Origin: Flavobacterium segetis | GTDB taxonomy: Bacteria > Bacteroidota > Bacteroidia > Flavobacteriales > Flavobacteriaceae | Assembly: GCF_900129575.1 (NCBI RefSeq) | Contig: NZ_FQWE01000011.1 | Coordinates: forward strand, 62,001-126,000 | DNA: 64,000 bases | Direction of reading: 5' to 3' | In this document: positions 1 to 64,000 of the stretch, one piece after another | How positions within the stretch are numbered: position 1 is the stretch's first letter | How the letters are laid out: every line of letters starts with the position of its first letter | Program-made: the position numbers and the translations under genes | The notes under the pieces: model-generated | What the model saw: the letters and a program-made list of their open reading frames with translations, nothing else | What the model was told of the DNA's origin: nothing | The model's database searches: none

Positions 1-1254
1 ACTGCGGCAGTTATTTTGCACGATATAGGGACAAAAACAGATCGCAAAGATCAGGTAGAACAGTTCAAAGATGGAAACATTGATTTACTTTTTGTTTACA
101 ACATGCTTTTGACTGGTTTTGATGCACCACGATTGAAAAAACTGTATATCGGTCGTGTCATTAAGTCACACAATTTATTACAAACCTTAACCCGTGTGAA
201 TCGTACGTATAAAGATTTTAAATACGGTTATGTGGTTGATTTTGCTGACATTCAGAAAGAATTTGATAAAACCAATCAAGATTATTTCAACGAATTGCAG
301 TCTGAGTTAGGGGATGAGATGGAGCATTACTCTGACTTATTCAAATCAAAGGAGGAGATCAATGCAGAAATTCAAGTAATCAAAGAGGTTTTGTTTCCAT
401 TTGACATTAAGAACTCAGAACTCTTTTCACAACCAATCACTCAAATTCAGGATCGAGGGGTTATGTTACAAATTACTAAAGCCTTAAATAATGCAAAGAA
501 TTTGTACAACCTTATCCGTTTGTCTGGCAATTATGAGATGTTAGCCGAACTAGATTTTCACAAACTTACCGTTCTTTTGAGAGAAGCTAATAATCATTTG
601 GCTTTGATCAATACAAAAGAAGCTTTAGAAAGTAATGTAGATACGTCTAATTTATTGAATATTGCCTTAGAGGATGTCTTGTTTGCTTTTGTGAAAATTA
701 AGGAAGAAGAAATGGTCTTGGCAGATCAGCTCAAAACTACCTTGCAAAAAACTAGAGAAATGCTTGGAGGAAATTTTGACCAAAAAGACCCCACGTTTAT
801 TTCGTTAAAAGAGGAACTAGAACGCCTATTTAAAAAGAAAAATTTGAGTGAAGTGTCCAAAGAAGAAATGGAAGCCAACATTAAAGCTTTGGAACAAATT
901 TATACGCAAGCCAAAGAATTAGAGCGCAAAAATTTATTATTGCGTGCTAAGTATGACAATGACGAAAAGTACACTCGTATGCACAAACGCTTGATGGAAA
1001 AAGACCCTTTAACGGACAGCGAAACTAAACTTTTTGAAGCCTTAAAAGGGTTGAAAAAGGAAGTAGATCTTCAAATTTTACAGAATTCTAAAATGCTCGA
1101 AAACGAAAGTTTTGTGGATAAAATGATGATGCGATTGGTTATTGATCAATTTAAAAACAAACAAAACATTCCGTTGGATTCTATTGCCGCTAAGCGTATT
1201 AACGGCATTATAGTTAAGGAATACATGAATGAATTTTATGGACGAATAGCCTAA
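1..1254 (+). CDS. hsdR: Type I restriction enzyme R subunit, C-terminal part (5' end outside window)
   Basis: The frame is open from base 1, so this is the last 417 residues of a larger protein; the TTG at 16 is an internal leucine codon. The first residues carry the end of a superfamily 2 helicase: TGFDAPRLKKLYI resembles motif V and QTLTRVNRTY is motif VI (QxxxRxxR). The rest is charged and helical, as in the HsdR C-terminal domain that docks on the methylase core. HsdR translocates DNA and cuts unmodified DNA far from the site. The N-terminal nuclease and Walker A lie upstream of the window. hsdM and hsdS follow on the same strand, which supports the call. Confidence 0.93.
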   Translation, partial: TAAVILHDIGTKTDRKDQVEQFKDGNIDLLFVYNMLLTGFDAPRLKKLYIGRVIKSHNLLQTLTRVNRTYKDFKYGYVVDFADIQKEFDKTNQDYFNELQSELGDEMEHYSDLFKSKEEINAEIQVIKEVLFPFDIKNSELFSQPITQIQDRGVMLQITKALNNAKNLYNLIRLSGNYEMLAELDFHKLTVLLREANNHLALINTKEALESNVDTSNLLNIALEDVLFAFVKIKEEEMVLADQLKTTLQKTREMLGGNFDQKDPTFISLKEELERLFKKKNLSEVSKEEMEANIKALEQIYTQAKELERKNLLLRAKYDNDEKYTRMHKRLMEKDPLTDSETKLFEALKGLKKEVDLQILQNSKMLENESFVDKMMMRLVIDQFKNKQNIPLDSIAAKRINGIIVKEYMNEFYGRIA

Positions 1255-1260
1255 TTAAAT

Positions 1261-2109
1261 ATGAAAAAGCAAGATGCCATTCAATTATTTGAAGATAAAA
1301 AAGTAAGAACCATCTGGGATCCAACTGTCGAAAAGTGGTATTTTTCGATTATTGATGCTATCGAAGCGTTAACCAACTCTGATAGGCCAAGAAAATATTG
1401 GAGCGATTTAAAAGTTAAACTAAAGAAAGAGGGAAGCGAACTGTCCGATAAAATCGGACAGTTGAAAATGCAAGCTCCTGATGGTAAAATGCGTTTGACG
1501 GATATAGCCGATACCGAACAATTATTTCGCCTCATACAATCGATTCCTTCACCAAAAGCGGAGCCATTTAAACTATGGCTAGCGCAAATTGCAGCGGAAC
1601 GATTAGACGAAATTCAAGATCCAGAACTTACCATTGATAGAGCTTTAGAGCAATATACGCAATTGGGATATTCCGAAAGTTGGATTAATCAACGTTTAAA
1701 AAGTATTGAAATTCGTAAGGCGTTAACGGATGAATGGAAAAGTAGAGGTTTGAAAGAAGGTGTACAGTTTGCCACACTGACTGATATTATTTCGAAAGCT
1801 TGGTCTGGCAATACGACTAAAGAATATAAAATATTAAAAGGGCTGAAAAAGGAAAATCTCAGGGATAACATGACTAATACCGAGTTAATCTTGAACATGT
1901 TGGCTGAGGCCTCTACCAAAGATATTTCGCAAGCAACAAATCCTGAAACTTTTGATGAAAATGTAGAAGTAGCACAACAAGGTGGTAATGTTGCAAAAGT
2001 AGCCCTCAAAGAATTAGAGTCCAAGACGGGTAAAAAAGTAGTTGCTGCCTTGAATGCCAAACAAGGGGTGACCCAAAATCAAAGAGAAGAAAAAAAGAAA
2101 GACAAATAA
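1261..2109 (+). CDS. Bro-N domain protein (DinD/antirepressor-like) in type I R-M operon
   Basis: This 282-residue protein starts six bases after hsdR and its stop overlaps the hsdM start (TAATG), so it is translationally linked to the methylase. The first 120 residues look like a Bro-N domain (WDPTVEKWYFSIIDAIEAL, then RKYWSDLKVKLKKEGSELSDKIGQLKM and ETEQLFRLIQSIPSPKAEPFKLWLAQ-like text). The tail is lysine-rich. Such proteins are common passengers in type I loci; their role is not settled and may be DNA binding or regulation. Codons 60-68 contain a perfect 11-3-11 palindrome (1439-1463). Confidence 0.85.
   Translation: MKKQDAIQLFEDKKVRTIWDPTVEKWYFSIIDAIEALTNSDRPRKYWSDLKVKLKKEGSELSDKIGQLKMQAPDGKMRLTDIADTEQLFRLIQSIPSPKAEPFKLWLAQIAAERLDEIQDPELTIDRALEQYTQLGYSESWINQRLKSIEIRKALTDEWKSRGLKEGVQFATLTDIISKAWSGNTTKEYKILKGLKKENLRDNMTNTELILNMLAEASTKDISQATNPETFDENVEVAQQGGNVAKVALKELESKTGKKVVAALNAKQGVTQNQREEKKKDK
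1439..1463. repeat. Perfect 11-3-11 palindrome inside the Bro-N gene
   Basis: Left arm AACTGTCCGAT (1439-1449), loop AAA, right arm ATCGGACAGTT (1453-1463). It encodes the SELSDKIGQL segment. The geometry is the same as the palindrome inside rhuM at 5006-5030. It could be an operator, an mRNA hairpin, or a by-product of the conserved protein motif. Confidence 0.9.
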
Positions 2110-3731
2110 TGAATACAACATCACAGTTTGAAACGCAAACTAAGAACCTCATCGACGATTTAAAAAGCGTTTGCGCTAATTACGGTTTGGGAAATGACGG
2201 AAACGAGTTTAAGATTATCACTCAAGTATTTTTGTATAAATTCCTGAATGATAAGTTTGTTCACGAAGTGAAACAAATAGATGCCAGTATTGCAGCAGCA
2301 GACGACTGGGAAAAAGCGTTTAGAGCGCTAAGCGACGATGATCGCGAAATGCTAACCTTACAAATGAGCGAAAGCACCGCAACCATTCATCCTGATCAAT
2401 TGATTTCGTCTTTGTTTGACAGACAAAACGAACCTAAATTTGCCGATATTCTCGACAATACCTTAATTGATATAGCTAAAAACAACAGCGATATCTTCTC
2501 GGTAATTACCGAAGGTGGCGAAAAAATAGTTTTATTTGAAAACATTAGTAAATATGTGACCGACAAGCGAGACGATTTTTGCAAAGCGATTATCAACAAA
2601 CTGGTGAACTTTAGTTTCGAAAATATCTTCCACGAAAAGTTTGATTTCTACGCTACTATTTTCGAATATTTAATCTCTGATTACAACAGTAATAGTGGTG
2701 GGAAATATGCCGAATATTTCACGCCTCATGCCGTTGCTAAAATCATGGCGCGCTGCCTTGTGCAAGGCGAAGTGAGCAATGTTACTTGTAATGATCCCAG
2801 TGCAGGTTCAGGAACTTTGCTAATGAATTTAGCACACCAAATAGGCGAAGATAAATGCACCATTTACTCCCAAGACATTTCGCAAAAATCCTCTAACTTA
2901 TTGCGACTGAATCTAATTTTGAACAATTTAGTGCATTCCATACCGAATGTGGTAAAAGGAAATACTATTTTAGATCCGTACCAAAGAGAAAAAAACGGTC
3001 GCTTGATGCGATTTGATTATATTGTTTCAAATCCTCCATTTAAACTCGATTTTTCTGATTTCAGTGCTGATTTAGATACCAAAGAAAACCACGAACGCTT
3101 TTTTGCGGGAATTCCGAATGTTCCAAAAGCCAAGAAAGAAGGAATGGCTATATACTTACTGTTTTTGCAACATATTATGTACTCTTTGACTGAAAAAGGC
3201 AAGGCGGCAATAGTTGTTCCCACAGGATTTATCACGGCTCAAAGTGGTATTGACAAAAAAATTAGAGAACGCATGGTAGAAAGCAAAATGCGTGCAGGTG
3301 TGGTCAGTATGCCAAGTAACATTTTTGCCACAACAGGAACCAACGTTTCAATTTTATTTTTAGACAAACAAAACAAAGGCGATGTAGTGTTGATTGACGC
3401 TTCTAACTTGGGAACAACGGTAAAAGAGGGTAAAAATCAGAAAACACTTTTAAGTTTTGAAGAAGAAGATAAAATCATAGATACTTTTAATACTAAAATT
3501 GCCATTGCTGATTTCTCGGTAGTAGTTTCGTATGATGACATCAAAACCAAAAATTACTCTTTGAGTGCAGGACAATATTTTGAAGTAAAAATTGAATATA
3601 CGGATATTACAGCTGATGAGTTTACAAGTAAAATGAATGCTTTTGAAAGTAATTTAGAAGGTTTGTTTGCTGAAGGTAAAACATTGGAAGTAGAAATTCA
3701 GGCTAATTTGAAAAGTCTAAAATATGAATAA
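2109..3731 (+). CDS. hsdM: Type I restriction-modification methyltransferase subunit M
   Basis: The 540-residue protein is of normal HsdM length. It has an N-terminal helical HsdM_N region, then an adenine-N6 methylase domain with SAM motif I (CNDPSAGSGTLLMNL) and catalytic motif IV NPPF (IVSNPPFKLDF). With HsdS it methylates adenine in the bipartite target and, together with HsdR, restricts. Its end, reading EIQANLKSLKYE, overlaps the start of the next gene. That tail sequence recurs as non-coding copies before rhuM and hsdS, so hsdS probably once followed directly. Confidence 0.96.
   Translation: MNTTSQFETQTKNLIDDLKSVCANYGLGNDGNEFKIITQVFLYKFLNDKFVHEVKQIDASIAAADDWEKAFRALSDDDREMLTLQMSESTATIHPDQLISSLFDRQNEPKFADILDNTLIDIAKNNSDIFSVITEGGEKIVLFENISKYVTDKRDDFCKAIINKLVNFSFENIFHEKFDFYATIFEYLISDYNSNSGGKYAEYFTPHAVAKIMARCLVQGEVSNVTCNDPSAGSGTLLMNLAHQIGEDKCTIYSQDISQKSSNLLRLNLILNNLVHSIPNVVKGNTILDPYQREKNGRLMRFDYIVSNPPFKLDFSDFSADLDTKENHERFFAGIPNVPKAKKEGMAIYLLFLQHIMYSLTEKGKAAIVVPTGFITAQSGIDKKIRERMVESKMRAGVVSMPSNIFATTGTNVSILFLDKQNKGDVVLIDASNLGTTVKEGKNQKTLLSFEEEDKIIDTFNTKIAIADFSVVVSYDDIKTKNYSLSAGQYFEVKIEYTDITADEFTSKMNAFESNLEGLFAEGKTLEVEIQANLKSLKYE
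3692..3728 (+). repeat. hsdM 3'-tail junction, copy A
   Basis: This is the coding copy of a 37-bp junction segment ending at the hsdM stop. It differs from copies B (4759-4795) and C (5841-5877) at several bases, and B and C are identical to each other. In all three the codons for KYE run into the ATG of the following gene. Confidence 0.88.
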
Positions 3732-4737
3732 TGATTTAGAAAATACCGCTAACGAAAGTTTGTTAAAGGAGCTTTCTACTTTAATAGAACAAAGCAAACA
3801 ACGTGTTGCAGTTGTTGCCAATAGTGAAATTACATTATTGTTTTGGCAAGTAGGAAAACGTATTAATGACACCATTTTGAATAATGAAAGGGCAGAATAT
3901 GGAAAACAAATTGTGGCAACAGTTTCACAACAATTAGAACATAAATACGGACGCAATTTCAATGAAAAGAATGTGCGACGAATGATGCAGTTTTCAGAAC
4001 AATTTTCAGATTTTGAAATTGTCGTTCCACTGGCACGACAATTAACTTGGTCACATTTTTTGATTCTAATACCCTTAAAATCAATAGAATCTAAATTGTA
4101 TTATGCCCAAAAAGCAATAGAAGAAGTATGGGGAAAACGAGAGTTACGCAATCAAATTTCACGCAAAGCCTTTGAAAGAAAAGAAATTGCCAACCTACGA
4201 CTGTCTAATTTTCCGTCAGATTTACAAAACACCTTTAAAGACCCGTATTTGTTAGATTTTCTGAATCTAAAAAACACCTATTTAGAAAACGATTTAGAAC
4301 GGGCTATTTTGCAAGAATTAGAAAGTTTTATTTTAGAATTAGGCAAAGGTTTTGCTTTTATGGAACGCCAAAAACGAATGATTATTGATGGCGACGATTT
4401 TTATCTTGACCTTTTATTTTACAACCGAAAGTTAAAACGATTGGTAGCTGTAGAATTAAAACTAGGAAAATTTGAAGCAGCCAACAAAGGGCAAATGGAA
4501 TTGTATTTAAAATGGCTCAACAAATACGAAAAACAAGAAGGCGAAAACGAACCTATTGGTTTAATATTGTGTGCCGAAACCAATAAAGAACAAGTAGAAT
4601 TGTTAGAACTGCACAAAGACGGCATTATGGTAGCCGAATATTGGACTGACTTTTTACTAAAAAAAGAACTAGAAAACAAAATCCACCAACTACTCATTGA
4701 AGCCAAAGAACGAATAGAACGAAATAGAATTGATTAG
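3724..4737 (+). CDS. DUF1016 / YhcG-type PD-(D/E)xK nuclease
   Basis: This 337-residue protein overlaps the hsdM end. The N-terminal DUF1016_N region holds LLFWQVGKRI, YGKQIV and RQLTWSHFLIL, all typical of the family. The C-terminal half is a PD-(D/E)xK-like domain with DGDDFYLDLLFYNRKLKRLVAVELKLGKFEAANKGQMELYLKWL; the D...ExK residues are visible in DLLFY and VELKLG. Family members commonly sit inside type I R-M operons. An accessory nuclease role is inferred from the fold and position. A 27-bp near-palindrome (4017-4043) underlies the RQLTW motif region. Confidence 0.9.
   Translation: MNNDLENTANESLLKELSTLIEQSKQRVAVVANSEITLLFWQVGKRINDTILNNERAEYGKQIVATVSQQLEHKYGRNFNEKNVRRMMQFSEQFSDFEIVVPLARQLTWSHFLILIPLKSIESKLYYAQKAIEEVWGKRELRNQISRKAFERKEIANLRLSNFPSDLQNTFKDPYLLDFLNLKNTYLENDLERAILQELESFILELGKGFAFMERQKRMIIDGDDFYLDLLFYNRKLKRLVAVELKLGKFEAANKGQMELYLKWLNKYEKQEGENEPIGLILCAETNKEQVELLELHKDGIMVAEYWTDFLLKKELENKIHQLLIEAKERIERNRID
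4017..4043. repeat. Near-perfect 27-bp palindrome inside the DUF1016 gene
   Basis: Arms AATTGTCGT (4017-4025) and ACGACAATT (4035-4043) are exact inverse complements. The inner bases CC and GG also pair after one mismatch. The palindrome covers codons for EIVVPLARQL, just before the conserved LTWSHF motif. Confidence 0.85.
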
Positions 4738-4758
4738 TATGAAATATATTTTAAAAAT

Positions 4759-4795
4759 AGAAATTCAGAATAATTTGAAAGGATTGAAGTATGAG
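4759..4795 (+). repeat. hsdM 3'-tail junction, copy B (non-coding)
   Basis: The 37 bp are identical to copy C at 5841-5877 and similar to the true hsdM tail at 3692-3728. It fills the 53-bp gap between the DUF1016 gene and rhuM and ends in the rhuM ATG. Translated in the hsdM frame it would read an EIQNNLKGLKYE-like tail, so it is a relic of a former hsdM end. Confidence 0.9.
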
Positions 4796-5831
4796 CGATA
4801 AAAACAAAAAAATGATTCGTAACAGTACAGCAGAATTTTTAATATTCACCGCGCAAAGTGGTGAAAATTCTATAGAAGCCCGTTATGAGGATGATACTAT
4901 TTGGCTTTCACAAAAATTAATGTCAGCACTCTTTGATGTGGAAGAAAACACCATTACGTATCACTTGAAAGAGATTTATAAAAGTAATGAAATTGATATA
5001 AATTCAACTACTCGAAAATTTCGAGTAGTTCAACAAGAAGGAAATCGAACTGTAAAGAGAGAAATAGATTTTTACAGCCTTGATGCCATTATTTCTGTAG
5101 GTTATCGTGTTAATTCTATAAAAGCAACGCAGTTTAGACAATGGGCAACGAACGTATTGAGAGAATTTGCCATTAAAGGATATGTTTTAGATAGAAAACG
5201 AATGGAGAATGGCAGTTTTCTTAATGAAGATTATTTTGAACGTTTACTGCAAGAAATAAGAGAAATCCGTTTAAGCGAAAGACGTTTCTATCAAAAAATT
5301 ACCGATATTTATGCCACAAGTAGTGATTATACCAAAGAAGCGCTAACCACAAAAACTTTTTTTGCCAAAGTGCAAGACAAACTTCATTTTGCAATACACG
5401 GCAAAACCGCTGCCGAACTTATTGCAGACAGAGCCGATAGTGAAAAAGATAATATGGGACTTACTTCTTGGGAAAATAGTCCGAATGGAAAAATAATAAA
5501 AGCAGACGTAATAATTGCCAAGAACTACCTCAACAAAGAAGAACTGGATTCTTTAGGACGCATAGTAAATGCTTATTTAGAACTGGCAGAAGAACGTGCA
5601 AAACGAAAAATCCCAATGACTATGAACGATTGGGCCAAACGATTGGATTTGTTTTTAGAGTTTGACGAGCGCGAAATTCTAGCGCATACAGGAAATGTAA
5701 GTGCAGAAATAGCCAAACAATTTGCCGAAAGCGAATTTGAAAAATACAGAATATTTCAAGACCGCCTTTTTGAAAGCGATTTCGATAAAGAAATAAAAAA
5801 ACAACTGAATACTCCAAACAATGAGAAATAG
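4791..5831 (+). CDS. rhuM: RhuM family protein
   Basis: The 346 residues match the RhuM family throughout: IEARYEDDTIWLSQKLMSALFDVEENTITYHLKEIY, then TTRKFRVVQQEGNRTVKREIDFYSLDAIISVGYRVNS and QFRQWATNVLREFAIKGYVLD. The C-terminal part is helical with LTSWENSPNGKIIKADVIIAKNYLNKEEL. RhuM was named as a Salmonella pathogenicity island protein and is frequent in type I R-M loci and prophages; its biochemistry is unknown. The N-terminal half resembles phage-type DNA-binding proteins. The gene carries an 11-3-11 palindrome at codons 72-80. Confidence 0.92.
   Translation: MSDKNKKMIRNSTAEFLIFTAQSGENSIEARYEDDTIWLSQKLMSALFDVEENTITYHLKEIYKSNEIDINSTTRKFRVVQQEGNRTVKREIDFYSLDAIISVGYRVNSIKATQFRQWATNVLREFAIKGYVLDRKRMENGSFLNEDYFERLLQEIREIRLSERRFYQKITDIYATSSDYTKEALTTKTFFAKVQDKLHFAIHGKTAAELIADRADSEKDNMGLTSWENSPNGKIIKADVIIAKNYLNKEELDSLGRIVNAYLELAEERAKRKIPMTMNDWAKRLDLFLEFDEREILAHTGNVSAEIAKQFAESEFEKYRIFQDRLFESDFDKEIKKQLNTPNNEK
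5006..5030. repeat. Perfect 11-3-11 palindrome inside rhuM
   Basis: Arms AACTACTCGAA (5006-5016) and TTCGAGTAGTT (5020-5030) flank the loop AAT. It encodes the TTRKFRVV segment at the start of the most conserved part of RhuM. Confidence 0.9.
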
Positions 5832-5840
5832 TGCAGAAAA

Positions 5841-5877
5841 AGAAATTCAGAATAATTTGAAAGGATTGAAGTATGAG
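5841..5877 (+). repeat. hsdM 3'-tail junction, copy C (non-coding)
   Basis: These 37 bp are identical to copy B. The sequence ends GAAGTATGAGTAA, where KYE-stop in the hsdM frame overlaps ATG AGT AAA, the start of hsdS. This is probably the original hsdM/hsdS boundary, now separated from hsdM by two cargo genes. Confidence 0.9.
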
Positions 5878-7231
5878 TAAAATTTCAAAAACAATCTTAG
5901 GAGATTTAATTGAATTTCAAAGAGGTTATGATTTACCTAAATCTGAATTTCAAGCTGGGGAAATTCCTGTTATATCTTCAAATGGAATTTTAGGTTATCA
6001 CAATATTGCGAAAGTTAAAGCTCCCGGAATAACAATTGGAAGAAGTGGAACAGTTGGACTACCTCATTATATTAATGAGGATTTCTTTCCACATAATACT
6101 TCCCTTTTTATAAAAGATTTCAAAGGTAATAATCCAAAATACATTTATTATTTGATTAAAACTTTACGATTGAATGAATACGGAAGTGGATCTGGTGTCC
6201 CTACAATGAACAGAAATCATTTACATCCAATCAAAGTTTCTGCCTTTTTAGATATTGCGGACCAACAAAAAATCGCCAAAGTTCTTTCAGATTTAGATGC
6301 TAAAATCGAACTCAACAATAAAATCAATTCCGAGCTAGAAGCGATGGCAAAAACGCTTTATGATTACTGGTTTGTGCAGTTTGATTTTCCCGCGAAGCTG
6401 CCTTCGACTTCGCTCAGGCTGACAAGTAGTGATATTGACGCTGTCTCACTGAGCGAAGTCGAAGTGCCTTATAAAACTTCTGGTGGTAAAATGGTTTATA
6501 ATCAAGAGTTGAAGAGGGAGATTCCTGAGGGTTGGACTACAGATGTATTAGCAAGTTGGATAGGTAAAGATAAAAGCGGTGACTGGGGTAAAGAAAACCT
6601 TGAAGGTAATTATACTGAAAAGGTTCATTGTATTCGTGGTGCAGATTTAAACGGTTTAAATGGCAAAGGTGCGGTAAAAGCACCAACTAGATATATTCTT
6701 GAAAAGAATAGGCATAAAATTTTAGATGAGCATGATTTAATTGTTGAAATATCAGGCGGTAGTCCGACTCAATCAACAGGAAGGATGGCGTATATCACTA
6801 TAGAAACTTTGGAACGTTTTGATGCACCATTAATTTGTTCAAATTTCTGTAAAGCTGTTACTTTAGAAGATGAAACTTATTTATATAATTTCGCTTTCGA
6901 ATGGGACAAGGCTTATGATCATGGAGTTTTATTTGGATACGAAGGTAAAACTAGCGGAATCAAAAATTTATTATTTGAATCTTTTGTTAGTTCATATAAT
7001 ACTCCAAAGCCTCCTAGAGAGATTGCTCAAAAGTTTTATGATTATATGAAGACTATCCAGTCAAAAAAACAAAAAAATCTAAAAGAAAACCAACAACTCA
7101 CCTCACTACGTGATTGGTTATTACCCATGCTAATGAATGGTCAGGTTAGGGTTGGAGAGTTTGAGGAAGCAGTTAGTCCCGATAGCTATCGAGAGGTTGC
7201 TGAGGGGAGAGTTGAATATAAAAAGGGATAA
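5873..7231 (+). CDS. hsdS: Type I restriction-modification specificity subunit S
   Basis: The 452-residue HsdS has the two-TRD layout: TRD1 in residues 1-135, a coiled central spacer (DQQKIAKVLSDLDAKIELNNKINSELEAMAKTLYDYWFVQFDF), TRD2 from about 215, and a C-terminal conserved helix (LKENQQLTSLRDWLLPMLMNGQV). It sets the bipartite target of the complex. About 25 residues between FDFP and YKTSGGKMVYN come from a dispersed inverted repeat (6402-6464) inserted in frame, and the tail SPDSYREV comes from a second one. Spacer length affects site spacing in type I enzymes, so the insertion may matter. HsdS proteins vary widely, so the target cannot be predicted. Confidence 0.95.
   Translation: MSKISKTILGDLIEFQRGYDLPKSEFQAGEIPVISSNGILGYHNIAKVKAPGITIGRSGTVGLPHYINEDFFPHNTSLFIKDFKGNNPKYIYYLIKTLRLNEYGSGSGVPTMNRNHLHPIKVSAFLDIADQQKIAKVLSDLDAKIELNNKINSELEAMAKTLYDYWFVQFDFPAKLPSTSLRLTSSDIDAVSLSEVEVPYKTSGGKMVYNQELKREIPEGWTTDVLASWIGKDKSGDWGKENLEGNYTEKVHCIRGADLNGLNGKGAVKAPTRYILEKNRHKILDEHDLIVEISGGSPTQSTGRMAYITIETLERFDAPLICSNFCKAVTLEDETYLYNFAFEWDKAYDHGVLFGYEGKTSGIKNLLFESFVSSYNTPKPPREIAQKFYDYMKTIQSKKQKNLKENQQLTSLRDWLLPMLMNGQVRVGEFEEAVSPDSYREVAEGRVEYKKG
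6402..6464. repeat. Dispersed inverted repeat inserted in frame in hsdS
   Basis: Exact 16-bp arms CTTCGACTTCGCTCAG (6402-6417) and CTGAGCGAAGTCGAAG (6449-6464) enclose 31 bp. Inner ends (CTGACA and TGTCTCA) are partly complementary. This resembles a palindromic dispersed repeat that I recall as common in Flavobacteriia. Here it replaces the short linker after the central spacer without breaking the frame. Confidence 0.88.
7177..7194. repeat. Short palindrome forming the HsdS C-terminal tail
   Basis: The 18 bp around CGATAGCTATCG are palindromic with one mismatch and encode PDSYRE. Similar CGATAGCTATCG repeats are widespread in Bacteroidota, so this tail probably derives from a second dispersed repeat. 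Confidence 0.55.
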
Positions 7232-7234
7232 CGT

Positions 7235-8062
7235 ATGATCAATAAACTAAAATACGCAACAATTTCTGATATAGGTATTTCTAATTTAATTTTTTACAAT
7301 GTAGAAAAGGAAAAAGAGCTTATTCAATTTTGTAAAGACAATTTAATTAGTTGTTTACCCTCAAGTGATAGGAGAAGTATCTATAAATTAGTGAAAGGGA
7401 ATTTTGAAAACTGTAGACTTGAAAGAGAATTATGTTTAAATCCTTTTGATCGCTTATTTGATGCGGTAACGTTAAAAAAATTTGAAAAAGTAGATCATAA
7501 CGAAATACGATTTATTACAGAAGGAGAAAAAATTAAAGGAGTTGTTCATATTGTAGATTATAATAATGAATTTTTACAAGTGGAATTTTATCGTGCTTTC
7601 TACAAATTTGAGAATAACATTAGAACTCTTTTAATTAAAAATAAATTAACAAATGAAGACTTTATAAATTGGGTTAGATTGAAGAGTGAAAATGAAAATA
7701 ATTTAAAGAATCAAGAGCATTGGAAAAAAAGATATAATGCACTTATGCCTTTTAAAATTGATGATTTAGAAAGAGTAAAAATTCAAAGATTAGAAGTAAA
7801 CCCATTTCAAACTTTTTTTTTAAAAGAACTTTTAGAGTTTTGCTTTGATAACGACGTAATACATCGTGAATTTATAAATATTGATTCAATCTGTGCACTT
7901 AGAAATAGTATTGCTCATAATAAAGATTTGACTTCAATAATTGAAAATGAAAATGGCGATTTAATATATAATTTTAAAAATCTTCAAAAATTTGTTTTGC
8001 ATGCGAAGGCATTTTTTGAAGCTTACGAATACTTGTCAGAATTCAAACAAAAATACAAGTAG
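7235..8062 (+). CDS. Putative CBS-like plus HEPN domain protein
   Basis: The 275-residue protein starts 3 bp after hsdS, so it is likely the last gene of the type I operon. Residues 1-120 read like a CBS-pair ligand domain (LIQFCKDNLISCLPSSDRRSIYKLV, then GEKIKGVVHIVDYNNEFLQVEFYRAFYKFENNIRTLL). The C-terminal half is helical and ends in ALRNSIAHN, where R223 and H228 fit the RxxxxH motif of HEPN ribonucleases. HEPN proteins often act as infection-triggered RNases or toxins. The function here is inferred from motif and location; a non-catalytic HEPN is possible. Confidence 0.6.
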   Translation: MINKLKYATISDIGISNLIFYNVEKEKELIQFCKDNLISCLPSSDRRSIYKLVKGNFENCRLERELCLNPFDRLFDAVTLKKFEKVDHNEIRFITEGEKIKGVVHIVDYNNEFLQVEFYRAFYKFENNIRTLLIKNKLTNEDFINWVRLKSENENNLKNQEHWKKRYNALMPFKIDDLERVKIQRLEVNPFQTFFLKELLEFCFDNDVIHREFINIDSICALRNSIAHNKDLTSIIENENGDLIYNFKNLQKFVLHAKAFFEAYEYLSEFKQKYK

Positions 8063-8112
8063 CAAAATAGATCATTTAATTTTTAACAATATAATGCTCT
8101 AAAATATTTTTT

Positions 8113-10167
8113 ATGAAAAACACTTTAGTAACAAGATTAAGCGATTTAAAACAATATAATAAGGCAAAGTGACTTGTTGTTTGGGAAGACAAAACTCCAA
8201 ATAGATGGGAGAGTGTTTACAGTGAATTAAGTATAGGCGACAATGCTCTTTTCATTAGTAAGGACATTGTTTATATTGGACAAATCTATAAAATAAATGC
8301 AACTACAATTATATACGTTAAAGACATCGTTGAATTAAATATTAAAAACGATGAGCTATTACAGTTAAACGAAATTTATCCAGAATTTATTTCTAGAGTT
8401 AAAGCAAACTTTCATCCTTTCATACATGAAAAGGAAATAAATATTCCTAATTTAATCGAGGATGCTAATAAAAATAATTTTGTAAGCTTCTACATTTTCA
8501 ATTCGTTACATGATTACGAAAATAGAGAAATTGAATTAAAAATTAATGATAGAATTTTAATTTTAGAAAAAGGATATATTGTTAATATTCAAATATTTTC
8601 ATCACGAAAATTAAAATTTGCTCCTTTCAATAAATTTTTAAATTCTAAGGGAAAATCTTTAAAACAGTTATTAAAAATGACAGAAGAGTATAAGGGAAAA
8701 GACTCTAATTCAAATAATATTAAAAGATTAAAAGACATTCAACTTAAATTAAAATTAGAAAAAAATTATAAGTTTAAAACATTTTTTTCTTACCATGATG
8801 CCTTGTTTAATCAAAGGATATATGGCACCTATATGAGTGAAACTAAAGATAAAAGTGAACAAGCAGAAAGAAATTTTGATTTATTAAATGTTCCTCTCAA
8901 TCAAATTTTATACGGCCCTCCTGGAACTGGAAAAACTTTTAGACTTCAAAAAGAGTATTTCGACAAATTTACTATTAAGGAAACATCTTTAACACGAGAG
9001 CAATTTTTAGAAACTAAAGTTGCTGATTTAACGTGGTGGCAAGTTATATCGATTGCTGTTTTAGATATTGGCAAGGCGAAAGTAAATGACATATTCAACC
9101 ATGAGTTTATTCGTCTAAAGGAAAAACTATCATCCTCTAAAACGGTTCGACCTACTATTTGGGGACAATTGCAAAGTCACACTATTATGGATTGTCAATA
9201 TGTCAATGTCAGCAACCGTTCTGAACCATTATTTTTTAATAAAAATGAAAATTAAGAATGGACAATTGATAATGAATTGCTAGCTCAATATTATCCAGAA
9301 GCAATTGAATTGCTAGAGATAAGTAAAAATTATAATCCTAAAAATGACTCAGAAATTAAGAACTTTGAATTTGTGACTTTTCATCAGTCTTTCACTTATG
9401 AAGATTTTATTGAGGGAATTAAACCTAAACTAGAAGATGGAGAGAGCGATTTGAGTTATGAAATTAAAGATGGTGTATTCAAGAAACTATGCTTGAGAGC
9501 TGAAGCTGAACCAACTAGCAATTTTGCTATTTTTATTGACGAGATAAATAGGGGTAATGTTTCAGCTATTTTTGGGGAATTAATTACTCTTATAGAAAGT
9601 GATAAGCGACTTGGAGCAGAGAATGAATTGAGAATAAAATTACCTTATTCAAAAACAGATTTTGGTGTTCCGTCCAATCTATACATTATTGGCACAATGA
9701 ATACTGCCGATAGAAGTGTAGAAGCTTTAGACACGGCTTTAAGACGTCGCTTTTCATTTACTGAAATTATGCCTAAGCCTGAATTACTAAATGAAATTTT
9801 ATTCAGTGGTTTCAATTTACAAGAACTTTTGGAAACCATAAATGAAAGAATTGAAATCTTATTAGATCGTGATCACACCATAGGTCATTCTTATTTTATG
9901 AAAGTGAATAGTAACGATACTGCCGAATTGCAGGCAGTTTTTCAAAATTGTATTATTCCTTTACTACAAGAATATTTTTATCACGATTACGAAAAAATAG
10001 CATTGATTTTAGGACAAGGATTTGTAAAGGTAAAAGAAAACAAATCCATCAAATTTGCTTCATTCAATGGGTTGGGGAAACCAGAAATTGGTACTCAATT
10101 TGAGTTGATAAAAGAGATTGAAGATATAGAACTAGCTGTAAAATTACTCTTGAATAAAAATGATTAG
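8113..10167 (+). pseudogene. mcrB: McrB GTPase subunit, interrupted by two in-frame stops
   Basis: One reading frame of 685 codons runs from ATG 8113 to 10167, broken only by TGA at 8170-8172 (context KAK-stop-LVVW, perhaps a former Trp) and TAA at 9253-9255 (KNEN-stop-EWTIDNEL). There is no frameshift. The N-terminal 185 codons look like a small recognition domain (WEDKTPNRW, IGDNALFISKDIVYIGQI). Then comes the AAA+ GTPase: Walker A GPPGTGKT near codon 268, Walker B FAIFIDEINRGNVS, and MNTADRSVEALDTALRRRF. McrB moves on DNA carrying modified cytosine and activates McrC. Partial products could start at ATG 8677 or TTG 9277, but each would lack part of the ATPase. Confidence 0.85.
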
Positions 10168-11404
10168 CGGCAGAAATATTATACAAGTTTTCGAACATGC
10201 ATCTCTACATTATGGCAGAGATGGTGAAAACGTTGCTTTTAAGGAAATGCATTTTAACGCCTTAGTGAAACTTAACGAGTTACACGATAATAAATATTTC
10301 ACTGTCATACATAAAGGTTTGAAATTCAAACAATTTGTAGGTGTTATTCAAGTGAATGGTTTGACTATTGAAATTCTACCAAAAATTGATAAAAATAATG
10401 AAGATGTAAATGTTTGGCAAAGCGCATTGATAGAAATGCTGCGTGTAACCAAGAAGCTTAAGGTACAAAAAATAGGGGAAGCCAACATTCATAAGCAAAA
10501 TATTCATTTGCTTGATATTTACTTTGAATGGTTTTTGAATGAGGTGCAGTCACTACTTCGTCAAGGATTAATTAAACAATATTATAAGAAAACTAATAAT
10601 GTAAAAGCTTTAAAAGGGAAGTTAGAGTTTGCAGGACATATCAGTAAAAACCTTGTGCACAAAGAGCGGTTTTACACCTCGCATCAAGTGTATGAAAAAG
10701 ACCATTTAGTTCATCAAATTTTGGCTCAAGCCTTACACATTGTAGAGCAATGTTCCAACGGGAGTTTTTTATACAGTAAATGCAAAACCGTTCAGTTAGA
10801 TTTTCCAGAAGTAAAGGTGATTAAAGCCAATACGGCTACATTTACTAAAATACCAAAATCGAGAAAAACTGCTCCTTATGAAACAGCTTTGGCAATTGCA
10901 AGATTGATTATTTTGAATTACGCACCAAGTGTTTCAAGTGGTTCAGAACGCATGTTAGCATTGTTGTTTGATATGAACTCCCTCTGGGAAGAATATGTAC
11001 TTGTCCGATTGCAAAAGGCAGCAGAAAACGTAAATATTTATGGTCAGCAGTCAAAAGTACTCTGGAACGGAATAATAATTCGTCCAGATATCGTAATTGA
11101 AAAAGGTTTAGATAAGTTCATAATAGATACCAAGTGGAAAAACATAGAACACAGTAAACCATCAACCAATGATCTACGCCAAATGTATGTCTATAATGAG
11201 TATTGGGGTGCTAATAAGGCTATGTTGTTGTATCCATCGAGCATCACTTCATTCGAGGATAAAAATTTCATAGGTTTTGATCCAACAGCAGGAAATGAAA
11301 ATCATCATAAATGTGCTTTGGGTAAAATATCAATTTTTAAAATAGAAGATGACCAGCAAATTCTAGATGATAAAATAGGGGAGAAGATATTGGGCTGGTT
11401 TTAA
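10160..11404 (+). CDS. mcrC: McrC-like endonuclease subunit of McrBC
   Basis: This intact 414-residue protein overlaps the mcrB end by 8 bp, the usual mcrBC arrangement. The N-terminal part (GLKFKQFVGVIQVNGLTIEILPKI) matches McrC. The C-terminal nuclease has IRPDIVIE followed by FIIDTKWKN, the PD...DxK active site of the PD-(D/E)xK fold. McrC cuts DNA only with an active McrB. Since mcrB carries two stops, this gene may be stranded, although its own frame is undamaged, which suggests the mcrB lesions are recent. Confidence 0.92.
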   Translation: MISGRNIIQVFEHASLHYGRDGENVAFKEMHFNALVKLNELHDNKYFTVIHKGLKFKQFVGVIQVNGLTIEILPKIDKNNEDVNVWQSALIEMLRVTKKLKVQKIGEANIHKQNIHLLDIYFEWFLNEVQSLLRQGLIKQYYKKTNNVKALKGKLEFAGHISKNLVHKERFYTSHQVYEKDHLVHQILAQALHIVEQCSNGSFLYSKCKTVQLDFPEVKVIKANTATFTKIPKSRKTAPYETALAIARLIILNYAPSVSSGSERMLALLFDMNSLWEEYVLVRLQKAAENVNIYGQQSKVLWNGIIIRPDIVIEKGLDKFIIDTKWKNIEHSKPSTNDLRQMYVYNEYWGANKAMLLYPSSITSFEDKNFIGFDPTAGNENHHKCALGKISIFKIEDDQQILDDKIGEKILGWF

Positions 11405-11448
11405 ATATTTTACTTCTTATTAACATTTCACAGGTAAAAAAAAGGAAT

Positions 11449-11475
11449 GATAACTTATTTCATTAATAAGTTATC
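11449..11475. terminator. Inverted repeat between mcrC and the next gene
   Basis: Arms GATAACTTATT (11449-11459) and AATAAGTTATC (11465-11475) are perfect complements around a 5-nt loop. It lies 45 bp after mcrC and ends 7 bp before the presumed start of the next gene. It could be a weak AT-rich terminator or an operator; no long T run follows. Confidence 0.5.
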
Positions 11476-11481
11476 TTATAA

Positions 11482-12408
11482 TTGGATTATATAGTTATCA
11501 TAAAAAATAAAGCTTTGAAAAAACTTTTAGAAGGCCACTTAGAGGAAAAATATATTGAATATATCTTAGAAAATGATTTAATTAACGACGAGCTAAAAGC
11601 TTATTTCATTGATTTATTAACTGTTAAAGATTTATCAAAAAGATTTCAACTTTGGAGTGAGTTAAAAATAAAATTGGTTGATATTAAACAAATAAAACAG
11701 TTAGCAAATCCATATTACATTGGCTTCGGAAATCCTGATTCGGATATTCTTTTCATCGGAAAAGAAAAAGCATTTGACATAATGCACAGTCCAGAATTGT
11801 TGTTTCATGAAAGTATCAATAATATACTTCAGTGGAAAGTAATATCCAAAAATGAAAGCAAATCAACTGATAGCCTAATGCATGTTGAAAAGGACGATAA
11901 TGCATTAATTTTTAATCCAAAAGCACCACAGCTTTACCATAGTGGGAAGATTACAGGAAGATCTACATGGGGAATGTACAGAGAAATTGTTAGTCAAATT
12001 AAACTATTACAAAAGCATATTGTCAGTAAGGATTATGATAATAATTTCTTTAATGACTGCTTTATGACCGAATTGAATTTTAAACCATCAAATTATAGTG
12101 AAGGCCACGGATTAAATAATAATAGAAGAGAGTTTTTAAAGAATCCCTTTTTTAAAAGTTTTAGATATGTGATTGTAGGTGCAAATGCTATCATTGGTGA
12201 AGAAGCACTTATTGAAATATTTGATTGTGATTCTACATTTACAAAAATAAACCTTGAAGAAAACAGGGTAGGTAAAAAAAGTAAGTCGATATCAATACTT
12301 ACATCAAATAGTCAAAAAGTTATCCTTTGTAATCAACTTAGTGGGGCTGCAGGATGGACAACTTTAGCAATCAAAGATTTAGTAAAAAAGATAATTGAAG
12401 AAAAATAA
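11482..12408 (+). CDS. Uracil-DNA-glycosylase-superfamily-like protein
   Basis: The 308-residue frame begins at TTG 11482 directly after a stop codon. No upstream start or clear ribosome site is visible, so the N-terminus is uncertain. ANPYYIGFGNPDSDILFIGKEKAF resembles the first UDG-fold strand and loop, and the C-terminal KVILCNQLSGAAGWTTLAIKDLVKKI ends like these folds. STWGMYREIV and NFKPSNYSEGHG are further conserved-looking stretches. I infer a DNA-base-binding or base-excising protein; activity is unproven. Its place after McrBC, which targets modified bases, fits a defence role. Confidence 0.5.
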   Translation: MDYIVIIKNKALKKLLEGHLEEKYIEYILENDLINDELKAYFIDLLTVKDLSKRFQLWSELKIKLVDIKQIKQLANPYYIGFGNPDSDILFIGKEKAFDIMHSPELLFHESINNILQWKVISKNESKSTDSLMHVEKDDNALIFNPKAPQLYHSGKITGRSTWGMYREIVSQIKLLQKHIVSKDYDNNFFNDCFMTELNFKPSNYSEGHGLNNNRREFLKNPFFKSFRYVIVGANAIIGEEALIEIFDCDSTFTKINLEENRVGKKSKSISILTSNSQKVILCNQLSGAAGWTTLAIKDLVKKIIEEK

Positions 12409-12715
12409 TAAAGGATTAACTATTCGCCAATAGGTGAATGCAATTTAGTGACAGTAGAAAAGAACCCTCGAAGTGTTTAACGAATGGTTTTCTTATGGAG
12501 TAAGTGATTTGGTGATTGAGTTGTAGGATTGAGTTTTCAACTTCTCCCTGTCCCCGATAGCAACGAAAAGCCCGCAAAGGAAATGCCCGTAAAAAACAAA
12601 ACCCAAAACAGCGACTGCAAGAAGCTCGTTTTGGGTTTATGTTTTTAGGGCAATGACTGCGGACTTGTAGTGAATAGCGGGAATTGGCAGCCCTAAAAGT
12701 AGTAATGGCAAGATA
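12409..12715. other. Intergenic region with structured repeat element
   Basis: No gene is visible here. The second half holds the conserved box and long hairpin described separately (12556-12651), followed by GC-richer text with AATAGCGGGAATTGGCAGCCC. The base composition is clearly higher in GC than the flanking genes. Confidence 0.6.
12556..12651 (+). repeat. Conserved box plus long hairpin, copy 1
   Basis: The box GATAGCAACGAAAAGCCCGCA-like (12556-12576) precedes a stem made of GCCC/GGGC, AAAAAC/GTTTTT and the exact arms AAACCCAAAAC (12599-12609) and GTTTTGGGTTT (12628-12638), with an 18-nt loop. A related box (GATAGCAGTGAAAAGCCCACA on the minus strand) next to another long hairpin lies at 63,832-63,950. 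It looks like a dispersed mobile or 3'-end element of this lineage. Confidence 0.6.
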
Positions 12716-13075
12716 CTAATTGAGTAGATCTTTACTAATAATTCGCAACGCTCTTTCAGTACCTAAGTAAAGTGGATTACCGTGTTTTTCAGACCAAAAT
12801 CCATCTAAGACATTTTTATTTAGGCAGCGATATACTGCAACGCCTTTAAAAACCGTATTTAATTCACCTTGATATTGAAAGTTAATCACTAAAATATTGT
12901 CCTTAAAAAAGCCTGCACCGCTTTGTACCTGCTCGTTGTTAATAAACCAGTGTGCTATGATTCTATGGTTCTTATCAAGTGAAAGTTTTAAAATACCGCT
13001 ATAAGTAAAATCGTTCCCTTGCTGCTGATTGCTACCTGAAATGCTATAATTGCCTATGATTTCGTGCACTGTCAT
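12716..13075 (-). CDS. Small protein of unknown function at the element boundary
   Basis: I do not recognise the family. Starting at ATG 13075 gives 119 residues (TVHEIIGNYSISGSNQQQG...). A longer reading from 13090 would be encoded by the attachment-site repeat, so the shorter start is preferred. The text is rich in beta-type segments (FTYSGILKLSLDKNHRIIAHWFIN, ILVINFQYQG, VAVYRCLNKNVLDGFWSE), resembling a small lipocalin-like or sensor barrel. No signal peptide or membrane segment is seen. It lies just outside the mobile element. Confidence 0.6.
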   Translation of the reverse strand: MTVHEIIGNYSISGSNQQQGNDFTYSGILKLSLDKNHRIIAHWFINNEQVQSGAGFFKDNILVINFQYQGELNTVFKGVAVYRCLNKNVLDGFWSEKHGNPLYLGTERALRIISKDLLN

Positions 13076-13089
13076 TACTTCCCAATACA
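13075..13089 (+). repeat. Attachment-site direct repeat, distal end (att)
   Basis: The 15 bp TTACTTCCCAATACA are identical, in the same orientation, to 36228-36242, which encodes the last codons of mnmE (CIGK-stop). Integration into the 3' end of mnmE is well known for genomic islands such as SGI1. The pair therefore marks the two ends of an integrated element. Confidence 0.8.
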
Positions 13090-13130
13090 ATATGTAATTT
13101 CTCTTTACTACAGAGGGATTAGAAGCTATG

Positions 13131-13139
13131 AGGTGTACA
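13131..13139 (+). promoter_or_regulatory. Possible integrase arm-type site, distal end
   Basis: AGGTGTACA lies 41 bp inside the distal repeat. The same 9-mer occurs at 36080 and 36111 at the integrase end. A related AGGAGTACC follows at 13142. Confidence 0.45.
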
Positions 13140-13148
13140 AAAGGAGTA

Positions 13149-13165
13149 CCGTTTTAGTAAAACGG
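13149..13165. repeat. Short perfect palindrome near element end
   Basis: CCGTTTTA and TAAAACGG flank a single G. It lies between higA and the attachment repeat and may be part of the att or excision region. Confidence 0.5.
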
Positions 13166-13180
13166 GAGTAGTTAATGTTA

Positions 13181-13207
13181 ATAAAAATAACGTATAGTTA
13201 TTTTTAT
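13181..13207 (-). terminator. AT-rich terminator after higBA
   Basis: Arms ATAAAAATAAC (13181-13191) and GTTATTTTTAT (13197-13207) pair perfectly around a 5-nt loop, 32 bp downstream of the higA stop on the minus strand. Confidence 0.6.
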
Positions 13208-13238
13208 AACTTACATTTAAATTACAGTTAAGCTGTTT

Positions 13239-13595
13239 TTACGCACTATGTAAAAAGACTTCTGCTGGAATTCCAAAAAAGTTTTTAAGCTTTTGAGCCA
13301 TCTTTAAGGTAATTTCACGCTTGCCAGATAATATTGCTGATACGTGCCCTTTACTTCCAATGATAGGTTCTAAATCTTTGTTTTTAATACCCATTTCTTC
13401 CATTTTTATTTTGATAACTTCTAAGGCATCCAGTTCAGGCATAGGATAATTTTTATCTTCAAAATCTTTTATCAAAATAAGTAAAACACCTAGTTCATCG
13501 TCTTCGGGAGTATCGGGTTCTGCGTGAAATATTTCCATTGCACGCTTTACGGCTATTTTATGTTCGGCTTCAGTTTTTATTACTTTCCAGTTCAT
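13239..13595 (-). CDS. higA: HigA-type antitoxin
   Basis: The 118-residue protein follows higB after 17 bp, the toxin-first order typical of higBA. The C-terminal half is an XRE-type helix-turn-helix (MEEMGIKNKDLEPIIGSKGHVSAILSGKREITLKMAQKLKNFFGI), and the N-terminal half has the acidic region (EPDTPEDDELGVLLILIKDFEDKNYPMPELDALEVIK) seen in HigA antitoxins. It should neutralise HigB and repress the operon, probably at the palindrome at 13943-13961. Confidence 0.9.
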   Translation of the reverse strand: MNWKVIKTEAEHKIAVKRAMEIFHAEPDTPEDDELGVLLILIKDFEDKNYPMPELDALEVIKIKMEEMGIKNKDLEPIIGSKGHVSAILSGKREITLKMAQKLKNFFGIPAEVFLHSA

Positions 13596-13612
13596 TTTTC
13601 AAGTTTTAAGTA

Positions 13613-13924
13613 TTATAGTTTTTCGTCAAATTCAATGGTCTCAACATCAATTTTATCATATTCTTTGTGTGTTCCAAACCAAATAGAATAACAAGTTTTC
13701 CGTCTAAAATTGAACGAAACAACTAATCTAAAATCATTTCCTTTTATATTAAAAACGACTCTTTGATTGTTTACCAAACTTGCATTTCCGTATACTTCCT
13801 TGAGTTCATTAAAATTGTCAAAATCTCTTTTAGAAACGTCATTATACCACATTAACAATTGATTTTTTGCAATCGGGTATTTTTGAGTATAGTAAATTAT
13901 GGTGTTTCTACTGATTATATTCAT
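13613..13924 (-). CDS. higB: HigB-type mRNA interferase toxin
   Basis: The 103 residues match the HigB/RelE-like toxin family (MNIISRNTIIYYTQKYPIAKNQLLMWYNDVSKRDFDNFNELKEVYGNASLV, then RVVFNIKGNDFRLVVSFNF and YSIWFGTHKEYDKID). HigB cleaves mRNA at the ribosome. The ATG at 13924 lies only 4 bp after the -7 element, so the transcript may be nearly leaderless. It lies at the distal end of the mobile element, where an addiction module would stabilise it. Confidence 0.92.
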   Translation of the reverse strand: MNIISRNTIIYYTQKYPIAKNQLLMWYNDVSKRDFDNFNELKEVYGNASLVNNQRVVFNIKGNDFRLVVSFNFRRKTCYSIWFGTHKEYDKIDVETIEFDEKL

Positions 13925-13928
13925 TTGT

Positions 13929-13961
13929 CAAAGATATTAATAAGTTTGCAATTCGCAAACT
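13929..13961 (-). promoter_or_regulatory. higBA promoter with overlapping operator
   Basis: On the minus strand TTTG is followed by a 19-bp spacer and TATCTTTG (13929-13936), a good Bacteroidota -33/-7 match. The palindrome AGTTTGC-5-GCAAACT (13943-13961) covers the -33 region and is the likely HigA operator. Confidence 0.75.
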
Positions 13962-14047
13962 ATTTTAAGATCCATTAATTTTTTTTTATTCAAGTAGTTA
14001 TTAAGTAGCAATATATTACCAATCGAAACTGTTTATTTTAATGATTT

Positions 14048-14659
<612 letters not shown>

Positions 14660-15025
14660 TTGATGGAAGTATTTATTTTGTCACAAAAACAGTAAAAATT
14701 TGTGACAAATAAGGTTTTGGTAATTAGATGTAATAGGTACTATAGAAAGTTTAAAAAGAAACTCCTCTATGGAAGGAATTGCTTTCCATTTCTTTTCTTT
14801 CAGAGGAGATAAAAGATAAGTATTTGGATTTGTTGGAAAGTAGGGTGGGGAGGTTTTAGTAATTACCGCAAATATTCGGTGATTTAACTGTTTTTTCACC
14901 ACATTTAATAGATGCTATTTTCTATTTGTTATCATTACCATTACGATCAATAAAAATACAATACTATTTTTTAACACATTCTATCATTTTTTAGTAAATT
15001 TGACAATCGTTACTAGTTAGTTTTA
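14660..15025. other. Intergenic region, no gene seen
   Basis: AT-rich sequence between the AbiEi remnant and the PLD gene. A short open stretch at 14681-14902 has no family resemblance. No clear terminator was found after the operon end at 15026. Confidence 0.5.
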
Positions 15026-15934
15026 TTAAAGTATAGGATTATACATAGACGTTTTACCATTTGATTCTCGTCCTGTTTTATGGCAATAATTCTCTTTATA
15101 ATTCCAATTCTCAAAATTAGCCCAAGAACGATATGCCTCAAAACAGTATGGTTTTTTAACGTCAAATGGAATTTGTTGTCCAGTTCTTATGCAGAATCCT
15201 AAGTCTACTTGCTCATTCCTATAATTGGGGTTGCTTTTGCTTTTGTTTGTATAGTAGGAATATTGTTTCTTTTCTACAATTTTATCCTCGGGAATAAATT
15301 CTGCTCTTGATGGTTTGTCGTCAGATTCCAACAATTCAAGATCAAAATCTTGATAGTATTTTTTTTCGAAATGGCTGTTTCGATATAACGCATCGGTCAT
15401 ATCATATAGAACTTTTGATTCTACGTACTTTTTCGATAAACCAAGATTAGTCTTTTTAAAAATTGGTCGCCTCATAAATACAACTGGATTGTCTAAAATA
15501 ACGCCATTTGTATAGCTAAGTGAATCGACATATAGTTTGTCTAAATTGATGATTTTAGAATTTTGAAAGGAAATGCCATACTCCACATTGCCTGTCATCG
15601 ATTTGCCTAAAAGGTTTAATGAAGTCAATAAAGCTTCGCTTTCATTAGCATAATATTTTGCATGTAGATTGCTGCAATAGATGATGGTTATGTTGCTAAA
15701 CTCTTTAAATAGCTCTAAGTCAGAGGGTGTTAAACTTCTTTGCGTTTCTCCCTCATTTTTACCAAAAACGATTATAATTTCCAGTTCGGGATTGTTTTTT
15801 AATTTCTTGAAGATGCTTTTACAATAATCATCAAGTCTTATAAAAGGGGAGAGAATTATTAGTTCTTTTTTTGCTTCCCATATGATATCAGTTAGTTTTT
15901 CGTCTAACGCTGTGCCTGTAAAAAATTCTGCCAT
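15026..15934 (-). CDS. PLD-family nuclease-like protein with C-terminal cysteine motif
   Basis: The 302-residue protein has an N-terminal phospholipase-D-like domain: KKELIILSPFIRLDD, LEIIIVFGKN, and the HKD-type motif with H91, K93 and downstream S105/N107 (LHAKYYANESEALLTSLNLLG). One HKD copy implies action as a dimer, as in bacterial PLD nucleases. The C-terminal 60 residues hold LGFCIRTGQQIPF, PYCFEAY and ENYCHKTGRES, a likely zinc-binding module. It is the last gene of the seven-gene run and starts 46 bp after the DUF262 gene. A nuclease or DNA-end role is inferred. Confidence 0.8.
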   Translation of the reverse strand: MAEFFTGTALDEKLTDIIWEAKKELIILSPFIRLDDYCKSIFKKLKNNPELEIIIVFGKNEGETQRSLTPSDLELFKEFSNITIIYCSNLHAKYYANESEALLTSLNLLGKSMTGNVEYGISFQNSKIINLDKLYVDSLSYTNGVILDNPVVFMRRPIFKKTNLGLSKKYVESKVLYDMTDALYRNSHFEKKYYQDFDLELLESDDKPSRAEFIPEDKIVEKKQYSYYTNKSKSNPNYRNEQVDLGFCIRTGQQIPFDVKKPYCFEAYRSWANFENWNYKENYCHKTGRESNGKTSMYNPIL

Positions 15935-15980
15935 TATAAAATATAATTTTTATATGTTGTACTGTTGGATTACTAATCTA

Positions 15981-17675
15981 TTACGCTTCGTCAAAAAGTT
16001 CTTCTGTATCTTCATAAACTTCAAGTTCTACAGTTGATATTTCTTGAGGAATAATTAACTTATTTAATGCTTTAGTAATTCTTGATAATCTATTTTTGTA
16101 GAAAGTATCGTAATCATTATCCCAGATACCATCTTTATTGATGTCAATAAAATGTGTTTTCATGGTTTCTTCTAATTCATCATTGGTAGAATTAAAAGAC
16201 TTCATGTAATTAGCAGGACTTTTTGCCTTAATTATATTTTTATTTAAAAAACCATCTACAATTGTAATATTGACAATATGGTTCACGTAGTAGTAATCTA
16301 AATCTTTTCTATTTTTTGACAGCCATGATTTTGGGAAAAAGTGATGATAGTTTTTACTGGTCGCAATTTTAAGCCAGCTATTATCTATAATTACATCAAG
16401 GTTGTTATCAAATGATTTTGGTTTTTGTTTCGCATATAAGCACAAAATGGCTTTGTTGAAAGATTTTCCTGTACTAAACCAACCATTTGCCTCAACAAAT
16501 TCTTTATTCACAAGAACTTTCCATTCATATCTTGGTAATTCATTCGCAATAATTTTGTCAATTTTAGAAATATCTTGAACTAACTTACCTTCAACACCTG
16601 ACGAATATCTGAAGCCCAATGATACTCTCCAAAAAAAGTCTTCTAATCTTTTTTTCATGTCTCCCGTAGGGTTGTGTTTATTCTTGTAATAGAAATAACT
16701 GAAAGGCACAAGCAAAGCATTGTATGGTAAAATTCTACCAACAACAATACCGTAGCTTCTAAAAAAATCAATACTACTTTTAATACAACTTACTGCTTCA
16801 TCCCAAATATTTATGAATGCTATTTTGTCTAATTTTAAAATTGTTTTTCTAGTGCAATCCTTTTCTAATAAAATTGAAATGACTTGTAGAATTGTAGCAG
16901 ATGGGATAGTATCATAATGACTAGCGCTTAGTTCAGTAGAAAGCTCTTCATATTTTACTGATAAATCAAATATTTTTTCTGGTGACTCTAATTCACTTTT
17001 GTTTTCAAATATATGATATGTTTTTGCTACCATAATTTCAAATAAAGATAATGATTTGCCTCCTACATTTAACCTTGTAAAGACTTCAGTAGCTACATCA
17101 ATCTGAGCGTTTTTTAGATTAATTACTGAAAATGTATAATTAGAAAGAACATTTTTATAGTGATCTAATTTTTCGTGGAATTCCTCGGGATAATTTTTGA
17201 AGATGGAGAAACCACCCTTCATCAAGTCTGTAATCTTAATTAAATGTTCTGGTTGTAAACTATCTATTTCAGTCGTAACTATATCCTGTTCGTCGATAGC
17301 CAACAGGTTTACATAAATTTCTGAATAATCTGAAGTTTTACCATCCTCTTCTCCAATTTTAACTCCTTTTAAGGCAGCATATAATGAAGTCAAACGTTGT
17401 TGACCATCTAAAACATAATTTACAAATTCTCCGAACTTAGGTTCTGGTAAAACTATGTTACCAAGATTACGAACTGATCTTAATCGTTCGTTTGTTCTCC
17501 AATAAATAAAAGTTCCAATTGGATATCCTTCAATAATACTATCTAATAATTTGGCTGAATCTTTAATGTTCCAAACAAACTTTCTTTGAAATTGTGGTAT
17601 TTTAACTTGACCCGTTTCTATTTCACTAAGAAGGTCTGTGTATTTAACAGATATATTTTGTAGTGATGTACTCAT
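15981..17675 (-). CDS. DUF262 (GmrSD-like) protein with C-terminal HNH-type motif
   Basis: The 564 residues start with a DUF262 ParB-like domain: KIPQFQRKFVW (about 25-35), GYPIGTFIYWR and DGQQRLTSL (90-98). Near residue 445 lies YHHFFPKSWL with a downstream N-rich stretch, like the DUF1524/HNH nuclease end of GmrD and relatives. GmrSD cuts glucosylated phage DNA in an NTP-dependent way; other DUF262 proteins are also antiphage nucleases. It starts 6 bp after the ATPase gene, so it is probably expressed with it. The exact substrate is unknown. Confidence 0.88.
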   Translation of the reverse strand: MSTSLQNISVKYTDLLSEIETGQVKIPQFQRKFVWNIKDSAKLLDSIIEGYPIGTFIYWRTNERLRSVRNLGNIVLPEPKFGEFVNYVLDGQQRLTSLYAALKGVKIGEEDGKTSDYSEIYVNLLAIDEQDIVTTEIDSLQPEHLIKITDLMKGGFSIFKNYPEEFHEKLDHYKNVLSNYTFSVINLKNAQIDVATEVFTRLNVGGKSLSLFEIMVAKTYHIFENKSELESPEKIFDLSVKYEELSTELSASHYDTIPSATILQVISILLEKDCTRKTILKLDKIAFINIWDEAVSCIKSSIDFFRSYGIVVGRILPYNALLVPFSYFYYKNKHNPTGDMKKRLEDFFWRVSLGFRYSSGVEGKLVQDISKIDKIIANELPRYEWKVLVNKEFVEANGWFSTGKSFNKAILCLYAKQKPKSFDNNLDVIIDNSWLKIATSKNYHHFFPKSWLSKNRKDLDYYYVNHIVNITIVDGFLNKNIIKAKSPANYMKSFNSTNDELEETMKTHFIDINKDGIWDNDYDTFYKNRLSRITKALNKLIIPQEISTVELEVYEDTEELFDEA

Positions 17676-17681
17676 CTAATT

Positions 17682-20009
17682 TTATTGTTTTAAATTACTC
17701 AAATCTATTCTTGTTGAATCTATATCAAACTTCTTAAATTTATATCTCAAGTATGTAGACATTGAATGTTCATGGGTAGAAAACACAATTTGTCTATCAC
17801 TGAAATCATTTCTAAGAACTTCAACAAATCCAGCAGTATTTATATCGTCCATAGATTGAACTGGATCATCAATAAGTAGTAATTTACTTTTTGAATATTT
17901 TTTATTTAATGCTAGTGTAAATGATAAGACAAGAGCAGATAATTGACCTGTACTCATTGAAAAAACAGCATCATATGTTTTTTCTGGTGTCGTTACAAAT
18001 TTCACTCTATCTCCACGATTAATAATAAATAAACCTAAGCCCCCTTGAAAATCTTGGACTATCCTACCACTGTAAATATGAAACAAAACTTCAATATCTT
18101 TAATAAGCTGACTATTATACCAAGAAAGACTATTATTCATGATACCTAAAATGTTTTTAATTTTTTCAAATGGTATCAATAATTTTTCCTGTTTTTGTCT
18201 TAATAAATTTAATTCTTCTTTTTTCAATTTTAACAAGCTACTTTGAAATAAAGAATATGACCATTCAATATATTTTCTTTTATTATCAATCATCTTAAGA
18301 GATAAATCATCTAAATTAACTCTTTTGGAATCAAAATAATGGCTGTAATATTCTGCATAATATGGTTGAATTGCACTTACATCATAATCTTCCAATTTAA
18401 ATTTTAAACTCTCTATAAAACTTTCGATATTCCCATCATATTCATTTTTAACTTCACTTAAAATAAATTTAGAATAATCGAAATCAAAATCATGTAAATC
18501 TAATTTCAAGAGCGATAAACTTCTTTTAGAAGCTAAATCAAAAAAATCATCTTCAAAAAATTCTGATTTATATAAAAAACCAGATAATATAGCATCAACT
18601 TCTTCTAATAAAGTCTCTGAAGTAAATTGAATAAAACTTTCAAGGTTTTCTTTTAATGTTTGATCAATATCCTTATTCAATTGTTCAAAATCATCTTTTT
18701 GTTTTTCAATATTTTTAATTAATTCAATATTTGTTTCCCAATCATAACCACAAAATGGACAAATACCGTCTTCTTTAAGTTTATTATGATATTCTATTAA
18801 ATGTTCACTTAACTTATTTTTCGTTGTTATTAAGTTTGCAATAATTTTTGAAGATTGATTAGAACTAGATAAATACGTTTTAAGAATTTTTAATTTACTG
18901 ACATATGCACCAACTATTTCATTTCCGTCAAGTTTGCTAAGTATTAATTCCGGCAAATCATAAGTATCTTTCAAAATCTCATCAATTTGAAAAGATTCAA
19001 ACTTAATTTTAAATTTATTAAAAGAATTAATAATGTTTTTTTGAATTAGGATTTCTTCCTCACTATCTCTAAAATGCTCATATTTTAATAATGATACTAT
19101 AAGACTCTCTTTACTTACTATTTCACTTATTTTAGAATTATTAACTTCTGCAAGGAAATCGTTTTTATCTTTTATAAACTTTTCAAGTCTAAATACAGTC
19201 CCATCTTCTTCTCCAAAAATCTCATTGTAACATATACTATTAAAATCAATCTCATCCTTATCCCAAATAAAATCCTTATTTTCAAATAATTTTTCATAAC
19301 TAACCCCATCAATTGGCTTAAAAGATTCTTCAAGACTAAATATTATTTCTACAGAATCCTCAATCTTTTTGGTTAACCCGTTTTCCCCATTTAATAAATT
19401 ATTAATTTTATTAGAGACTTTATTAATACGTTCTATTTCATTATCAAATTCGCTTGTATTAAAAAGATAACTAATTCCATCTTTTTTATCTCTTTCGCTT
19501 GATTTTAAATAATAAAATGTTTCTTCTTGTTCTACGTAATTTACAAATTGAAAATCATTTTTATAATTATTTCCTAAAATAGATCTCAAATAATCTTCTG
19601 AAACTAAATTTGAATCTTCAATTGATTCATCAAAATCTGTTAATTTATGAAGTTTAAAGTGAGAAAAATCAATTTTTGTTTCTACTATATTTGAATTTTT
19701 TCTAGCTAAAACATGTTGAACTCCATTAAATTCGATAAGAGCCTTTATAATAATGGGAGAACCATCTCCATCCGAATGATAGAATGGATTTTCCTTTCTT
19801 TTTTCTCTTTTATCATTTAGAATTACCGTTGCTTTTTCATATCTCCTAATTTTACCGGTAAAGAGTAATTCTAAAGCATCATATAATGAAGTCTTTCCAA
19901 AACCATTTGGACCATCTAAAACGACCAAACTATTACCTTCAAAATCAAAAGGTTGATTTTTGTAGATTTTGAAGTTTTGTATTTCAATTTTTTTTATCCT
20001 AATTCCCAT
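17682..20009 (-). CDS. SMC/Rad50-like ATPase of an ABC-three-component system
   Basis: The 775-residue protein has Walker A GPNGFGKT at 33-40, long coiled coils broken by a zinc hook CPFCGYDW near 416-423, an ABC signature MSTGQLSALVLS, Walker B KLLLIDDPVQSMDD and the histidine switch STHEHS. This is the RecF/SMC/Rad50 arrangement. It overlaps the middle-component gene by 11 bp. In ABC-3C systems the ATPase is thought to sense invading nucleic acid and license an effector through the middle component. The residue order is intact, so it should bind and hydrolyse ATP. Confidence 0.88.
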   Translation of the reverse strand: MGIRIKKIEIQNFKIYKNQPFDFEGNSLVVLDGPNGFGKTSLYDALELLFTGKIRRYEKATVILNDKREKRKENPFYHSDGDGSPIIIKALIEFNGVQHVLARKNSNIVETKIDFSHFKLHKLTDFDESIEDSNLVSEDYLRSILGNNYKNDFQFVNYVEQEETFYYLKSSERDKKDGISYLFNTSEFDNEIERINKVSNKINNLLNGENGLTKKIEDSVEIIFSLEESFKPIDGVSYEKLFENKDFIWDKDEIDFNSICYNEIFGEEDGTVFRLEKFIKDKNDFLAEVNNSKISEIVSKESLIVSLLKYEHFRDSEEEILIQKNIINSFNKFKIKFESFQIDEILKDTYDLPELILSKLDGNEIVGAYVSKLKILKTYLSSSNQSSKIIANLITTKNKLSEHLIEYHNKLKEDGICPFCGYDWETNIELIKNIEKQKDDFEQLNKDIDQTLKENLESFIQFTSETLLEEVDAILSGFLYKSEFFEDDFFDLASKRSLSLLKLDLHDFDFDYSKFILSEVKNEYDGNIESFIESLKFKLEDYDVSAIQPYYAEYYSHYFDSKRVNLDDLSLKMIDNKRKYIEWSYSLFQSSLLKLKKEELNLLRQKQEKLLIPFEKIKNILGIMNNSLSWYNSQLIKDIEVLFHIYSGRIVQDFQGGLGLFIINRGDRVKFVTTPEKTYDAVFSMSTGQLSALVLSFTLALNKKYSKSKLLLIDDPVQSMDDINTAGFVEVLRNDFSDRQIVFSTHEHSMSTYLRYKFKKFDIDSTRIDLSNLKQ

Positions 20010-20691
20010 TATCCTTATTGAAATTTAACAACTCGATTAGTTCATCTTCATTTATTTTATCTAAATTTTCTATTACTTCCTCTATAAAAGCCTCATTAAA
20101 TGAATCAAAAAAATCAGTTAGATTTTTTCTCTTAATTTCATCCTTTGATTTTACATAAAGATTTTCTAAATTTTGATTAATTGCCACATTTATTTTTAGA
20201 AAAGGAAGTTTATGAGCAATATTATAAAGTAGGTTATGCCATGAATGATTTTGATGAGTGTCTTTGTATTCATTGAAAATATTTTCATCAACAAGTAAAT
20301 TCAAGAGCTTTTCTGAATTATCATTTTCAATTTTGGCTTTTAGATTACCTAAAGAATCATCCGTATATGTTAAAACATATTTTTTAAATTGAAAAGGGTC
20401 TTCTTCGATCTTAAAAACATGTTGTTTTGCAATATCAAAATCTTCTCGTTTATAAATTATTAATAATGAAGTATTTTTATCAAAATCTTTATCGTTAATT
20501 TTTTTTTTGCATTCTTCAAACCAAACATCTTGGAAAGCCAATATTAACTCACTGTCAAAAACTTCCACTTCAATAATTAGCCAGTAATAACGAATATTAC
20601 TGTCAACATCTTTAAAGAATAAATTATATTTGCCGATGTCAATTTTTTCAAAATTGTGATAATTAAAAAGATTATTTATTATTTCTTTCAT
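19999..20691 (-). CDS. ABC-three-component system middle component
   Basis: This 230-residue protein overlaps both neighbours (4 bp with the effector gene, 11 bp with the ATPase gene), which indicates translational coupling. It resembles ABC-3C middle component type 1, including YNLFFKDVDSNIRYYWLIIEVE and EEDPFQFKKYVLTYTDD. It has no visible enzyme motif. In the described systems this part links the ATPase to the effector. The family call rests on motif memory and gene order. Confidence 0.65.
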   Translation of the reverse strand: MKEIINNLFNYHNFEKIDIGKYNLFFKDVDSNIRYYWLIIEVEVFDSELILAFQDVWFEECKKKINDKDFDKNTSLLIIYKREDFDIAKQHVFKIEEDPFQFKKYVLTYTDDSLGNLKAKIENDNSEKLLNLLVDENIFNEYKDTHQNHSWHNLLYNIAHKLPFLKINVAINQNLENLYVKSKDEIKRKNLTDFFDSFNEAFIEEVIENLDKINEDELIELLNFNKDNGN

Positions 20692-21974
20692 CGTAATATT
20701 TTTTTTGCAGTTTCAATTTTGACCATCCCAACTTTTGACCATTTAGTGATATTATTTTTTCTATCATCCTCGTCTGATACTTTCATTTGACTATTCAATC
20801 CATTTTCAATTAAATCTATTTCTAAATCCTTTGTTATTAAAAAATCAGATTGATAAGCTATCTCAAAATTATTATCAATGATATTTTCGTAGATTTTTTT
20901 ACACACTTTTTTTATATCGTTTTGGGGTGTATATATCGCAGTTGCAGTATATCTTTTTGAATTTATACAACTCCACATTAAACCCTTTTTGATATTAAAT
21001 GTAGGCTCTATTAGCTCAAACAAACATTTCAAAAATGCATTTTTGAACTCATCCTGCCCAATATTATTGTCTTTAAAATCAAAAAGCGTATTCAATTTAA
21101 ATTCTCTGTGAGGCATTAAGTTTTTTATAAAACTTATTAACTCTGTTTTATCAAGAGAATTTATTTCAAGTAAGTGAACATCCAGTTTTATTCTTTGAGC
21201 CTCTGTTAATACAACACCTTCATCATTTAATTCTTCTTCTAATTCTAAAGCAAACTCACTGTAATATTTATTAATGAGTTTTTTAGTAATATTTAAATAA
21301 TACTTTTCATCTGCAATTTTATTATTTAAATCTTCATTCAATAAAATTATAAAGTTATCAAATGGAATTGTAAAATAATAAGCTGCTTCATTAAGTCTTA
21401 AACCGTTTCTTCTATGATTACATGCATGGATAGCAATTATTTGACTTACAATAATGTCTTCTAAACAATTTCTAACTATTTGGATATAGTTTTGATTATT
21501 AAATTGATTTAAATTATTTGCTACAAAATAACTCGAAATTAAATTTTCAATTCTTTGATCTATAGTGTTTAGAGAACAATAGGCATCTCCTTCTCTATAT
21601 TCATAAATATCTATAGTTCCGTGAATTGCTTTGATTTGAGCTTTAGATTTTTCATTTTGAATTGCCAAATGGAAATATGCACCATTGCATGAATACCTAA
21701 CTAATCTTTCTTCTAATTTTATGAATGCGGCTACATAAGAATTATATAAATGAGTTCCTAATGCTTTAACTTGGTGAAGAGATATAGCTTTAATATCCTC
21801 ATCTACTATTGCAAAATCTTCCAACGAATCTAATTGTAAATGATATTTAACTGATTGAGGCTCTTCAATTAGTAATCTCAGCACATGATATAAAGCTACC
21901 TTACCTTGATAAATAAAACCACTCCAACTATCAGCAGCTGAATCAATTTTTTCTGGATCTATAAATATTGCCAT
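20688..21974 (-). CDS. ABC-3C effector with N-terminal PD-(D/E)xK-like nuclease domain
   Basis: The 428-residue protein opens with SAADSWSGFIYQGKVALYHVLRLL, the helix found at the front of DUF4297/Cap4-like nucleases and ABC-3C effectors. L51-E52-D53 and H67-Q68-V69-K70 fit the D...QxK active site of the PD-(D/E)xK fold. The rest is helical and would carry the ABC-3C C-terminal domain. It starts 15 bp after mod, placing it in one transcript with the type III R-M genes. I infer a DNA-cutting effector released on infection. Confidence 0.72.
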   Translation of the reverse strand: MAIFIDPEKIDSAADSWSGFIYQGKVALYHVLRLLIEEPQSVKYHLQLDSLEDFAIVDEDIKAISLHQVKALGTHLYNSYVAAFIKLEERLVRYSCNGAYFHLAIQNEKSKAQIKAIHGTIDIYEYREGDAYCSLNTIDQRIENLISSYFVANNLNQFNNQNYIQIVRNCLEDIIVSQIIAIHACNHRRNGLRLNEAAYYFTIPFDNFIILLNEDLNNKIADEKYYLNITKKLINKYYSEFALELEEELNDEGVVLTEAQRIKLDVHLLEINSLDKTELISFIKNLMPHREFKLNTLFDFKDNNIGQDEFKNAFLKCLFELIEPTFNIKKGLMWSCINSKRYTATAIYTPQNDIKKVCKKIYENIIDNNFEIAYQSDFLITKDLEIDLIENGLNSQMKVSDEDDRKNNITKWSKVGMVKIETAKKILR

Positions 21975-21989
21975 TTCTAAATATTGGTA

Positions 21990-23915
21990 TTAAAACGCAT
22001 TAAATTTATCCCCTAAATAATGCTTCAAATTATATTTTTTGGTAGTATCTAAAGCTCTTTCTAAACAAATGAATTTCTGCTCCGTATTGGTTTTAAAATA
22101 TTCGACAGTATCTAAATCAATACTAACATCTAAACAAATTAGGGTTTCTTTTTCATCATCAAAAGCCAAAATAATCTCGTTCTTTGTGAATTGGGTCTGT
22201 ACTGTCGTTTTGTAATTTAATGAGAAGTTATTTTTAAGCAATATCTCCGTCATAAGCTCTTCTTTATTGAAGGCATTGACTAACTGACTTTCTTTATCGG
22301 CAATATATTTTTTTAGTAATGCTAAATTTTCTGCATCTGATAATTCTGGATCAGGAGCAAACTCCACTCTTGGAAAATTTGATTTTTGGAGTTTGAAAAC
22401 TTTGAAACCTAGATTTGACTTTTGATTTGTATAATTTTCAAACTGCTCAGCAACCTCATTCAGTTGTAATTCGCCTTCTTTTTTTCTAGCTTTTTCGGCT
22501 TTCTCATTTTCTATTTTGGTAACTACTCTTTTGTTGCGTTCAATGGTAATATCACTAATTTTTTTATATCCATCATTATATGCTTCACTTTTAGTATCTA
22601 TTACTTCAGGAATTTGAATTAAAATAAATTTACGTTTTTCATTATCCTTATTCAATTCCAAGACTGCTTGTCCAGTTGACCCTGAACCTGCAAAAAAGTC
22701 TAAAATGGTATCATTTTCTCCCGTTACTTGACTAATTAATTCTTCAATTAGAGAAGGTGGTTTTGGGAAATCAAATGCCTTATAACTAAACAGATCATCA
22801 ACTTCTTTTGTACCATCTCTTGTAAAGATGTTTTCTCCAATAATTGAAGAAAACCCAGTAAAACTATCTGATAATTCATTAAGAAACACTTTCCTCCTAG
22901 GTCTTCCTTCAATAGAATTTGGCCATAAAATTCTATCTTCATCAATAAGCCTGCTCATAGTTTTCATGTCATATCTCCAACCCATTTTAGGTTTCCCATA
23001 ATTAATTCTAGTATTAGGGTTTATTAAATCATAATGACAATTCGGTCTGAGATTTTCTGGCAAAATTCCGACCATATTTCCACTTGCCCAGTCACCTCTG
23101 GGATCTAAATCAGGATTAGTGTATTGTTCAACTTTTCGTTCGCTACCTTTTAAAGCTTTGCTTTCGTTATTTTTTGAATAGCATATAATATATTCATGAT
23201 CAATTGATGCGCCTGTTACTGTTCTATTATCTTTATTTTGTCTTGATTTCCAAATAAAATTTGCTACAAAATTTTCCTCTCCAAAAACTTCATTACATAG
23301 CTTTCCTAAATGATGTATTTCATTGTCATCTATAGAAATGAAAATCACACCATCTTCACGTAATAATTGTCTTGCAATTAACAAACGAGAATACATCATA
23401 TTTAACCAATTGGAATGATAACGACCATCGGTTTCTGCATTGGTGTCAATTTTTACTCCATTTTCTATTACTTCTGCATCTTCCCAATATCCTTTTTTAT
23501 CTTGGGTAAAGTTATCACTGTATACGAAATCTTTTCCTGTATTGTATGGAGGGTCTATGTAAATGCACTTTATTTTTTCACGATAGCTACCACTTAATAG
23601 TTTTAGTACTTCTAGGTTTTCGCCTTCAATAATTAGGTTTTCGCTATTCTCAGGATTTACACTACGGGCTTCATCATAAACTAATGTAGCATTACTTGGT
23701 GTAAAAGCGTTGCGCTTGGCTTGGCTTTTGCCAAACCAACGGAATTCATAACGTTCGGTTTCATTAACCGTATCAGGATTAACTGCTTTTTTTACCTCGT
23801 CAATATTTAGATTTCCTTCACTGGTAAACCAATCGGGAAATTGTTGTTTTAAAATTTGTAAACGCTCTTTATTCCAATCGTTACTTAAAGGCATATAATC
23901 GTTAATGGATTCCAT
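21990..23915 (-). CDS. mod: Type III restriction-modification methyltransferase (Mod)
   Basis: The 641-residue protein has DPPY at 121-124 (IYIDPPYNTGKDFVYSDNF) before the SAM motif DFFAGSGSTGQAV near 406-412, the order of beta-class adenine-N6 methylases such as EcoP15I Mod. The variable target domain lies between them (about 240-370). Mod sets the asymmetric target and methylates one strand; with Res it also restricts. Unusually it follows res instead of leading the operon. The 133-bp gap upstream holds a bulged hairpin. Confidence 0.94.
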   Translation of the reverse strand: MESINDYMPLSNDWNKERLQILKQQFPDWFTSEGNLNIDEVKKAVNPDTVNETERYEFRWFGKSQAKRNAFTPSNATLVYDEARSVNPENSENLIIEGENLEVLKLLSGSYREKIKCIYIDPPYNTGKDFVYSDNFTQDKKGYWEDAEVIENGVKIDTNAETDGRYHSNWLNMMYSRLLIARQLLREDGVIFISIDDNEIHHLGKLCNEVFGEENFVANFIWKSRQNKDNRTVTGASIDHEYIICYSKNNESKALKGSERKVEQYTNPDLDPRGDWASGNMVGILPENLRPNCHYDLINPNTRINYGKPKMGWRYDMKTMSRLIDEDRILWPNSIEGRPRRKVFLNELSDSFTGFSSIIGENIFTRDGTKEVDDLFSYKAFDFPKPPSLIEELISQVTGENDTILDFFAGSGSTGQAVLELNKDNEKRKFILIQIPEVIDTKSEAYNDGYKKISDITIERNKRVVTKIENEKAEKARKKEGELQLNEVAEQFENYTNQKSNLGFKVFKLQKSNFPRVEFAPDPELSDAENLALLKKYIADKESQLVNAFNKEELMTEILLKNNFSLNYKTTVQTQFTKNEIILAFDDEKETLICLDVSIDLDTVEYFKTNTEQKFICLERALDTTKKYNLKHYLGDKFNAF

Positions 23916-24048
23916 TTGAGTGAGTTTATTTATTTAATTGCAATTTTTAAATTTTTTATTGCTATTGTAATTTTCCTGATACAGGGAAAATAGATTTACT
24001 ATTATTGTTTTATTGTTTTACTACAGTAAGTAAAAGAATTATATTTTA
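23916..24048 (-). other. res-mod spacer with bulged hairpin
   Basis: The spacer contains ATTTTCCTG and CAGGGAAAAT around ATA, a hairpin with one bulged base. It might be a partial terminator or processing site that sets the Res to Mod ratio. No promoter with TAnnTTTG was found on the minus strand. Confidence 0.4.
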
Positions 24049-26748
24049 TTAGTTTGCATTAATACTATTATCAGCAAGTGTTTTAAAATATTTGTATTCT
24101 TTTACAGGAGCTTTGTATTGTACTTCTAATCCTAATTTTTGGAAGTGTTTCATCGCGCATCGTATTTTGTAAATTTCACTTTCTTTAAGTGCTTTTTTAT
24201 CATTAATATCGTTTGTCCCTTTTGTTTCAATCACAAAATAGAATTCGCTTTCACTTCCGCTTTTTAAACTTTTACGTTTCATTACTAAGCCAAAATCTGG
24301 TTCGTAATTACCAATTGGCGTTTTTATTTTGTACCAACTCGGTAATTTAAGAAAACAAACTACCTCTGCATCTTTATCAGCATCTAATGAAAAATTTCTT
24401 TCTACATCACTATCTACAAGCATTTTATCAAATACTCCTTTATGTGGTGTTTCAACATATCCCTCTTTAGAAATATTCTTTATAAAATCAGTAAAATCAA
24501 AAGGATAACTCTCGCCCGTAATTTGGTAATCTAAACCTCTAATCATTTCATTTAGTTCCACATCACGAATAATAACTGAAGCTTCATGAATAAATCGAGG
24601 TGGGTTTTTTATCATTTGATCTAAATTATGTAAACGACTAATAATCTTAAATAACGTATTGTAACTGACTCCTGTGTTCTCACTTATTTCCTCAATTAAA
24701 TCTAAAGGCGTAAAAGTTGATTTTTGTATTACCTTTTCTGAACCTTGAAAAGTATCGTTCTGACCTTCTTCTGTAATTTCATTGATCAAGAAACTGGATG
24801 CTTCAATAACAAAATCAGGTATTTCAATTTTATTAATTCTCTCCGCAGATTCCGCAATCAAATTATCCTCATCAAATGACATGGTGTATTCCGTTTTTTG
24901 CGCTAAAGCGGTCCAATATTTTCTAAAAGCTTGTTCGATTTCACTAGAAGTATTACGCTTGAAACTTACTTCATCAGCTGGAATTCCTTTATGAGAATGT
25001 GACATTCCAGCACCTGCATTTGTTGAACCATAAACCGATTTTATTTCTTCTTGATACTGCGTAACAAATGTTTCGTAGGTTTCATTTGGGATTACAGTTA
25101 GCTGATTGATTCTATCGCTTTCAGCTACATTTAAAGCATCATATACTCTTTGTCCGTCTTGGTTTACACAAATACGCAAACCACGCCCAATCTCTTGGCG
25201 TTTTTTAATTTCGGAGTAGGAATTATTTAGAGTTGCAATATTAAAAACATTCGGATTATCCCAACCCACACCCAAAGCAGAATGTGAAAAAACAAATTGT
25301 ACCGGATTTGAAATGGTTAAAAGCTCTTCTTTTCCTTTTAATATTAAATCATAAATTTTACTTTGTTCTTTTACACCGCCTTCATTATCTGCATATTCTC
25401 CAGAATTTTTTTGAGCAAAATAATATCCTTGTACTGCTTGAATTTCTTCACTTGAAGGAATCTTTCCGCCATAATATTCAGGATATATTTCTTTATATTT
25501 TTTAACAAATATGTTTTTAATAATGGGTGTTTCGCCTACATAATTAGATACTCTGTCAATAAAGATCAATGACAAACATTTTATATTTTTTTCTAAAAGT
25601 CTTTGTGTTTTAGCAAAATGTCGGTGAAGTAACCATTCTATTTGCAGTGCCCAAATATTTTCTAAACTTCCTGCTATTTGTTTTTCTAAAACTTCAGCTC
25701 CATTAGTAAAAACTACAGTCCACTTTTGTGTTTTTAAGCTTTTATTTATTCTGGATATTTTATAATTTAGATAACTAGGATTGTTGGTTTTGTCTCCTAA
25801 ATTATCTCCTTCTTTTAACCAAGCCGTATTTTTAAAATCAATCTTCCCGTTTGAATTATTAAGATGCCAAGCTTTTAGTTTCACTTTTGGGTCTCCTTTA
25901 CCAATTTGAATATCTGTTAATTCTATTTTCAAAGAAGCTTCATCATTCTTTTCGGTAACTGTAAGTACTTCAATTTTCTTTACCAATCCGTCTTTATAAC
26001 TATCAAAAGGTGTTAATCTAAACAAGAGGTTTTTAATCACTTTATGTGTTGCTGAATAACGAAGTTTTATTAAAGGATTAAGTTTTGCAATTTGTTTTAT
26101 GGAATTATCCGTATCCATTCCTTCCTGAGGTTCATCCATGATGATGATTGGATTTGTTTTACCAATTGCCTCAATGAACGGGATATTATTGAACAAGTCT
26201 TCGCGTTGCGCCTGATTTAGAATTTTGTCTTCTGAATTAAAAGAAGCTAAGGTCATTATCATAACCTGCGGATGCTGGTCTTCTATAAACTGTGTAACCT
26301 TTGTAAGTTTTTTACTGTCATATTCAAAAGCACTTGGAGTGAAGCCGTATATATCCTCAAGCTGTTTATCAAATGATTTGAAAGTACCGATTATGTTTTG
26401 TCTTATAGCTACTGATGGAACTAATATTATAAACTTAGTAAAGCCGTAATGTTTAAAAAGTTCATATATGGTTTTCACGTAAACCAATGTTTTTCCTGTT
26501 CCAGTTTCCATCTCAACACAAATATCTTTATCTGAGGAAAGGTTTGCCACATCTTGATTTACTCCATTTTCAAAGCAAATATTTTTAATACTCTCCTGAA
26601 CTTCCTCTTTAGATAATCGAGATACATTGGATCGAATACCTTCAAAACAAGCACTATCAAATGTGTTTTTTTCTGTTCCTTCAAAAACTTTTACAATTGA
26701 TTGAACGGCTATGTCTTGATATATAAGGTTTTCTAGTTTTAGTTTCAT
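24049..26748 (-). CDS. res: Type III restriction endonuclease subunit (Res)
   Basis: The 899-residue protein has the SF2 helicase core: Walker A TGTGKT at 82-87, DEPQ near 205 (IIMDEPQEGMD), SATH motif III (LRYSATHK), and motif VI EIGRGLRICVNQ. The C-terminal nuclease has YEPDFGLVMKR and FYFVIETKGT, the PD...ExK active site. Res translocates or diffuses on DNA and cuts when two head-to-head sites meet. It is the first gene of the seven-gene run. Confidence 0.95.
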   Translation of the reverse strand: MKLKLENLIYQDIAVQSIVKVFEGTEKNTFDSACFEGIRSNVSRLSKEEVQESIKNICFENGVNQDVANLSSDKDICVEMETGTGKTLVYVKTIYELFKHYGFTKFIILVPSVAIRQNIIGTFKSFDKQLEDIYGFTPSAFEYDSKKLTKVTQFIEDQHPQVMIMTLASFNSEDKILNQAQREDLFNNIPFIEAIGKTNPIIIMDEPQEGMDTDNSIKQIAKLNPLIKLRYSATHKVIKNLLFRLTPFDSYKDGLVKKIEVLTVTEKNDEASLKIELTDIQIGKGDPKVKLKAWHLNNSNGKIDFKNTAWLKEGDNLGDKTNNPSYLNYKISRINKSLKTQKWTVVFTNGAEVLEKQIAGSLENIWALQIEWLLHRHFAKTQRLLEKNIKCLSLIFIDRVSNYVGETPIIKNIFVKKYKEIYPEYYGGKIPSSEEIQAVQGYYFAQKNSGEYADNEGGVKEQSKIYDLILKGKEELLTISNPVQFVFSHSALGVGWDNPNVFNIATLNNSYSEIKKRQEIGRGLRICVNQDGQRVYDALNVAESDRINQLTVIPNETYETFVTQYQEEIKSVYGSTNAGAGMSHSHKGIPADEVSFKRNTSSEIEQAFRKYWTALAQKTEYTMSFDEDNLIAESAERINKIEIPDFVIEASSFLINEITEEGQNDTFQGSEKVIQKSTFTPLDLIEEISENTGVSYNTLFKIISRLHNLDQMIKNPPRFIHEASVIIRDVELNEMIRGLDYQITGESYPFDFTDFIKNISKEGYVETPHKGVFDKMLVDSDVERNFSLDADKDAEVVCFLKLPSWYKIKTPIGNYEPDFGLVMKRKSLKSGSESEFYFVIETKGTNDINDKKALKESEIYKIRCAMKHFQKLGLEVQYKAPVKEYKYFKTLADNSINAN

Positions 26749-27162
26749 TTTTATTTTGGCAATCTTTTAGGAGTAATCTGCTTTTATTGGATTAAATTTT
26801 TATTTAAATTTTTCTAATTTACTGCAATTTAAGTAGGTTCAGAAAAATGAAAAAAAATAAATATTTAACTACAATAATACAAAAAATCAATTTAATCTGA
26901 AAGGATTAAAGTTAATAAAAGCTAATAAAGATTACTAAAAGTTAAGAGTTTTTAAGCATTACGCTGCTACTTACTTTTCTTAAATGAATATGTTGGAGAG
27001 TTATGAACTAATTGAAAAGAACGAGGATAAGATAAAGATTGAACTAAATGTGTTTAAATATTTTGTTAGACTTTTGGATTATGGCGGTTTAAGATCAAAT
27101 TTTGATTCTATAAAACTAGATTCATATAAATCTACAAAAATAGTTTTCTATTAATGAAACAT
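26749..27162. other. Upstream region of the defence operon
   Basis: About 410 bp, very AT-rich, likely with the promoter of the res operon, although no clean TAnnTTTG box was found. A 56-codon plus-strand frame at 26984-27154 is described separately. Confidence 0.5.
26984..27154 (+). CDS. Possible small protein, 56 residues, unknown
   Basis: ATG 26984 opens a 56-residue frame (MNMLESYELIEKNEDKIKIEL..., ending STKIVFY). It is acidic at the start and has no recognised motif. It may be a decayed gene piece or a small regulator divergent from res. Support is limited to a clean frame with normal codon use. Confidence 0.25.
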   Translation: MNMLESYELIEKNEDKIKIELNVFKYFVRLLDYGGLRSNFDSIKLDSYKSTKIVFY

Positions 27163-28152
27163 TCAAAAATCTTTTCCCAAACGATTTAAAAAATCTGCTA
27201 TTCCCTCTTGCAGGGAAATGGGGTGACTATTGATTCTTTTTGTTATTGGAGTTTTTTCTAAATTTTCTAATGGGGTCATCGTTAGATAAAGGTTATCATT
27301 AGCTCGATTCCACAAACCGAAAATGTATACAACCCCCGGTTCTATAACGATTCTTTCCTTGAAGGTAACGGTTCCCGCATGTTCTGGACTATCTGGATGA
27401 TGTTGACGATCATTGATGGTCAGTTTGAATTTTAGTTCATTAGTATCCACATCAATTTTAGCACCATTTGGAGTCGGTTTTTCAGGAACTTTGATTTCAT
27501 CTTTAAACTCAGTCAGTCTTGTTACATATTGGTAATCGTAAATATAATTATTCCATCCACCTCGTAATAGATGAAGAAGATTTTCATTAGCGATGTTATC
27601 TAATGCTCTGATTAATTTGATAAAAGATTCTTTACCAAGTTGACCACCGTACTTTTTTTTAAGCTGTGTGAAATTTATTTCAAGGCAATTGCTTAGTATC
27701 TCCCTTTCAAAATGATTTAAATTATTCCAGTTTTTGGTCTCAATAGCTTGATTCAGTTTTTGCATCAATTTTTTATGAGCCTTGTGTTTTTCTATGATAG
27801 CCTGGTTTTCTTCTATGCTTTGGCAATGAAAACATTTAAAGTTTAAATGGGAGTTACCATGTCTATGTAGTTTTGTAATCTCTTTATATTTTGTAACGCT
27901 GCTCATTTTTTGAAATTCATAAGACTGACAGTGTTCACAGAAGAGAAAGAAAGATACTTCACTATATGTTCCAATAATCTTGTTTAGCTCTGCAAAACGA
28001 ATATTGAAAGTGTTTTTTACATGTTTTGGGGAGTTTATTACTTCTATTTTATTGAATTCCCAATACAATTCTATAATCTGTTTTTCCTTTTCGGTGCAGT
28101 TTTCAGAGATTTTGACTTGTAGATTGGCGATTTTTGTGTTTTGATCTTCCAT
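27163..28152 (-). CDS. Unknown protein with paired CxxC zinc-finger motifs
   Basis: I do not recognise this 329-residue family. Residues 80-125 hold CEHCQSYEF and FKCFHCQSIEE, two CxxC pairs that could bind one zinc ion, with histidines between. A helical, lysine-rich stretch follows, and the C-terminal third is beta-rich (VDTNELKFKLTIND, GTVTFKERIVIEPGVVYIFGLWN). It lies between the cargo operon and the ParA/mobilisation genes and reads toward the cargo. It may be an element-encoded regulator or DNA-binding protein. Confidence 0.7.
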   Translation of the reverse strand: MEDQNTKIANLQVKISENCTEKEKQIIELYWEFNKIEVINSPKHVKNTFNIRFAELNKIIGTYSEVSFFLFCEHCQSYEFQKMSSVTKYKEITKLHRHGNSHLNFKCFHCQSIEENQAIIEKHKAHKKLMQKLNQAIETKNWNNLNHFEREILSNCLEINFTQLKKKYGGQLGKESFIKLIRALDNIANENLLHLLRGGWNNYIYDYQYVTRLTEFKDEIKVPEKPTPNGAKIDVDTNELKFKLTINDRQHHPDSPEHAGTVTFKERIVIEPGVVYIFGLWNRANDNLYLTMTPLENLEKTPITKRINSHPISLQEGIADFLNRLGKDF

Positions 28153-28192
28153 GACGTGGTATTAAAAAAGCGCGGAACTGTTACTTAATAGC

Positions 28193-28301
28193 ACTATAGG
28201 TATCGCCAAACACCCGCACACCAAATAAGAACAGCCCACGCTAGGCATGGGCGTCTTAGTTTTGATATTAGCGTGCTATTATAATTTGGCGATTTTATAG
28301 T
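28193..28301. repeat. Long-range inverted repeat with inner hairpin
   Basis: Outer arms ACTATA and TCGCCAAA (28193-28210) pair with TTTGGCGA and TATAGT (28285-28301). Inside lies the near-palindrome GCCCACGCTAGGCATGGGC. It sits between the zinc-finger gene and the RHH gene and could be a terminator, a partition site for ParA/RHH, or a transposable remnant. Confidence 0.5.
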
Positions 28302-28433
28302 ACTAATTCAAAAGCTAAACACTTTATATTTTTATTTTATAGGATTCTATCTTTTTAATTATTTTTGAATCAAATTTAATCAAAGTTTTTAAGCTGGTGT
28401 CTTTAATCTTGATTTATTGCAACTTTTCATTTT

Positions 28434-28661
28434 TTATGTAGTTAGAAAAGCTTTGATGGCATCGTTGACAATTTGCTTCATACTCGTTTCTTCTGTTGCA
28501 GCTTTCATTTTTAATTTTTTTAATAACTCTCTTTCTAGATAAAATGAAAATTGGATTTCTTCAATTTCCTTTTCTGAGATGGGAACAATTTTTTGAATTG
28601 TTTTTTGCTGCGTATTAGATTTTGCCTTGTTAATAAGGTCATTCATGCTTTGTTTTTCCAT
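28434..28661 (-). CDS. Ribbon-helix-helix partner of ParA
   Basis: The 75-residue protein follows parA after 26 bp. The C-terminal half (IEEIQFSFYLERELLKKLKMKAATEETSMKQIVNDAIKAFL) is a ribbon-helix-helix DNA-binding fold; the N-terminal half is a flexible tail, as in ParG-type centromere-binding proteins. It would bind a parS-like site and stimulate ParA. The structured region just downstream is a candidate site. Confidence 0.75.
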   Translation of the reverse strand: MEKQSMNDLINKAKSNTQQKTIQKIVPISEKEIEEIQFSFYLERELLKKLKMKAATEETSMKQIVNDAIKAFLTT

Positions 28662-28687
28662 AATGATAGATTTATATTTTTATAGAT

Positions 28688-29278
28688 TTATAGAAGTTTG
28701 GTTAAAACTTCTGTGGTCAGGTTGTCAATTTGTTTTTGAGCATTTTTATCATTTGTAACCCCTTTTAAGAGTACTGATCGGGTAAAAGCAACCAAATCGC
28801 TAATATGTGTGTTAGCGATTTTTACGTCGTATTCGGCAAGACCGATTAAAATATCTAGTGTCAAAGTCGTGTTTGGTTTAATCATATTGAAAACGACTAT
28901 AGTATCGCCTGTTCTCTGTTCTTGCTCAATAAGACTTAGGGTGCTTTTTATTGCTAGTAAGTCTAGTATTCCCGCCTTGGTTGGCACAATAATCAAATCA
29001 GCCATCGCAATCAATTTTGGCAAATGATTTGATAGGTAGGGAGGAGTGTCGATAAAAATAAAATCGTAAACCAACTCCGGAATACTCTCCAATTTTCCTT
29101 GGTATGGAATAATTTCAAAATCACTAACCAATTCCTTTAACTGGCTCAAGCTTCCCTGTAAGTCAAAATCTAATACGGCAACTTTGGCACTAGAAGCTAT
29201 ATTTTGCGCAAGATTAAAGGTCAGCGTACTTTTACCAACTCCCCCCTTTTGGTGTGTTATTAATATTATTTTTGCCAT
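28688..29278 (-). CDS. parA: ParA-family partition ATPase
   Basis: The 196-residue protein has the deviant Walker A KGGVGKST near residue 11 (LITHQKGGVGKSTLTFNLAQN), Walker A' VAVLDFDLQGS and Walker B YDFIFIDTPP. The short length fits type Ib plasmid ParA proteins without an N-terminal HTH. It starts 3 bp after mobB. A partition pair suggests the element spends time as a replicating circle. Confidence 0.92.
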   Translation of the reverse strand: MAKIILITHQKGGVGKSTLTFNLAQNIASSAKVAVLDFDLQGSLSQLKELVSDFEIIPYQGKLESIPELVYDFIFIDTPPYLSNHLPKLIAMADLIIVPTKAGILDLLAIKSTLSLIEQEQRTGDTIVVFNMIKPNTTLTLDILIGLAEYDVKIANTHISDLVAFTRSVLLKGVTNDKNAQKQIDNLTTEVLTKLL

Positions 29279-29281
29279 TTT

Positions 29282-30187
29282 TTAGCGTTTTATACGGTTT
29301 AATTTTTTGACTATTGTGTTTTCCTGTTCTTTAATTAAAACATGATTTTTAAGACGGGTATTAAGTTCAAATTTTTCTTGAGGGCTGCCGTTTTTCAAAA
29401 TGTTTTGATTCTTAAATTTTTCTAGTTCAGGTCTTTTGTATTTAAAGTGCTCATCGAATGTTTTTTCATTCAGATCAATCCATTTTACTCTATCAAATCC
29501 TACTTGATAGTTGTTGTCGCCTATGGTTCTCTTAGTTAGTGTTTCATTGCAAGTAGGGCTTAATTTTAATTTTTGGGTTTTGTCTTTTCTGGATACAATG
29601 ATGTGCACGTGAGATTGCAGTCCTTTTTTATAAGTACCCGAGATTTTGTTTCCATTAATTACTTCCTTATCAGTGCCTTTAAATTTTCTGAAATGTTCAA
29701 TTTTTGCGAAGTATACTAAATCACTTCCAGATTTTATTCCCTTATCTTGACGATTAAAATTAAGTGCATAATTGTCCATGATTTTTCGGGCATATTCTCG
29801 AATAAGCCTGTTAAATTCATTTAGCTGATCTACGTTTAATTCCCAGACGTTTGAAACATCTTCTTGACCAGTTGCCAAATATGCAATATGATCCAATTCA
29901 TTCTCGCTAAAACTAATTGTTGGTGCAAAATATTTAGCATCGTTAGCACCTAGTTTTCGTTTATTATTGTCAATAGAACTTATTACTTCGATTGTACTAA
30001 TATTGGTATCTGAATCTGAAAAAAAACCTTGTTTTCTGCTTTCTAGATTTTGGCGTTCACTAATTGAAATGGCTTTTACTGCAAGTTTATCCAAATCTTC
30101 ATTTTCTTTCTCTAGATATAAAGCTAGGTTAGAACAGCTACCTTTATTATTTGCTCCTAGCGTACTATGGGGTTTGGAAATCGGCAT
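29282..30187 (-). CDS. mobB: MobB / DUF5712-type mobilisation relaxase
   Basis: The 301-residue protein starts MPISKPHSTLGANNKGSCSNLALYLEKEN, the opening of Bacteroidota MobB (DUF5712) proteins, and has the histidine-rich SHVHIIVSRKD motif expected for metal binding in relaxases. Such proteins nick at oriT with the help of a BfmA/BtgA-type partner. Its start touches the stop of the upstream partner gene. Confidence 0.85.
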   Translation of the reverse strand: MPISKPHSTLGANNKGSCSNLALYLEKENEDLDKLAVKAISISERQNLESRKQGFFSDSDTNISTIEVISSIDNNKRKLGANDAKYFAPTISFSENELDHIAYLATGQEDVSNVWELNVDQLNEFNRLIREYARKIMDNYALNFNRQDKGIKSGSDLVYFAKIEHFRKFKGTDKEVINGNKISGTYKKGLQSHVHIIVSRKDKTQKLKLSPTCNETLTKRTIGDNNYQVGFDRVKWIDLNEKTFDEHFKYKRPELEKFKNQNILKNGSPQEKFELNTRLKNHVLIKEQENTIVKKLNRIKR

Positions 30188-30705
30188 TAGGAAAAAATAG
30201 ATTTAATTTTATCCAATGCACCCGACTTGTTTTTGTCATCAATCAATTGGCAAAGAACAATAATTGCTTGCCTGTTTTTCTCTAGTTCAGAATTCATCAG
30301 TTTTGTTCTTGAATTATCATTGCTATTAATCAGATTGAAATTTTCTAAATGATTTTTCTTTATTTCTGCAGTTCTTACAGAATGTTGATTAAGTATTTTA
30401 TTAATAGCAGTAATCAGGTTTGCATTATCGTCTTTCTGTATTTTTTGATATTCAAAGACATCTTGGCGCAATGGTTTCAAAATATCACGTTCTTGTACTT
30501 TTAAGAAGGAAACTATTCTTTTGTCTAAAGCAGAAACCATCAGAGCAGGATTTTTATTAACGGCATCTTTTGGGTCAATTCCTGTTTTTTTGAAATAATA
30601 AATCATTTCTTGAACTAAACTTCCGTAATTCATTTTTAAGCTTTCTGCTAATTTTGTTAATTCTGAATGAGCTTTTGGATCTATAATTATGCTTTTTTTT
30701 GTCAT
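30187..30705 (-). CDS. BfmA/BtgA-family mobilisation accessory protein
   Basis: The 172-residue protein starts with a ribbon-helix-helix-like segment (SIIIDPKAHSELTKLAESLKMNYGSLVQEMIYYFKKTGI) followed by long coiled helices, matching BfmA/BtgA proteins of Bacteroides mobilisable elements. It probably binds oriT and guides the relaxase. It lies immediately downstream of the hairpin pair at 30793-30867. Confidence 0.8.
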   Translation of the reverse strand: MTKKSIIIDPKAHSELTKLAESLKMNYGSLVQEMIYYFKKTGIDPKDAVNKNPALMVSALDKRIVSFLKVQERDILKPLRQDVFEYQKIQKDDNANLITAINKILNQHSVRTAEIKKNHLENFNLINSNDNSRTKLMNSELEKNRQAIIVLCQLIDDKNKSGALDKIKSIFS

Positions 30706-30792
30706 AGTTTTGTGTTTTTAATCACTGATAAACAGATAGTTATTGTTTTTTTATATTTAAATCATAAAAAGTTATAATATTTAGTATTCAAA

Positions 30793-30867
30793 GAACCCTT
30801 GCTTTTAAAGGGTTCAGCCTCGCAGAGCAAGTAGGACAGGGGGACCTTCGCCCCTGTCCTACTTGCT
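30793..30867. other. Candidate origin of transfer (two adjacent hairpins)
   Basis: The first hairpin pairs GAACCCTT (30793-30800) with AAGGGTTC (30808-30815). The second is a perfect 17-bp stem (30826-30842 with 30851-30867) with an 8-nt loop, far stronger than anything nearby. The repeat GCTATCCTTTC occurs twice just after it. Location directly upstream of the mobilisation genes fits oriT. The strong stem could instead act as a terminator for the upstream gene. Confidence 0.55.
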
Positions 30868-30876
30868 ATCCTTTCG

Positions 30877-31929
30877 CTATCCTTTCGGAAACAAGGAGAT
30901 GGTATTTCCTTGTAGATCTGTTAAGTCAAAAAGATTGATTAGGATTTTTAAATTTTTATTTTTCAAGTATAGTTTGTTAACTATTTTTTGTTGGTTTGAA
31001 ACAATAGCTTTTGGAACGTATTTAATGTTTTTTAAAAAATAGTCGGCGATATCATAGCCGTTTTCTCTTTCTATATTTGTTCCATTACGTTCTAATAAAT
31101 CTGAAATTTCTATATCAAAACCTATCTTTTTAAAGTACTCGCATTTTGAATTCCATATGCTAAATGGACTTCCGTTTAATCCGTTTATACCTAAATCGGG
31201 GTATAGAATAATTCTTCGATTTCGCAATACTTCCATTTTAAAGTCATTTAAACCATTCAAACTACCTGCTGCTAGCCAAGTGTATTTTTTGAATAACATG
31301 CTCATAATACAAGCTGTTTTTTCAGATTCTACTATGGCAACAATAGTGTTGCAATTATTAATTAAATGCTCTCCAAAAAAACATTGACTGAGAATGAAAG
31401 CATTTATTTGGTTAGATTTTATTTTTATCGAATGAATCCAGTTTATGTACTTCGTCCTTTTTCCGGATGTATTGTAAATAATTACTTTTCCACCTCTAAT
31501 TTTATGTTTCGAATCAACTTGCCAGAACACCGTACCGAAATTCCAGAAATTGGCTGTTCCAACTTTATATTCAGCAAGCATTATTTCTACCTCTTGAATA
31601 TCAAATTTTGATTTTAAGAATTGAACAAAATTGTTTTCGTTGTAGTACATTAATGTGTTTACTAATTCTTCTTCGTCGTGAATCGAAATTTCCACTTGTT
31701 GAACAGATAATTGACGAGCTTTAGTAGTCGAAACATATTCCTTATTGTTATCATTAAAATATGACCTAGGGGAGTAGTGGTAACCACAATTTATTTCTCT
31801 ATCACATCTACCAACTTGGGGCGAAATATATTCTTCTGAATCTACATCTATATAAAGCACAAGTGCTTTTTTCTCACAATTGGGACAGTAATGTTTTGTC
31901 GATTTTTTGTGTAATGAGTATTTATACAT
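30877..31929 (-). CDS. DUF6371-type protein with zinc ribbon and toprim-like domain
   Basis: The 350-residue protein opens with YCPNCEKKALVLYIDV...GRCDREINCGYH, a zinc ribbon like that of DnaG-type primases. The middle has VAIVESEKTACIMSMLF and RIILYPDLGINGLNG, which resemble the glutamate and D-x-D parts of a toprim domain. It probably assists replication of the excised element, together with the DUF3987 protein encoded upstream. The family assignment is by pattern. Confidence 0.7.
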   Translation of the reverse strand: MYKYSLHKKSTKHYCPNCEKKALVLYIDVDSEEYISPQVGRCDREINCGYHYSPRSYFNDNNKEYVSTTKARQLSVQQVEISIHDEEELVNTLMYYNENNFVQFLKSKFDIQEVEIMLAEYKVGTANFWNFGTVFWQVDSKHKIRGGKVIIYNTSGKRTKYINWIHSIKIKSNQINAFILSQCFFGEHLINNCNTIVAIVESEKTACIMSMLFKKYTWLAAGSLNGLNDFKMEVLRNRRIILYPDLGINGLNGSPFSIWNSKCEYFKKIGFDIEISDLLERNGTNIERENGYDIADYFLKNIKYVPKAIVSNQQKIVNKLYLKNKNLKILINLFDLTDLQGNTISLFPKG

Positions 31930-31943
31930 AATTTATTGTATTG

Positions 31944-32149
31944 CACTTTCTTCACTTTCTTCACTTTTCAGTAACGATAGGGCTTTAGAGTAAGTTTTGT
32001 TCTTCACTATGGCTTCATTTTGACTTCACTTTGCAAATTGAAAGTGAAATACAAATTGCACTTTCTTCACTAATTTTGCACTTTGAGTGATTTTTATATA
32101 TCTATAAACCAATGCGTTAGCTATTAAAGTGAAGAAAGTGAAGAAAGTG
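31944..32149. repeat. Iteron-like CACTTT/AAAGTG array
   Basis: Ten copies of CACTTT or its complement lie in 206 bp. Three direct copies at 9-bp period (31944, 31953, 31962) face three inverted copies at the same period (32126, 32135, 32144), giving perfect 24-bp inverted repeats at the two ends. Others lie at 32027, 32041, 32059 and 32079. The array fills the gap between the DUF3987 and DUF6371 genes and is a candidate replication origin. Confidence 0.85.
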
Positions 32150-32153
32150 AAGC

Positions 32154-33590
32154 CTATATAGTTTTCTCATAACTTCCATGAGCTACTCTTTTGAATAATT
32201 TTAGATCCTTTAAGTAGGTTTTGAACTGTCTGTCAGAAATCCTAGGCTTTCCATCAATTAGCTTGCAAGCTATTTTAATTCCTTCGGCAGTTGTAAACGT
32301 TTTGGGCAGTTCGTTTAAAATATTTTTTTGACCTTCAGTGAGCGTTTCGAAGTAATTCGTCCTCATAATTTCAGTTCTAACCTGAACAGCATTATGATAG
32401 AAATAATCAAATAATTTAATAGCACTCATTACAGAATGCATCGATATTGTATTTATTGACTTATTTTCTATGGTTGAATGGATCAATTCAAGAATCATTG
32501 CAAAACGCAAAACGTACTGCTGGAGCTTGATCTCGATTGATCGCTCAAAATCAAAGAAAAATTTGTCTGGTCTATGGTTTTGCCAGCGGAATAGAAACTC
32601 TTTTGCTTCTCTCTCCATAGGAATTACGATTGATACATTAGGATCTTCGTCGCCTAATTCAAGTAGATTATGGATCAATGTAGTGTAATTATCCACTAAT
32701 ACTTTGTTGAGAGATTCGATGTTCCACCGTAGTATTTTTTCTTCATTGGGGTAAACAAACAGCAAACGATCCATAAAACCATTGGTTGATCTTCCATCTT
32801 TTCCAAAGTCCTTTAAAACGGATATTTGAGTACTTCCAATAACACTTAAGCAAGGGTCTGAAAGTCTTTGGCTTTTGCCTGAAGCTCTATCTGTTGTAAT
32901 TGGAGTTCCGCTCCATAAACTCAAATAGGTCTCTGCTTCACCAGAACTGTTGTAGCGATTGAAGTTTTTTAACCAGCCATTAAGTTCATCCACAAATACA
33001 CATAGCGATCTTTTGTTATTAGAATGATGCAGAATTAAGGCTTCTGGTGTAAAATCACTCAGTAAATATCGTTTCAGTATCGGTTTCTTTTCCTTGAGCT
33101 TATTTTCAGAACTGTCTGAGATACTTTTTTCATATTCATTTAATTGATTCTCATATTCTGTAAAAAGTTGGTTTTTTTATTTTATTTGAATAGGATTGTA
33201 ACAAAATTTTAAAGCTTGGGTTTTGGCATCACCTGGTTGACCAACTATCACCATAAATAAGTTTACTTTTTCTTCCCAACCATTTTTTTTCACTTCAATT
33301 TTATATGATTTACCAATTGAAGTTGCGGCAGCTGAAAGTATACCGGAGCCTAGATAATCTATGGGGAATACTTGCTTATTATGAATCTCAATTATGATCT
33401 CTTGTATGGCTTTCGGATAAATATCTATTGGGAATAAGTTTCCTTTAGTTTCTTTGTGTTTCAAAAAGTCTAATTCAAGATCAACTAGATCGATTACTCC
33501 TTGATTTTTACTATCTTTGTTTTGCAGATCAAAGATTTTGCCCTTTCTACTTTCTGAAGTGGAAGGGGCATTGTTTTTTAAATCAAGCAT
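32154..33590 (-). pseudogene. DUF3987 helicase-like protein with one in-frame stop
   Basis: A 479-codon frame from ATG 33590 is interrupted by a single TAA at 33177-33179 (context YNPIQIK-stop-KNQLFTEYENQLNEYE). No shift occurs. The N-terminal part has a Walker-A-like GQPGDAKTQAL; the later part has LCVFVDELNGWLKNFNRYNSSGEAE and CLSVIGSTQI, typical of DUF3987 proteins of Bacteroidota mobile elements. A restart at GTG 32993 would lack the P-loop. It may be a recent nonsense allele. Confidence 0.82.
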
Positions 33591-33592
33591 AA

Positions 33593-33877
33593 CTATTTCT
33601 TATTGGTGATATAGTTAATAGCTTCTTTTTCGATTTGAGAAATCGACTTTGATTTGTTTTGAAGTAACCATTCGTCTATTTCTGCTTTAGTAAAAAATAG
33701 AGTACGATTATTTGGTTTCGAATACGGGATTATGTTGTTATGTACAAGTTTATATACATAGGATTTTGAGAAGCCGGTATAGTTTACAACATCATCTACC
33801 GTGAAGATTTGTTTGTTGGTCCCAATTATAAGTTTTTCTAATTGGGTTAATTTTTGAATGATCGCATTGCTTTCCAT
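33593..33877 (-). CDS. Excisionase-like helix-turn-helix protein
   Basis: The 94-residue protein carries FTVDDVVNYTGFSKSYVYKLVHNNIIPYSKPNNRTLFFTKAEIDEWLLQNK, a MerR-like HTH_17 domain of the Xis type. It starts the replication/mobilisation run and its stop is 2 bp before the DUF3987 start. It may control excision or transcription of the element. Confidence 0.85.
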   Translation of the reverse strand: MESNAIIQKLTQLEKLIIGTNKQIFTVDDVVNYTGFSKSYVYKLVHNNIIPYSKPNNRTLFFTKAEIDEWLLQNKSKSISQIEKEAINYITNKK

Positions 33878-33941
33878 AAGTGAGTTTTATTGTCGTTATA
33901 GTGGCAAATGTCAGTTAAGTAAAACAATAACAAGTTAACAT

Positions 33942-33957
33942 GGTTAATGTGTTAACC
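33942..33957. promoter_or_regulatory. Possible operator upstream of the HTH gene
   Basis: GGTTAA-TGTG-TTAACC is a short perfect inverted repeat in the 84-bp gap between the HTH gene and the unknown gene at 33962. A nearby GTTAAC adds a half-site. Confidence 0.4.
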
Positions 33958-33961
33958 TATT

Positions 33962-34945
33962 TTATAATTTTTCGAAAATGGATCTAATAATGTCATTTTT
34001 TTTTGGTGGCATTATACTTTTAGAAGTTGAAGAACACACGGATTTCGCATTTATTTTACCGTTATTGTTTTCAATATTTCCAGCAAGTTGTATGAATGAT
34101 AGAGGTATTTTAGTACTTAAAAATTGACTTATGCAATCAATGAAAAATTTAAATTGTATGTTATCCAAATTTAAGTAAATCACAGAATTGTGGGCTTTCC
34201 AATCTGATTTCAAAACCTCAATAAATTGTTCTAAAGTAGTTTTATTTTCATCAATGAAATCAAATTTATTTAGCTCTCGGTATAGCTTTTTTAGAATTTC
34301 ATCATCTGTAACAATTAGGTAATTTTGACCCTTTGTATTTTTAGCTAGTTTATCAACTTTTTCTTGTATGCTATACGATAATTCCAAAATATGTTTTTGT
34401 TGATTATCTAGTGCTAATATGATTTGTTCTAAATAATCATATTTTATCGCGTTTCCGTTTCTATTAGAATTTTCAATATAATCTTCTAAACGCATTTGTA
34501 TATTCATTAATGGGTGAAATATATTCTCAAATAATTTATCAGATAAAACCAAAAGTTTAGTTAAGAGAGTCTCTTTTGGATATTCTTTTGTATGTAAAAA
34601 ATAATCAATGAACGAATCAAGATCATTCTTACAATTGAAATCAACCCAGTCCACATTGACAGGAACAAAACCCTTTAAATTACCACTTTCTTTAAATGAA
34701 AAATACTCACTTTTATTTATTGTAATTTTACTTCTTTCAAAAAACAACTCAAGTACATCAATTGGGAAATGTTCAATTTTATAATATTGCATGAGATCAT
34801 TGAAGATAAAATAAAACTGATATTCGTTTAATTTTTTTACTTTTTTCTTAACAGATGATTTGTTATTTTGACTGTATAAATTGTTTTTAATGCCATTTAA
34901 AACCTTATAATGTTTGTCTTTAATTTGGAAATACGAATATATCAT
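33962..34945 (-). CDS. Unknown protein next to the integrase
   Basis: I do not recognise this 327-residue family. It is helical and rich in lysine and asparagine, with YQFYFIFNDLMQYYKIEHFPIDVLELFFERSK and WVDFNCKNDLDSFIDYFLHTKEYPKETLLTKLLVLSDKLFENIF. No enzyme motif or membrane segment is seen. It begins 5 bp after the integrase stop, so the two are co-transcribed. A role in excision control is possible. Confidence 0.65.
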   Translation of the reverse strand: MIYSYFQIKDKHYKVLNGIKNNLYSQNNKSSVKKKVKKLNEYQFYFIFNDLMQYYKIEHFPIDVLELFFERSKITINKSEYFSFKESGNLKGFVPVNVDWVDFNCKNDLDSFIDYFLHTKEYPKETLLTKLLVLSDKLFENIFHPLMNIQMRLEDYIENSNRNGNAIKYDYLEQIILALDNQQKHILELSYSIQEKVDKLAKNTKGQNYLIVTDDEILKKLYRELNKFDFIDENKTTLEQFIEVLKSDWKAHNSVIYLNLDNIQFKFFIDCISQFLSTKIPLSFIQLAGNIENNNGKINAKSVCSSTSKSIMPPKKNDIIRSIFEKL

Positions 34946-34950
34946 GTTTA

Positions 34951-36078
34951 TTAAAATGTTATAGTTGGTATTAAATTTGAAGCTTCTCTCATTTTTTGAT
35001 CCACAATCTTAGCATAAATTGCTGTAGTTCGTATTTCTTTATGTCCTAACCTTTTTGAAACGGTGTAAATGTCTGCTCCGTTTTCAAGTAATAAAACCGC
35101 ATTCGTATGCCTTGCACTGTGGAAAGTGATATGTTTTGATATTCCGGCACGATTGCACCAACGTACAATTTCGTTATTATATACTGCACTGTATTTCAGT
35201 CCAACAAAGACTCTGTCTGAAGGAGATTCTCTCTCGCCCAATAGTTCACGAGCTTGATTTGAAATGTATAAATATTCGACACCATCAGTTTTTTCTTGGC
35301 GAAAATTCACTCTGCTTGTGTTTTCTTCATCCCTAACTTCCGACCAAATCATTGTATTAATATCTGACCATCGTAAGCCTGAAAGGCAAGAAAAAAGAAA
35401 AGCACGCTTTAAAACTTCATATTTGCAGTCAGTTTGTGCTAATTTTTGTAATTCTGAAAATGTTAAATATTCCCTTTGACTTTCTGCCTGTTCAAAAGAT
35501 TTTACTTTTGACGCATAATTAAAAGAAATATAACCTTCATCAAAAGCCGCACGGAGAGCCGCTTTAAATTTATTAAAATACGAGTACTTTGAATTTAAGG
35601 ATAATGAGGTATTACTTTTTGTTTTTGCTTCTTTCTCAAAATAGAGACGTATCCTTTTTGTAAAGTTTTCATCAACTTCATCAAAAGTAAGGTTACTAGA
35701 TATACATTTTTTTAAATGTAGAAAAGTAGCAGTCCAATTTCCATAGTTTTTTGGACTGTCAATTTTTTCTTCTGTTTTTTCAAGAAAGAAGTCTAAAAAT
35801 AATCTTTTACTTTTTGTGCTATTTTTTATATCAAATTTACCCTGAAAATACTCTGCTTTTCTAATTGATAGTATTTGTTCTGTTAGGATTTCAATCTCTT
35901 TATTTTCTTTCTTTTCACTAACAGTTTTTGGATCTTGAAAAGGGTAGAGCTTCAAATATTCAAAATCTCTTAAATGGATTCTCTTGCCGTTAGCATCTAT
36001 AGTTGATCCTTTGTAGTATTCTAGATATAAACTGAATTTACCATTCTGTAGTTTCTTTTTCTTTAAAGTAATATTCAT
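34951..36078 (-). CDS. int: Tyrosine site-specific integrase
   Basis: Starting at ATG 36078 gives 375 residues (MNITLKKKKLQNGKFSLYLEYYKG). The upstream extension to 36132 would run through the AGGTGTACA repeats and is unlikely. There is an N-terminal arm domain, a SAM-like core-binding domain, and a catalytic domain with R in CLSGLRWSDI, HSARH, and Y in TTAIYAKI. It lies 150 bp from the mnmE end, the usual place for the integrase that made the insertion. Confidence 0.93.
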   Translation of the reverse strand: MNITLKKKKLQNGKFSLYLEYYKGSTIDANGKRIHLRDFEYLKLYPFQDPKTVSEKKENKEIEILTEQILSIRKAEYFQGKFDIKNSTKSKRLFLDFFLEKTEEKIDSPKNYGNWTATFLHLKKCISSNLTFDEVDENFTKRIRLYFEKEAKTKSNTSLSLNSKYSYFNKFKAALRAAFDEGYISFNYASKVKSFEQAESQREYLTFSELQKLAQTDCKYEVLKRAFLFSCLSGLRWSDINTMIWSEVRDEENTSRVNFRQEKTDGVEYLYISNQARELLGERESPSDRVFVGLKYSAVYNNEIVRWCNRAGISKHITFHSARHTNAVLLLENGADIYTVSKRLGHKEIRTTAIYAKIVDQKMREASNLIPTITF

Positions 36079-36079
36079 A

Positions 36080-36119
36080 AGGTGTACATTTTTACACCTT
36101 TTTTCAGTTAAGGTGTACA
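36080..36119. promoter_or_regulatory. Possible integrase arm-type sites, integrase end
   Basis: AGGTGTACA occurs at 36080 and 36111, with the inverted half TACACCT at 36093. The same 9-mer lies inside the distal attachment repeat at 13131. The cluster also overlaps the likely int promoter, so it may serve autoregulation. Confidence 0.55.
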
Positions 36120-36227
36120 TTGAGTGTAACAAATGTATGAATTAAACTTAATAGAAGAAACTTAAAATACGGTTAAATCAATGGTAGTCAAGCTAAAGAA
36201 AGTTAATGATACTTAGAGAAAGTGTAT

Positions 36228-36242
36228 TTACTTCCCAATACA
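36228..36242 (+). repeat. Attachment-site direct repeat, mnmE end (att)
   Basis: This copy is the last four codons and stop of mnmE (TGT ATT GGG AAG TAA on the minus strand). It is identical to 13075-13089 in the same orientation. mnmE remains intact after insertion, as expected for recombination at a gene 3' end. Confidence 0.8.
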
Positions 36243-37631
36243 GAAATTAGCAAATATATTCCCAAGCAACTCATCATTGCTCACTTGCCCGGTAATAGTC
36301 CCAAACTGATACAATGCTTCTTTAATATCAAGCGCCATTAGGTCGCTAGAAAGATTAGTTTCTAAACCAAATTTTACTTTCATTATTTCATCTAATGCTT
36401 TTAGTAAAGAGTCGTAATGTCTTGTATTAGTTATAATTGTCTCATTATTTCGTAAAGCGCCGGTATTAACAAAAGACAGTAATTTATTTTTTAATTCATC
36501 TACGCCAATATTTTCTTTGGCAGAAATTAATAAAATATTGGGGATTTGAGTTTGAAGATTTTGTATCTGCTCCTCTGAGTATAAATCTTTTTTATTACCG
36601 ATTATGATTAAAGGTTTCAGAGGAAATTGATTTTTAATTTTCTCAATTTCAAGTTGTACTTGTTTTACATTTTCAGCATCTAATGTTCCTCCTTTTGGCG
36701 TAAGCGGGCTCAAATAAACAACCACTTGCGCTTGTTCAATTTTTTCAAATGTTTTACGAATCCCAATACTTTCCACCACATCCTGCGTTTCCCGAATTCC
36801 AGCAGTATCTATAAATCGAAAACCAATACCGCCAATAACTAATTCGTCTTCGATGGTGTCTCTTGTTGTTCCCGCAATTTCAGATACAATGGCGCGCTCC
36901 TCGTTTAATAAAGCATTCAAAAGTGTTGATTTTCCTACGTTTGGTTCACCCACAATAGCCACTGGTATTCCATTTTTGATTACATTTCCCACGGCAAACG
37001 AATCGATTAAGCGTTTTAATACAAACTCTATGCGATTTAATAGCTCATGGAATTGAGTTCTATCAGCAAATTCTACATCTTCCTCTGCGAAATCCAATTC
37101 GAGTTCGATTAGCGAAGCAAAATTTAATAATTCTTCACGTAGTTTAGCAATTTCGTTAGAGAAACCACCACGCATTTGTTGCATCGCAATTTGGTGGGAC
37201 GCTTCATTGTCTGAGGAGATTAAATCGGCAACCGCTTCTGCTTGTGATAAATCTAATTTTCCATTTAGGAAAGCTCGCAAAGTAAATTCGCCCGGATCAG
37301 CCATTCGGCAACCTTTACGTAAAAGCAACTGAATAATTTGTTGTTGGATATAGGTCGAGCCATGACATGATATTTCTATAGTGTTTTCACCAGTATAGGA
37401 ATTTGGACCTTTGAAAAGGGAAACCAGCACTTCGTCAAGAGTTTTGGATCCATCCATAATGTGACCCAAGTGTAAGGTATGCGTTTTTTGGTTGGTTAAT
37501 TCCTTGTTTTTAATCGACTTAAAAACAGAATTTCCTATAGTAATGGCTTCTTGCCCTGAAATACGTATTATAGCAATCGCTCCTGCTCCTGATGGCGTTG
37601 CTAGTGCAACTATGGAATCATTTGGAATCAT
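36228..37631 (-). CDS. mnmE: tRNA modification GTPase MnmE
   Basis: The 467-residue protein is full length: N-terminal tetrahydrofolate-binding domain (IVALATPSGAGAIAIIRISG), G domain with GEPNVGKST, DTAGIRET and NKKDL, and the conserved C-terminal FCIGK with the functional cysteine. With MnmG it modifies U34 of certain tRNAs. Its 3' end is the attachment site of the adjacent element and was restored on insertion. Confidence 0.98.
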   Translation of the reverse strand: MIPNDSIVALATPSGAGAIAIIRISGQEAITIGNSVFKSIKNKELTNQKTHTLHLGHIMDGSKTLDEVLVSLFKGPNSYTGENTIEISCHGSTYIQQQIIQLLLRKGCRMADPGEFTLRAFLNGKLDLSQAEAVADLISSDNEASHQIAMQQMRGGFSNEIAKLREELLNFASLIELELDFAEEDVEFADRTQFHELLNRIEFVLKRLIDSFAVGNVIKNGIPVAIVGEPNVGKSTLLNALLNEERAIVSEIAGTTRDTIEDELVIGGIGFRFIDTAGIRETQDVVESIGIRKTFEKIEQAQVVVYLSPLTPKGGTLDAENVKQVQLEIEKIKNQFPLKPLIIIGNKKDLYSEEQIQNLQTQIPNILLISAKENIGVDELKNKLLSFVNTGALRNNETIITNTRHYDSLLKALDEIMKVKFGLETNLSSDLMALDIKEALYQFGTITGQVSNDELLGNIFANFCIGK

Positions 37632-37648
37632 AGATTTTTAATTTTATG

Positions 37649-37674
37649 CAAAAGTAATTAAAATAGCTGTGGCA
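37649..37674 (-). promoter_or_regulatory. mnmE promoter
   Basis: On the minus strand TTG, a 19-bp spacer and TACTTTTG (37649-37656) fit the Bacteroidota -33/-7 consensus. The -7 box ends 17 bp before the mnmE ATG. Confidence 0.65.
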
Positions 37675-37804
37675 ACAAGTTCACAATGGTAAAGGTGATT
37701 CACAATTTAAACCTAAAAAATTCTACGATCTGACATTTATCATGATGTTTTGTATAATTTTTCGTAAATTTAGATAAATAATTGATTATTAATAATTTGT
37801 AAAT

Positions 37805-38632
37805 ATGTCAAAAAAAATATTATTCCCCACCGACTTTTCAGATGCTTCAAAAAATGCCTTTATTTATGCGCTGAAATTAGCTAGTAATATCGGTGCTGAG
37901 GTTGTTACCGTTCACGTGTATCAAGTTCCTCATGCTCATTTTGTTAATGCCGCTGAATATTTACATGAAGTTTACAATGTTGCCGAACTCAGTAATTTTG
38001 AAAATTATAGAGATGAGGTTCCAGAGTTTAGAGCCATCGCACAAGCAAATAATTTAAGTCATGTTAAAATTAGCCATGTTTTAATTGCAGGAGAAACTGT
38101 TTCTGAAATTAAAAAGTTAGCTGAAAAGGAGGATTATGAACTTGTTGTTATGGGTACAAAAGGTGGAAACTCTTTAAAAGAAACATTTTTTGGAACTGTG
38201 GCGTCGAAAGTCATGAATGAAGTTAAAGGATTAGTTTTAGTAATTCCAGAAAATTGCCAATATGAACCAATTCAGAAGATATTATTTATGACTAAGTATA
38301 AAACAGAAGATACAGAATCATTTAGAAAAATTTTGTCTTTATCCCAGGCGTACAATGCACATCTTGATTGTTTAAGTATACTTTCTACTGAAGATTTTAT
38401 AAAAAATGATGAAAAGGAAAATTGGAAAATGATAGAGGATAAGAATGTCACATTTCATTCTATCAACGGAAATGATAAAGAAAAAATTATTTTAGATTTT
38501 ATCACAGCTCACACAATTAATATGGTTGCGCTGCATGTGTATCATAAAAATTTCTTTGAGAAATTATTTGATATTAGTTTGTCCAAAAAATTAGCGTTGC
38601 ATATCAATATTCCCATTTTAGCGATTCATTAA
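37805..38632 (+). CDS. Universal stress protein, tandem UspA domains
   Basis: The 275-residue protein begins SKKILFPTDFSDASKNAFIYALKLA and has the nucleotide-binding glycine motif VMGTKGGNSLKETFFGTVASKVM near residue 115-140. The second domain is degenerate. It is a paralogue of the next gene, which points to a tandem duplication. Usp proteins act in stress survival; the specific trigger is unknown. Confidence 0.92.
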   Translation: MSKKILFPTDFSDASKNAFIYALKLASNIGAEVVTVHVYQVPHAHFVNAAEYLHEVYNVAELSNFENYRDEVPEFRAIAQANNLSHVKISHVLIAGETVSEIKKLAEKEDYELVVMGTKGGNSLKETFFGTVASKVMNEVKGLVLVIPENCQYEPIQKILFMTKYKTEDTESFRKILSLSQAYNAHLDCLSILSTEDFIKNDEKENWKMIEDKNVTFHSINGNDKEKIILDFITAHTINMVALHVYHKNFFEKLFDISLSKKLALHINIPILAIH

Positions 38633-38668
38633 TAAATTATTTTTGAGAATTACTCAACAACTATCTTA

Positions 38669-38676
38669 TAATTTTG
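38669..38676 (+). promoter_or_regulatory. -7 element upstream of the second usp gene
   Basis: TAATTTTG matches TAnnTTTG and lies 30 bp before the ATG, so the second usp gene may have its own promoter. Confidence 0.55.
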
Positions 38677-38706
38677 CAAGTACAAACATTTTAAAACCCT
38701 AAAAAA

Positions 38707-39540
38707 ATGAAAAAAATATTATTCCCAACTGATTTTTCCGATACTGCAACAAATGCTTTTGTTCATGCATTAGAATTTGCTAAGAAAGTGAATGCGGAAA
38801 TTGTTTTACTACACACTTTCAACTTGCCAATTTATGACAACCAATTTTTTCCTGAAAATTATGCTATTATTTATGAATCGCTAGAGCTGTCACAGTTTGA
38901 AATGTTTAAAAACGAAATTCCTAAACTTCGAGCAATAGCAGAAGGACGGAATTTAGGTAACATAAAATTATCTCACAGACTCTTAGATGGTGATTTGCTG
39001 CCTAATATTAAGAAATCAATAGAAGATGATGCTATTGATTTTGTGGTTATGGGCACTTCTGGCGCATCAGGATGGGAAGCTTTCTTTATAGGTACAAATG
39101 CTGGATCGATAATCTCAGGAATTTCTGTTCCTATGTTATGTGTTCCATTAGAAGCTAAATTCAAAAAGATAGAAATCATTGGCTTCACAACTCGTTTTAG
39201 ACCAAAAGATAAAAAAGCTTTAAAGATGGTATTGAAAATTGCGAAAAAGTCAAATGCAAAGGTCAAATGTCTGTATGTGAAAACATCTAAATCAGATGTT
39301 TCAACTGAAATTGTAAAACAATGGGAAGAGGAATTCTCAGCGGAGCCAATCGATTTTTATGTTGTTGAAGACGATGACGTAGAAGCTATTATTGTAGATT
39401 TTGTTCTTTTTAAAGAAGTTGATTTCTTGACAATGTTACCTTACAAAAGAGGTTTTTTTGAAGGAATATTTAATCCAAGTTTGACAAAAAAAATAGCAAT
39501 TAATTACGAAATTCCTATTCTTGCTATTCCTATCGAATAA
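38707..39540 (+). CDS. Universal stress protein, tandem UspA domains
   Basis: The 277-residue protein begins KKILFPTDFSDTATNAFVHALEFAK and keeps the motif VMGTSGASGWEAFFIGTNAGSII in the first domain, a G-2x-G-9x-G type nucleotide site. It follows its paralogue by 74 bp with a separate -7 element. Confidence 0.92.
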   Translation: MKKILFPTDFSDTATNAFVHALEFAKKVNAEIVLLHTFNLPIYDNQFFPENYAIIYESLELSQFEMFKNEIPKLRAIAEGRNLGNIKLSHRLLDGDLLPNIKKSIEDDAIDFVVMGTSGASGWEAFFIGTNAGSIISGISVPMLCVPLEAKFKKIEIIGFTTRFRPKDKKALKMVLKIAKKSNAKVKCLYVKTSKSDVSTEIVKQWEEEFSAEPIDFYVVEDDDVEAIIVDFVLFKEVDFLTMLPYKRGFFEGIFNPSLTKKIAINYEIPILAIPIE

Positions 39541-39603
39541 TTTTTTTATTTGAAATTGTCCTTGCTTTTTGAAATTACATTCCTATTATTTTCTGAATTT
39601 GCC

Positions 39604-39611
39604 TACATTTG
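39604..39611 (+). promoter_or_regulatory. -7 element of the MutS-like gene
   Basis: TACATTTG fits TAnnTTTG and lies 19 bp before ATG 39631. This supports starting the gene there, not at TTG 39550. Confidence 0.6.
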
Positions 39612-39630
39612 TTTTTCATCAATAGTAACA

Positions 39631-41403
39631 ATGGAAATCTACAAAACAAAGAAAGATAATTATTCGGAGCAATTCAAAACAATTAATAAAAAGTACAATA
39701 GTATAAGTTTTTTACGACTTATTGCTGTTGTACTTTTTTTTGTTTCCTTTTATTACTATCTCAAATCAAGTGAGATTGTATACGTTGCTTTATGCGTTTT
39801 TTTTGTTGGTCTATTTATAGTCTTAATGCGATTGCATTCAGCACTACAGTTTAAAAAACAACTTACCCAAGCACTATTGCAAATCAATGCGGATGAAATT
39901 TCTTATTTGGAGCGAAATAAAATACCCTTTGAAAATGGACTAGAATTTAACGATTTCAACCATCCTTATGCTTATGATTTGGATATTTTTGGAGAACATT
40001 CTTTATTTCAAAACGTAAATAGAACAGCTACATTTATTGGAAAAAAAATATTAGCTGAAAAAATGTTAGGGCTTTCGCCAAATGACGAAATTGAAAAAAA
40101 TCATGAAGCGGTTCAGGAGTTGACGGGAAAAATAGAGTGGCGTCAAGAGTTTTTGGCTTTCGCCAAAATAAGTAACGATAGTCAATCAAATTATGAAACT
40201 TTATTAAAGTGGAGTGTTTTCAATAGCTCTCCCATGTCTAAGTTTACCGTTTTTATTTCTTACGCATCACCTATTCTTTTTATGGGTTTGTTAATTGCGT
40301 ATTTCGTCACGCTTAACACAATTTTTGCGTCAACACTTTCGTACTTATTTATTTTAAATTTGATCATATTAGGTCGGTTTATGAAGCGAATTCAGCTTGA
40401 AGTTGCCAATTCTTCCAATATTGATAAAACAATTGCTCAATATAGTTTTTTGTTGAAAAAGATTGAAGATGAGAAATTTGGTTCTGAAAAATTAATCTAT
40501 TTACAACAAAAATTAACTTTCAAAAAAGAAAATGCTAGTATCCATTTTAAGCAGTTGTCTAGTCTGTTCTCCAATATGGATACCATTGGAAATTTGATCA
40601 CAGCAGTTTTATTCAATGGAACTTTTCTATTCAATTTACATGTTTTTAAGTCTTTAATTAATTGGAAAAGCGAACATGCAGCCGCATTAGAAGATTGGAT
40701 GGAAGTTATCGGTGAATTTGAAATGTTGAATAGTTTAGCTAATATGGCATATAACAATCCTGAATTTGTATATCCAACATTAAATAAGAATTTCCAAATT
40801 AATTTTTCGGATTTAAGCCATCCGTTATTAAATAAAGATACAAGAATAGGGAATGATGTTCTGTTCTATCCACAATCATTTATGATTTTAACTGGTTCGA
40901 ACATGTCTGGTAAAAGCACTTTTTTGCGAAGTTTGGGAATAAATATGGTATTGACAGGAATGGGTTCGCCTGTATGCGCAAGTAAAGCAAATGTACATCC
41001 GTTACCCGTTTTAGTATCAATGCGTTTATCCGACTCATTATCTGATAGTGAATCTTATTTTTTTGCTGAAATTAAGCGCTTAAAGCAAATTATGGACGAG
41101 CTCGAAAGTAAACCTGCTTTTGTATTATTAGATGAAATATTACGCGGTACAAATTCTGACGATAAGCGAAATGGAACCATTGAAGTGGTTAAAAAGATAA
41201 TTGCTAAAAATGCGATTGGTTCAATAGCAACGCATGACATAGAAGTTTGTTTAACTACAAATGATTATCCTTTACAATTAACAAACCAGTGCTTTGAAGT
41301 AGAAATTATCAATAACGATTTGCATTTTGATTACAAACTAAGAGATGGAATTTGTAAAAATAGAAGTGCTACATTTTTAATGAAAAAAATGGGAGTGATT
41401 TAG
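39631..41403 (+). CDS. Membrane-anchored MutS-like ATPase
   Basis: From ATG 39631 the protein has 590 residues. Two hydrophobic segments near the start (FLRLIAVVLFFVSFYYYL, VYVALCVFFVGLFIVLM) and two in the middle (PILFMGLLIAYFVTL, LSYLFILNLIILG) predict a membrane protein. The C-terminal ATPase has LTGSNMSGKSTFLRSLG, FAEIKRLKQIM and FVLLDEILRGTNSDDKRNG, as in MutS. It lacks the mismatch-binding domain, so it is not classical MutS. Such proteins are common in Bacteroidota; the function is unknown. Confidence 0.88.
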   Translation: MEIYKTKKDNYSEQFKTINKKYNSISFLRLIAVVLFFVSFYYYLKSSEIVYVALCVFFVGLFIVLMRLHSALQFKKQLTQALLQINADEISYLERNKIPFENGLEFNDFNHPYAYDLDIFGEHSLFQNVNRTATFIGKKILAEKMLGLSPNDEIEKNHEAVQELTGKIEWRQEFLAFAKISNDSQSNYETLLKWSVFNSSPMSKFTVFISYASPILFMGLLIAYFVTLNTIFASTLSYLFILNLIILGRFMKRIQLEVANSSNIDKTIAQYSFLLKKIEDEKFGSEKLIYLQQKLTFKKENASIHFKQLSSLFSNMDTIGNLITAVLFNGTFLFNLHVFKSLINWKSEHAAALEDWMEVIGEFEMLNSLANMAYNNPEFVYPTLNKNFQINFSDLSHPLLNKDTRIGNDVLFYPQSFMILTGSNMSGKSTFLRSLGINMVLTGMGSPVCASKANVHPLPVLVSMRLSDSLSDSESYFFAEIKRLKQIMDELESKPAFVLLDEILRGTNSDDKRNGTIEVVKKIIAKNAIGSIATHDIEVCLTTNDYPLQLTNQCFEVEIINNDLHFDYKLRDGICKNRSATFLMKKMGVI

Positions 41404-41467
41404 CATCGAGAGATTAGCATTAAAGTAGTGAAGTATTTAATAGAATTTAGAATTTACTATATTGAGA

Positions 41468-41941
41468 ATGGTGACAATTGAGCAAAACATAAAAACAGCT
41501 GGATTGGTAACTCAATTAACCAAATCTCAGAAAGAGAATTTTATAATTATTAGCAAACATTGGATCGTCTTTAATGCAGAATTAAAAAAGCACAACCTAA
41601 ATCAGCATTCTGGAAATTGGGTTAAATATGGAATTACTTTTAAAGTTGAAAACGAGTATTTTTATCTAACCGCAATTCCTAATAACGAACAAATTTTTCC
41701 AGACCATTTTATTAATTTCGAAATTTCAAAAGGCAATTATGAAATTTTCGTACATCAAGGTGCGATGCAAGATCTTAAACAAACGCTAAATCATATTTAT
41801 AAAACGATTATTCCTGATTTGAATTTAAATATTGAAGATCATGAAAATACTGGTTTTTTGCACTTTGAAAAATATGATTACCGTTTTCAATGGAACAATC
41901 CCAAATCAGTAATCGAAATTTATTTGCCTCTAAAAAAATAA
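41468..41941 (+). CDS. GyrI-like effector-binding-domain protein
   Basis: From ATG 41468 the protein has 157 residues; the TTG at 41462 is a less likely start. The layout NWVKYGITFKVENEYFYLTAIPN, FEISKGNYEIFVHQGAMQDLKQTLNHIYKTIIPDLNL and ENTGFLHFEKYDYRF...VIEIYLPLKK matches the GyrI-like small-molecule binding fold without a DNA-binding domain. The ligand is unknown. Confidence 0.7.
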   Translation: MVTIEQNIKTAGLVTQLTKSQKENFIIISKHWIVFNAELKKHNLNQHSGNWVKYGITFKVENEYFYLTAIPNNEQIFPDHFINFEISKGNYEIFVHQGAMQDLKQTLNHIYKTIIPDLNLNIEDHENTGFLHFEKYDYRFQWNNPKSVIEIYLPLKK

Positions 41942-42004
41942 TTTCTAACTATTAGTAATTCTTAAAGAAGTTATTTATTAAGCAAATGGTTATTTATAGC
42001 AATA

Positions 42005-42038
42005 AAAAAGCCGTTTCGAGAAATCGAAACGGCTTTTT
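42005..42038. terminator. Bidirectional rho-independent terminator
   Basis: Arms AAAAAGCCGTTTCG (42005-42018) and CGAAACGGCTTTTT (42025-42038) pair perfectly, with A and T runs on both sides. It serves the convergent GyrI-like gene and dnaN. Confidence 0.92.
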
Positions 42039-42086
42039 CAAATATAAAAATTGGTTTGGTTAATAGCGCATTCAATAATTGTATAA

Positions 42087-43205
42087 TTAGCTGTTCAGCA
42101 TTACTGGCATAACCAGCATCGTCACAGTTTCACCTTCTTCTAATCCATCTACAGGAGTTAAAATTCCAGCTCTATTAGGCAATGACATTTCAAGCATAAT
42201 CATATCTGATTGTAAGTTGGTCAACATTTCGGTTAAGAAACGAGAATTGTATCCTATTTGCATATCATCACCTTGATAATCGCAGGTCAATCTTTCTTCT
42301 GCTTTGTTTGAATAATCAATATCTTCAGCAGAAACATTCAATTCAGCACCAGCAATTTTCAAACGAATTTGGTGTGTAGTTTTATTAGAGAAAATAGCAA
42401 CACGACGCACAGAACTCAAAAATTGAGATCGCTCAATCATTAATTTGTTTGGATTTTCTTTAGGAATAACAGCTTCATAATTTGGATATTTTCCATCAAT
42501 TAATCGACACATTAATATATAATTATCAAAAGAGAAAGTAGCATTTGAATCGTTATATTCAATTTTTACTTCTGTTTCTGAGGTGCTTAAAATATTTTTT
42601 AAGATGTTCAAAGGCTTCTTTGGCATAATAAAATCAGCAACTTGAGAGGCCGTGACATCAGTTCGAGCATATTTAACTAATTTATGAGCATCAGTTGCAA
42701 CAAAAATTAGCCCTTGTGGAGAAAACTGGAAAAATACCCCTGACATTACGGGTCTTAAATCATCATTTCCAGCGGCAAAGATTGTTTTGCTAATAGCAGT
42801 TGCTAAAATACCAGCAGGGATAAGCGTTACTGAAGGATCATCTAGATTTATTGATTTTGGAAATTCATCGCCAGGAGCGTACGCTAATGCATATTTTCCT
42901 GAATTAGAACTAATTTCTATAGTACTATTTTCTTCAACGGTAAAAGTTAGCGGTTGCTCAGGAAAAGTTTTAAGGATTTCCAGAAGTAATTTAGCAGGAA
43001 CAGCGACACTACCTTTTGATTCGGAATCAATATTTAAAGTAGCCGACATTGTTGTTTCTAAATCAGAAGCAGAAACGGTCAATACATTTTGATTTAAATC
43101 AAATAAAAAGTTATCTAAAATAGGCAAAGTATTACTGCTGTTGATAACGTTTCCTAAAACTTGTAATTGCTTCAACAAGTACGAACTCGATATAATAAAT
43201 TTCAT
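42087..43205 (-). CDS. dnaN: DNA polymerase III beta sliding clamp
   Basis: The 372-residue protein has the three-domain clamp layout, starting MKFIISSSYLLKQLQVLGNVINSSNTLPILDNFLF and ending TPVDGLEEGETVTMLVMPVMLNS. It encircles DNA and tethers the polymerase. A -7 box (TATATTTG, minus strand) lies 57 bp upstream of the start. Confidence 0.97.
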   Translation of the reverse strand: MKFIISSSYLLKQLQVLGNVINSSNTLPILDNFLFDLNQNVLTVSASDLETTMSATLNIDSESKGSVAVPAKLLLEILKTFPEQPLTFTVEENSTIEISSNSGKYALAYAPGDEFPKSINLDDPSVTLIPAGILATAISKTIFAAGNDDLRPVMSGVFFQFSPQGLIFVATDAHKLVKYARTDVTASQVADFIMPKKPLNILKNILSTSETEVKIEYNDSNATFSFDNYILMCRLIDGKYPNYEAVIPKENPNKLMIERSQFLSSVRRVAIFSNKTTHQIRLKIAGAELNVSAEDIDYSNKAEERLTCDYQGDDMQIGYNSRFLTEMLTNLQSDMIMLEMSLPNRAGILTPVDGLEEGETVTMLVMPVMLNS

Positions 43206-43261
43206 TTTTTTTGTTTTATTTTTTACTGTATTTTTTTTATTTCAAAAATTCATACATTTTA

Positions 43262-43269
43262 CAAATATA
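43262..43269 (-). promoter_or_regulatory. -7 element of dnaN
   Basis: TATATTTG on the minus strand fits TAnnTTTG. No clear -33 TTG was found at the usual distance. Confidence 0.5.
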
Positions 43270-43308
43270 TTGTAAACTATTCTAGTTTCGAAACTTTTTT
43301 ATTAACAT

Positions 43309-44994
43309 CTATGCGCTGTATTTTCTTTTTCGAATAAATGTAAAAATAGCTCCAAAAATCAATAAAATCAGTATTGGTAGCCCGATAGTTATGAATTGAG
43401 TACGAGTATAATTTTTATAAACTTTTTCTTTGTCTAGCAATGGCAAATCTAAATCTTTACTTCTAATGTTGATAAGTCCGCTATCATCAAGCAAATAATT
43501 GACACAATTCATTAGAAAATCTTTATTGTCGTAAAGGTTACCTGATCTTTGATCGTAACCTAATTCTACTGGTTGTAAGTTCTTGTCTAGTTGATTTTTT
43601 ATCAAATCTCCATCGGCAATAACAATCATTTTATTTTCATTTCCAAAACTCTTAAAAGCCGATTGTTTAAATGCTAAAACTCTGTTTTCAAACATAGAAT
43701 TAAAAGATCCTTCGAGCAATACAGCTAATGGAAAATTCCCTTTTGTTTGATATTCACTTGCATCTGTTTCCTCTGAAACACTATTTAGATTTATTTCTGC
43801 TGGAGTTCCTATTTTTTTTGAATAAGGTGAAGATTGTAATAAAACTGTTTTTTTTATTCCGTTTTTTAAGGTGTCAATTGGATTTGCGAAGTCGAATTTT
43901 ATTCCGCCTAAATTTTTGACAATGGGATGGTTACTATTTGGATAAACTTGCGGCGCATATTTCCAGTTAAATTGTTGATATTGTGTTGCACTTCCCTGTT
44001 CTCCAGTTGCTAATTTTATAGGACTTCCTCGTTCATCTTTTACTATATCAGGATTAATTCTAAAACCATACTTAAAAAACATATCATTCAAATTCAAATC
44101 TCTTGGGTAAGCGAGAGTGCTTCCAGCTGAATTGTATAAACTATCCATTTCTGCAGAAACTTGATCAATTAACCAGAGAGTTTTTCCTCCATTGATGATA
44201 AATTGATCTAAAACTTGTTTTTCTTCCTCTGAAAAACTTTCTGTAGGCTTAGCAATAACTGCAAGATCGTATTTCGCTAAGGCTTGTAAGCTACCCATTG
44301 GATTATTAGAGACTGAATCTAAAGTAAAAGGTCCAATAAAATAACTTTCGCGAACTTGCAATAAAAATTTTGCCATTAAAATATCTTGCAACTCGCCATT
44401 TCCTTTGATTATTGCAATTTTCTTTTGCTTGGCTTTAGTGATTTTATTTAAACCTTCAGCAATCGAATATTCTAAATGTTGCACAGATCCAACCACTTTT
44501 TGAGTAGTAGTAGCACCCATAATGTTTTTTAACAGAGGAATATTGACTTCTTTATTATTGTAGACTGCAATCGCCCAAGGGAAAACCATCTCTTGTGATT
44601 GTTTTCCTTTATCATCAACTGTAATGTTTATAGGAGTTAAGCCTTTGCGATACAAATCTTTTATTTGATCCATGCTTTCGTCTTTGTTTTCTAATGGATT
44701 CACAAATTCGAAAATAATATTTTTGTTGTACGCTTGAAATTCCTCCAGCAATTGCCTTGTTTCTTGTTGTAACCTTTTAAATTCAGCGGGTAAGTTTCCC
44801 TGCATGTAAACCTTTATGAAAAGAGGATTTTCAATTTGTTTAATAATATTTAACGATGTTGTTGAAAGAGTATATCTTTTATCTTTCGTCAAATCAAATC
44901 GATGAAAAAAGAAATTTCCAATTAAGTTTAGTAGCAATAAAACAGCAATAATAAATATAACTGATTTTATGTTATTTTTTTTAGCTGTCTTCAT
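43309..44994 (-). CDS. gldG: Gliding-motility ABC transporter auxiliary protein GldG
   Basis: The 561-residue protein has an N-terminal membrane segment (SVIFIIAVLLLLNLIGNFFF), a large extracytoplasmic ABC_transp_aux domain (IKQIENPLFIKVYMQGNLPAEF, LWLIDQVSAEMDSL, MIVIADGDLIKNQ) and a C-terminal membrane segment (FITIGLPILILLIFGAIFTFI). GldA, GldF and GldG form an ABC transporter needed for Flavobacterium gliding. Its ATG overlaps the gldF stop (TAATG). gldA is not in this window. Confidence 0.95.
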   Translation of the reverse strand: MKTAKKNNIKSVIFIIAVLLLLNLIGNFFFHRFDLTKDKRYTLSTTSLNIIKQIENPLFIKVYMQGNLPAEFKRLQQETRQLLEEFQAYNKNIIFEFVNPLENKDESMDQIKDLYRKGLTPINITVDDKGKQSQEMVFPWAIAVYNNKEVNIPLLKNIMGATTTQKVVGSVQHLEYSIAEGLNKITKAKQKKIAIIKGNGELQDILMAKFLLQVRESYFIGPFTLDSVSNNPMGSLQALAKYDLAVIAKPTESFSEEEKQVLDQFIINGGKTLWLIDQVSAEMDSLYNSAGSTLAYPRDLNLNDMFFKYGFRINPDIVKDERGSPIKLATGEQGSATQYQQFNWKYAPQVYPNSNHPIVKNLGGIKFDFANPIDTLKNGIKKTVLLQSSPYSKKIGTPAEINLNSVSEETDASEYQTKGNFPLAVLLEGSFNSMFENRVLAFKQSAFKSFGNENKMIVIADGDLIKNQLDKNLQPVELGYDQRSGNLYDNKDFLMNCVNYLLDDSGLINIRSKDLDLPLLDKEKVYKNYTRTQFITIGLPILILLIFGAIFTFIRKRKYSA

Positions 44995-45719
44995 TACGAT
45001 TTAAATGATTTTAGGTTATAAACTGTGAACGAAAGAAACGCTATAGTAATACTACTAAAATAAATTATATCTCTCGTATCTAAAACTCCTCTGCTCATAC
45101 TTTTATAATGATCTTGCATTCCTAGAGTCGAAATAATCGTTGATAGTGATGGTATAACAGTTGCTAAACCATCAAAACCAAAATAGAGTAAAAAACATAA
45201 AAACACAGCAACAATGAAAGCTACAATTTGATTTTCGGATAGTGTGGAAGTAAAAATGCCAATTGCGGAGTAGCCCGAAATCAAAAATAACAATCCAAAA
45301 TAAGAACCAATAGTACTTCCCATATCGATGTTTCCCTCGGGTAAACCTAAACCGTAAATGACGTATACATAAATGAATGTGGGAACAATTGCCATGATTA
45401 TTAAAAGCAAAGCACCTAGAAATTTTCCGCTAACAATTTGCCAAATACTTAAAGGTTTTGTCAATAACAATTCGAGAGTTCCTTGTTTTTTTTCATCAGA
45501 AAAACTTCGCATTGTAACGGCGGGAATCAAGAAAATAAGGATCCAAGGAGCAAGAGTAAAGAACGGAGTGAGATCAGCAAAACCCGTGTTCAAAATATTG
45601 TATTCGCCTTCAAATACCCATAAAAATAAGCCGTTGATAATAAGAAAAATGGCGATGACCAAATATCCTATTGGCAAACCGAAAAAGGACTTTATTTCTC
45701 GTAATATTATTGATTTCAT
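44994..45719 (-). CDS. gldF: Gliding-motility ABC transporter permease GldF
   Basis: The 241-residue permease has six hydrophobic segments, starting LREIKSFFGLPIGYLVIAIFLIINGLFLWVFEGEYNILNTGFADL, and the MRSFSDEKKQGTLELLLTKPLSIWQIVSGKFLGAL segment typical of ABC-2 permeases. It pairs with GldG by translational coupling. Confidence 0.95.
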   Translation of the reverse strand: MKSIILREIKSFFGLPIGYLVIAIFLIINGLFLWVFEGEYNILNTGFADLTPFFTLAPWILIFLIPAVTMRSFSDEKKQGTLELLLTKPLSIWQIVSGKFLGALLLIIMAIVPTFIYVYVIYGLGLPEGNIDMGSTIGSYFGLLFLISGYSAIGIFTSTLSENQIVAFIVAVFLCFLLYFGFDGLATVIPSLSTIISTLGMQDHYKSMSRGVLDTRDIIYFSSITIAFLSFTVYNLKSFKS

Positions 45720-45761
45720 ATATAATTTTTTTGCTTTAAAGGCGCAAGAGATGAATTTTTA

Positions 45762-46058
45762 TTAGCTAATACTTACAAGTTTATCCACGCTCCAAGCTTC
45801 AGGCTTGTCATTAAACAACTTTTTTGTAAAATTCCAAACTTCATTGAAAAGTTCTGAATTTCTGTAGTTTTCCAAATCATTTTCGGTTTCCCAATAACTG
45901 TAAGTAAAGAAAATACTTTTGTTGTTTTTATCTTGATATAATTCTAAAAAACGGTTTCCAGCCGCATTTCGTATTTTGTCTTTCACTAATTCAAAGTTTT
46001 CTAAAAAAGCAGGAATCTTTTCCTCATGAAAACTCATTTTTACTATGCGTATAAACAT
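45762..46058 (-). CDS. Antibiotic-biosynthesis-monooxygenase-type (ABM) small protein
   Basis: The 98 residues form an ABM ferredoxin-like fold: MFIRIVKMSFHEEKIPAFLENFELVKDKIRNAAGNRFLELYQDKNN, FFTYSYWETENDLENYRNSELFNEVW. Family members are cofactor-free monooxygenases or stress-linked dimers; the substrate is unknown. It lies upstream of gldF and reads toward it, with a 42-bp gap. Confidence 0.8.
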   Translation of the reverse strand: MFIRIVKMSFHEEKIPAFLENFELVKDKIRNAAGNRFLELYQDKNNKSIFFTYSYWETENDLENYRNSELFNEVWNFTKKLFNDKPEAWSVDKLVSIS

Positions 46059-46127
46059 TATGATTTAGGATTTAGGATTGTTGATTCTTTTATTATGCTT
46101 TGATTGATAGTTTTTAAATTTAGTGAG

Positions 46128-46958
46128 TTAAGTGCCAAACAAAATTGTAATAATTGATTGGTAATTCAAACCAAGCAAACTAGAAGCTGAACCTACAGTT
46201 GAGGGATTACTCCTAAATACGGCAATTTCTAGAAAACCAGATTCATTGAATACAGCTAATTTTTCTCCTTCATACGATTTGATAGGATATTTTTCAGAGG
46301 TTGCAATAGCTGAATAATTAGGCAATATCGTTTTTATATTTTTTGATTTTAATTCAATTTCGTAAGGTCTACCTTTTGCTACGTTAATAAAATGGTCTTT
46401 CGTAATATTTGTGACAATATTACCAAAATGATCAATATAGATTACATTTCCTTTTAATGAATTGCCATCAGGAGATACAATGGGTTGATAGGAACTTACT
46501 TCTTTAATGGATGAAATTTCTTTACCAATAATATTCATTAATCCACCTTTGGCAAGATGACACGCTACTTTTACAAAAACATCAAGATCTACAGAGCCAC
46601 TTGGTAAACGATCATGAATATTAATTGCTACAATTTTTTGAGGAACAATCTTCTGCGAGAGCATTGTTAAAATACCGTTATCAGCAGCAATAAAATAGTG
46701 GTCATTCCATTGCATAACAACGTGCTTATTCTCCTTATTGGATTCCATATCTACTCCAATGAGATGAACAGTTCCTTTTGGAAAACTGGAATAAGCAGCA
46801 CTGATAATGTAACTCGCTTCAACAGTGTTAAATGGATCAATATAATGTGAAATATCAATAATTTGCGCTTCAGAATATTCAGATAAAATTTTTCCTTTTA
46901 ACGCACCTACAAAGTGGTCTTTCAAGCCGTAGTCCGTAGTAAGCGTAATTATTGACAT
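46128..46958 (-). CDS. SAM hydrolase / SAM-dependent halogenase-like protein (DUF62)
   Basis: The 276-residue protein starts MSIITLTTDYGLKDHFVGALKGKIL and has AQIIDISHYIDPFNTVEASYIISAAYSSFPKGTVHLIGVD and YFIAADNGILTML, the DUF62 fold. The enzyme cleaves SAM with hydroxide to adenosine and methionine. The C-terminal domain (VIYIDHFGNIVTNIT) is present and complete. Confidence 0.92.
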   Translation of the reverse strand: MSIITLTTDYGLKDHFVGALKGKILSEYSEAQIIDISHYIDPFNTVEASYIISAAYSSFPKGTVHLIGVDMESNKENKHVVMQWNDHYFIAADNGILTMLSQKIVPQKIVAINIHDRLPSGSVDLDVFVKVACHLAKGGLMNIIGKEISSIKEVSSYQPIVSPDGNSLKGNVIYIDHFGNIVTNITKDHFINVAKGRPYEIELKSKNIKTILPNYSAIATSEKYPIKSYEGEKLAVFNESGFLEIAVFRSNPSTVGSASSLLGLNYQSIITILFGT

Positions 46959-47081
46959 AAATTTGTTTATAACTATTCGATAATTGTAATCTTAAATTTC
47001 ATTAAATTTGAGAAGTGCAAAGCTAAAGAATTTAAAGTTTTTTTTATAGATAATTTTCTAATTGAATTTAAACCACTTTAT

Positions 47082-47606
47082 ATGGTAAAATAAATAATTA
47101 TACTCTCTCTTTTAATCACTACTTTACAATCATTTTCACAAAAGCTAATTTATAAATCAAACGGCAATATTCTAAACTCTTAAAGGCTTAAAAAGTCACC
47201 AGAACAAGTAAGAGGATTATTAACTAATAATGAAAAATTACGAGTAAATTACAACGCTGGTAGATCTAAGAAAACTGCTGGTAATATATTGCTAATTGAG
47301 GGATTAGGTTTAGTAACGGAAGATTTATTAGTAGCATTGACAACTGATGGAGATAATGAATTTTCCACAAATGAAAATCCTTTTTCTGTTCAAAGTGAAA
47401 GAAATTTTCCAACGGCCTTATCGTACTTAGGTGTTGTCGCAGTTGTGGTTGCTTTTCCAATTAAAATTGGTTTTTCTAAAAAAATAAAAAATAGGGTTAC
47501 TGATTATAACAATATGACCGCTACGGGATCTCATCGATCGAACGAAAATAAACTAGATTTTATCACCAATTCAAGCGGAATTGGGTTGCGATTGACATTA
47601 AATTAA
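47082..47606 (+). pseudogene. Small secreted/membrane protein gene with two in-frame stops
   Basis: A 175-codon frame from ATG 47082 is broken only by TAA at 47091-47093 and TAA at 47181-47183. It reads IIILSLLITTLQSFSQKLIYKSNGNILNS, a signal peptide and start, then LKKSPEQVRGLLTNNEKLRVNYNAGRSKKTAGNILLIEG and a hydrophobic segment (LSYLGVVAVVVAFPIKIGF). It resembles a family of Flavobacterium membrane proteins of unknown function. Without indels the loss looks recent. Confidence 0.65.
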
Positions 47607-47627
47607 AATAACTTAAAATTACTTCAT

Positions 47628-48578
47628 TTGAACGAAAGAATAATCGAGCTAATAGACATCGCGCCAAAAGAATTTTGGGGTGCTCAAGACACTCATCTTG
47701 AATCAATAAAGAAATATTATCCTAAACTTAAAATTGTTGCTAGGGGAACAACGCTTAAAGCTTTTGGTGAAAAAGAAGTTTTAGACGAGTTCGAAAAACG
47801 GTTTCAACGCTTAATGCTTCATTTTACACGTTACAATAATATTGATAGTAATGTGATTGAACGTGTAATTATGGGTGACGCACAAGAGGATAGGAAATTT
47901 CAGGGTAACGATAAAATTTTAGTTCATGGTGTAGGCGGTAAGATCATAAAAGCTATGACGCCTAATCAGCAATTACTTGTTGATACAATGGAAAAAAATG
48001 ATATGGTTTTTGCTGTAGGTCCGGCAGGTACAGGTAAAACTTATACTGGAGTCGCCATGGCTGTCAAAGCACTTAAAGAAAAACAGGTTAAGCGTATTAT
48101 TTTAACTCGTCCAGCAGTAGAGGCAGGGGAGAACCTTGGCTTCCTTCCAGGTGATATGAAGGAAAAATTAGATCCTTATATGCAACCGTTATATGACGCT
48201 TTGCGCGATATGTTACCCAATGAAAAACTTGAAGATTATATTGTTAAAGGAATTATACAGATTGCTCCTCTAGCATTTATGCGAGGACGTACACTCGATC
48301 ATGCTTTTGTAATATTAGATGAGGCACAAAATACAACCCATTCCCAAATGAAAATGTTTCTAACTCGTATGGGAAAAAGCGCTAAATTTATGATTACTGG
48401 CGATCCAGGTCAAGTTGATTTGCCACGAAGAACAATCTCTGGACTCAAAGAAGCGCTACTAGTTTTAAAAGATGTTGACGGAATAGGAATTATATATCTT
48501 GATGACAAAGATATCGTGCGCCATCGACTCGTGAAAAAAGTGATAGACGCTTACAAACAAATCGAAAATAATGATTAA
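47628..48578 (+). CDS. phoH: PhoH-family ATPase
   Basis: The 316-residue protein has a KH-like N-terminus and the PhoH ATPase core: VFAVGPAGTGKTYTGVAMAVKAL, RPAVEAGENLGFLPGDMKEKLDPYMQPLYD, AFVILDEAQNTT and MITGDPGQVDLP. The start is TTG 47628, giving MNERIIELIDIAPKEFWG, which fits the family start; no ATG lies nearby. PhoH proteins are linked to RNA metabolism, but the exact role is unknown. Confidence 0.94.
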   Translation: MNERIIELIDIAPKEFWGAQDTHLESIKKYYPKLKIVARGTTLKAFGEKEVLDEFEKRFQRLMLHFTRYNNIDSNVIERVIMGDAQEDRKFQGNDKILVHGVGGKIIKAMTPNQQLLVDTMEKNDMVFAVGPAGTGKTYTGVAMAVKALKEKQVKRIILTRPAVEAGENLGFLPGDMKEKLDPYMQPLYDALRDMLPNEKLEDYIVKGIIQIAPLAFMRGRTLDHAFVILDEAQNTTHSQMKMFLTRMGKSAKFMITGDPGQVDLPRRTISGLKEALLVLKDVDGIGIIYLDDKDIVRHRLVKKVIDAYKQIENND

Positions 48579-48582
48579 AGTT

Positions 48583-48608
48583 AAAAGGCTTTGTAAAAAG
48601 CCTTTTTT
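48583..48608 (+). terminator. Rho-independent terminator after phoH
   Basis: Arms AAAAGGCT (48583-48590) and AGCCTTTT (48599-48606) with a trailing T run, beginning 4 bp after the phoH stop. Confidence 0.8.
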
Positions 48609-48707
48609 GTTGAAATAACTTTACGAAATTTCAATTTTTAAAAATGGTATAATATTATTATTTTTTCATCACTAAAAATTCACCTTTAAATAGAAGTACA
48701 TAAATAA

Positions 48708-49553
48708 ATGATTTTAAAAGATAATTTTAAAGTAATAATTACAGATCTCGATGGAACTTTATTGAATTCTAATCATAAAATTTCATCCTACACTAAAACT
48801 GTTTTTCAAGAATTACACCGCTTAAATTTTATAATAATTGTAGCCACGGGTCGTCATCATTTAGATGCAAAACCTCTTGTTTCAGGTTTGGACGTTCCTT
48901 TATATTTAGTCACTTCAAATGGTGCACGTATACATTATCCTGAAAATGAGCTTATTTTCTCTTTTGACATGGAAAGTGATACTGTTAAATCTATTTTATC
49001 TTTAGAAATTGATGATGAGATTACAACTGTATTATTTAAAGAAAATGTTTGGCAAACTAACAAAAACAATGAAAAATTAAATGAGTTCCAACCTGAGGTA
49101 AATTACCATCCTGAATTAGTAGATTTTAAAACTTTGGTTGATTTTAGTGCAATAAAAGTATTTTTTACGCATCATGATCACCAAAAATTATTGGTTTTAA
49201 GAAATCAAATTTTAGAAAAGCACGCTGGAACATTCAACCACGCTTTTAGTCTGCCTTTTTGTTTAGAATTTATGGACAAAGAAGTGGACAAAAGTTATGC
49301 AATTGCTAAAATTTTAGAAATTGAAAAGACTACTTTTGAGCAGTCTGTTTCCTTCGGTGATGGATTTAATGACGAAAAGATGCTCAAAGCAACGGGAAAG
49401 TCGTTGATTATGGCAAATGCTCCGCATAGTTTGAAAAATCAATTGCCTCATCTCGAAATAATTTTATCAAATAATGAAGATGGAGTTGCGAAATATCTTT
49501 CTGAAAATATAATTCTCAAATGTAAAAAGCTTAATCAAAAAACAACAAACTAA
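48708..49553 (+). CDS. HAD-family Cof-type phosphatase
   Basis: The 281 residues include motif I ITDLDGTLLNSNHKIS, the GRHH segment after it, the cap domain, and the late motif VSFGDGFNDEKMLKATG. These are Cof/SupH-type sugar or nucleotide phosphatases acting in the cytoplasm; the substrate cannot be read from sequence. The gene ends 2 bp before the S9 peptidase start. Confidence 0.93.
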   Translation: MILKDNFKVIITDLDGTLLNSNHKISSYTKTVFQELHRLNFIIIVATGRHHLDAKPLVSGLDVPLYLVTSNGARIHYPENELIFSFDMESDTVKSILSLEIDDEITTVLFKENVWQTNKNNEKLNEFQPEVNYHPELVDFKTLVDFSAIKVFFTHHDHQKLLVLRNQILEKHAGTFNHAFSLPFCLEFMDKEVDKSYAIAKILEIEKTTFEQSVSFGDGFNDEKMLKATGKSLIMANAPHSLKNQLPHLEIILSNNEDGVAKYLSENIILKCKKLNQKTTN

Positions 49554-49555
49554 AT

Positions 49556-51904
49556 ATGTGTAATAAATTATTCTTATCGTTATGTGTCTTATTTTCAGTA
49601 ATAATTCATGGTCAATCCCTAAAATTAGAGGAAATAATGAAAGGCAATACTTTCATCGGCGAACAGCCAGAAAATGAAAGATGGTCTTTAGATGGTCAAA
49701 AAATTTATTTCGACTGGAATCCAAATAATGATTTGGGAACAAGTACTTATTATTGGAAAAAAGGATTGTCAAAGCCAGAATTAACCTCGCCTATTGAAGC
49801 TGCTTTTTCTAAATTAGATTTTAAAAAAACGTCAAATCCTGATTTATTTTATTATGTAGATAAAGGTAGATTATTTTCTTATTCAATAAAAAATCAAGTT
49901 TCTAAAAAGTTGTATCAGCAGACTAATCCTATTTCCAACTTACAAATAGGTGTTGCTGTAGGCGTACTTCACTTTAGACAAAATGACAATGCATTTGAGT
50001 TTAACACAAATGAAGGTTCAGTTATTCAACTTACAAATTTTAGAAAAGGAAAAGCTGATGAAGTTGCTAAGGAAAAAGATTCATTTCTAAAAACACAACA
50101 AAAGGAATTATTTCAATTTGTAAGAGATGAAGAGGCATTAAAAAAGTGGAATTTAGCCGCAGCTAAATTAACAAAATCTGATTTTCCGAAACCTTACTTT
50201 TATGGAAAGGATAATTTAAGTAACCTAAAAGTTGATCCAAAGGGAAAATTTGTAACCTTCCGCTTGACTGAAGATTCCGAAAGAAAAAACGAAAAAATGG
50301 AGCGCTTTATCACTGTCGATGGTTACAATAAAATTGAAGATACTAAATCCAAAGTCTCTATCTCAAATTTAATTCCAACTAAATTTGGTATTTACAACAT
50401 TGCTACTGACTCTGTTTCTTTTGTGAATTTTTCTACGCTAAGCCATATTCAAGATATACCTAAATATTTTGAATCTTATGAAAAATCAAAAACAGTAGAA
50501 AAAAAAGATAAATTAATTGTTGTTCAAGAACCTATATATAATGCAAATGGTTCTTACGCTGTTTCAGAAATTAGAAGTCAAGACAACAAGGAGCGCTGGA
50601 TCGTTGTTCTAAATTTAGAAAATAGTACTTTTCAGGAAATAGAACATCAACATGACGAAGCGTGGATAGGCGGGCCTGGTATTCCTTCTAGCTCATTTGG
50701 ACAAGGAACACTAGGATTTCTAGGTGATAATGAAACTATTTATTTTCAGTCAGAAGCTACTGGATATTCTCATTTATATACCTACAATCTAAAGTCAAAA
50801 AAGAGAGTGCAACTTACTTCAGGAAACTGGGAAGTGCGTGGTGTAAATTTGGCAAAAGATAAGAAATCATTTTACTTATCCACCAATACAACACATCCTG
50901 GAAACAGAAATTTCTATAAAGTTGAAATTGCGAATGGTATCTTACAACCAATTTTGGCAAAAGATGGAGCACACGAGGTAACTTTGTCTCCTGATGAAAA
51001 TACACTCCTGGTTCGCTATTCTTATAAAAACAAACCTTGGGAATTGTTTACGGCTTCCAATAAAAACAACACATCGCTTAATCAAATAACGACTTCTACG
51101 ACCGAAGCTTTTAAGTCCTATAGATGGCGTGAGCCAGAAGTAATTAGTTTTAAAGCTCAAGACGGAATAAATGTAAATGCTCGATTATATAAACCAGAAA
51201 ACAGTAGTGCCAATAAAGCAGCGATAATTTTTGTCCACGGTGCGGGCTATTTGCAAAATGCTCATAATTATTGGAGTAGTTACCATAGGGAATACATGTT
51301 TCATAACGCATTGACTGATTTAGGATATACAGTTCTTGATATTGATTATAGAGCCAGTGATGGATATGGACGTGATTTTAGAACAGGAATTTACCGCTTT
51401 ATGGGTGGAAAAGATTTGACGGATCAAATAGATGGAAAAAACTATTTAGTTAAAAATTTAGGAATTGATGCTAGTAGAGTAGGGATTTATGGCGGTTCTT
51501 ATGGAGGATTTATTACCTTGATGGGAATGTTAACTACACCAAAAGAATTTGCTGCGGGCGCTGCATTACGCTCAGTTACAGATTGGGCACATTACAATCA
51601 CGGATACACAGGAAACATTTTGAATTTCCCAGAAACAGATCCAGATGCTTACAAAAAAAGTTCACCTATCTATTTTGCTGATAATCTGCAAGGGAATTTA
51701 TTAATGCTTCATGGAATGGTCGATGATAATGTAGAGTATAAAGATATTGTTCGAATGTCACAGCGTTTTATAGAATTAGGAAAGAAAAACTGGAGTCTTT
51801 CATCGTTTCCTGTGGAAGCGCATGGTTTTAAAGAAACGTACTCATGGGTAGATGAATACAGCCGAATCCTAGATTTGTTCAATAGCACGCTTTTGAAAAA
51901 GTAG
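49556..51904 (+). CDS. S9-family prolyl oligopeptidase / dipeptidyl peptidase IV-like
   Basis: The 782-residue protein begins with a signal peptide (KLFLSLCVLFSVIIHGQS), followed by a beta-propeller region and an alpha/beta hydrolase. The catalytic triad is visible: Ser648 in GIYGGSYGGF, Asp723 or Asp724 in HGMVDDNVEY and His756 in EAHGFKETYSW. It is probably a periplasmic or outer-surface peptidase cutting after proline. It likely shares a transcript with the HAD gene. Confidence 0.94.
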   Translation: MCNKLFLSLCVLFSVIIHGQSLKLEEIMKGNTFIGEQPENERWSLDGQKIYFDWNPNNDLGTSTYYWKKGLSKPELTSPIEAAFSKLDFKKTSNPDLFYYVDKGRLFSYSIKNQVSKKLYQQTNPISNLQIGVAVGVLHFRQNDNAFEFNTNEGSVIQLTNFRKGKADEVAKEKDSFLKTQQKELFQFVRDEEALKKWNLAAAKLTKSDFPKPYFYGKDNLSNLKVDPKGKFVTFRLTEDSERKNEKMERFITVDGYNKIEDTKSKVSISNLIPTKFGIYNIATDSVSFVNFSTLSHIQDIPKYFESYEKSKTVEKKDKLIVVQEPIYNANGSYAVSEIRSQDNKERWIVVLNLENSTFQEIEHQHDEAWIGGPGIPSSSFGQGTLGFLGDNETIYFQSEATGYSHLYTYNLKSKKRVQLTSGNWEVRGVNLAKDKKSFYLSTNTTHPGNRNFYKVEIANGILQPILAKDGAHEVTLSPDENTLLVRYSYKNKPWELFTASNKNNTSLNQITTSTTEAFKSYRWREPEVISFKAQDGINVNARLYKPENSSANKAAIIFVHGAGYLQNAHNYWSSYHREYMFHNALTDLGYTVLDIDYRASDGYGRDFRTGIYRFMGGKDLTDQIDGKNYLVKNLGIDASRVGIYGGSYGGFITLMGMLTTPKEFAAGAALRSVTDWAHYNHGYTGNILNFPETDPDAYKKSSPIYFADNLQGNLLMLHGMVDDNVEYKDIVRMSQRFIELGKKNWSLSSFPVEAHGFKETYSWVDEYSRILDLFNSTLLKK

Positions 51905-51930
51905 CATTTTTTTCGATAAAAAAAATGATT

Positions 51931-52061
51931 AATCGCAGATTCACAGATTTATCTAAGTAAAATTATATTCCTTTCTATTATATAAAATCTGTTGCTGATT
52001 AGTAATTATAAACTCGAGCTATACTTATAATGTTGAAGATTAAATCAGCAAATCTGCGGTA
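51931..52061. repeat. Dispersed inverted repeat between S9 peptidase and purC
   Basis: AATCGCAGATTCACAGATTT (51931-51950) pairs imperfectly with AAATCAGCAAATCTGCGG (52042-52059), enclosing about 90 AT-rich bp. This resembles a dispersed repeat that I recall as widespread in Flavobacterium; it may also act as a terminator. Confidence 0.6.
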
Positions 52062-52100
52062 AAACATTTAATTTGTTTGTTCTGAATAAAGTTTCAACAA

Positions 52101-52133
52101 TTTTGTGTATCTATTCGAAACAACCTATTTTTG
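52101..52133 (+). promoter_or_regulatory. purC promoter
   Basis: TTTTG (52101-52105), a 20-bp spacer and TATTTTTG (52126-52133) match the Bacteroidota consensus closely. The -7 box ends 28 bp before ATG 52162. Confidence 0.75.
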
Positions 52134-52161
52134 CAAAAAAACAACAACACAACAACTGAAA

Positions 52162-53115
52162 ATGAATAACACAATAACGACAACCGATTTTAATTTTCCA
52201 AATCAGAAATCAGTTTACCGAGGTAAAGTAAGAGAAGTTTACCATATAAATGATGATCTTTTAGTAATGGTTGCGACTGATAGACTTTCAGCTTTTGATG
52301 TTGTTTTACCAAAAGGAATTCCGTACAAAGGTCAAATTCTAAACCAAATTGCTACGAAGTTCATGGAGCTGACTCAGGATATTGTTCCTAACTGGTTAAT
52401 TGCTACGCCAGATCCTAGTGTTGCCGTAGGTCATTTATGTACGCCGTTTAAAGTAGAAATGGTTATTCGAGGTTATTTATCTGGTCATGCGTCACGAGAA
52501 TACGCTCTTGGTAAAAGAGAAATTTGCGGAGTGAAAATGATTGAAGGTCTCAAAGAAAATGACAAGTTTCCAGAACCCATTATTACTCCTACTACAAAAG
52601 CGGATAATGGCGAGCACGATGCTGACATTTCTAGACAAGCTATTTTATCAAAAGGAATTGTTACCGAAGAAGATTATTTAGTTTTAGAAAAATACACTAG
52701 AGCTTTGTTTCAAAGAGGAACTGAAATTGCTGCAAGTCGCGGTTTGATTTTGGTGGATACCAAATATGAATTTGGAAAAACGAAAGACGGAGTTATTGTT
52801 TTGATTGACGAAATTCATACACCAGATTCTTCCCGTTATTTCTATGCAGAAGGTTATCAAGAAAGACAACATAAAGGCGAAGAGCAAAAACAATTGTCAA
52901 AAGAGTTTGTTCGTCGTTGGTTGATAGAAAATGGTTTTCAAGGTTTAGAAGGACAACAAATTCCTAATATGACGGACGAGTACATTCAAACCGTTTCAGA
53001 AAGATATATTGAATTATACGAGAATATCCTTGGAGAGAAATTCGTAAAAGCTGATATTTCTAATATCAGTGAACGGATTGAAAAGAACGTTGTAGCGTAT
53101 TTAGCTAAGAGATAA
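52162..53115 (+). CDS. purC: Phosphoribosylaminoimidazole-succinocarboxamide synthase
   Basis: From ATG 52162 the protein has 317 residues; the longer open frame from 52105 would include the promoter. It contains [43 protein letters not shown] and [14 protein letters not shown], typical of SAICAR synthase, and [15 protein letters not shown] near the end. It joins CAIR and aspartate in purine synthesis. Confidence 0.97.
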
Positions 53116-53149
53116 TTTAGAAAAAAGAGAAAAGAATATTCAGAAAAGA

Positions 53150-53182
53150 AAAACCGCAATTCTAAAGTAGAATTGCGGTTTT
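53150..53182 (+). terminator. Rho-independent terminator after purC
   Basis: Arms AAAACCGCAATTCTA (53150-53164) and TAGAATTGCGGTTTT (53168-53182) pair perfectly, followed by more T. Confidence 0.92.
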
Positions 53183-53346
53183 TTTGGTATCCGAATAAGA
53201 AAATCTATGTTTTATTAAACACAGTTTTAATCCTTTTTTTATATTCAAAAAGGCATCATTAAACAAATAATGACACGTTTTATCAACCTACAATTAATTT
53301 TTTATTAGTTTTTTAATAAATACTCAATATATTCTGTTTTCATAAA

Positions 53347-53490
53347 GTTGAATTGTCTCGAGCTTTAACTGTAATTTATTTTAAAAAATTGAATTAGCTC
53401 CCGCGTTGCAGGAAGTATGTTACCAAAAGATTGAATTGGCTCCAGCTTTAGCTGGGGTAATAGAATTGAGTAATTTAGGTGGCTTTAGCC
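53347..53490 (+). repeat. Degenerate tandem repeat, period about 42 bp
   Basis: Copies of TTGAATTGGCTCCAGCTTTAGC-like text begin near 53347, 53388 and 53430, with a fourth partial near 53464. The segment lies between purC and the tolC-like gene. The open frame here has no protein-like features. Confidence 0.7.
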
Positions 53491-53550
53491 AAAAAAGTTC
53501 ATGCTATTATTCTCTGAATGCTCACAATTTCTTTTTTTATTCCAATTACA

Positions 53551-54984
53551 TTAATTCCATCCGCCTCCTAGTGCTTTATAAACATTTACCACCGCATTAA
53601 ATTGTCTTTTTTTAGTTTCTATTAATTCTAATTTTGAAGATAGCGCATCTCGTTGTGTCATCAAAACTTCAAAATAATCCGCTTTGGAAGATCTAAATAA
53701 ATCGTTAGAAATCGTTATAGAACTATTTAAAACTTCTACTTCTTTTCTTTTTAAAGCATACAATTGCTCTAAGTTTTTAATATTCGATAGTTCATTAGAC
53801 ACTTCGACATAGCCATTCAAAATTGTTTTTTGATAATTGTACATTGCCTGAACTTGATACGCTTTCGCCTTATTAAATTCGGCTTTTATCGCATTTCTAT
53901 TTATTAATGGAGCCGTTAACTCTCCAAGTAATGAGTATGCTAGCGATTCTGGTGTTGTAAAAAGGAATGACGGTTTAAAAGCTTGAAAACCTAAACCTCC
54001 TGAAATGGAAAACGAAGGATAAAATTCAGCTTGAGCGGCTTTTACATCGCATTTAGTAGCGAATAACTCTAATTCTGCTTGTTTGATGTCAGGACGATTA
54101 GCCAATAATTGTGATGGAATCCCTGAATTGATTTGCGTTGGAACTTGACTTTCAAAAACTGTTTTATCTCTCACAATCGCTTGCGGATAACGTCCTAACA
54201 GAAAATTAATTTTGTTTTCATTTTCTTTAATTTGTTGTTTAATATCAAACTCTAAACTTTCAGAATTTAAAACTTCTGCTTCGTATTTTCTTACGCCTAA
54301 TAAAGTCACTCTTGCCGCATCTTTTTGGACTTTTACAATCTCCAAAGCATTTTTCTGTAACTGAATTGTTTCTTTAATCACGTCAAATTGATTGTCTAAA
54401 GAAAGTAATTCATAATAAGAATTGGCAATTTCAGCAACCAAATTGGTTACAACAAAATTTTTGCCTTCTACAGTAGCGAGGTAACGCGTGGCCGCAGCCT
54501 TTTTAGAATTCCGCAATTTTTTCCAAATATCAACTTCCCAACTGGCACGAATGCCTAATGAAAAATCATTTAGCGTTTCCGGAACGGCATGTCCCGGAGT
54601 AATATCTGTTGAAGCATCACCAGCACCGGTGCTTGTATAACGACCTACTTTTTCAGTCCCAACAGCTAAACCTCCAGAAACAGTTGGTAATAACAAGCCT
54701 TTTTTTATTCTAATATCATTTCTCGCAATTTCTATATCTTGCAAGGTCATTTGTAAGTCTATATTATTAGTAAGTGCTGTATCTATTAAGCTTTGAAGAT
54801 TTTTATCAGAAAAAAAGCTTTTCCATTTAATAGCACTGGAATTAATAGTGTCTTTTGAATCTACGAAAGCTACTGGCAATTCTGGTTTTTCTATATTTTC
54901 AACAGGAGCAAGCATTTTGCAACTCGTAAATGTTATAAAAAGAGCTATAAGTCCTATTTTGTAATAATTTTTTAGTACGTTCAT
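53551..54984 (-). CDS. TolC/NodT-type outer membrane efflux lipoprotein
   Basis: The 477-residue protein has a lipoprotein signal (IGLIALFITFTSCKML) with the cysteine at residue 22. Two OEP repeats follow (LQSLIDTALTNNIDLQMTLQDIEIARNDIRIKKG and LLANRPDIKQAELELFATKCDVKAAQAEFYPSFSISGGLG). It forms the outer membrane channel of the RND pump encoded just upstream, 18 bp away. Confidence 0.95.
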   Translation of the reverse strand: MNVLKNYYKIGLIALFITFTSCKMLAPVENIEKPELPVAFVDSKDTINSSAIKWKSFFSDKNLQSLIDTALTNNIDLQMTLQDIEIARNDIRIKKGLLLPTVSGGLAVGTEKVGRYTSTGAGDASTDITPGHAVPETLNDFSLGIRASWEVDIWKKLRNSKKAAATRYLATVEGKNFVVTNLVAEIANSYYELLSLDNQFDVIKETIQLQKNALEIVKVQKDAARVTLLGVRKYEAEVLNSESLEFDIKQQIKENENKINFLLGRYPQAIVRDKTVFESQVPTQINSGIPSQLLANRPDIKQAELELFATKCDVKAAQAEFYPSFSISGGLGFQAFKPSFLFTTPESLAYSLLGELTAPLINRNAIKAEFNKAKAYQVQAMYNYQKTILNGYVEVSNELSNIKNLEQLYALKRKEVEVLNSSITISNDLFRSSKADYFEVLMTQRDALSSKLELIETKKRQFNAVVNVYKALGGGWN

Positions 54985-55002
54985 TTTCTTAAATTTCTAA
55001 GA

Positions 55003-58000
55003 TTAAAGATCATTCTTTTTATTCTTTTTTCTTTTTACAATCTTGAAGATTCCTTTTAGATAATCTCTAAAACCTTCTGTCAATGTTCCTTCTTCTTCTC
55101 CTTCTATCAGAATATGTTTTTCTGAGATCTTTGCAAACATATAATACAATCCTGGGATAATAATTACACCGAAAATAGTTCCAAATAGCATTCCTCCTGC
55201 AGCAGCGGCACCAATAGTTCTGTTACCCACAGCTCCAGGTCCCGATGCAAAAACCAACGGAATTAATCCAGCGATAAAAGCAAAAGAAGTCATCAAAATA
55301 GGACGCAATCGAGCCGTTGCTCCTTCGATGGCAGCTTGCATTGCGGTGAGTCCTGCGGCGTGCCTTTGTACGGCAAACTCGACGATCAAAACCGCATTTT
55401 TACCTAATATACCTATCAACATAACCATGGCAATTTGAGCGTAAATGTTGTTTTCTAATCCCAATACTTTCAGTAAAAAGAAGGCTCCAAAAATACCGAC
55501 TGGTAGCGATAAAATTATTGGTAAAGGCAACATAAAACTTTCATATTGTGCCGATAAGACCAGATAAACAAATATTAAAGAGATCAGGAAAATATAAATA
55601 GCTTGATTTCCTTGCCTAGATTCATCTATAGAAATTCCGGCCCATTCGATTCCAAATCCTTTTGGTAATGTTTGTTTGGCTACCTCAGCAACTACTTTTA
55701 GCGCTGTTCCACTACTATAACCAGCAGCAGGACCACCACTTATTTCAGAGGCATTGTATAAATTATGTCTGGTAATCTCAGAAAGACCAAATACTTTTTC
55801 AACGGTCATAAATGCGCCGTAAGGAACCATTTCTCCAGCATCATTTTTGGTGTATAATTTTAAAACATCTTCAGGCATTGCTCTGTATTGTGGCAAAGCC
55901 TGAACCATTACTTTGTATTGACGATCATATTTTATAAAACTAGTTTCATAATTACTTCCTATAAGCGTGGATAAATTATCCATGGCATCGGATATTGAAA
56001 CTCCTTTTTGTTGTGCTTTATCATTATCCACTTTCAACATATATTGTGGAAAACTGGCACTATAAAAAGTAAATACGGACGAGAGTTCGGGTCTTTTACC
56101 TAATTCTTTGACAAAATCTTTAGTTATTTTTTCCATTTTTTTGAAATCGCCCGTACCAATTTTATCTACGACTCGAAGTTCAAATCCACCAGCAGCACCA
56201 TAGCCAGGAACAGCAGGAGGTGGGAAAAACTCAATAGTGGCTCCTTTTATATTTTTTGATTTTTCTTCTAATTCATCCATTACTTGTTGAGACGTGTGTT
56301 TTCTTTCGTCCCAACCTTTTAGATTTACCAAGACACTTCCTGTATTAGATCCAGTACCTTCAGATAATATTTCATAACCTGACATCGTTGAAACTGATTT
56401 TACTTCGTCCATTCCAGAAGCAATTTTTTGTAGTTGATCTGCAATTTCATCCGTTCTTTCTAAAGTTGATCCAGGTGGCGATTGTATAACAGCATAGAAT
56501 AAACCTTGATCTTCATTAGGAATAAATCCAGAAGGTACAGTTGAACTTAATAAATATGTTCCCAAACAAAATCCTAATAGTACCAATACCGTAATCACTC
56601 TTCTGTTCACAATAAGGGTAACTAATTTTTGGTATTTACCTTGTAAACCATTAAACCAATTATTGAATTTAGCTAATAATCTATTTAACACCGTGTCTTT
56701 TTTAGGAACTCCATGTACGTTTTTTAGCATCATAGCACATAAAGCAGGTGTAAAGGTTAACGCTACTATACCTGACAAAATAATTGCCGTAGCCATGGTA
56801 ACCGAAAACTGTCTGTAAAAAATTCCAACAGGACCCGACATGAATGAAACTGGAATAAATACAGCTGCCATGACTAAGGTAATGGCGATAATAGCACCTC
56901 CAATATCTTTCATAGCCATTTTTGTAGCTTCCAATGCATTGACATGAAATTCTTCCATTTTTGCATGAACGGCCTCGACGACGACTATGGCATCATCCAC
57001 CACAATACCAATTGCTAAAACTAATGCGAATAAAGTAATTAAGTTAACTGTAATTCCAAACAGTTGCATGAAAAAGAACGTTCCTATTAACGAAACGGGA
57101 ACTGCAATAGCAGGAATTAATGTAGAACGCCAATCGCCTAAGAATACAAAAACCACTAGTGAAACTAGCAAAAATGCTTCTACTAAAGTGTGAATTACTT
57201 TTTCGATAGAAGCGTCTAGAAATTTAGAAACGTCGTATCCAATTTCATAATCCATTCCTTTTGGAAAGGATTCGCCTTTAATTTCTTCTAGTTTCTTTTT
57301 TACATTCTTAATTACATCGCTGGCATTACTTCCGTACGATTGTTTGATCACAATGGCTGCCGATGGTTTTCCGTTTAATTTGGAATATAAATTGTAATAT
57401 GCATTTCCAAATTCGACTTCAGCGATATCTTTTAATCGGAGTAATTCTCCGTTAGCAGTAGATCTAATTACAATATTTTCATATTGTTCTTTAGTAGTAT
57501 ATCGACCTGGATATTTTAATACATATTCAAATGCTTGCGATTTCTTCCCTGAACTTTCTCCTAATCTTCCTGGTGATGCTTCAAAACTTTGATCGTCTAG
57601 TGATTTCATTACTTCTTCTGACGATACTTTGTAAGCCAACATTCTGTCGGGTTTTAACCAAACACGCATAGAATATTCTCTATCTCCTAAAACATCAGCA
57701 AACCCAACACCGTCAACGCGTTTCAATTCTGAAAGCATATTAATATCGGCATAATTATATAGGAAATTCACATCTAGTTTTGGATCTTTACTATATAAAT
57801 TGATGTAAAGTAACATATTAGATTCTTCACGTGTAATTTTCACACCTTCACGCACCACAATTGGAGGGAGTTTATTGACAACAGCAGCGACACGATTTTG
57901 AACATTTACAGCTGCAATATTTGGATCTGTTCCTAATTCAAATACCGCTTGAATGGAAGCTTCACCATCATTACCAGCATCCGAAGCGATATATTTCATT

Positions 58001-58221
58001 CCTGGAATACCGTTTAAGGCTCTTTCTAACGGAATTACTACAGATTTAACCATCAATTCGCCATTGGCACCCGGATATTCGGCTACAATATTAACTTTTG
58101 GTGGTGAAATAGATGGGAATTGCGTAATTGGTAATTGAATCAATGCTAATCCACCTAAAAACACGATGATAAGCGAAATGACAATAGAAAGAACAGGTCT
58201 TTGAATAAATTTATTAAACAT
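55003..58221 (-). CDS. RND (HAE1/AcrB-type) efflux pump inner membrane transporter
   Basis: The 1072-residue protein is full length with twelve predicted membrane segments and two large periplasmic loops. TM4 carries the proton-relay aspartates in LALVLAIGIVVDDAIVVVEAVHAKMEE, and the text matches the HAE1 subfamily (FIQRPVLSIVISLIIVFLGGLALIQLPITQFPSISPP). It exports drugs or other small molecules using proton flow. Confidence 0.97.
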   Translation of the reverse strand: MFNKFIQRPVLSIVISLIIVFLGGLALIQLPITQFPSISPPKVNIVAEYPGANGELMVKSVVIPLERALNGIPGMKYIASDAGNDGEASIQAVFELGTDPNIAAVNVQNRVAAVVNKLPPIVVREGVKITREESNMLLYINLYSKDPKLDVNFLYNYADINMLSELKRVDGVGFADVLGDREYSMRVWLKPDRMLAYKVSSEEVMKSLDDQSFEASPGRLGESSGKKSQAFEYVLKYPGRYTTKEQYENIVIRSTANGELLRLKDIAEVEFGNAYYNLYSKLNGKPSAAIVIKQSYGSNASDVIKNVKKKLEEIKGESFPKGMDYEIGYDVSKFLDASIEKVIHTLVEAFLLVSLVVFVFLGDWRSTLIPAIAVPVSLIGTFFFMQLFGITVNLITLFALVLAIGIVVDDAIVVVEAVHAKMEEFHVNALEATKMAMKDIGGAIIAITLVMAAVFIPVSFMSGPVGIFYRQFSVTMATAIILSGIVALTFTPALCAMMLKNVHGVPKKDTVLNRLLAKFNNWFNGLQGKYQKLVTLIVNRRVITVLVLLGFCLGTYLLSSTVPSGFIPNEDQGLFYAVIQSPPGSTLERTDEIADQLQKIASGMDEVKSVSTMSGYEILSEGTGSNTGSVLVNLKGWDERKHTSQQVMDELEEKSKNIKGATIEFFPPPAVPGYGAAGGFELRVVDKIGTGDFKKMEKITKDFVKELGKRPELSSVFTFYSASFPQYMLKVDNDKAQQKGVSISDAMDNLSTLIGSNYETSFIKYDRQYKVMVQALPQYRAMPEDVLKLYTKNDAGEMVPYGAFMTVEKVFGLSEITRHNLYNASEISGGPAAGYSSGTALKVVAEVAKQTLPKGFGIEWAGISIDESRQGNQAIYIFLISLIFVYLVLSAQYESFMLPLPIILSLPVGIFGAFFLLKVLGLENNIYAQIAMVMLIGILGKNAVLIVEFAVQRHAAGLTAMQAAIEGATARLRPILMTSFAFIAGLIPLVFASGPGAVGNRTIGAAAAGGMLFGTIFGVIIIPGLYYMFAKISEKHILIEGEEEGTLTEGFRDYLKGIFKIVKRKKNKKNDL

Positions 58222-58249
58222 AATAGTTACTTTATCGGATTAAATTTAT

Positions 58250-59332
58250 CTATTGTTTGATTAATTCTAAACTATTGAAAATCGATGTTGCAGAAACCAT
58301 TTTAGGTTTGATTTTCTCGTCTTCTTTTACCGTTTGAAGTCCATCTATAAGTATTTTATCATCTGCAGATAATCCTGATTTTATGATATAAACATTAGAT
58401 AATCGTTGTTTTATTTCAATAGTTTTAGAGTGTACAACATTGTTTTTATCCATAACAAAAACATATATTTTGTCTTGAATTTCAAAGGTTGCTTTTTGTG
58501 GAATTAATAGTGCATTTTTAATTGGAATAGTTAATCTTACTTTTCCAGTTTCTCCATTTTTTAGTAATAGTTCAGGATTTGGAAATTTTGCTCTAAAGGC
58601 AATGTTTCCCGTATTATTATCAAATTCACTTTCTATAGTTTCAATTTGTCCTGGATATTTATGTTGTTCCCCATTAGATAATAATAAAGTAGCTTTGTTA
58701 TTGATGTCTTTAGTTGCACGAGATTTGTAATTTAGATATTCTACTTCCGACATATTAAAATAAGCATAGACTTCTTTATTATTTGATATTTTTGTTAAAA
58801 CAGTTCCCTCATCTATCGAGCTTCCCTTTTTGAATAAAATTCTGTCAATAGTTCCATCAAAAGGCGCTTTAATTTTTGTGAATGATAAATGCGTTTCTGC
58901 CAGCGATAAATCGGCATTCGCTTCTTCTAATTTTGCTTTAGCCATTGCTAATTCTGATTTTGATACAATATTTTTATCGGCTAAAACTTTAGTATTTTGA
59001 TATTCAATCTGAACTATTTTATAATCTGCTTTGGCTTTTAAAAATTCAGCTTCATATAATTTTGGCATTATGCTAAATAATAATTGACCCGCTTTGACAG
59101 TTTTACCTTCATCTACATAAATGTTTTCTAAATACCCTTTTTCTTGAGCTCTAAGTTCTACATTCTGTATTGATTGTATTTGTGCGATGTATTCTTTCGT
59201 AAAAGTGGTGTCTTTAATTACAGGAGAGGTAACCGTAAATTCTGATATTTCAACTTCTTTTTCTACATCAGATTTGCAACTTGTTAAATTCATTATGGCA
59301 CAAAGGCCAATAAGTATTACAGTTTTATTCAT
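58250..59332 (-). CDS. RND efflux periplasmic adaptor (membrane fusion lipoprotein)
   Basis: The 360-residue protein has a lipoprotein signal (VILIGLCAIMNLTSCKSD), a biotinyl-like lipoyl domain (ELRAQEKGYLENIYVDEGKTVKAGQLLFSI), a coiled hairpin and the KAPFDGTIDRILFKKGSSIDEG return strand. It bridges the AcrB-type pump and the TolC-type channel. It is the first gene of the three-gene operon. Confidence 0.95.
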   Translation of the reverse strand: MNKTVILIGLCAIMNLTSCKSDVEKEVEISEFTVTSPVIKDTTFTKEYIAQIQSIQNVELRAQEKGYLENIYVDEGKTVKAGQLLFSIMPKLYEAEFLKAKADYKIVQIEYQNTKVLADKNIVSKSELAMAKAKLEEANADLSLAETHLSFTKIKAPFDGTIDRILFKKGSSIDEGTVLTKISNNKEVYAYFNMSEVEYLNYKSRATKDINNKATLLLSNGEQHKYPGQIETIESEFDNNTGNIAFRAKFPNPELLLKNGETGKVRLTIPIKNALLIPQKATFEIQDKIYVFVMDKNNVVHSKTIEIKQRLSNVYIIKSGLSADDKILIDGLQTVKEDEKIKPKMVSATSIFNSLELIKQ

Positions 59333-59411
59333 GTTTTGATTATTTATTGTGTTGTATTGTTAAAAGAAAAATTTAAGAAAATATTCTTAGCAGCTCAGTT
59401 TGAATATTAAT

Positions 59412-59516
59412 TTAAATTCTAAAGAGTATGAAAAATGGATGTGTGTTTGGAGCATTTAAATCAATCGTATGTTGATTTTCAAATGCAGTTATTAGAGTAG
59501 AGGATTTAGTTTCCAT
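59412..59516 (-). CDS. Possible 34-residue leader peptide before the RND operon
   Basis: ATG 59516 opens METKSSTLITAFENQH... ending FFILFRI. It lies about 20 bp after a -7-like box and just downstream of the TTAAG repeats. It is followed by 79 bp before the adaptor start. It may be a leader or chance; support is weak. Confidence 0.3.
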   Translation of the reverse strand: METKSSTLITAFENQHTIDLNAPNTHPFFILFRI

Positions 59517-59557
59517 TGGACCTTTGTTTTATTTGGTACAAAGATGCTATAGAGTGG

Positions 59558-59597
59558 CTTTAAGATAGCTTAAGATTGACCTTAAAAAAGGCTTAAA
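59558..59597 (-). promoter_or_regulatory. Tandem TTAAG repeats, likely response-regulator binding site
   Basis: On the minus strand four copies of a TTTTAAG/TCTTAAG-like unit follow each other at about 10-13 bp, ending shortly before a -7-like box. OmpR-type regulators bind such direct repeats. The adjacent regulator gene (61223-61903) is the likely partner. Confidence 0.55.
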
Positions 59598-59864
59598 AAC
59601 TTGCTTTTTTAAAAGTTGTAAATAGAAATTCTAACAAAGGATTGTTAGATGTGGAACTAAATGTATTTAAAGGGAAAAAAACAATCTAACAATTGAAAAT
59701 AAAATAATGTTCTGTTTTGAATACTATCAAAAACACAAAAGATCTTGCTTCTCTGAATTTTTCCCAAATCGAATAGGATTAAAATATAAAGTTGTTGGGT
59801 ATTATTTGCCTAATGTTTTAAAATTAAATTTTACACAAAATATATAAAGAATAATTATTGGCAC

Positions 59865-61226
59865 TTAAATATGAAATATTAGCTGAAATAAATTAGTGTT
59901 TTTTGCAGGAATACTATAGGTAATTTTTGATTTATGCAATGTAAGTACTCGTTGTACAATACGTAAACCAAGGCCAAAACCTGAAGTTCCCTTTGCATTT
60001 TGACCACGCATGAAAGGTTGAAAAATATTTTTTTGTTCCTTTTCAGTCAATGTTTTTCCAGTGTTTGAAACCGAAATAATCAATTGTTCTCCACTCGCGT
60101 GAATTTTGACATTGGCTTGTTGATTATCAGAATAAGCAAAAGCATTTTTTAAAATATTGGTAATAGCAACTTCTAATAATTTTTTGTTTCCACTAATTTC
60201 TAAAAGGGAATCTAAATTTTCGTCTTCTTCGATGTCGAATAGAATAATAAAATCTGGAAATAACTTATTTACTTTTTCGATGGCTGTAAAAAGAATTTCA
60301 TCTAATCTATAAATTTCTCTATTCTCGTATTTTTTATTTTCTAATTTAGAAAGAATTAATAGGGAATTAATCAATTCTGTTAAGTGATCTACGTCGCTTA
60401 AAATATTAGTTAAGAATTCCTTACTATTAGGATCCGTTTCTTTAAGAGCAATATTATTTTCTATTTGTGAAGTAATTCTGGATAATGGCGTACGTAATTC
60501 ATGTGATGCATGAGCTGTAAATTCTTTTTGTTTTTGGTAAGAATCTTCAATTCGATCCATCATAAAATTGAATTCAGTAGCAATTAAATCTATTTCGTTT
60601 TTAGTACTCTTGATTTCAACTCTGGTGTCAAGATTATTTTCGTTAATTTTTCTTATTTTTTGATGAAAAGAGCTCAATGGAAGCATTAATTTTTTGACAG
60701 TAAATGAAGTCAAACCCCAGCAAATTATTGTAAAAAGTAAATATGATATAATTAAAATAAAACGCAGGTACAGTAATTTTCGGTTCCCATAATCATCTTT
60801 AGCAGCTATTAAGGTGTAATAATCATTATGGTCAGTGTCATAAAGCATACCATAAACTTCAAAGTCTCCTTTCTGTCTAAAAAGTGTTTTATGTTTTTTT
60901 AAATACTGTAAATCAGCTATAGACCAACTGATTTTTACATCATCAATAGTGCTGTATATTAAATTAAAATCAGAATCAAAAATTAAAGTATTTTCATTGT
61001 AGAGTTTGTCCATAGTATTATGGTCAATCTTTTTTAATAATTGTTGATCAATATTTTTAACATTAACAAACAACTTTCTGTTAGAAAGTGCTTTGATTTC
61101 AAGACGGTCTCTAAATTCCTCTTTTCTAAAATTAGAATACAGAATAAATATCAACGTGGAAGCTAAGCCAAATAAGACTGTAAAAAGCAAACTTACAATA
61201 AGTGATATTCTGTTATTTAGTGTCAT
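59865..61226 (-). CDS. Sensor histidine kinase
   Basis: The 453-residue kinase has a first membrane segment (ISLIVSLLFTVLFGLASTLIFILY), a periplasmic sensor region of about 115 residues, a second membrane segment (FILIISYLLFTIICWGL), a HAMP region, the HisKA box ASHELRTPLSR with the phospho-histidine, and ATPase motifs (NILKNAFAYS, GFGLGLRIVQRV). The signal is unknown. Its ATG overlaps the regulator stop by 4 bp, and it lies next to the RND operon. Confidence 0.95.
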   Translation of the reverse strand: MTLNNRISLIVSLLFTVLFGLASTLIFILYSNFRKEEFRDRLEIKALSNRKLFVNVKNIDQQLLKKIDHNTMDKLYNENTLIFDSDFNLIYSTIDDVKISWSIADLQYLKKHKTLFRQKGDFEVYGMLYDTDHNDYYTLIAAKDDYGNRKLLYLRFILIISYLLFTIICWGLTSFTVKKLMLPLSSFHQKIRKINENNLDTRVEIKSTKNEIDLIATEFNFMMDRIEDSYQKQKEFTAHASHELRTPLSRITSQIENNIALKETDPNSKEFLTNILSDVDHLTELINSLLILSKLENKKYENREIYRLDEILFTAIEKVNKLFPDFIILFDIEEDENLDSLLEISGNKKLLEVAITNILKNAFAYSDNQQANVKIHASGEQLIISVSNTGKTLTEKEQKNIFQPFMRGQNAKGTSGFGLGLRIVQRVLTLHKSKITYSIPAKNTNLFQLIFHI

Positions 61227-61903
61227 TCGGACTCTTTTAAATAATATCCATACCCAATTTTGGTGTGAATTAATTTTACAGGATGGTCTTTGTCAATTTT
61301 TTTCCTCAAAAAGTTAATGTAAACTTCAATTGTATTTTGATTGGTTTCAATATGGTAATCCCATAATTTTTCGGCTATAAACTGTTTCGAAACGACGTTT
61401 CCATTAGCATTAGCCAGTATCAGCAGAAGTTTAAATTCTTTTGGAGTCAGTTTTATTTCTAGACCAGATCTAAAAACTTTCATTTCCGTTTCAAAAATTT
61501 CTAAATCATCAATACTAATTTTTTCTTTGTTTTGTTGTGGAATTTCTTTTCGCCTTAATAGCGAAGAAACTCGGGCATATAATTCATCAAAATGAAAGGG
61601 TTTAACTAAATAATCATCGGCACCATTTTCGAAAGAAGAAAGTTTATCTTCAATTTCGCTAAAGGCAGTCAACATAATAATGGGTGTTTTTTTATCTACT
61701 TCTCTAATACTTTTACATACTTCGATACCATTTTTTCCAGGAACGTTGATGTCCAGAATTATCAAATCGTATGCATTAGGATTGTATTTTTTTAAAAGTA
61801 ATAACCCATCATAATAAGGTGTACATACAAAAGATTTAGATGCAAAAAAACTTGCAATTTCTTTAGATAAAGTAAAATCATCTTCGAGTAACAGAATTTT
61901 CAT
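61223..61903 (-). CDS. OmpR-family response regulator
   Basis: The 226-residue protein has a receiver domain with D8/D9, phospho-aspartate near 51-52 in IILDINVPG, T in IMLTAFS and K in YLVKPF. The C-terminal winged helix (LTPKEFKLLLILANANGNVVSKQFIAEKLWD, IEVYINFLRKKIDKDHPVKLIHTKIGYGYYLK) is of the OmpR type. It probably controls the RND efflux operon through the TTAAG repeats. Confidence 0.95.
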   Translation of the reverse strand: MKILLLEDDFTLSKEIASFFASKSFVCTPYYDGLLLLKKYNPNAYDLIILDINVPGKNGIEVCKSIREVDKKTPIIMLTAFSEIEDKLSSFENGADDYLVKPFHFDELYARVSSLLRRKEIPQQNKEKISIDDLEIFETEMKVFRSGLEIKLTPKEFKLLLILANANGNVVSKQFIAEKLWDYHIETNQNTIEVYINFLRKKIDKDHPVKLIHTKIGYGYYLKESE

Positions 61904-61972
61904 AGCAATTGTTTATTGGTTAATTTGGTTAATCGGTTAAGCGAATAACCAAATTAACTCTTAAACAGTTTT

Positions 61973-63061
61973 TTATTTAAAATAAGAAAAAGTTTCCTCG
62001 TTTTCTATTTTCAATAACGTTTCATAAATTAGTTTAATTACATTTTCTACGTCATCACGGTGAACCATTTCTACAGTTGTATGCATATAGCGCAATGGCA
62101 ATGAGATTAATGCTGATGCAACTCCGCCATTACTGTAAGCAAAAGCATCAGTGTCCGTTCCGGTTACACGAGATGAAGCTAATCTTTGAAAAGGAATTTC
62201 TTTTGCCATGGCAGTTTCTATAATTAATTCTCTCAAATTGTTTTGAACGGCAGGAGCGTAAGTAATAACTGGACCTTTCCCTATCTTAGTTTCTCCTTCA
62301 ATTTTCTTATCAATCATTGGAGTAGTGGAGTCGTGACAAACATCAGTTACAATCGCAACATTAGGCTTAATAGTTTTTGTAATCATTTCGGCACCACGCA
62401 ATCCAACTTCCTCTTGAACAGAGTTTGTAATGTATAAACCAAAAGGTAATTTGATCTTGTTTTCATGTAACAATCTCGCTACTTCAGCAATCATAAATCC
62501 TCCCATACGGTTATCAATGGCGCGACAAACAAATTTATTTTCGTTCAAAATCATAAATTCATCAGGATAGGTAATCACACAACCCACGTGAACGCCCATT
62601 TTATCTACTTGGTCTTTTGTCTCACAACCAATATCAATAAAAAGATTGTCTACTTTAGTAACTTCTTCTTTCGCTCTATTGCGAGTGTGAATGGCAGGCC
62701 AACCAAAAACTCCTTTTATAATTCCGTTTTTAGTGTGAATGTTAACCCTTTTTGATGGTGCGATTTGGTGATCAGAACCACCATTACGAATTACATAAAT
62801 CAATCCATCATCAGTAATGTAATTTACATACCAAGAAATTTCATCGGCATGACCTTCAATTACTACCTTGTAAGGTGCATCTGGATTTATAACACCTACT
62901 GCAGTTCCGTAAGTATCGGTTATGAAAGTGTCAACATACGGTTTTAAATACTCCATCCATAATTTTTGGCCTTCTGCTTCAAACCCGGTTGGAGAGGCAT
63001 TGTTTAAGTATTGCTCTAAAAATGTAATAGAAGATTCTTTTAATATCGATTTTGTGCTCAT
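61973..63061 (-). CDS. M42-family aminopeptidase / glucanase-like metallopeptidase
   Basis: The 362-residue protein has metal-binding motifs of the M42 family: VVIEGHADEISW, FVCRAIDNRMGGFMIAEVAR, VQEEVGLRGAEM and IVTDVCHDST, with a late histidine in RYMHTTVEMVHRDD. Members are cytoplasmic dodecameric aminopeptidases for small peptides. It is divergent from the DUF4294 gene. Confidence 0.94.
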   Translation of the reverse strand: MSTKSILKESSITFLEQYLNNASPTGFEAEGQKLWMEYLKPYVDTFITDTYGTAVGVINPDAPYKVVIEGHADEISWYVNYITDDGLIYVIRNGGSDHQIAPSKRVNIHTKNGIIKGVFGWPAIHTRNRAKEEVTKVDNLFIDIGCETKDQVDKMGVHVGCVITYPDEFMILNENKFVCRAIDNRMGGFMIAEVARLLHENKIKLPFGLYITNSVQEEVGLRGAEMITKTIKPNVAIVTDVCHDSTTPMIDKKIEGETKIGKGPVITYAPAVQNNLRELIIETAMAKEIPFQRLASSRVTGTDTDAFAYSNGGVASALISLPLRYMHTTVEMVHRDDVENVIKLIYETLLKIENEETFSYFK

Positions 63062-63116
63062 AAAATATTTTTTTGCTAAATTATAAATTTGGCATCACAG
63101 TTGCGTTGATATTTTC

Positions 63117-63124
63117 TAATTTTG
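63117..63124 (+). promoter_or_regulatory. -7 element of the DUF4294 gene
   Basis: TAATTTTG fits TAnnTTTG, 18 bp before ATG 63143. This placement argues against a start at TTG 63122. Confidence 0.55.
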
Positions 63125-63142
63125 ACAATAAAAAATTACCTT

Positions 63143-63814
63143 ATGCAATTACTTAAATTCGTCATGTTTTTTCTTTTCAGTCTTTTTACAATTAATGCTC
63201 AGGTTATACCTCAAGATACTACGAAAATAGATTTCGAATTAGACGAGAATTATATTTTAAATGATACAATTCAGCTTCCTGAGATTTTAATTTTGAAAGA
63301 AAAAATGAATCCAGAGGCTAGAAAGCAATTTCTAATTCTTCAAAACCGAGTTTATGTTACCTATCCTTACGCAAAATTAGCCTCTGAAAGACTGATAAAT
63401 CTTAACAAAGGGATGCTTAATTTGAAAACTAATAGAGAGAAAAAAAAGTACTTTAATATTGTCGAAGCTTATCTAAATAATGAATTTGAAGCTAAGCTTA
63501 AAAAACTTTCCCGAAGTCAAGGACGAATACTAGTAAAATTAATTCATAGACAAACCGGCCAAACAACTTTTGAACTGGTTAAAACTTTGAAAAGTGGTTG
63601 GAAAGCATTTTGGTCTAATACCGCCGCGAGTGTGTTCGACATAAACCTAAAAACGAAATATGCGCCTTACGAGGTTAACGAGGATTATTTAATAGAAACC
63701 ATATTAACACGTGCATTTGAATCCGGAAGATTACAAAATCAAAAAACGGTATTGCCTATTGATTATGAAAATCTCAATGAATTTTGGATTTCTAAATCTC
63801 AAAAAGGCACTTAA
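63143..63814 (+). CDS. DUF4294 family secreted protein
   Basis: From ATG 63143 the protein has 223 residues and a signal peptide (MQLLKFVMFFLFSLFTINAQ). The body contains NRVYVTYPYAKLASERL and KLIHRQTGQTTFELVKTLKSGWKAFWSNTAASVFDINLKTKY, which match the DUF4294 family of Bacteroidota. It probably acts in the periplasm; the function is unknown. Confidence 0.85.
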   Translation: MQLLKFVMFFLFSLFTINAQVIPQDTTKIDFELDENYILNDTIQLPEILILKEKMNPEARKQFLILQNRVYVTYPYAKLASERLINLNKGMLNLKTNREKKKYFNIVEAYLNNEFEAKLKKLSRSQGRILVKLIHRQTGQTTFELVKTLKSGWKAFWSNTAASVFDINLKTKYAPYEVNEDYLIETILTRAFESGRLQNQKTVLPIDYENLNEFWISKSQKGT

Positions 63815-63831
63815 TTTAGCTTTGTGCGTTT

Positions 63832-63889
63832 CACTAAATATAAAAGTGTCCATTATCTTCTTTGGTAATGGACACTTTTATGTTTAGTG
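63832..63889. terminator. Long hairpin after the DUF4294 gene
   Basis: TAAAAGTGTCCATTA (63841-63855) pairs with TAATGGACACTTTTA (63866-63880), and outer CACTAAA and TTTAGTG extend the stem with one mismatch. It can stop transcription from both sides. Confidence 0.82.
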
Positions 63890-63950
63890 CCGGGCTCATA
63901 TCTTTGCTGTGGGCTTTTCACTGCTATCCCTAACGCGAGCCGCGATTGTC
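63889..63950 (-). repeat. Conserved box next to a hairpin, copy 2
   Basis: On the minus strand the text includes GATAGCAGTGAAAAGCCCAC, related to the box at 12556-12576. A hairpin follows it in the same orientation, as at copy 1. The last 50 bases of the window show no gene. Confidence 0.6.
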
Positions 63951-64000
63951 AACATAAAGTAAACCTTTATAGAGATGGTATAATTTAAATCGGCTATTGA

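Follow-up and report, generated by a model that had tools for sequence, protein, structure and literature searches.

An iteron origin directly downstream of a helicase gene is known from SaPIs, and a putative one downstream of a helicase gene from SCCmec. The C-terminal domain of SaPI Rep reads iterons that directly follow its own gene, where two hexamers appear to bind, and in SCCmec, AAGTG iterons lie downstream of the gene for Cch2, the isolated C-terminal domain of which binds them (both as described in PMC7581432). SGI1, an integrative mobilizable element at trmE (mnmE), replicates when excised and has an iteron oriV downstream of rep (PMC7433901). This replication was demonstrated after a passage of a 2017 review had described how integrative mobilizable elements are maintained once excised as ‘an unexplored world’, their replication never having been studied (PMC5704250). 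Vibrio PICMI are phage satellites with int, alpA and a primase gene, for which the published search model uses DUF3987 and DUF5906; the main text of that account is without the word iteron (PMC10803314). Kazlauskas and colleagues predicted a helicase function for DUF3987 in mobile elements, and in the same account suggested that related proteins recognise origins by their C-terminal winged helices (PMC5862659). DUF6371 is named in the literature that we searched solely in a gene list of Tn4555, a mobilizable transposon of Bacteroides.

The locus analysed here lies between a DUF3987 gene and a DUF6371 gene of Flavobacterium segetis, within a stretch of 64,000 nucleotides that we refer to as the window. 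It holds an array of short inverted units that is probably the replication origin of an integrative mobilizable element of about 23 kb at the 3′ end of mnmE, bound by the element’s own DUF3987 helicase. The arrangement resembles SaPI Rep and its origin in having multiple short iterons directly downstream of a helicase gene, a putative C-terminal reader and a separate primase (PMC7581432), but the helicase is DUF3987 rather than DUF927 or D5-type, the putative primase is DUF6371 rather than archaeo-eukaryotic-type, and the element is of a conjugation-mobilised type in Bacteroidota, with opposed arms at 9-bp unit spacing. SCCmec likewise has iterons downstream of the helicase gene, bound by the Cch2 C-terminal domain (PMC7581432), whereas Cch2 is a D5/Primase_Cterm helicase that comes with a polymerase-type primase; the likeness of its AAGTG to the AAAGTG of the window is taken as coincidence. 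SGI1 shares the insertion gene and the mobilizable mode of life but differs in a Rep with a RepA_C domain, four 17-bp iterons and a putative DnaA box, and it is without a helicase-read inverted 9-bp array. Tn4555 comes close in combining DUF6371 with an inverted TGTCCCA array, although its AAA ATPase is of another helicase class (AAA_25/HTH) and its array lies within the 3′ end of the helicase frame. Our literature search, in which subscription papers (SaPI origin, NBU1 excision) were thinly covered, found no description linking DUF3987 with iterons, and papers on the replication of such elements and on DUF3987, judged by title and the start of the abstract, gave no account of the array.

An inverted array between DUF3987 and DUF6371

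Along the minus strand, the gene order is mnmE, a tyrosine integrase, an unknown protein, an AlpA/HTH_17/excisionase-like protein, DUF3987, the array, DUF6371 with a zinc ribbon, a BfmA/BtgA-family protein, a MobB-family relaxase, ParA and cargo. The features are as follows (window positions).

36228 to 36242, no strand: possible att copy 1, the 15 bases that end mnmE with its stop codon
34951 to 36132, minus strand: tyrosine integrase
33593 to 33877, minus strand: HTH_17/AlpA/excisionase-like protein
32154 to 33590, minus strand: DUF3987 gene, putative MCM-like initiator helicase, with an in-frame TAA at 33177 to 33179
32157 to 32336, minus strand: final 60 DUF3987 codons, predicted winged helix and putative array reader (from the model of locus L004)
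32126 to 32149, no strand: arm beside DUF3987, three AAAGTG on the plus strand, exact inverse of the DUF6371-side arm
32079 to 32084, plus strand: inner unit CACTTT
32059 to 32064, plus strand: inner unit CACTTT
32041 to 32046, minus strand: inner unit, AAAGTG on the plus strand
32027 to 32032, plus strand: inner unit CACTTT
31944 to 31967, no strand: arm beside DUF6371, three CACTTT at a 9-bp period in plus-strand sense
30877 to 31929, minus strand: Zn_ribbon_16 and DUF6371 gene, inferred putative primase
30187 to 30705, minus strand: BfmA/BtgA-family mobilization protein
29282 to 30187, minus strand: DUF5712/MobB-family relaxase
28688 to 29278, minus strand: ParA-family ATPase
13075 to 13089, no strand: possible att copy 2, the same 15 bases in the same orientation

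The two 24-nt arms are inverted, 100% complementary and separated by 158 nt. Each consists of three CACTTT units at a period of 9 bp, and four units in the spacer bring the total to ten. The array occupies the 224-bp gap between the two genes: one arm lies four bases from the DUF3987 stop codon (32154 to 32156), so that the repeats directly follow the helicase gene, and the other lies 15–38 bp upstream of the DUF6371 start (31929). The sequence-only reading had described just this, namely perfect 24-bp arms of three units flanking four further units, placed exactly between DUF3987 and DUF6371 genes on a ParA-carrying element, and it was accurate on each point.

Among 200 first-order Markov draws modelled on the gap, none had a perfect inverted repeat longer than 16, against 24 observed, and 2000 such draws contained a mean of 0.4 CACTTT units, against 10. 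CACTTT-N3-CACTTT with at most one mismatch occurs four times in the 64-kb window, always within the two arms, compared with a mean of 0.68 and a maximum of 3 in 100 window shuffles. The complete array is single copy in the genome.

Plasmid origins of the Rep_3/RepE kind have direct iterons of about 17–22 bp. The array differs from these in its 9-bp period in opposed arms; its neighbours are DUF3987 and DUF6371, Pfam matches of ten element proteins or fragments include no Rep family, and positions 31901 to 32200 contain no DnaA box (TTWTNCACA). The proposal of a plasmid-type iteron origin is supported once refined: the candidate is a SaPI/SCC-like origin, most likely read by the C-terminal domain of the helicase whose gene it follows, and not the origin of a Rep-initiator plasmid. 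Origins of the SaPI/SCC type have an A+T-rich region flanked by repeats. No such region was found between the arms here, where A+T is 69%, equal to the window (G+C of 31.0% in the spacer against 31.1% in the whole window).

Judged from the integrase, the excisionase-like protein, MobB and BfmA, the element appears to carry an integrative and mobilizable gene set. The last 15 bases of mnmE form a direct repeat, at 13075 and 36228, which points to att sites and to an element length of about 23.2 kb, with a genome-wide E-value of 1.06 for the repeat, that is, about one chance match per genome. An element in Flavobacterium fryxellicola also adjoins mnmE, and its integrase is 87% identical. In a search for an empty att site, mnmE was absent from the loci of five relatives (about 3.3 kb each) that carry the flanking gene.

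The MobB-family relaxase and the BfmA/BtgA-family protein would fit a reading of the array as the nick and relaxosome region of an oriT. We regard this as highly improbable, given that DUF6371 separates the array from the mob genes, that a separate 17-bp inverted repeat lies directly ahead of these genes, and that in the AAA_25 class the array sequence tracks the HTH of the helicase (see below).

The 17-bp inverted repeat (AGCAAGTAGGACAGGGG, perfect, with an 8-nt loop; window 30826 to 30867) sits just past the DUF6371 stop, ahead of the BfmA and MobB genes, and is a candidate oriT or terminator. The region from ParA towards the more distant possible att copy holds cargo (15026 to 26748) that, read by eye from translations, includes a type III restriction-modification-like pair and SMC-like, DUF262-like and PLD-like proteins. 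Two small genes near that att copy (13239 to 13924) resemble a HigB/HigA-type toxin–antitoxin pair by eye.

Conservation in a close relative and at other DUF6371 loci

The closest DUF6371 protein found is from F. fryxellicola (78% identity; locus L004). Its array lies at the identical place, in a gap likewise of 224 bp that aligns without an indel. The sequence-only reading had named related elements with the same genes but without repeats as the finding that would tell against it; this close relative has the array. Window and L004 agree at 52/60 unit positions, 103/164 remaining gap positions (Fisher p 5e-4) and 46/75 fourfold-degenerate sites of DUF6371 (against unit positions, p 1e-3), so units and spacing have been held and the non-unit bases drift at about the silent-site rate. 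All eight changed unit positions are in inner units, and the arm cores are unchanged: the DUF3987-side arm is identical at 24/24 bases, and the DUF6371-side arm keeps its three 6-bp cores with differing spacers.

These comparisons bear on whether the arms pair with each other to form an attenuator or a single-strand priming site, be it in the transcript or in single-stranded DNA during transfer. RNA folding of the 224-bp gap gave a z of -6.2, and the mirrored unit spacers match at 68/123 positions (55%), against 28% predicted by composition; because of these two results a hairpin role keeps a small share of probability, and compact arrays at other loci could fold as well. However, F. fryxellicola keeps the arm cores and its spacer changes are one-sided (CTT against CTG and CTA), a stem would not predict the 9-bp tandem periodicity or the tracking of the HTH, the five Rfam matches to the array are all to microRNA families and under gathering scores, and the array contains no terminator-like site. 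We therefore hold a hairpin to be quite unlikely as the explanation of the array.

The DUF3987 frame is interrupted in the window by the TAA at 33177 to 33179 and open in L004. Between the two, 424/477 aligned residues agree, against 76/133 fourfold sites; the protein has therefore been under constraint, and the stop could be either a sequence error or a sign of recent decay. For the DUF3987 protein of L004, a model built from eight sequences (pLDDT 71.5, pTM 0.72) matched the AAA+ region of MCM helicases with a Z of up to 16.9 (residues 56–409 of the model, rmsd 3.5 over 246 residues). The best 50 structural matches listed were all MCM, CMG or replisome entries, the Foldseek matches listed were of the same kind, and on this model DUF3987 is a putative MCM-like AAA+ helicase. 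Its last 60 residues follow the order of a predicted winged helix: helix (418–426), strand (430–432), helix (433–443), helix (452–462), strand (465–469) and strand (472–475). Single-sequence AlphaFold of the same protein gave no usable fold (pLDDT 33), and sequence search against solved structures returned nothing useful (two weak deubiquitinase matches and 0).

The DUF6371 protein is presumably primase-like, from motifs that we take to be of that kind and from a ‘toprim’ annotation at the equivalent position in L067. To its locus we added 90 others with DUF6371: a genus search supplied 39 (38/199 genomes matched, own included; 46 foreign places, of which 7 fragments or weak ones were dropped) and a family search 51 (53/397 genomes, own included; 55 foreign places, 4 dropped). 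Together with the window and L004, these 92 loci gave 90 distinct usable upstream regions. In the 250 bp that precede the start of DUF6371, exactly matching 6-mers formed 265 pairs at lag 9, against 26 expected (90 regions, 722 control windows), and 96 at lag 18, against 16; lags 7 and 8 were likewise elevated (100 and 67, against 14 and 10). A looser 6-mer scan placed the best or tied site, with at least four copies on both strands, at the junction in 45/90 loci. On inspection, 31 chosen loci have mostly opposed arms with units spaced at 8–9 bp and unit letters that vary among elements, as where three TCGTAANNN and then three NNNTTACGA keep the 9-bp phase without a break; in L084 the units are on one strand alone.

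A per-locus shuffle test (p<0.02; 133 entries, with helicase classes assigned by best BLAST match), which overlooks some arrays visible by eye (for example, in L222), was passed by 36/50 AAA_25/HTH entries, 6/8 other AAA_25 entries, 10/16 DUF3987/HTH entries and 0/4 entries without a class, of which L214 and L228 probably lack one through a wrong reading frame. For related elements at large the answer is divided: most DUF3987/winged-helix entries have an array (23/34, including the window and L004, the DUF6371 neighbour being established for part of the 34), and most entries with a D5-type helicase are without one (3/21 pass). In Tn4555 (L065, CP103138.1, about 1005–1070), the inverted TGTCCCA array sits inside the 3′ end of the AAA ATPase frame, past the HTH codons, and helicase and DUF6371 are 3 bp apart.

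In nine D5-type loci (L069, L091, L092, L095, L098, L131, L134, L136 and L149) DUF6371 either adjoins the helicase gene directly or overlaps it, and no junction array was found. In L101–L105 and L155, a DUF3987 protein with another C-terminal HTH (for example, NKSTISRKW) pairs with GTTGCA units, spaced by eye at about 7 bp instead of 9.

Of 21 Bacteroidaceae DUF3987 loci, 18 were read by eye and enter no statistic. They are mixed: some have GACA or GCAGT-type arrays, L251–L253 have an inverted repeat without clear 9-bp units, L255–L258 and L264 have one-sided units in the stretch shown, and L250 has no array by eye. Among viral contigs, a 20-mer of the array matched 25 stretches, but tblastn (E 1e-5) detected neither DUF3987 nor DUF6371 in any of them, and a DUF6371 query found no relative. 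A DUF3987 alignment found seven loci there, six of which were inspected by eye. In L243 and L245 the DUF3987 gene is followed by CTGCA(C/T)TTT units at 9 bp, L242 and L246 have shorter repeats, and in L247 and L248 no repeats were seen.

Unit sequence and the helicase C terminus

In the AAA_25 class, sequence comparison indicates that the units track the C-terminal HTH of the helicase and not its core. Across 30 AAA_25-type loci (picked by protein length, with 4 removed by hand), helicases that resemble each other in the last 45 residues (taken as the HTH) tend to have similar arrays (rho 0.745, against 0.475 for the helicase core and 0.566 for DUF6371). A partial Mantel test of the HTH given core and DUF6371 gave 0.589, with 0/300 permutations as high, and the corresponding partial correlations of core and DUF6371 with the array are -0.011 and 0.121. 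Over the whole set (77 of the 92 loci), the partial correlations are weak (HTH 0.136, core 0.196, DUF6371 0.181). With array labels assigned by eye, the nearest neighbour predicts the array in 27/29 cases by HTH, 26/29 by core and 20/29 by DUF6371; one label, TCGTAT for L132, follows three of four units.

The relation extends to single residues. In elements with TCGTA-x units, the residue after Val/Ile-Arg accompanies base 6 of the unit: Lys with C (10/10), Gln with T (1/1) and Asn, Ile, Val or Tyr with A (14/14). L088 (VRNWIKK, TCGTAA) and L107 (VRKWIKK, TCGTAC) form a near-minimal pair. The rule was fixed before the wider family search and held in the 3/3 new loci with the motif (L214, L217 and L220), all with Lys and TCGTAC, so that it was tested for Lys alone. 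New loci with other known HTH types also had the expected units, GTTCA in L215 and L221 and GTAAC in L216, L222 and L223.

A quick tree built from the helicase cores, HTH excluded (38 rows, array labels again by eye), contains nine changes of array type, and HTH type agrees with array type in 38/38 labelled rows (by eye); L238, outside the tree, is a likely exception. The contrast of Lys with C recurs in 3/3 independent pairs on this tree (sign test p 0.25). From 28 class-level AAA_25 hits, eight with previously seen HTH types were put on the tree, and seven are fragments, other proteins or hits for which no frame was found. Class-level hits L228, L230, L237, L238 and L240 have TGTCCC-type repeats, no array was seen in L225, L226, L227 and L236, and L229 and L231 are ambiguous. 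The HTH of L238 (SKMKVKRVL) resembles those of TGTTAC elements, yet TGTCCC repeats follow; either it is an exception or it belongs among the SK-x-x-V-x-R helices (L230, L237 and L240) that pair with TGTCCC. CGTCC repeats occur in L218 and L219, with the HTH SHQKADRLLK or SHQKADRLIK.

In L218 and L219, CGTCCGTCCG repeats at a 4-bp period face CGGACGGACG after the AAA_25-type helicase gene.

Because the HTH codons and the array are near neighbours that recombination can exchange together, co-inheritance through linkage explains part of this co-variation. In the DUF3987/winged-helix class the correlation of array and winged helix is not significant (28/32 loci, rho 0.06, 130/500 permutations as high), and for that reason recognition by the C-terminal domain in this class rests on analogy, together with shared position, shared architecture and single cases (L243 and L245). 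The winged helix nearest to that of the window, out of 32 compared, is that of L004, followed by that of L193, with GGCACTTT and GGCATTTT as its units, and that of L084, with units of the CACTTTCGA type.

Co-variation with an HTH indicates recognition at most, not replication, and it would also suit an operator, at which the helicase or the AlpA/HTH_17 protein represses DUF6371 and the mob genes beyond it, or times their transcription, with no origin involved; the position of one arm 15–38 bp upstream of the DUF6371 start agrees with this. Sequence cannot separate the roles of operator and origin. Even so, opposed arms with an indel-free 158-bp spacer appear to exceed what an operator needs, the partner genes are helicase-like and primase-like, the Tn4555 array falls within the helicase coding sequence, at its 3′ end, and the gene strand from 31901 to 32200 contains no Bacteroidota-type TANNTTTG motif. 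On balance, we think an operator unlikely.

A candidate origin and its proposed mechanism

We read the array as the origin of the excised element because of its SaPI/SCCmec-like position beside a gene for a predicted MCM-like fold with a C-terminal winged helix. The array itself, its position, the architecture across elements, the conservation of its footprint and the HTH co-variation of the AAA_25 class are drawn from sequence comparison. We infer binding by DUF3987, two rings, strand opening, priming and replication of the excised form, which could proceed as follows. After excision, the DUF3987 protein would use its C-terminal winged helix to bind the units at their 9-bp spacing, and the two opposed arms would seat two helicase rings that face each other over the 158-bp spacer. 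The spacer would then be opened, the neighbouring DUF6371/zinc-ribbon protein would prime, and a host polymerase would carry out synthesis.

We lean slightly towards a broader proposal, in which the DUF6371 elements of Bacteroidota would form one replicon superfamily: helicases (AAA_25, DUF3987 and some others) would have been exchanged around one primase-like gene, each with an HTH cassette that can be swapped and, moving along with the cassette, the 9-bp inverted iteron array that fits it. If the origin reading is right, Bacteroidota elements, including Tn4555 with its cfxA resistance gene, gain a candidate origin and a candidate initiator. If the superfamily exists as proposed, the residue-to-base code (Lys for C, Gln for T and Asn, Ile, Val or Tyr for A at base 6) would predict origin and incompatibility type from the protein, and the repeated co-exchange of HTH and array would make this DNA-recognition code directly testable.
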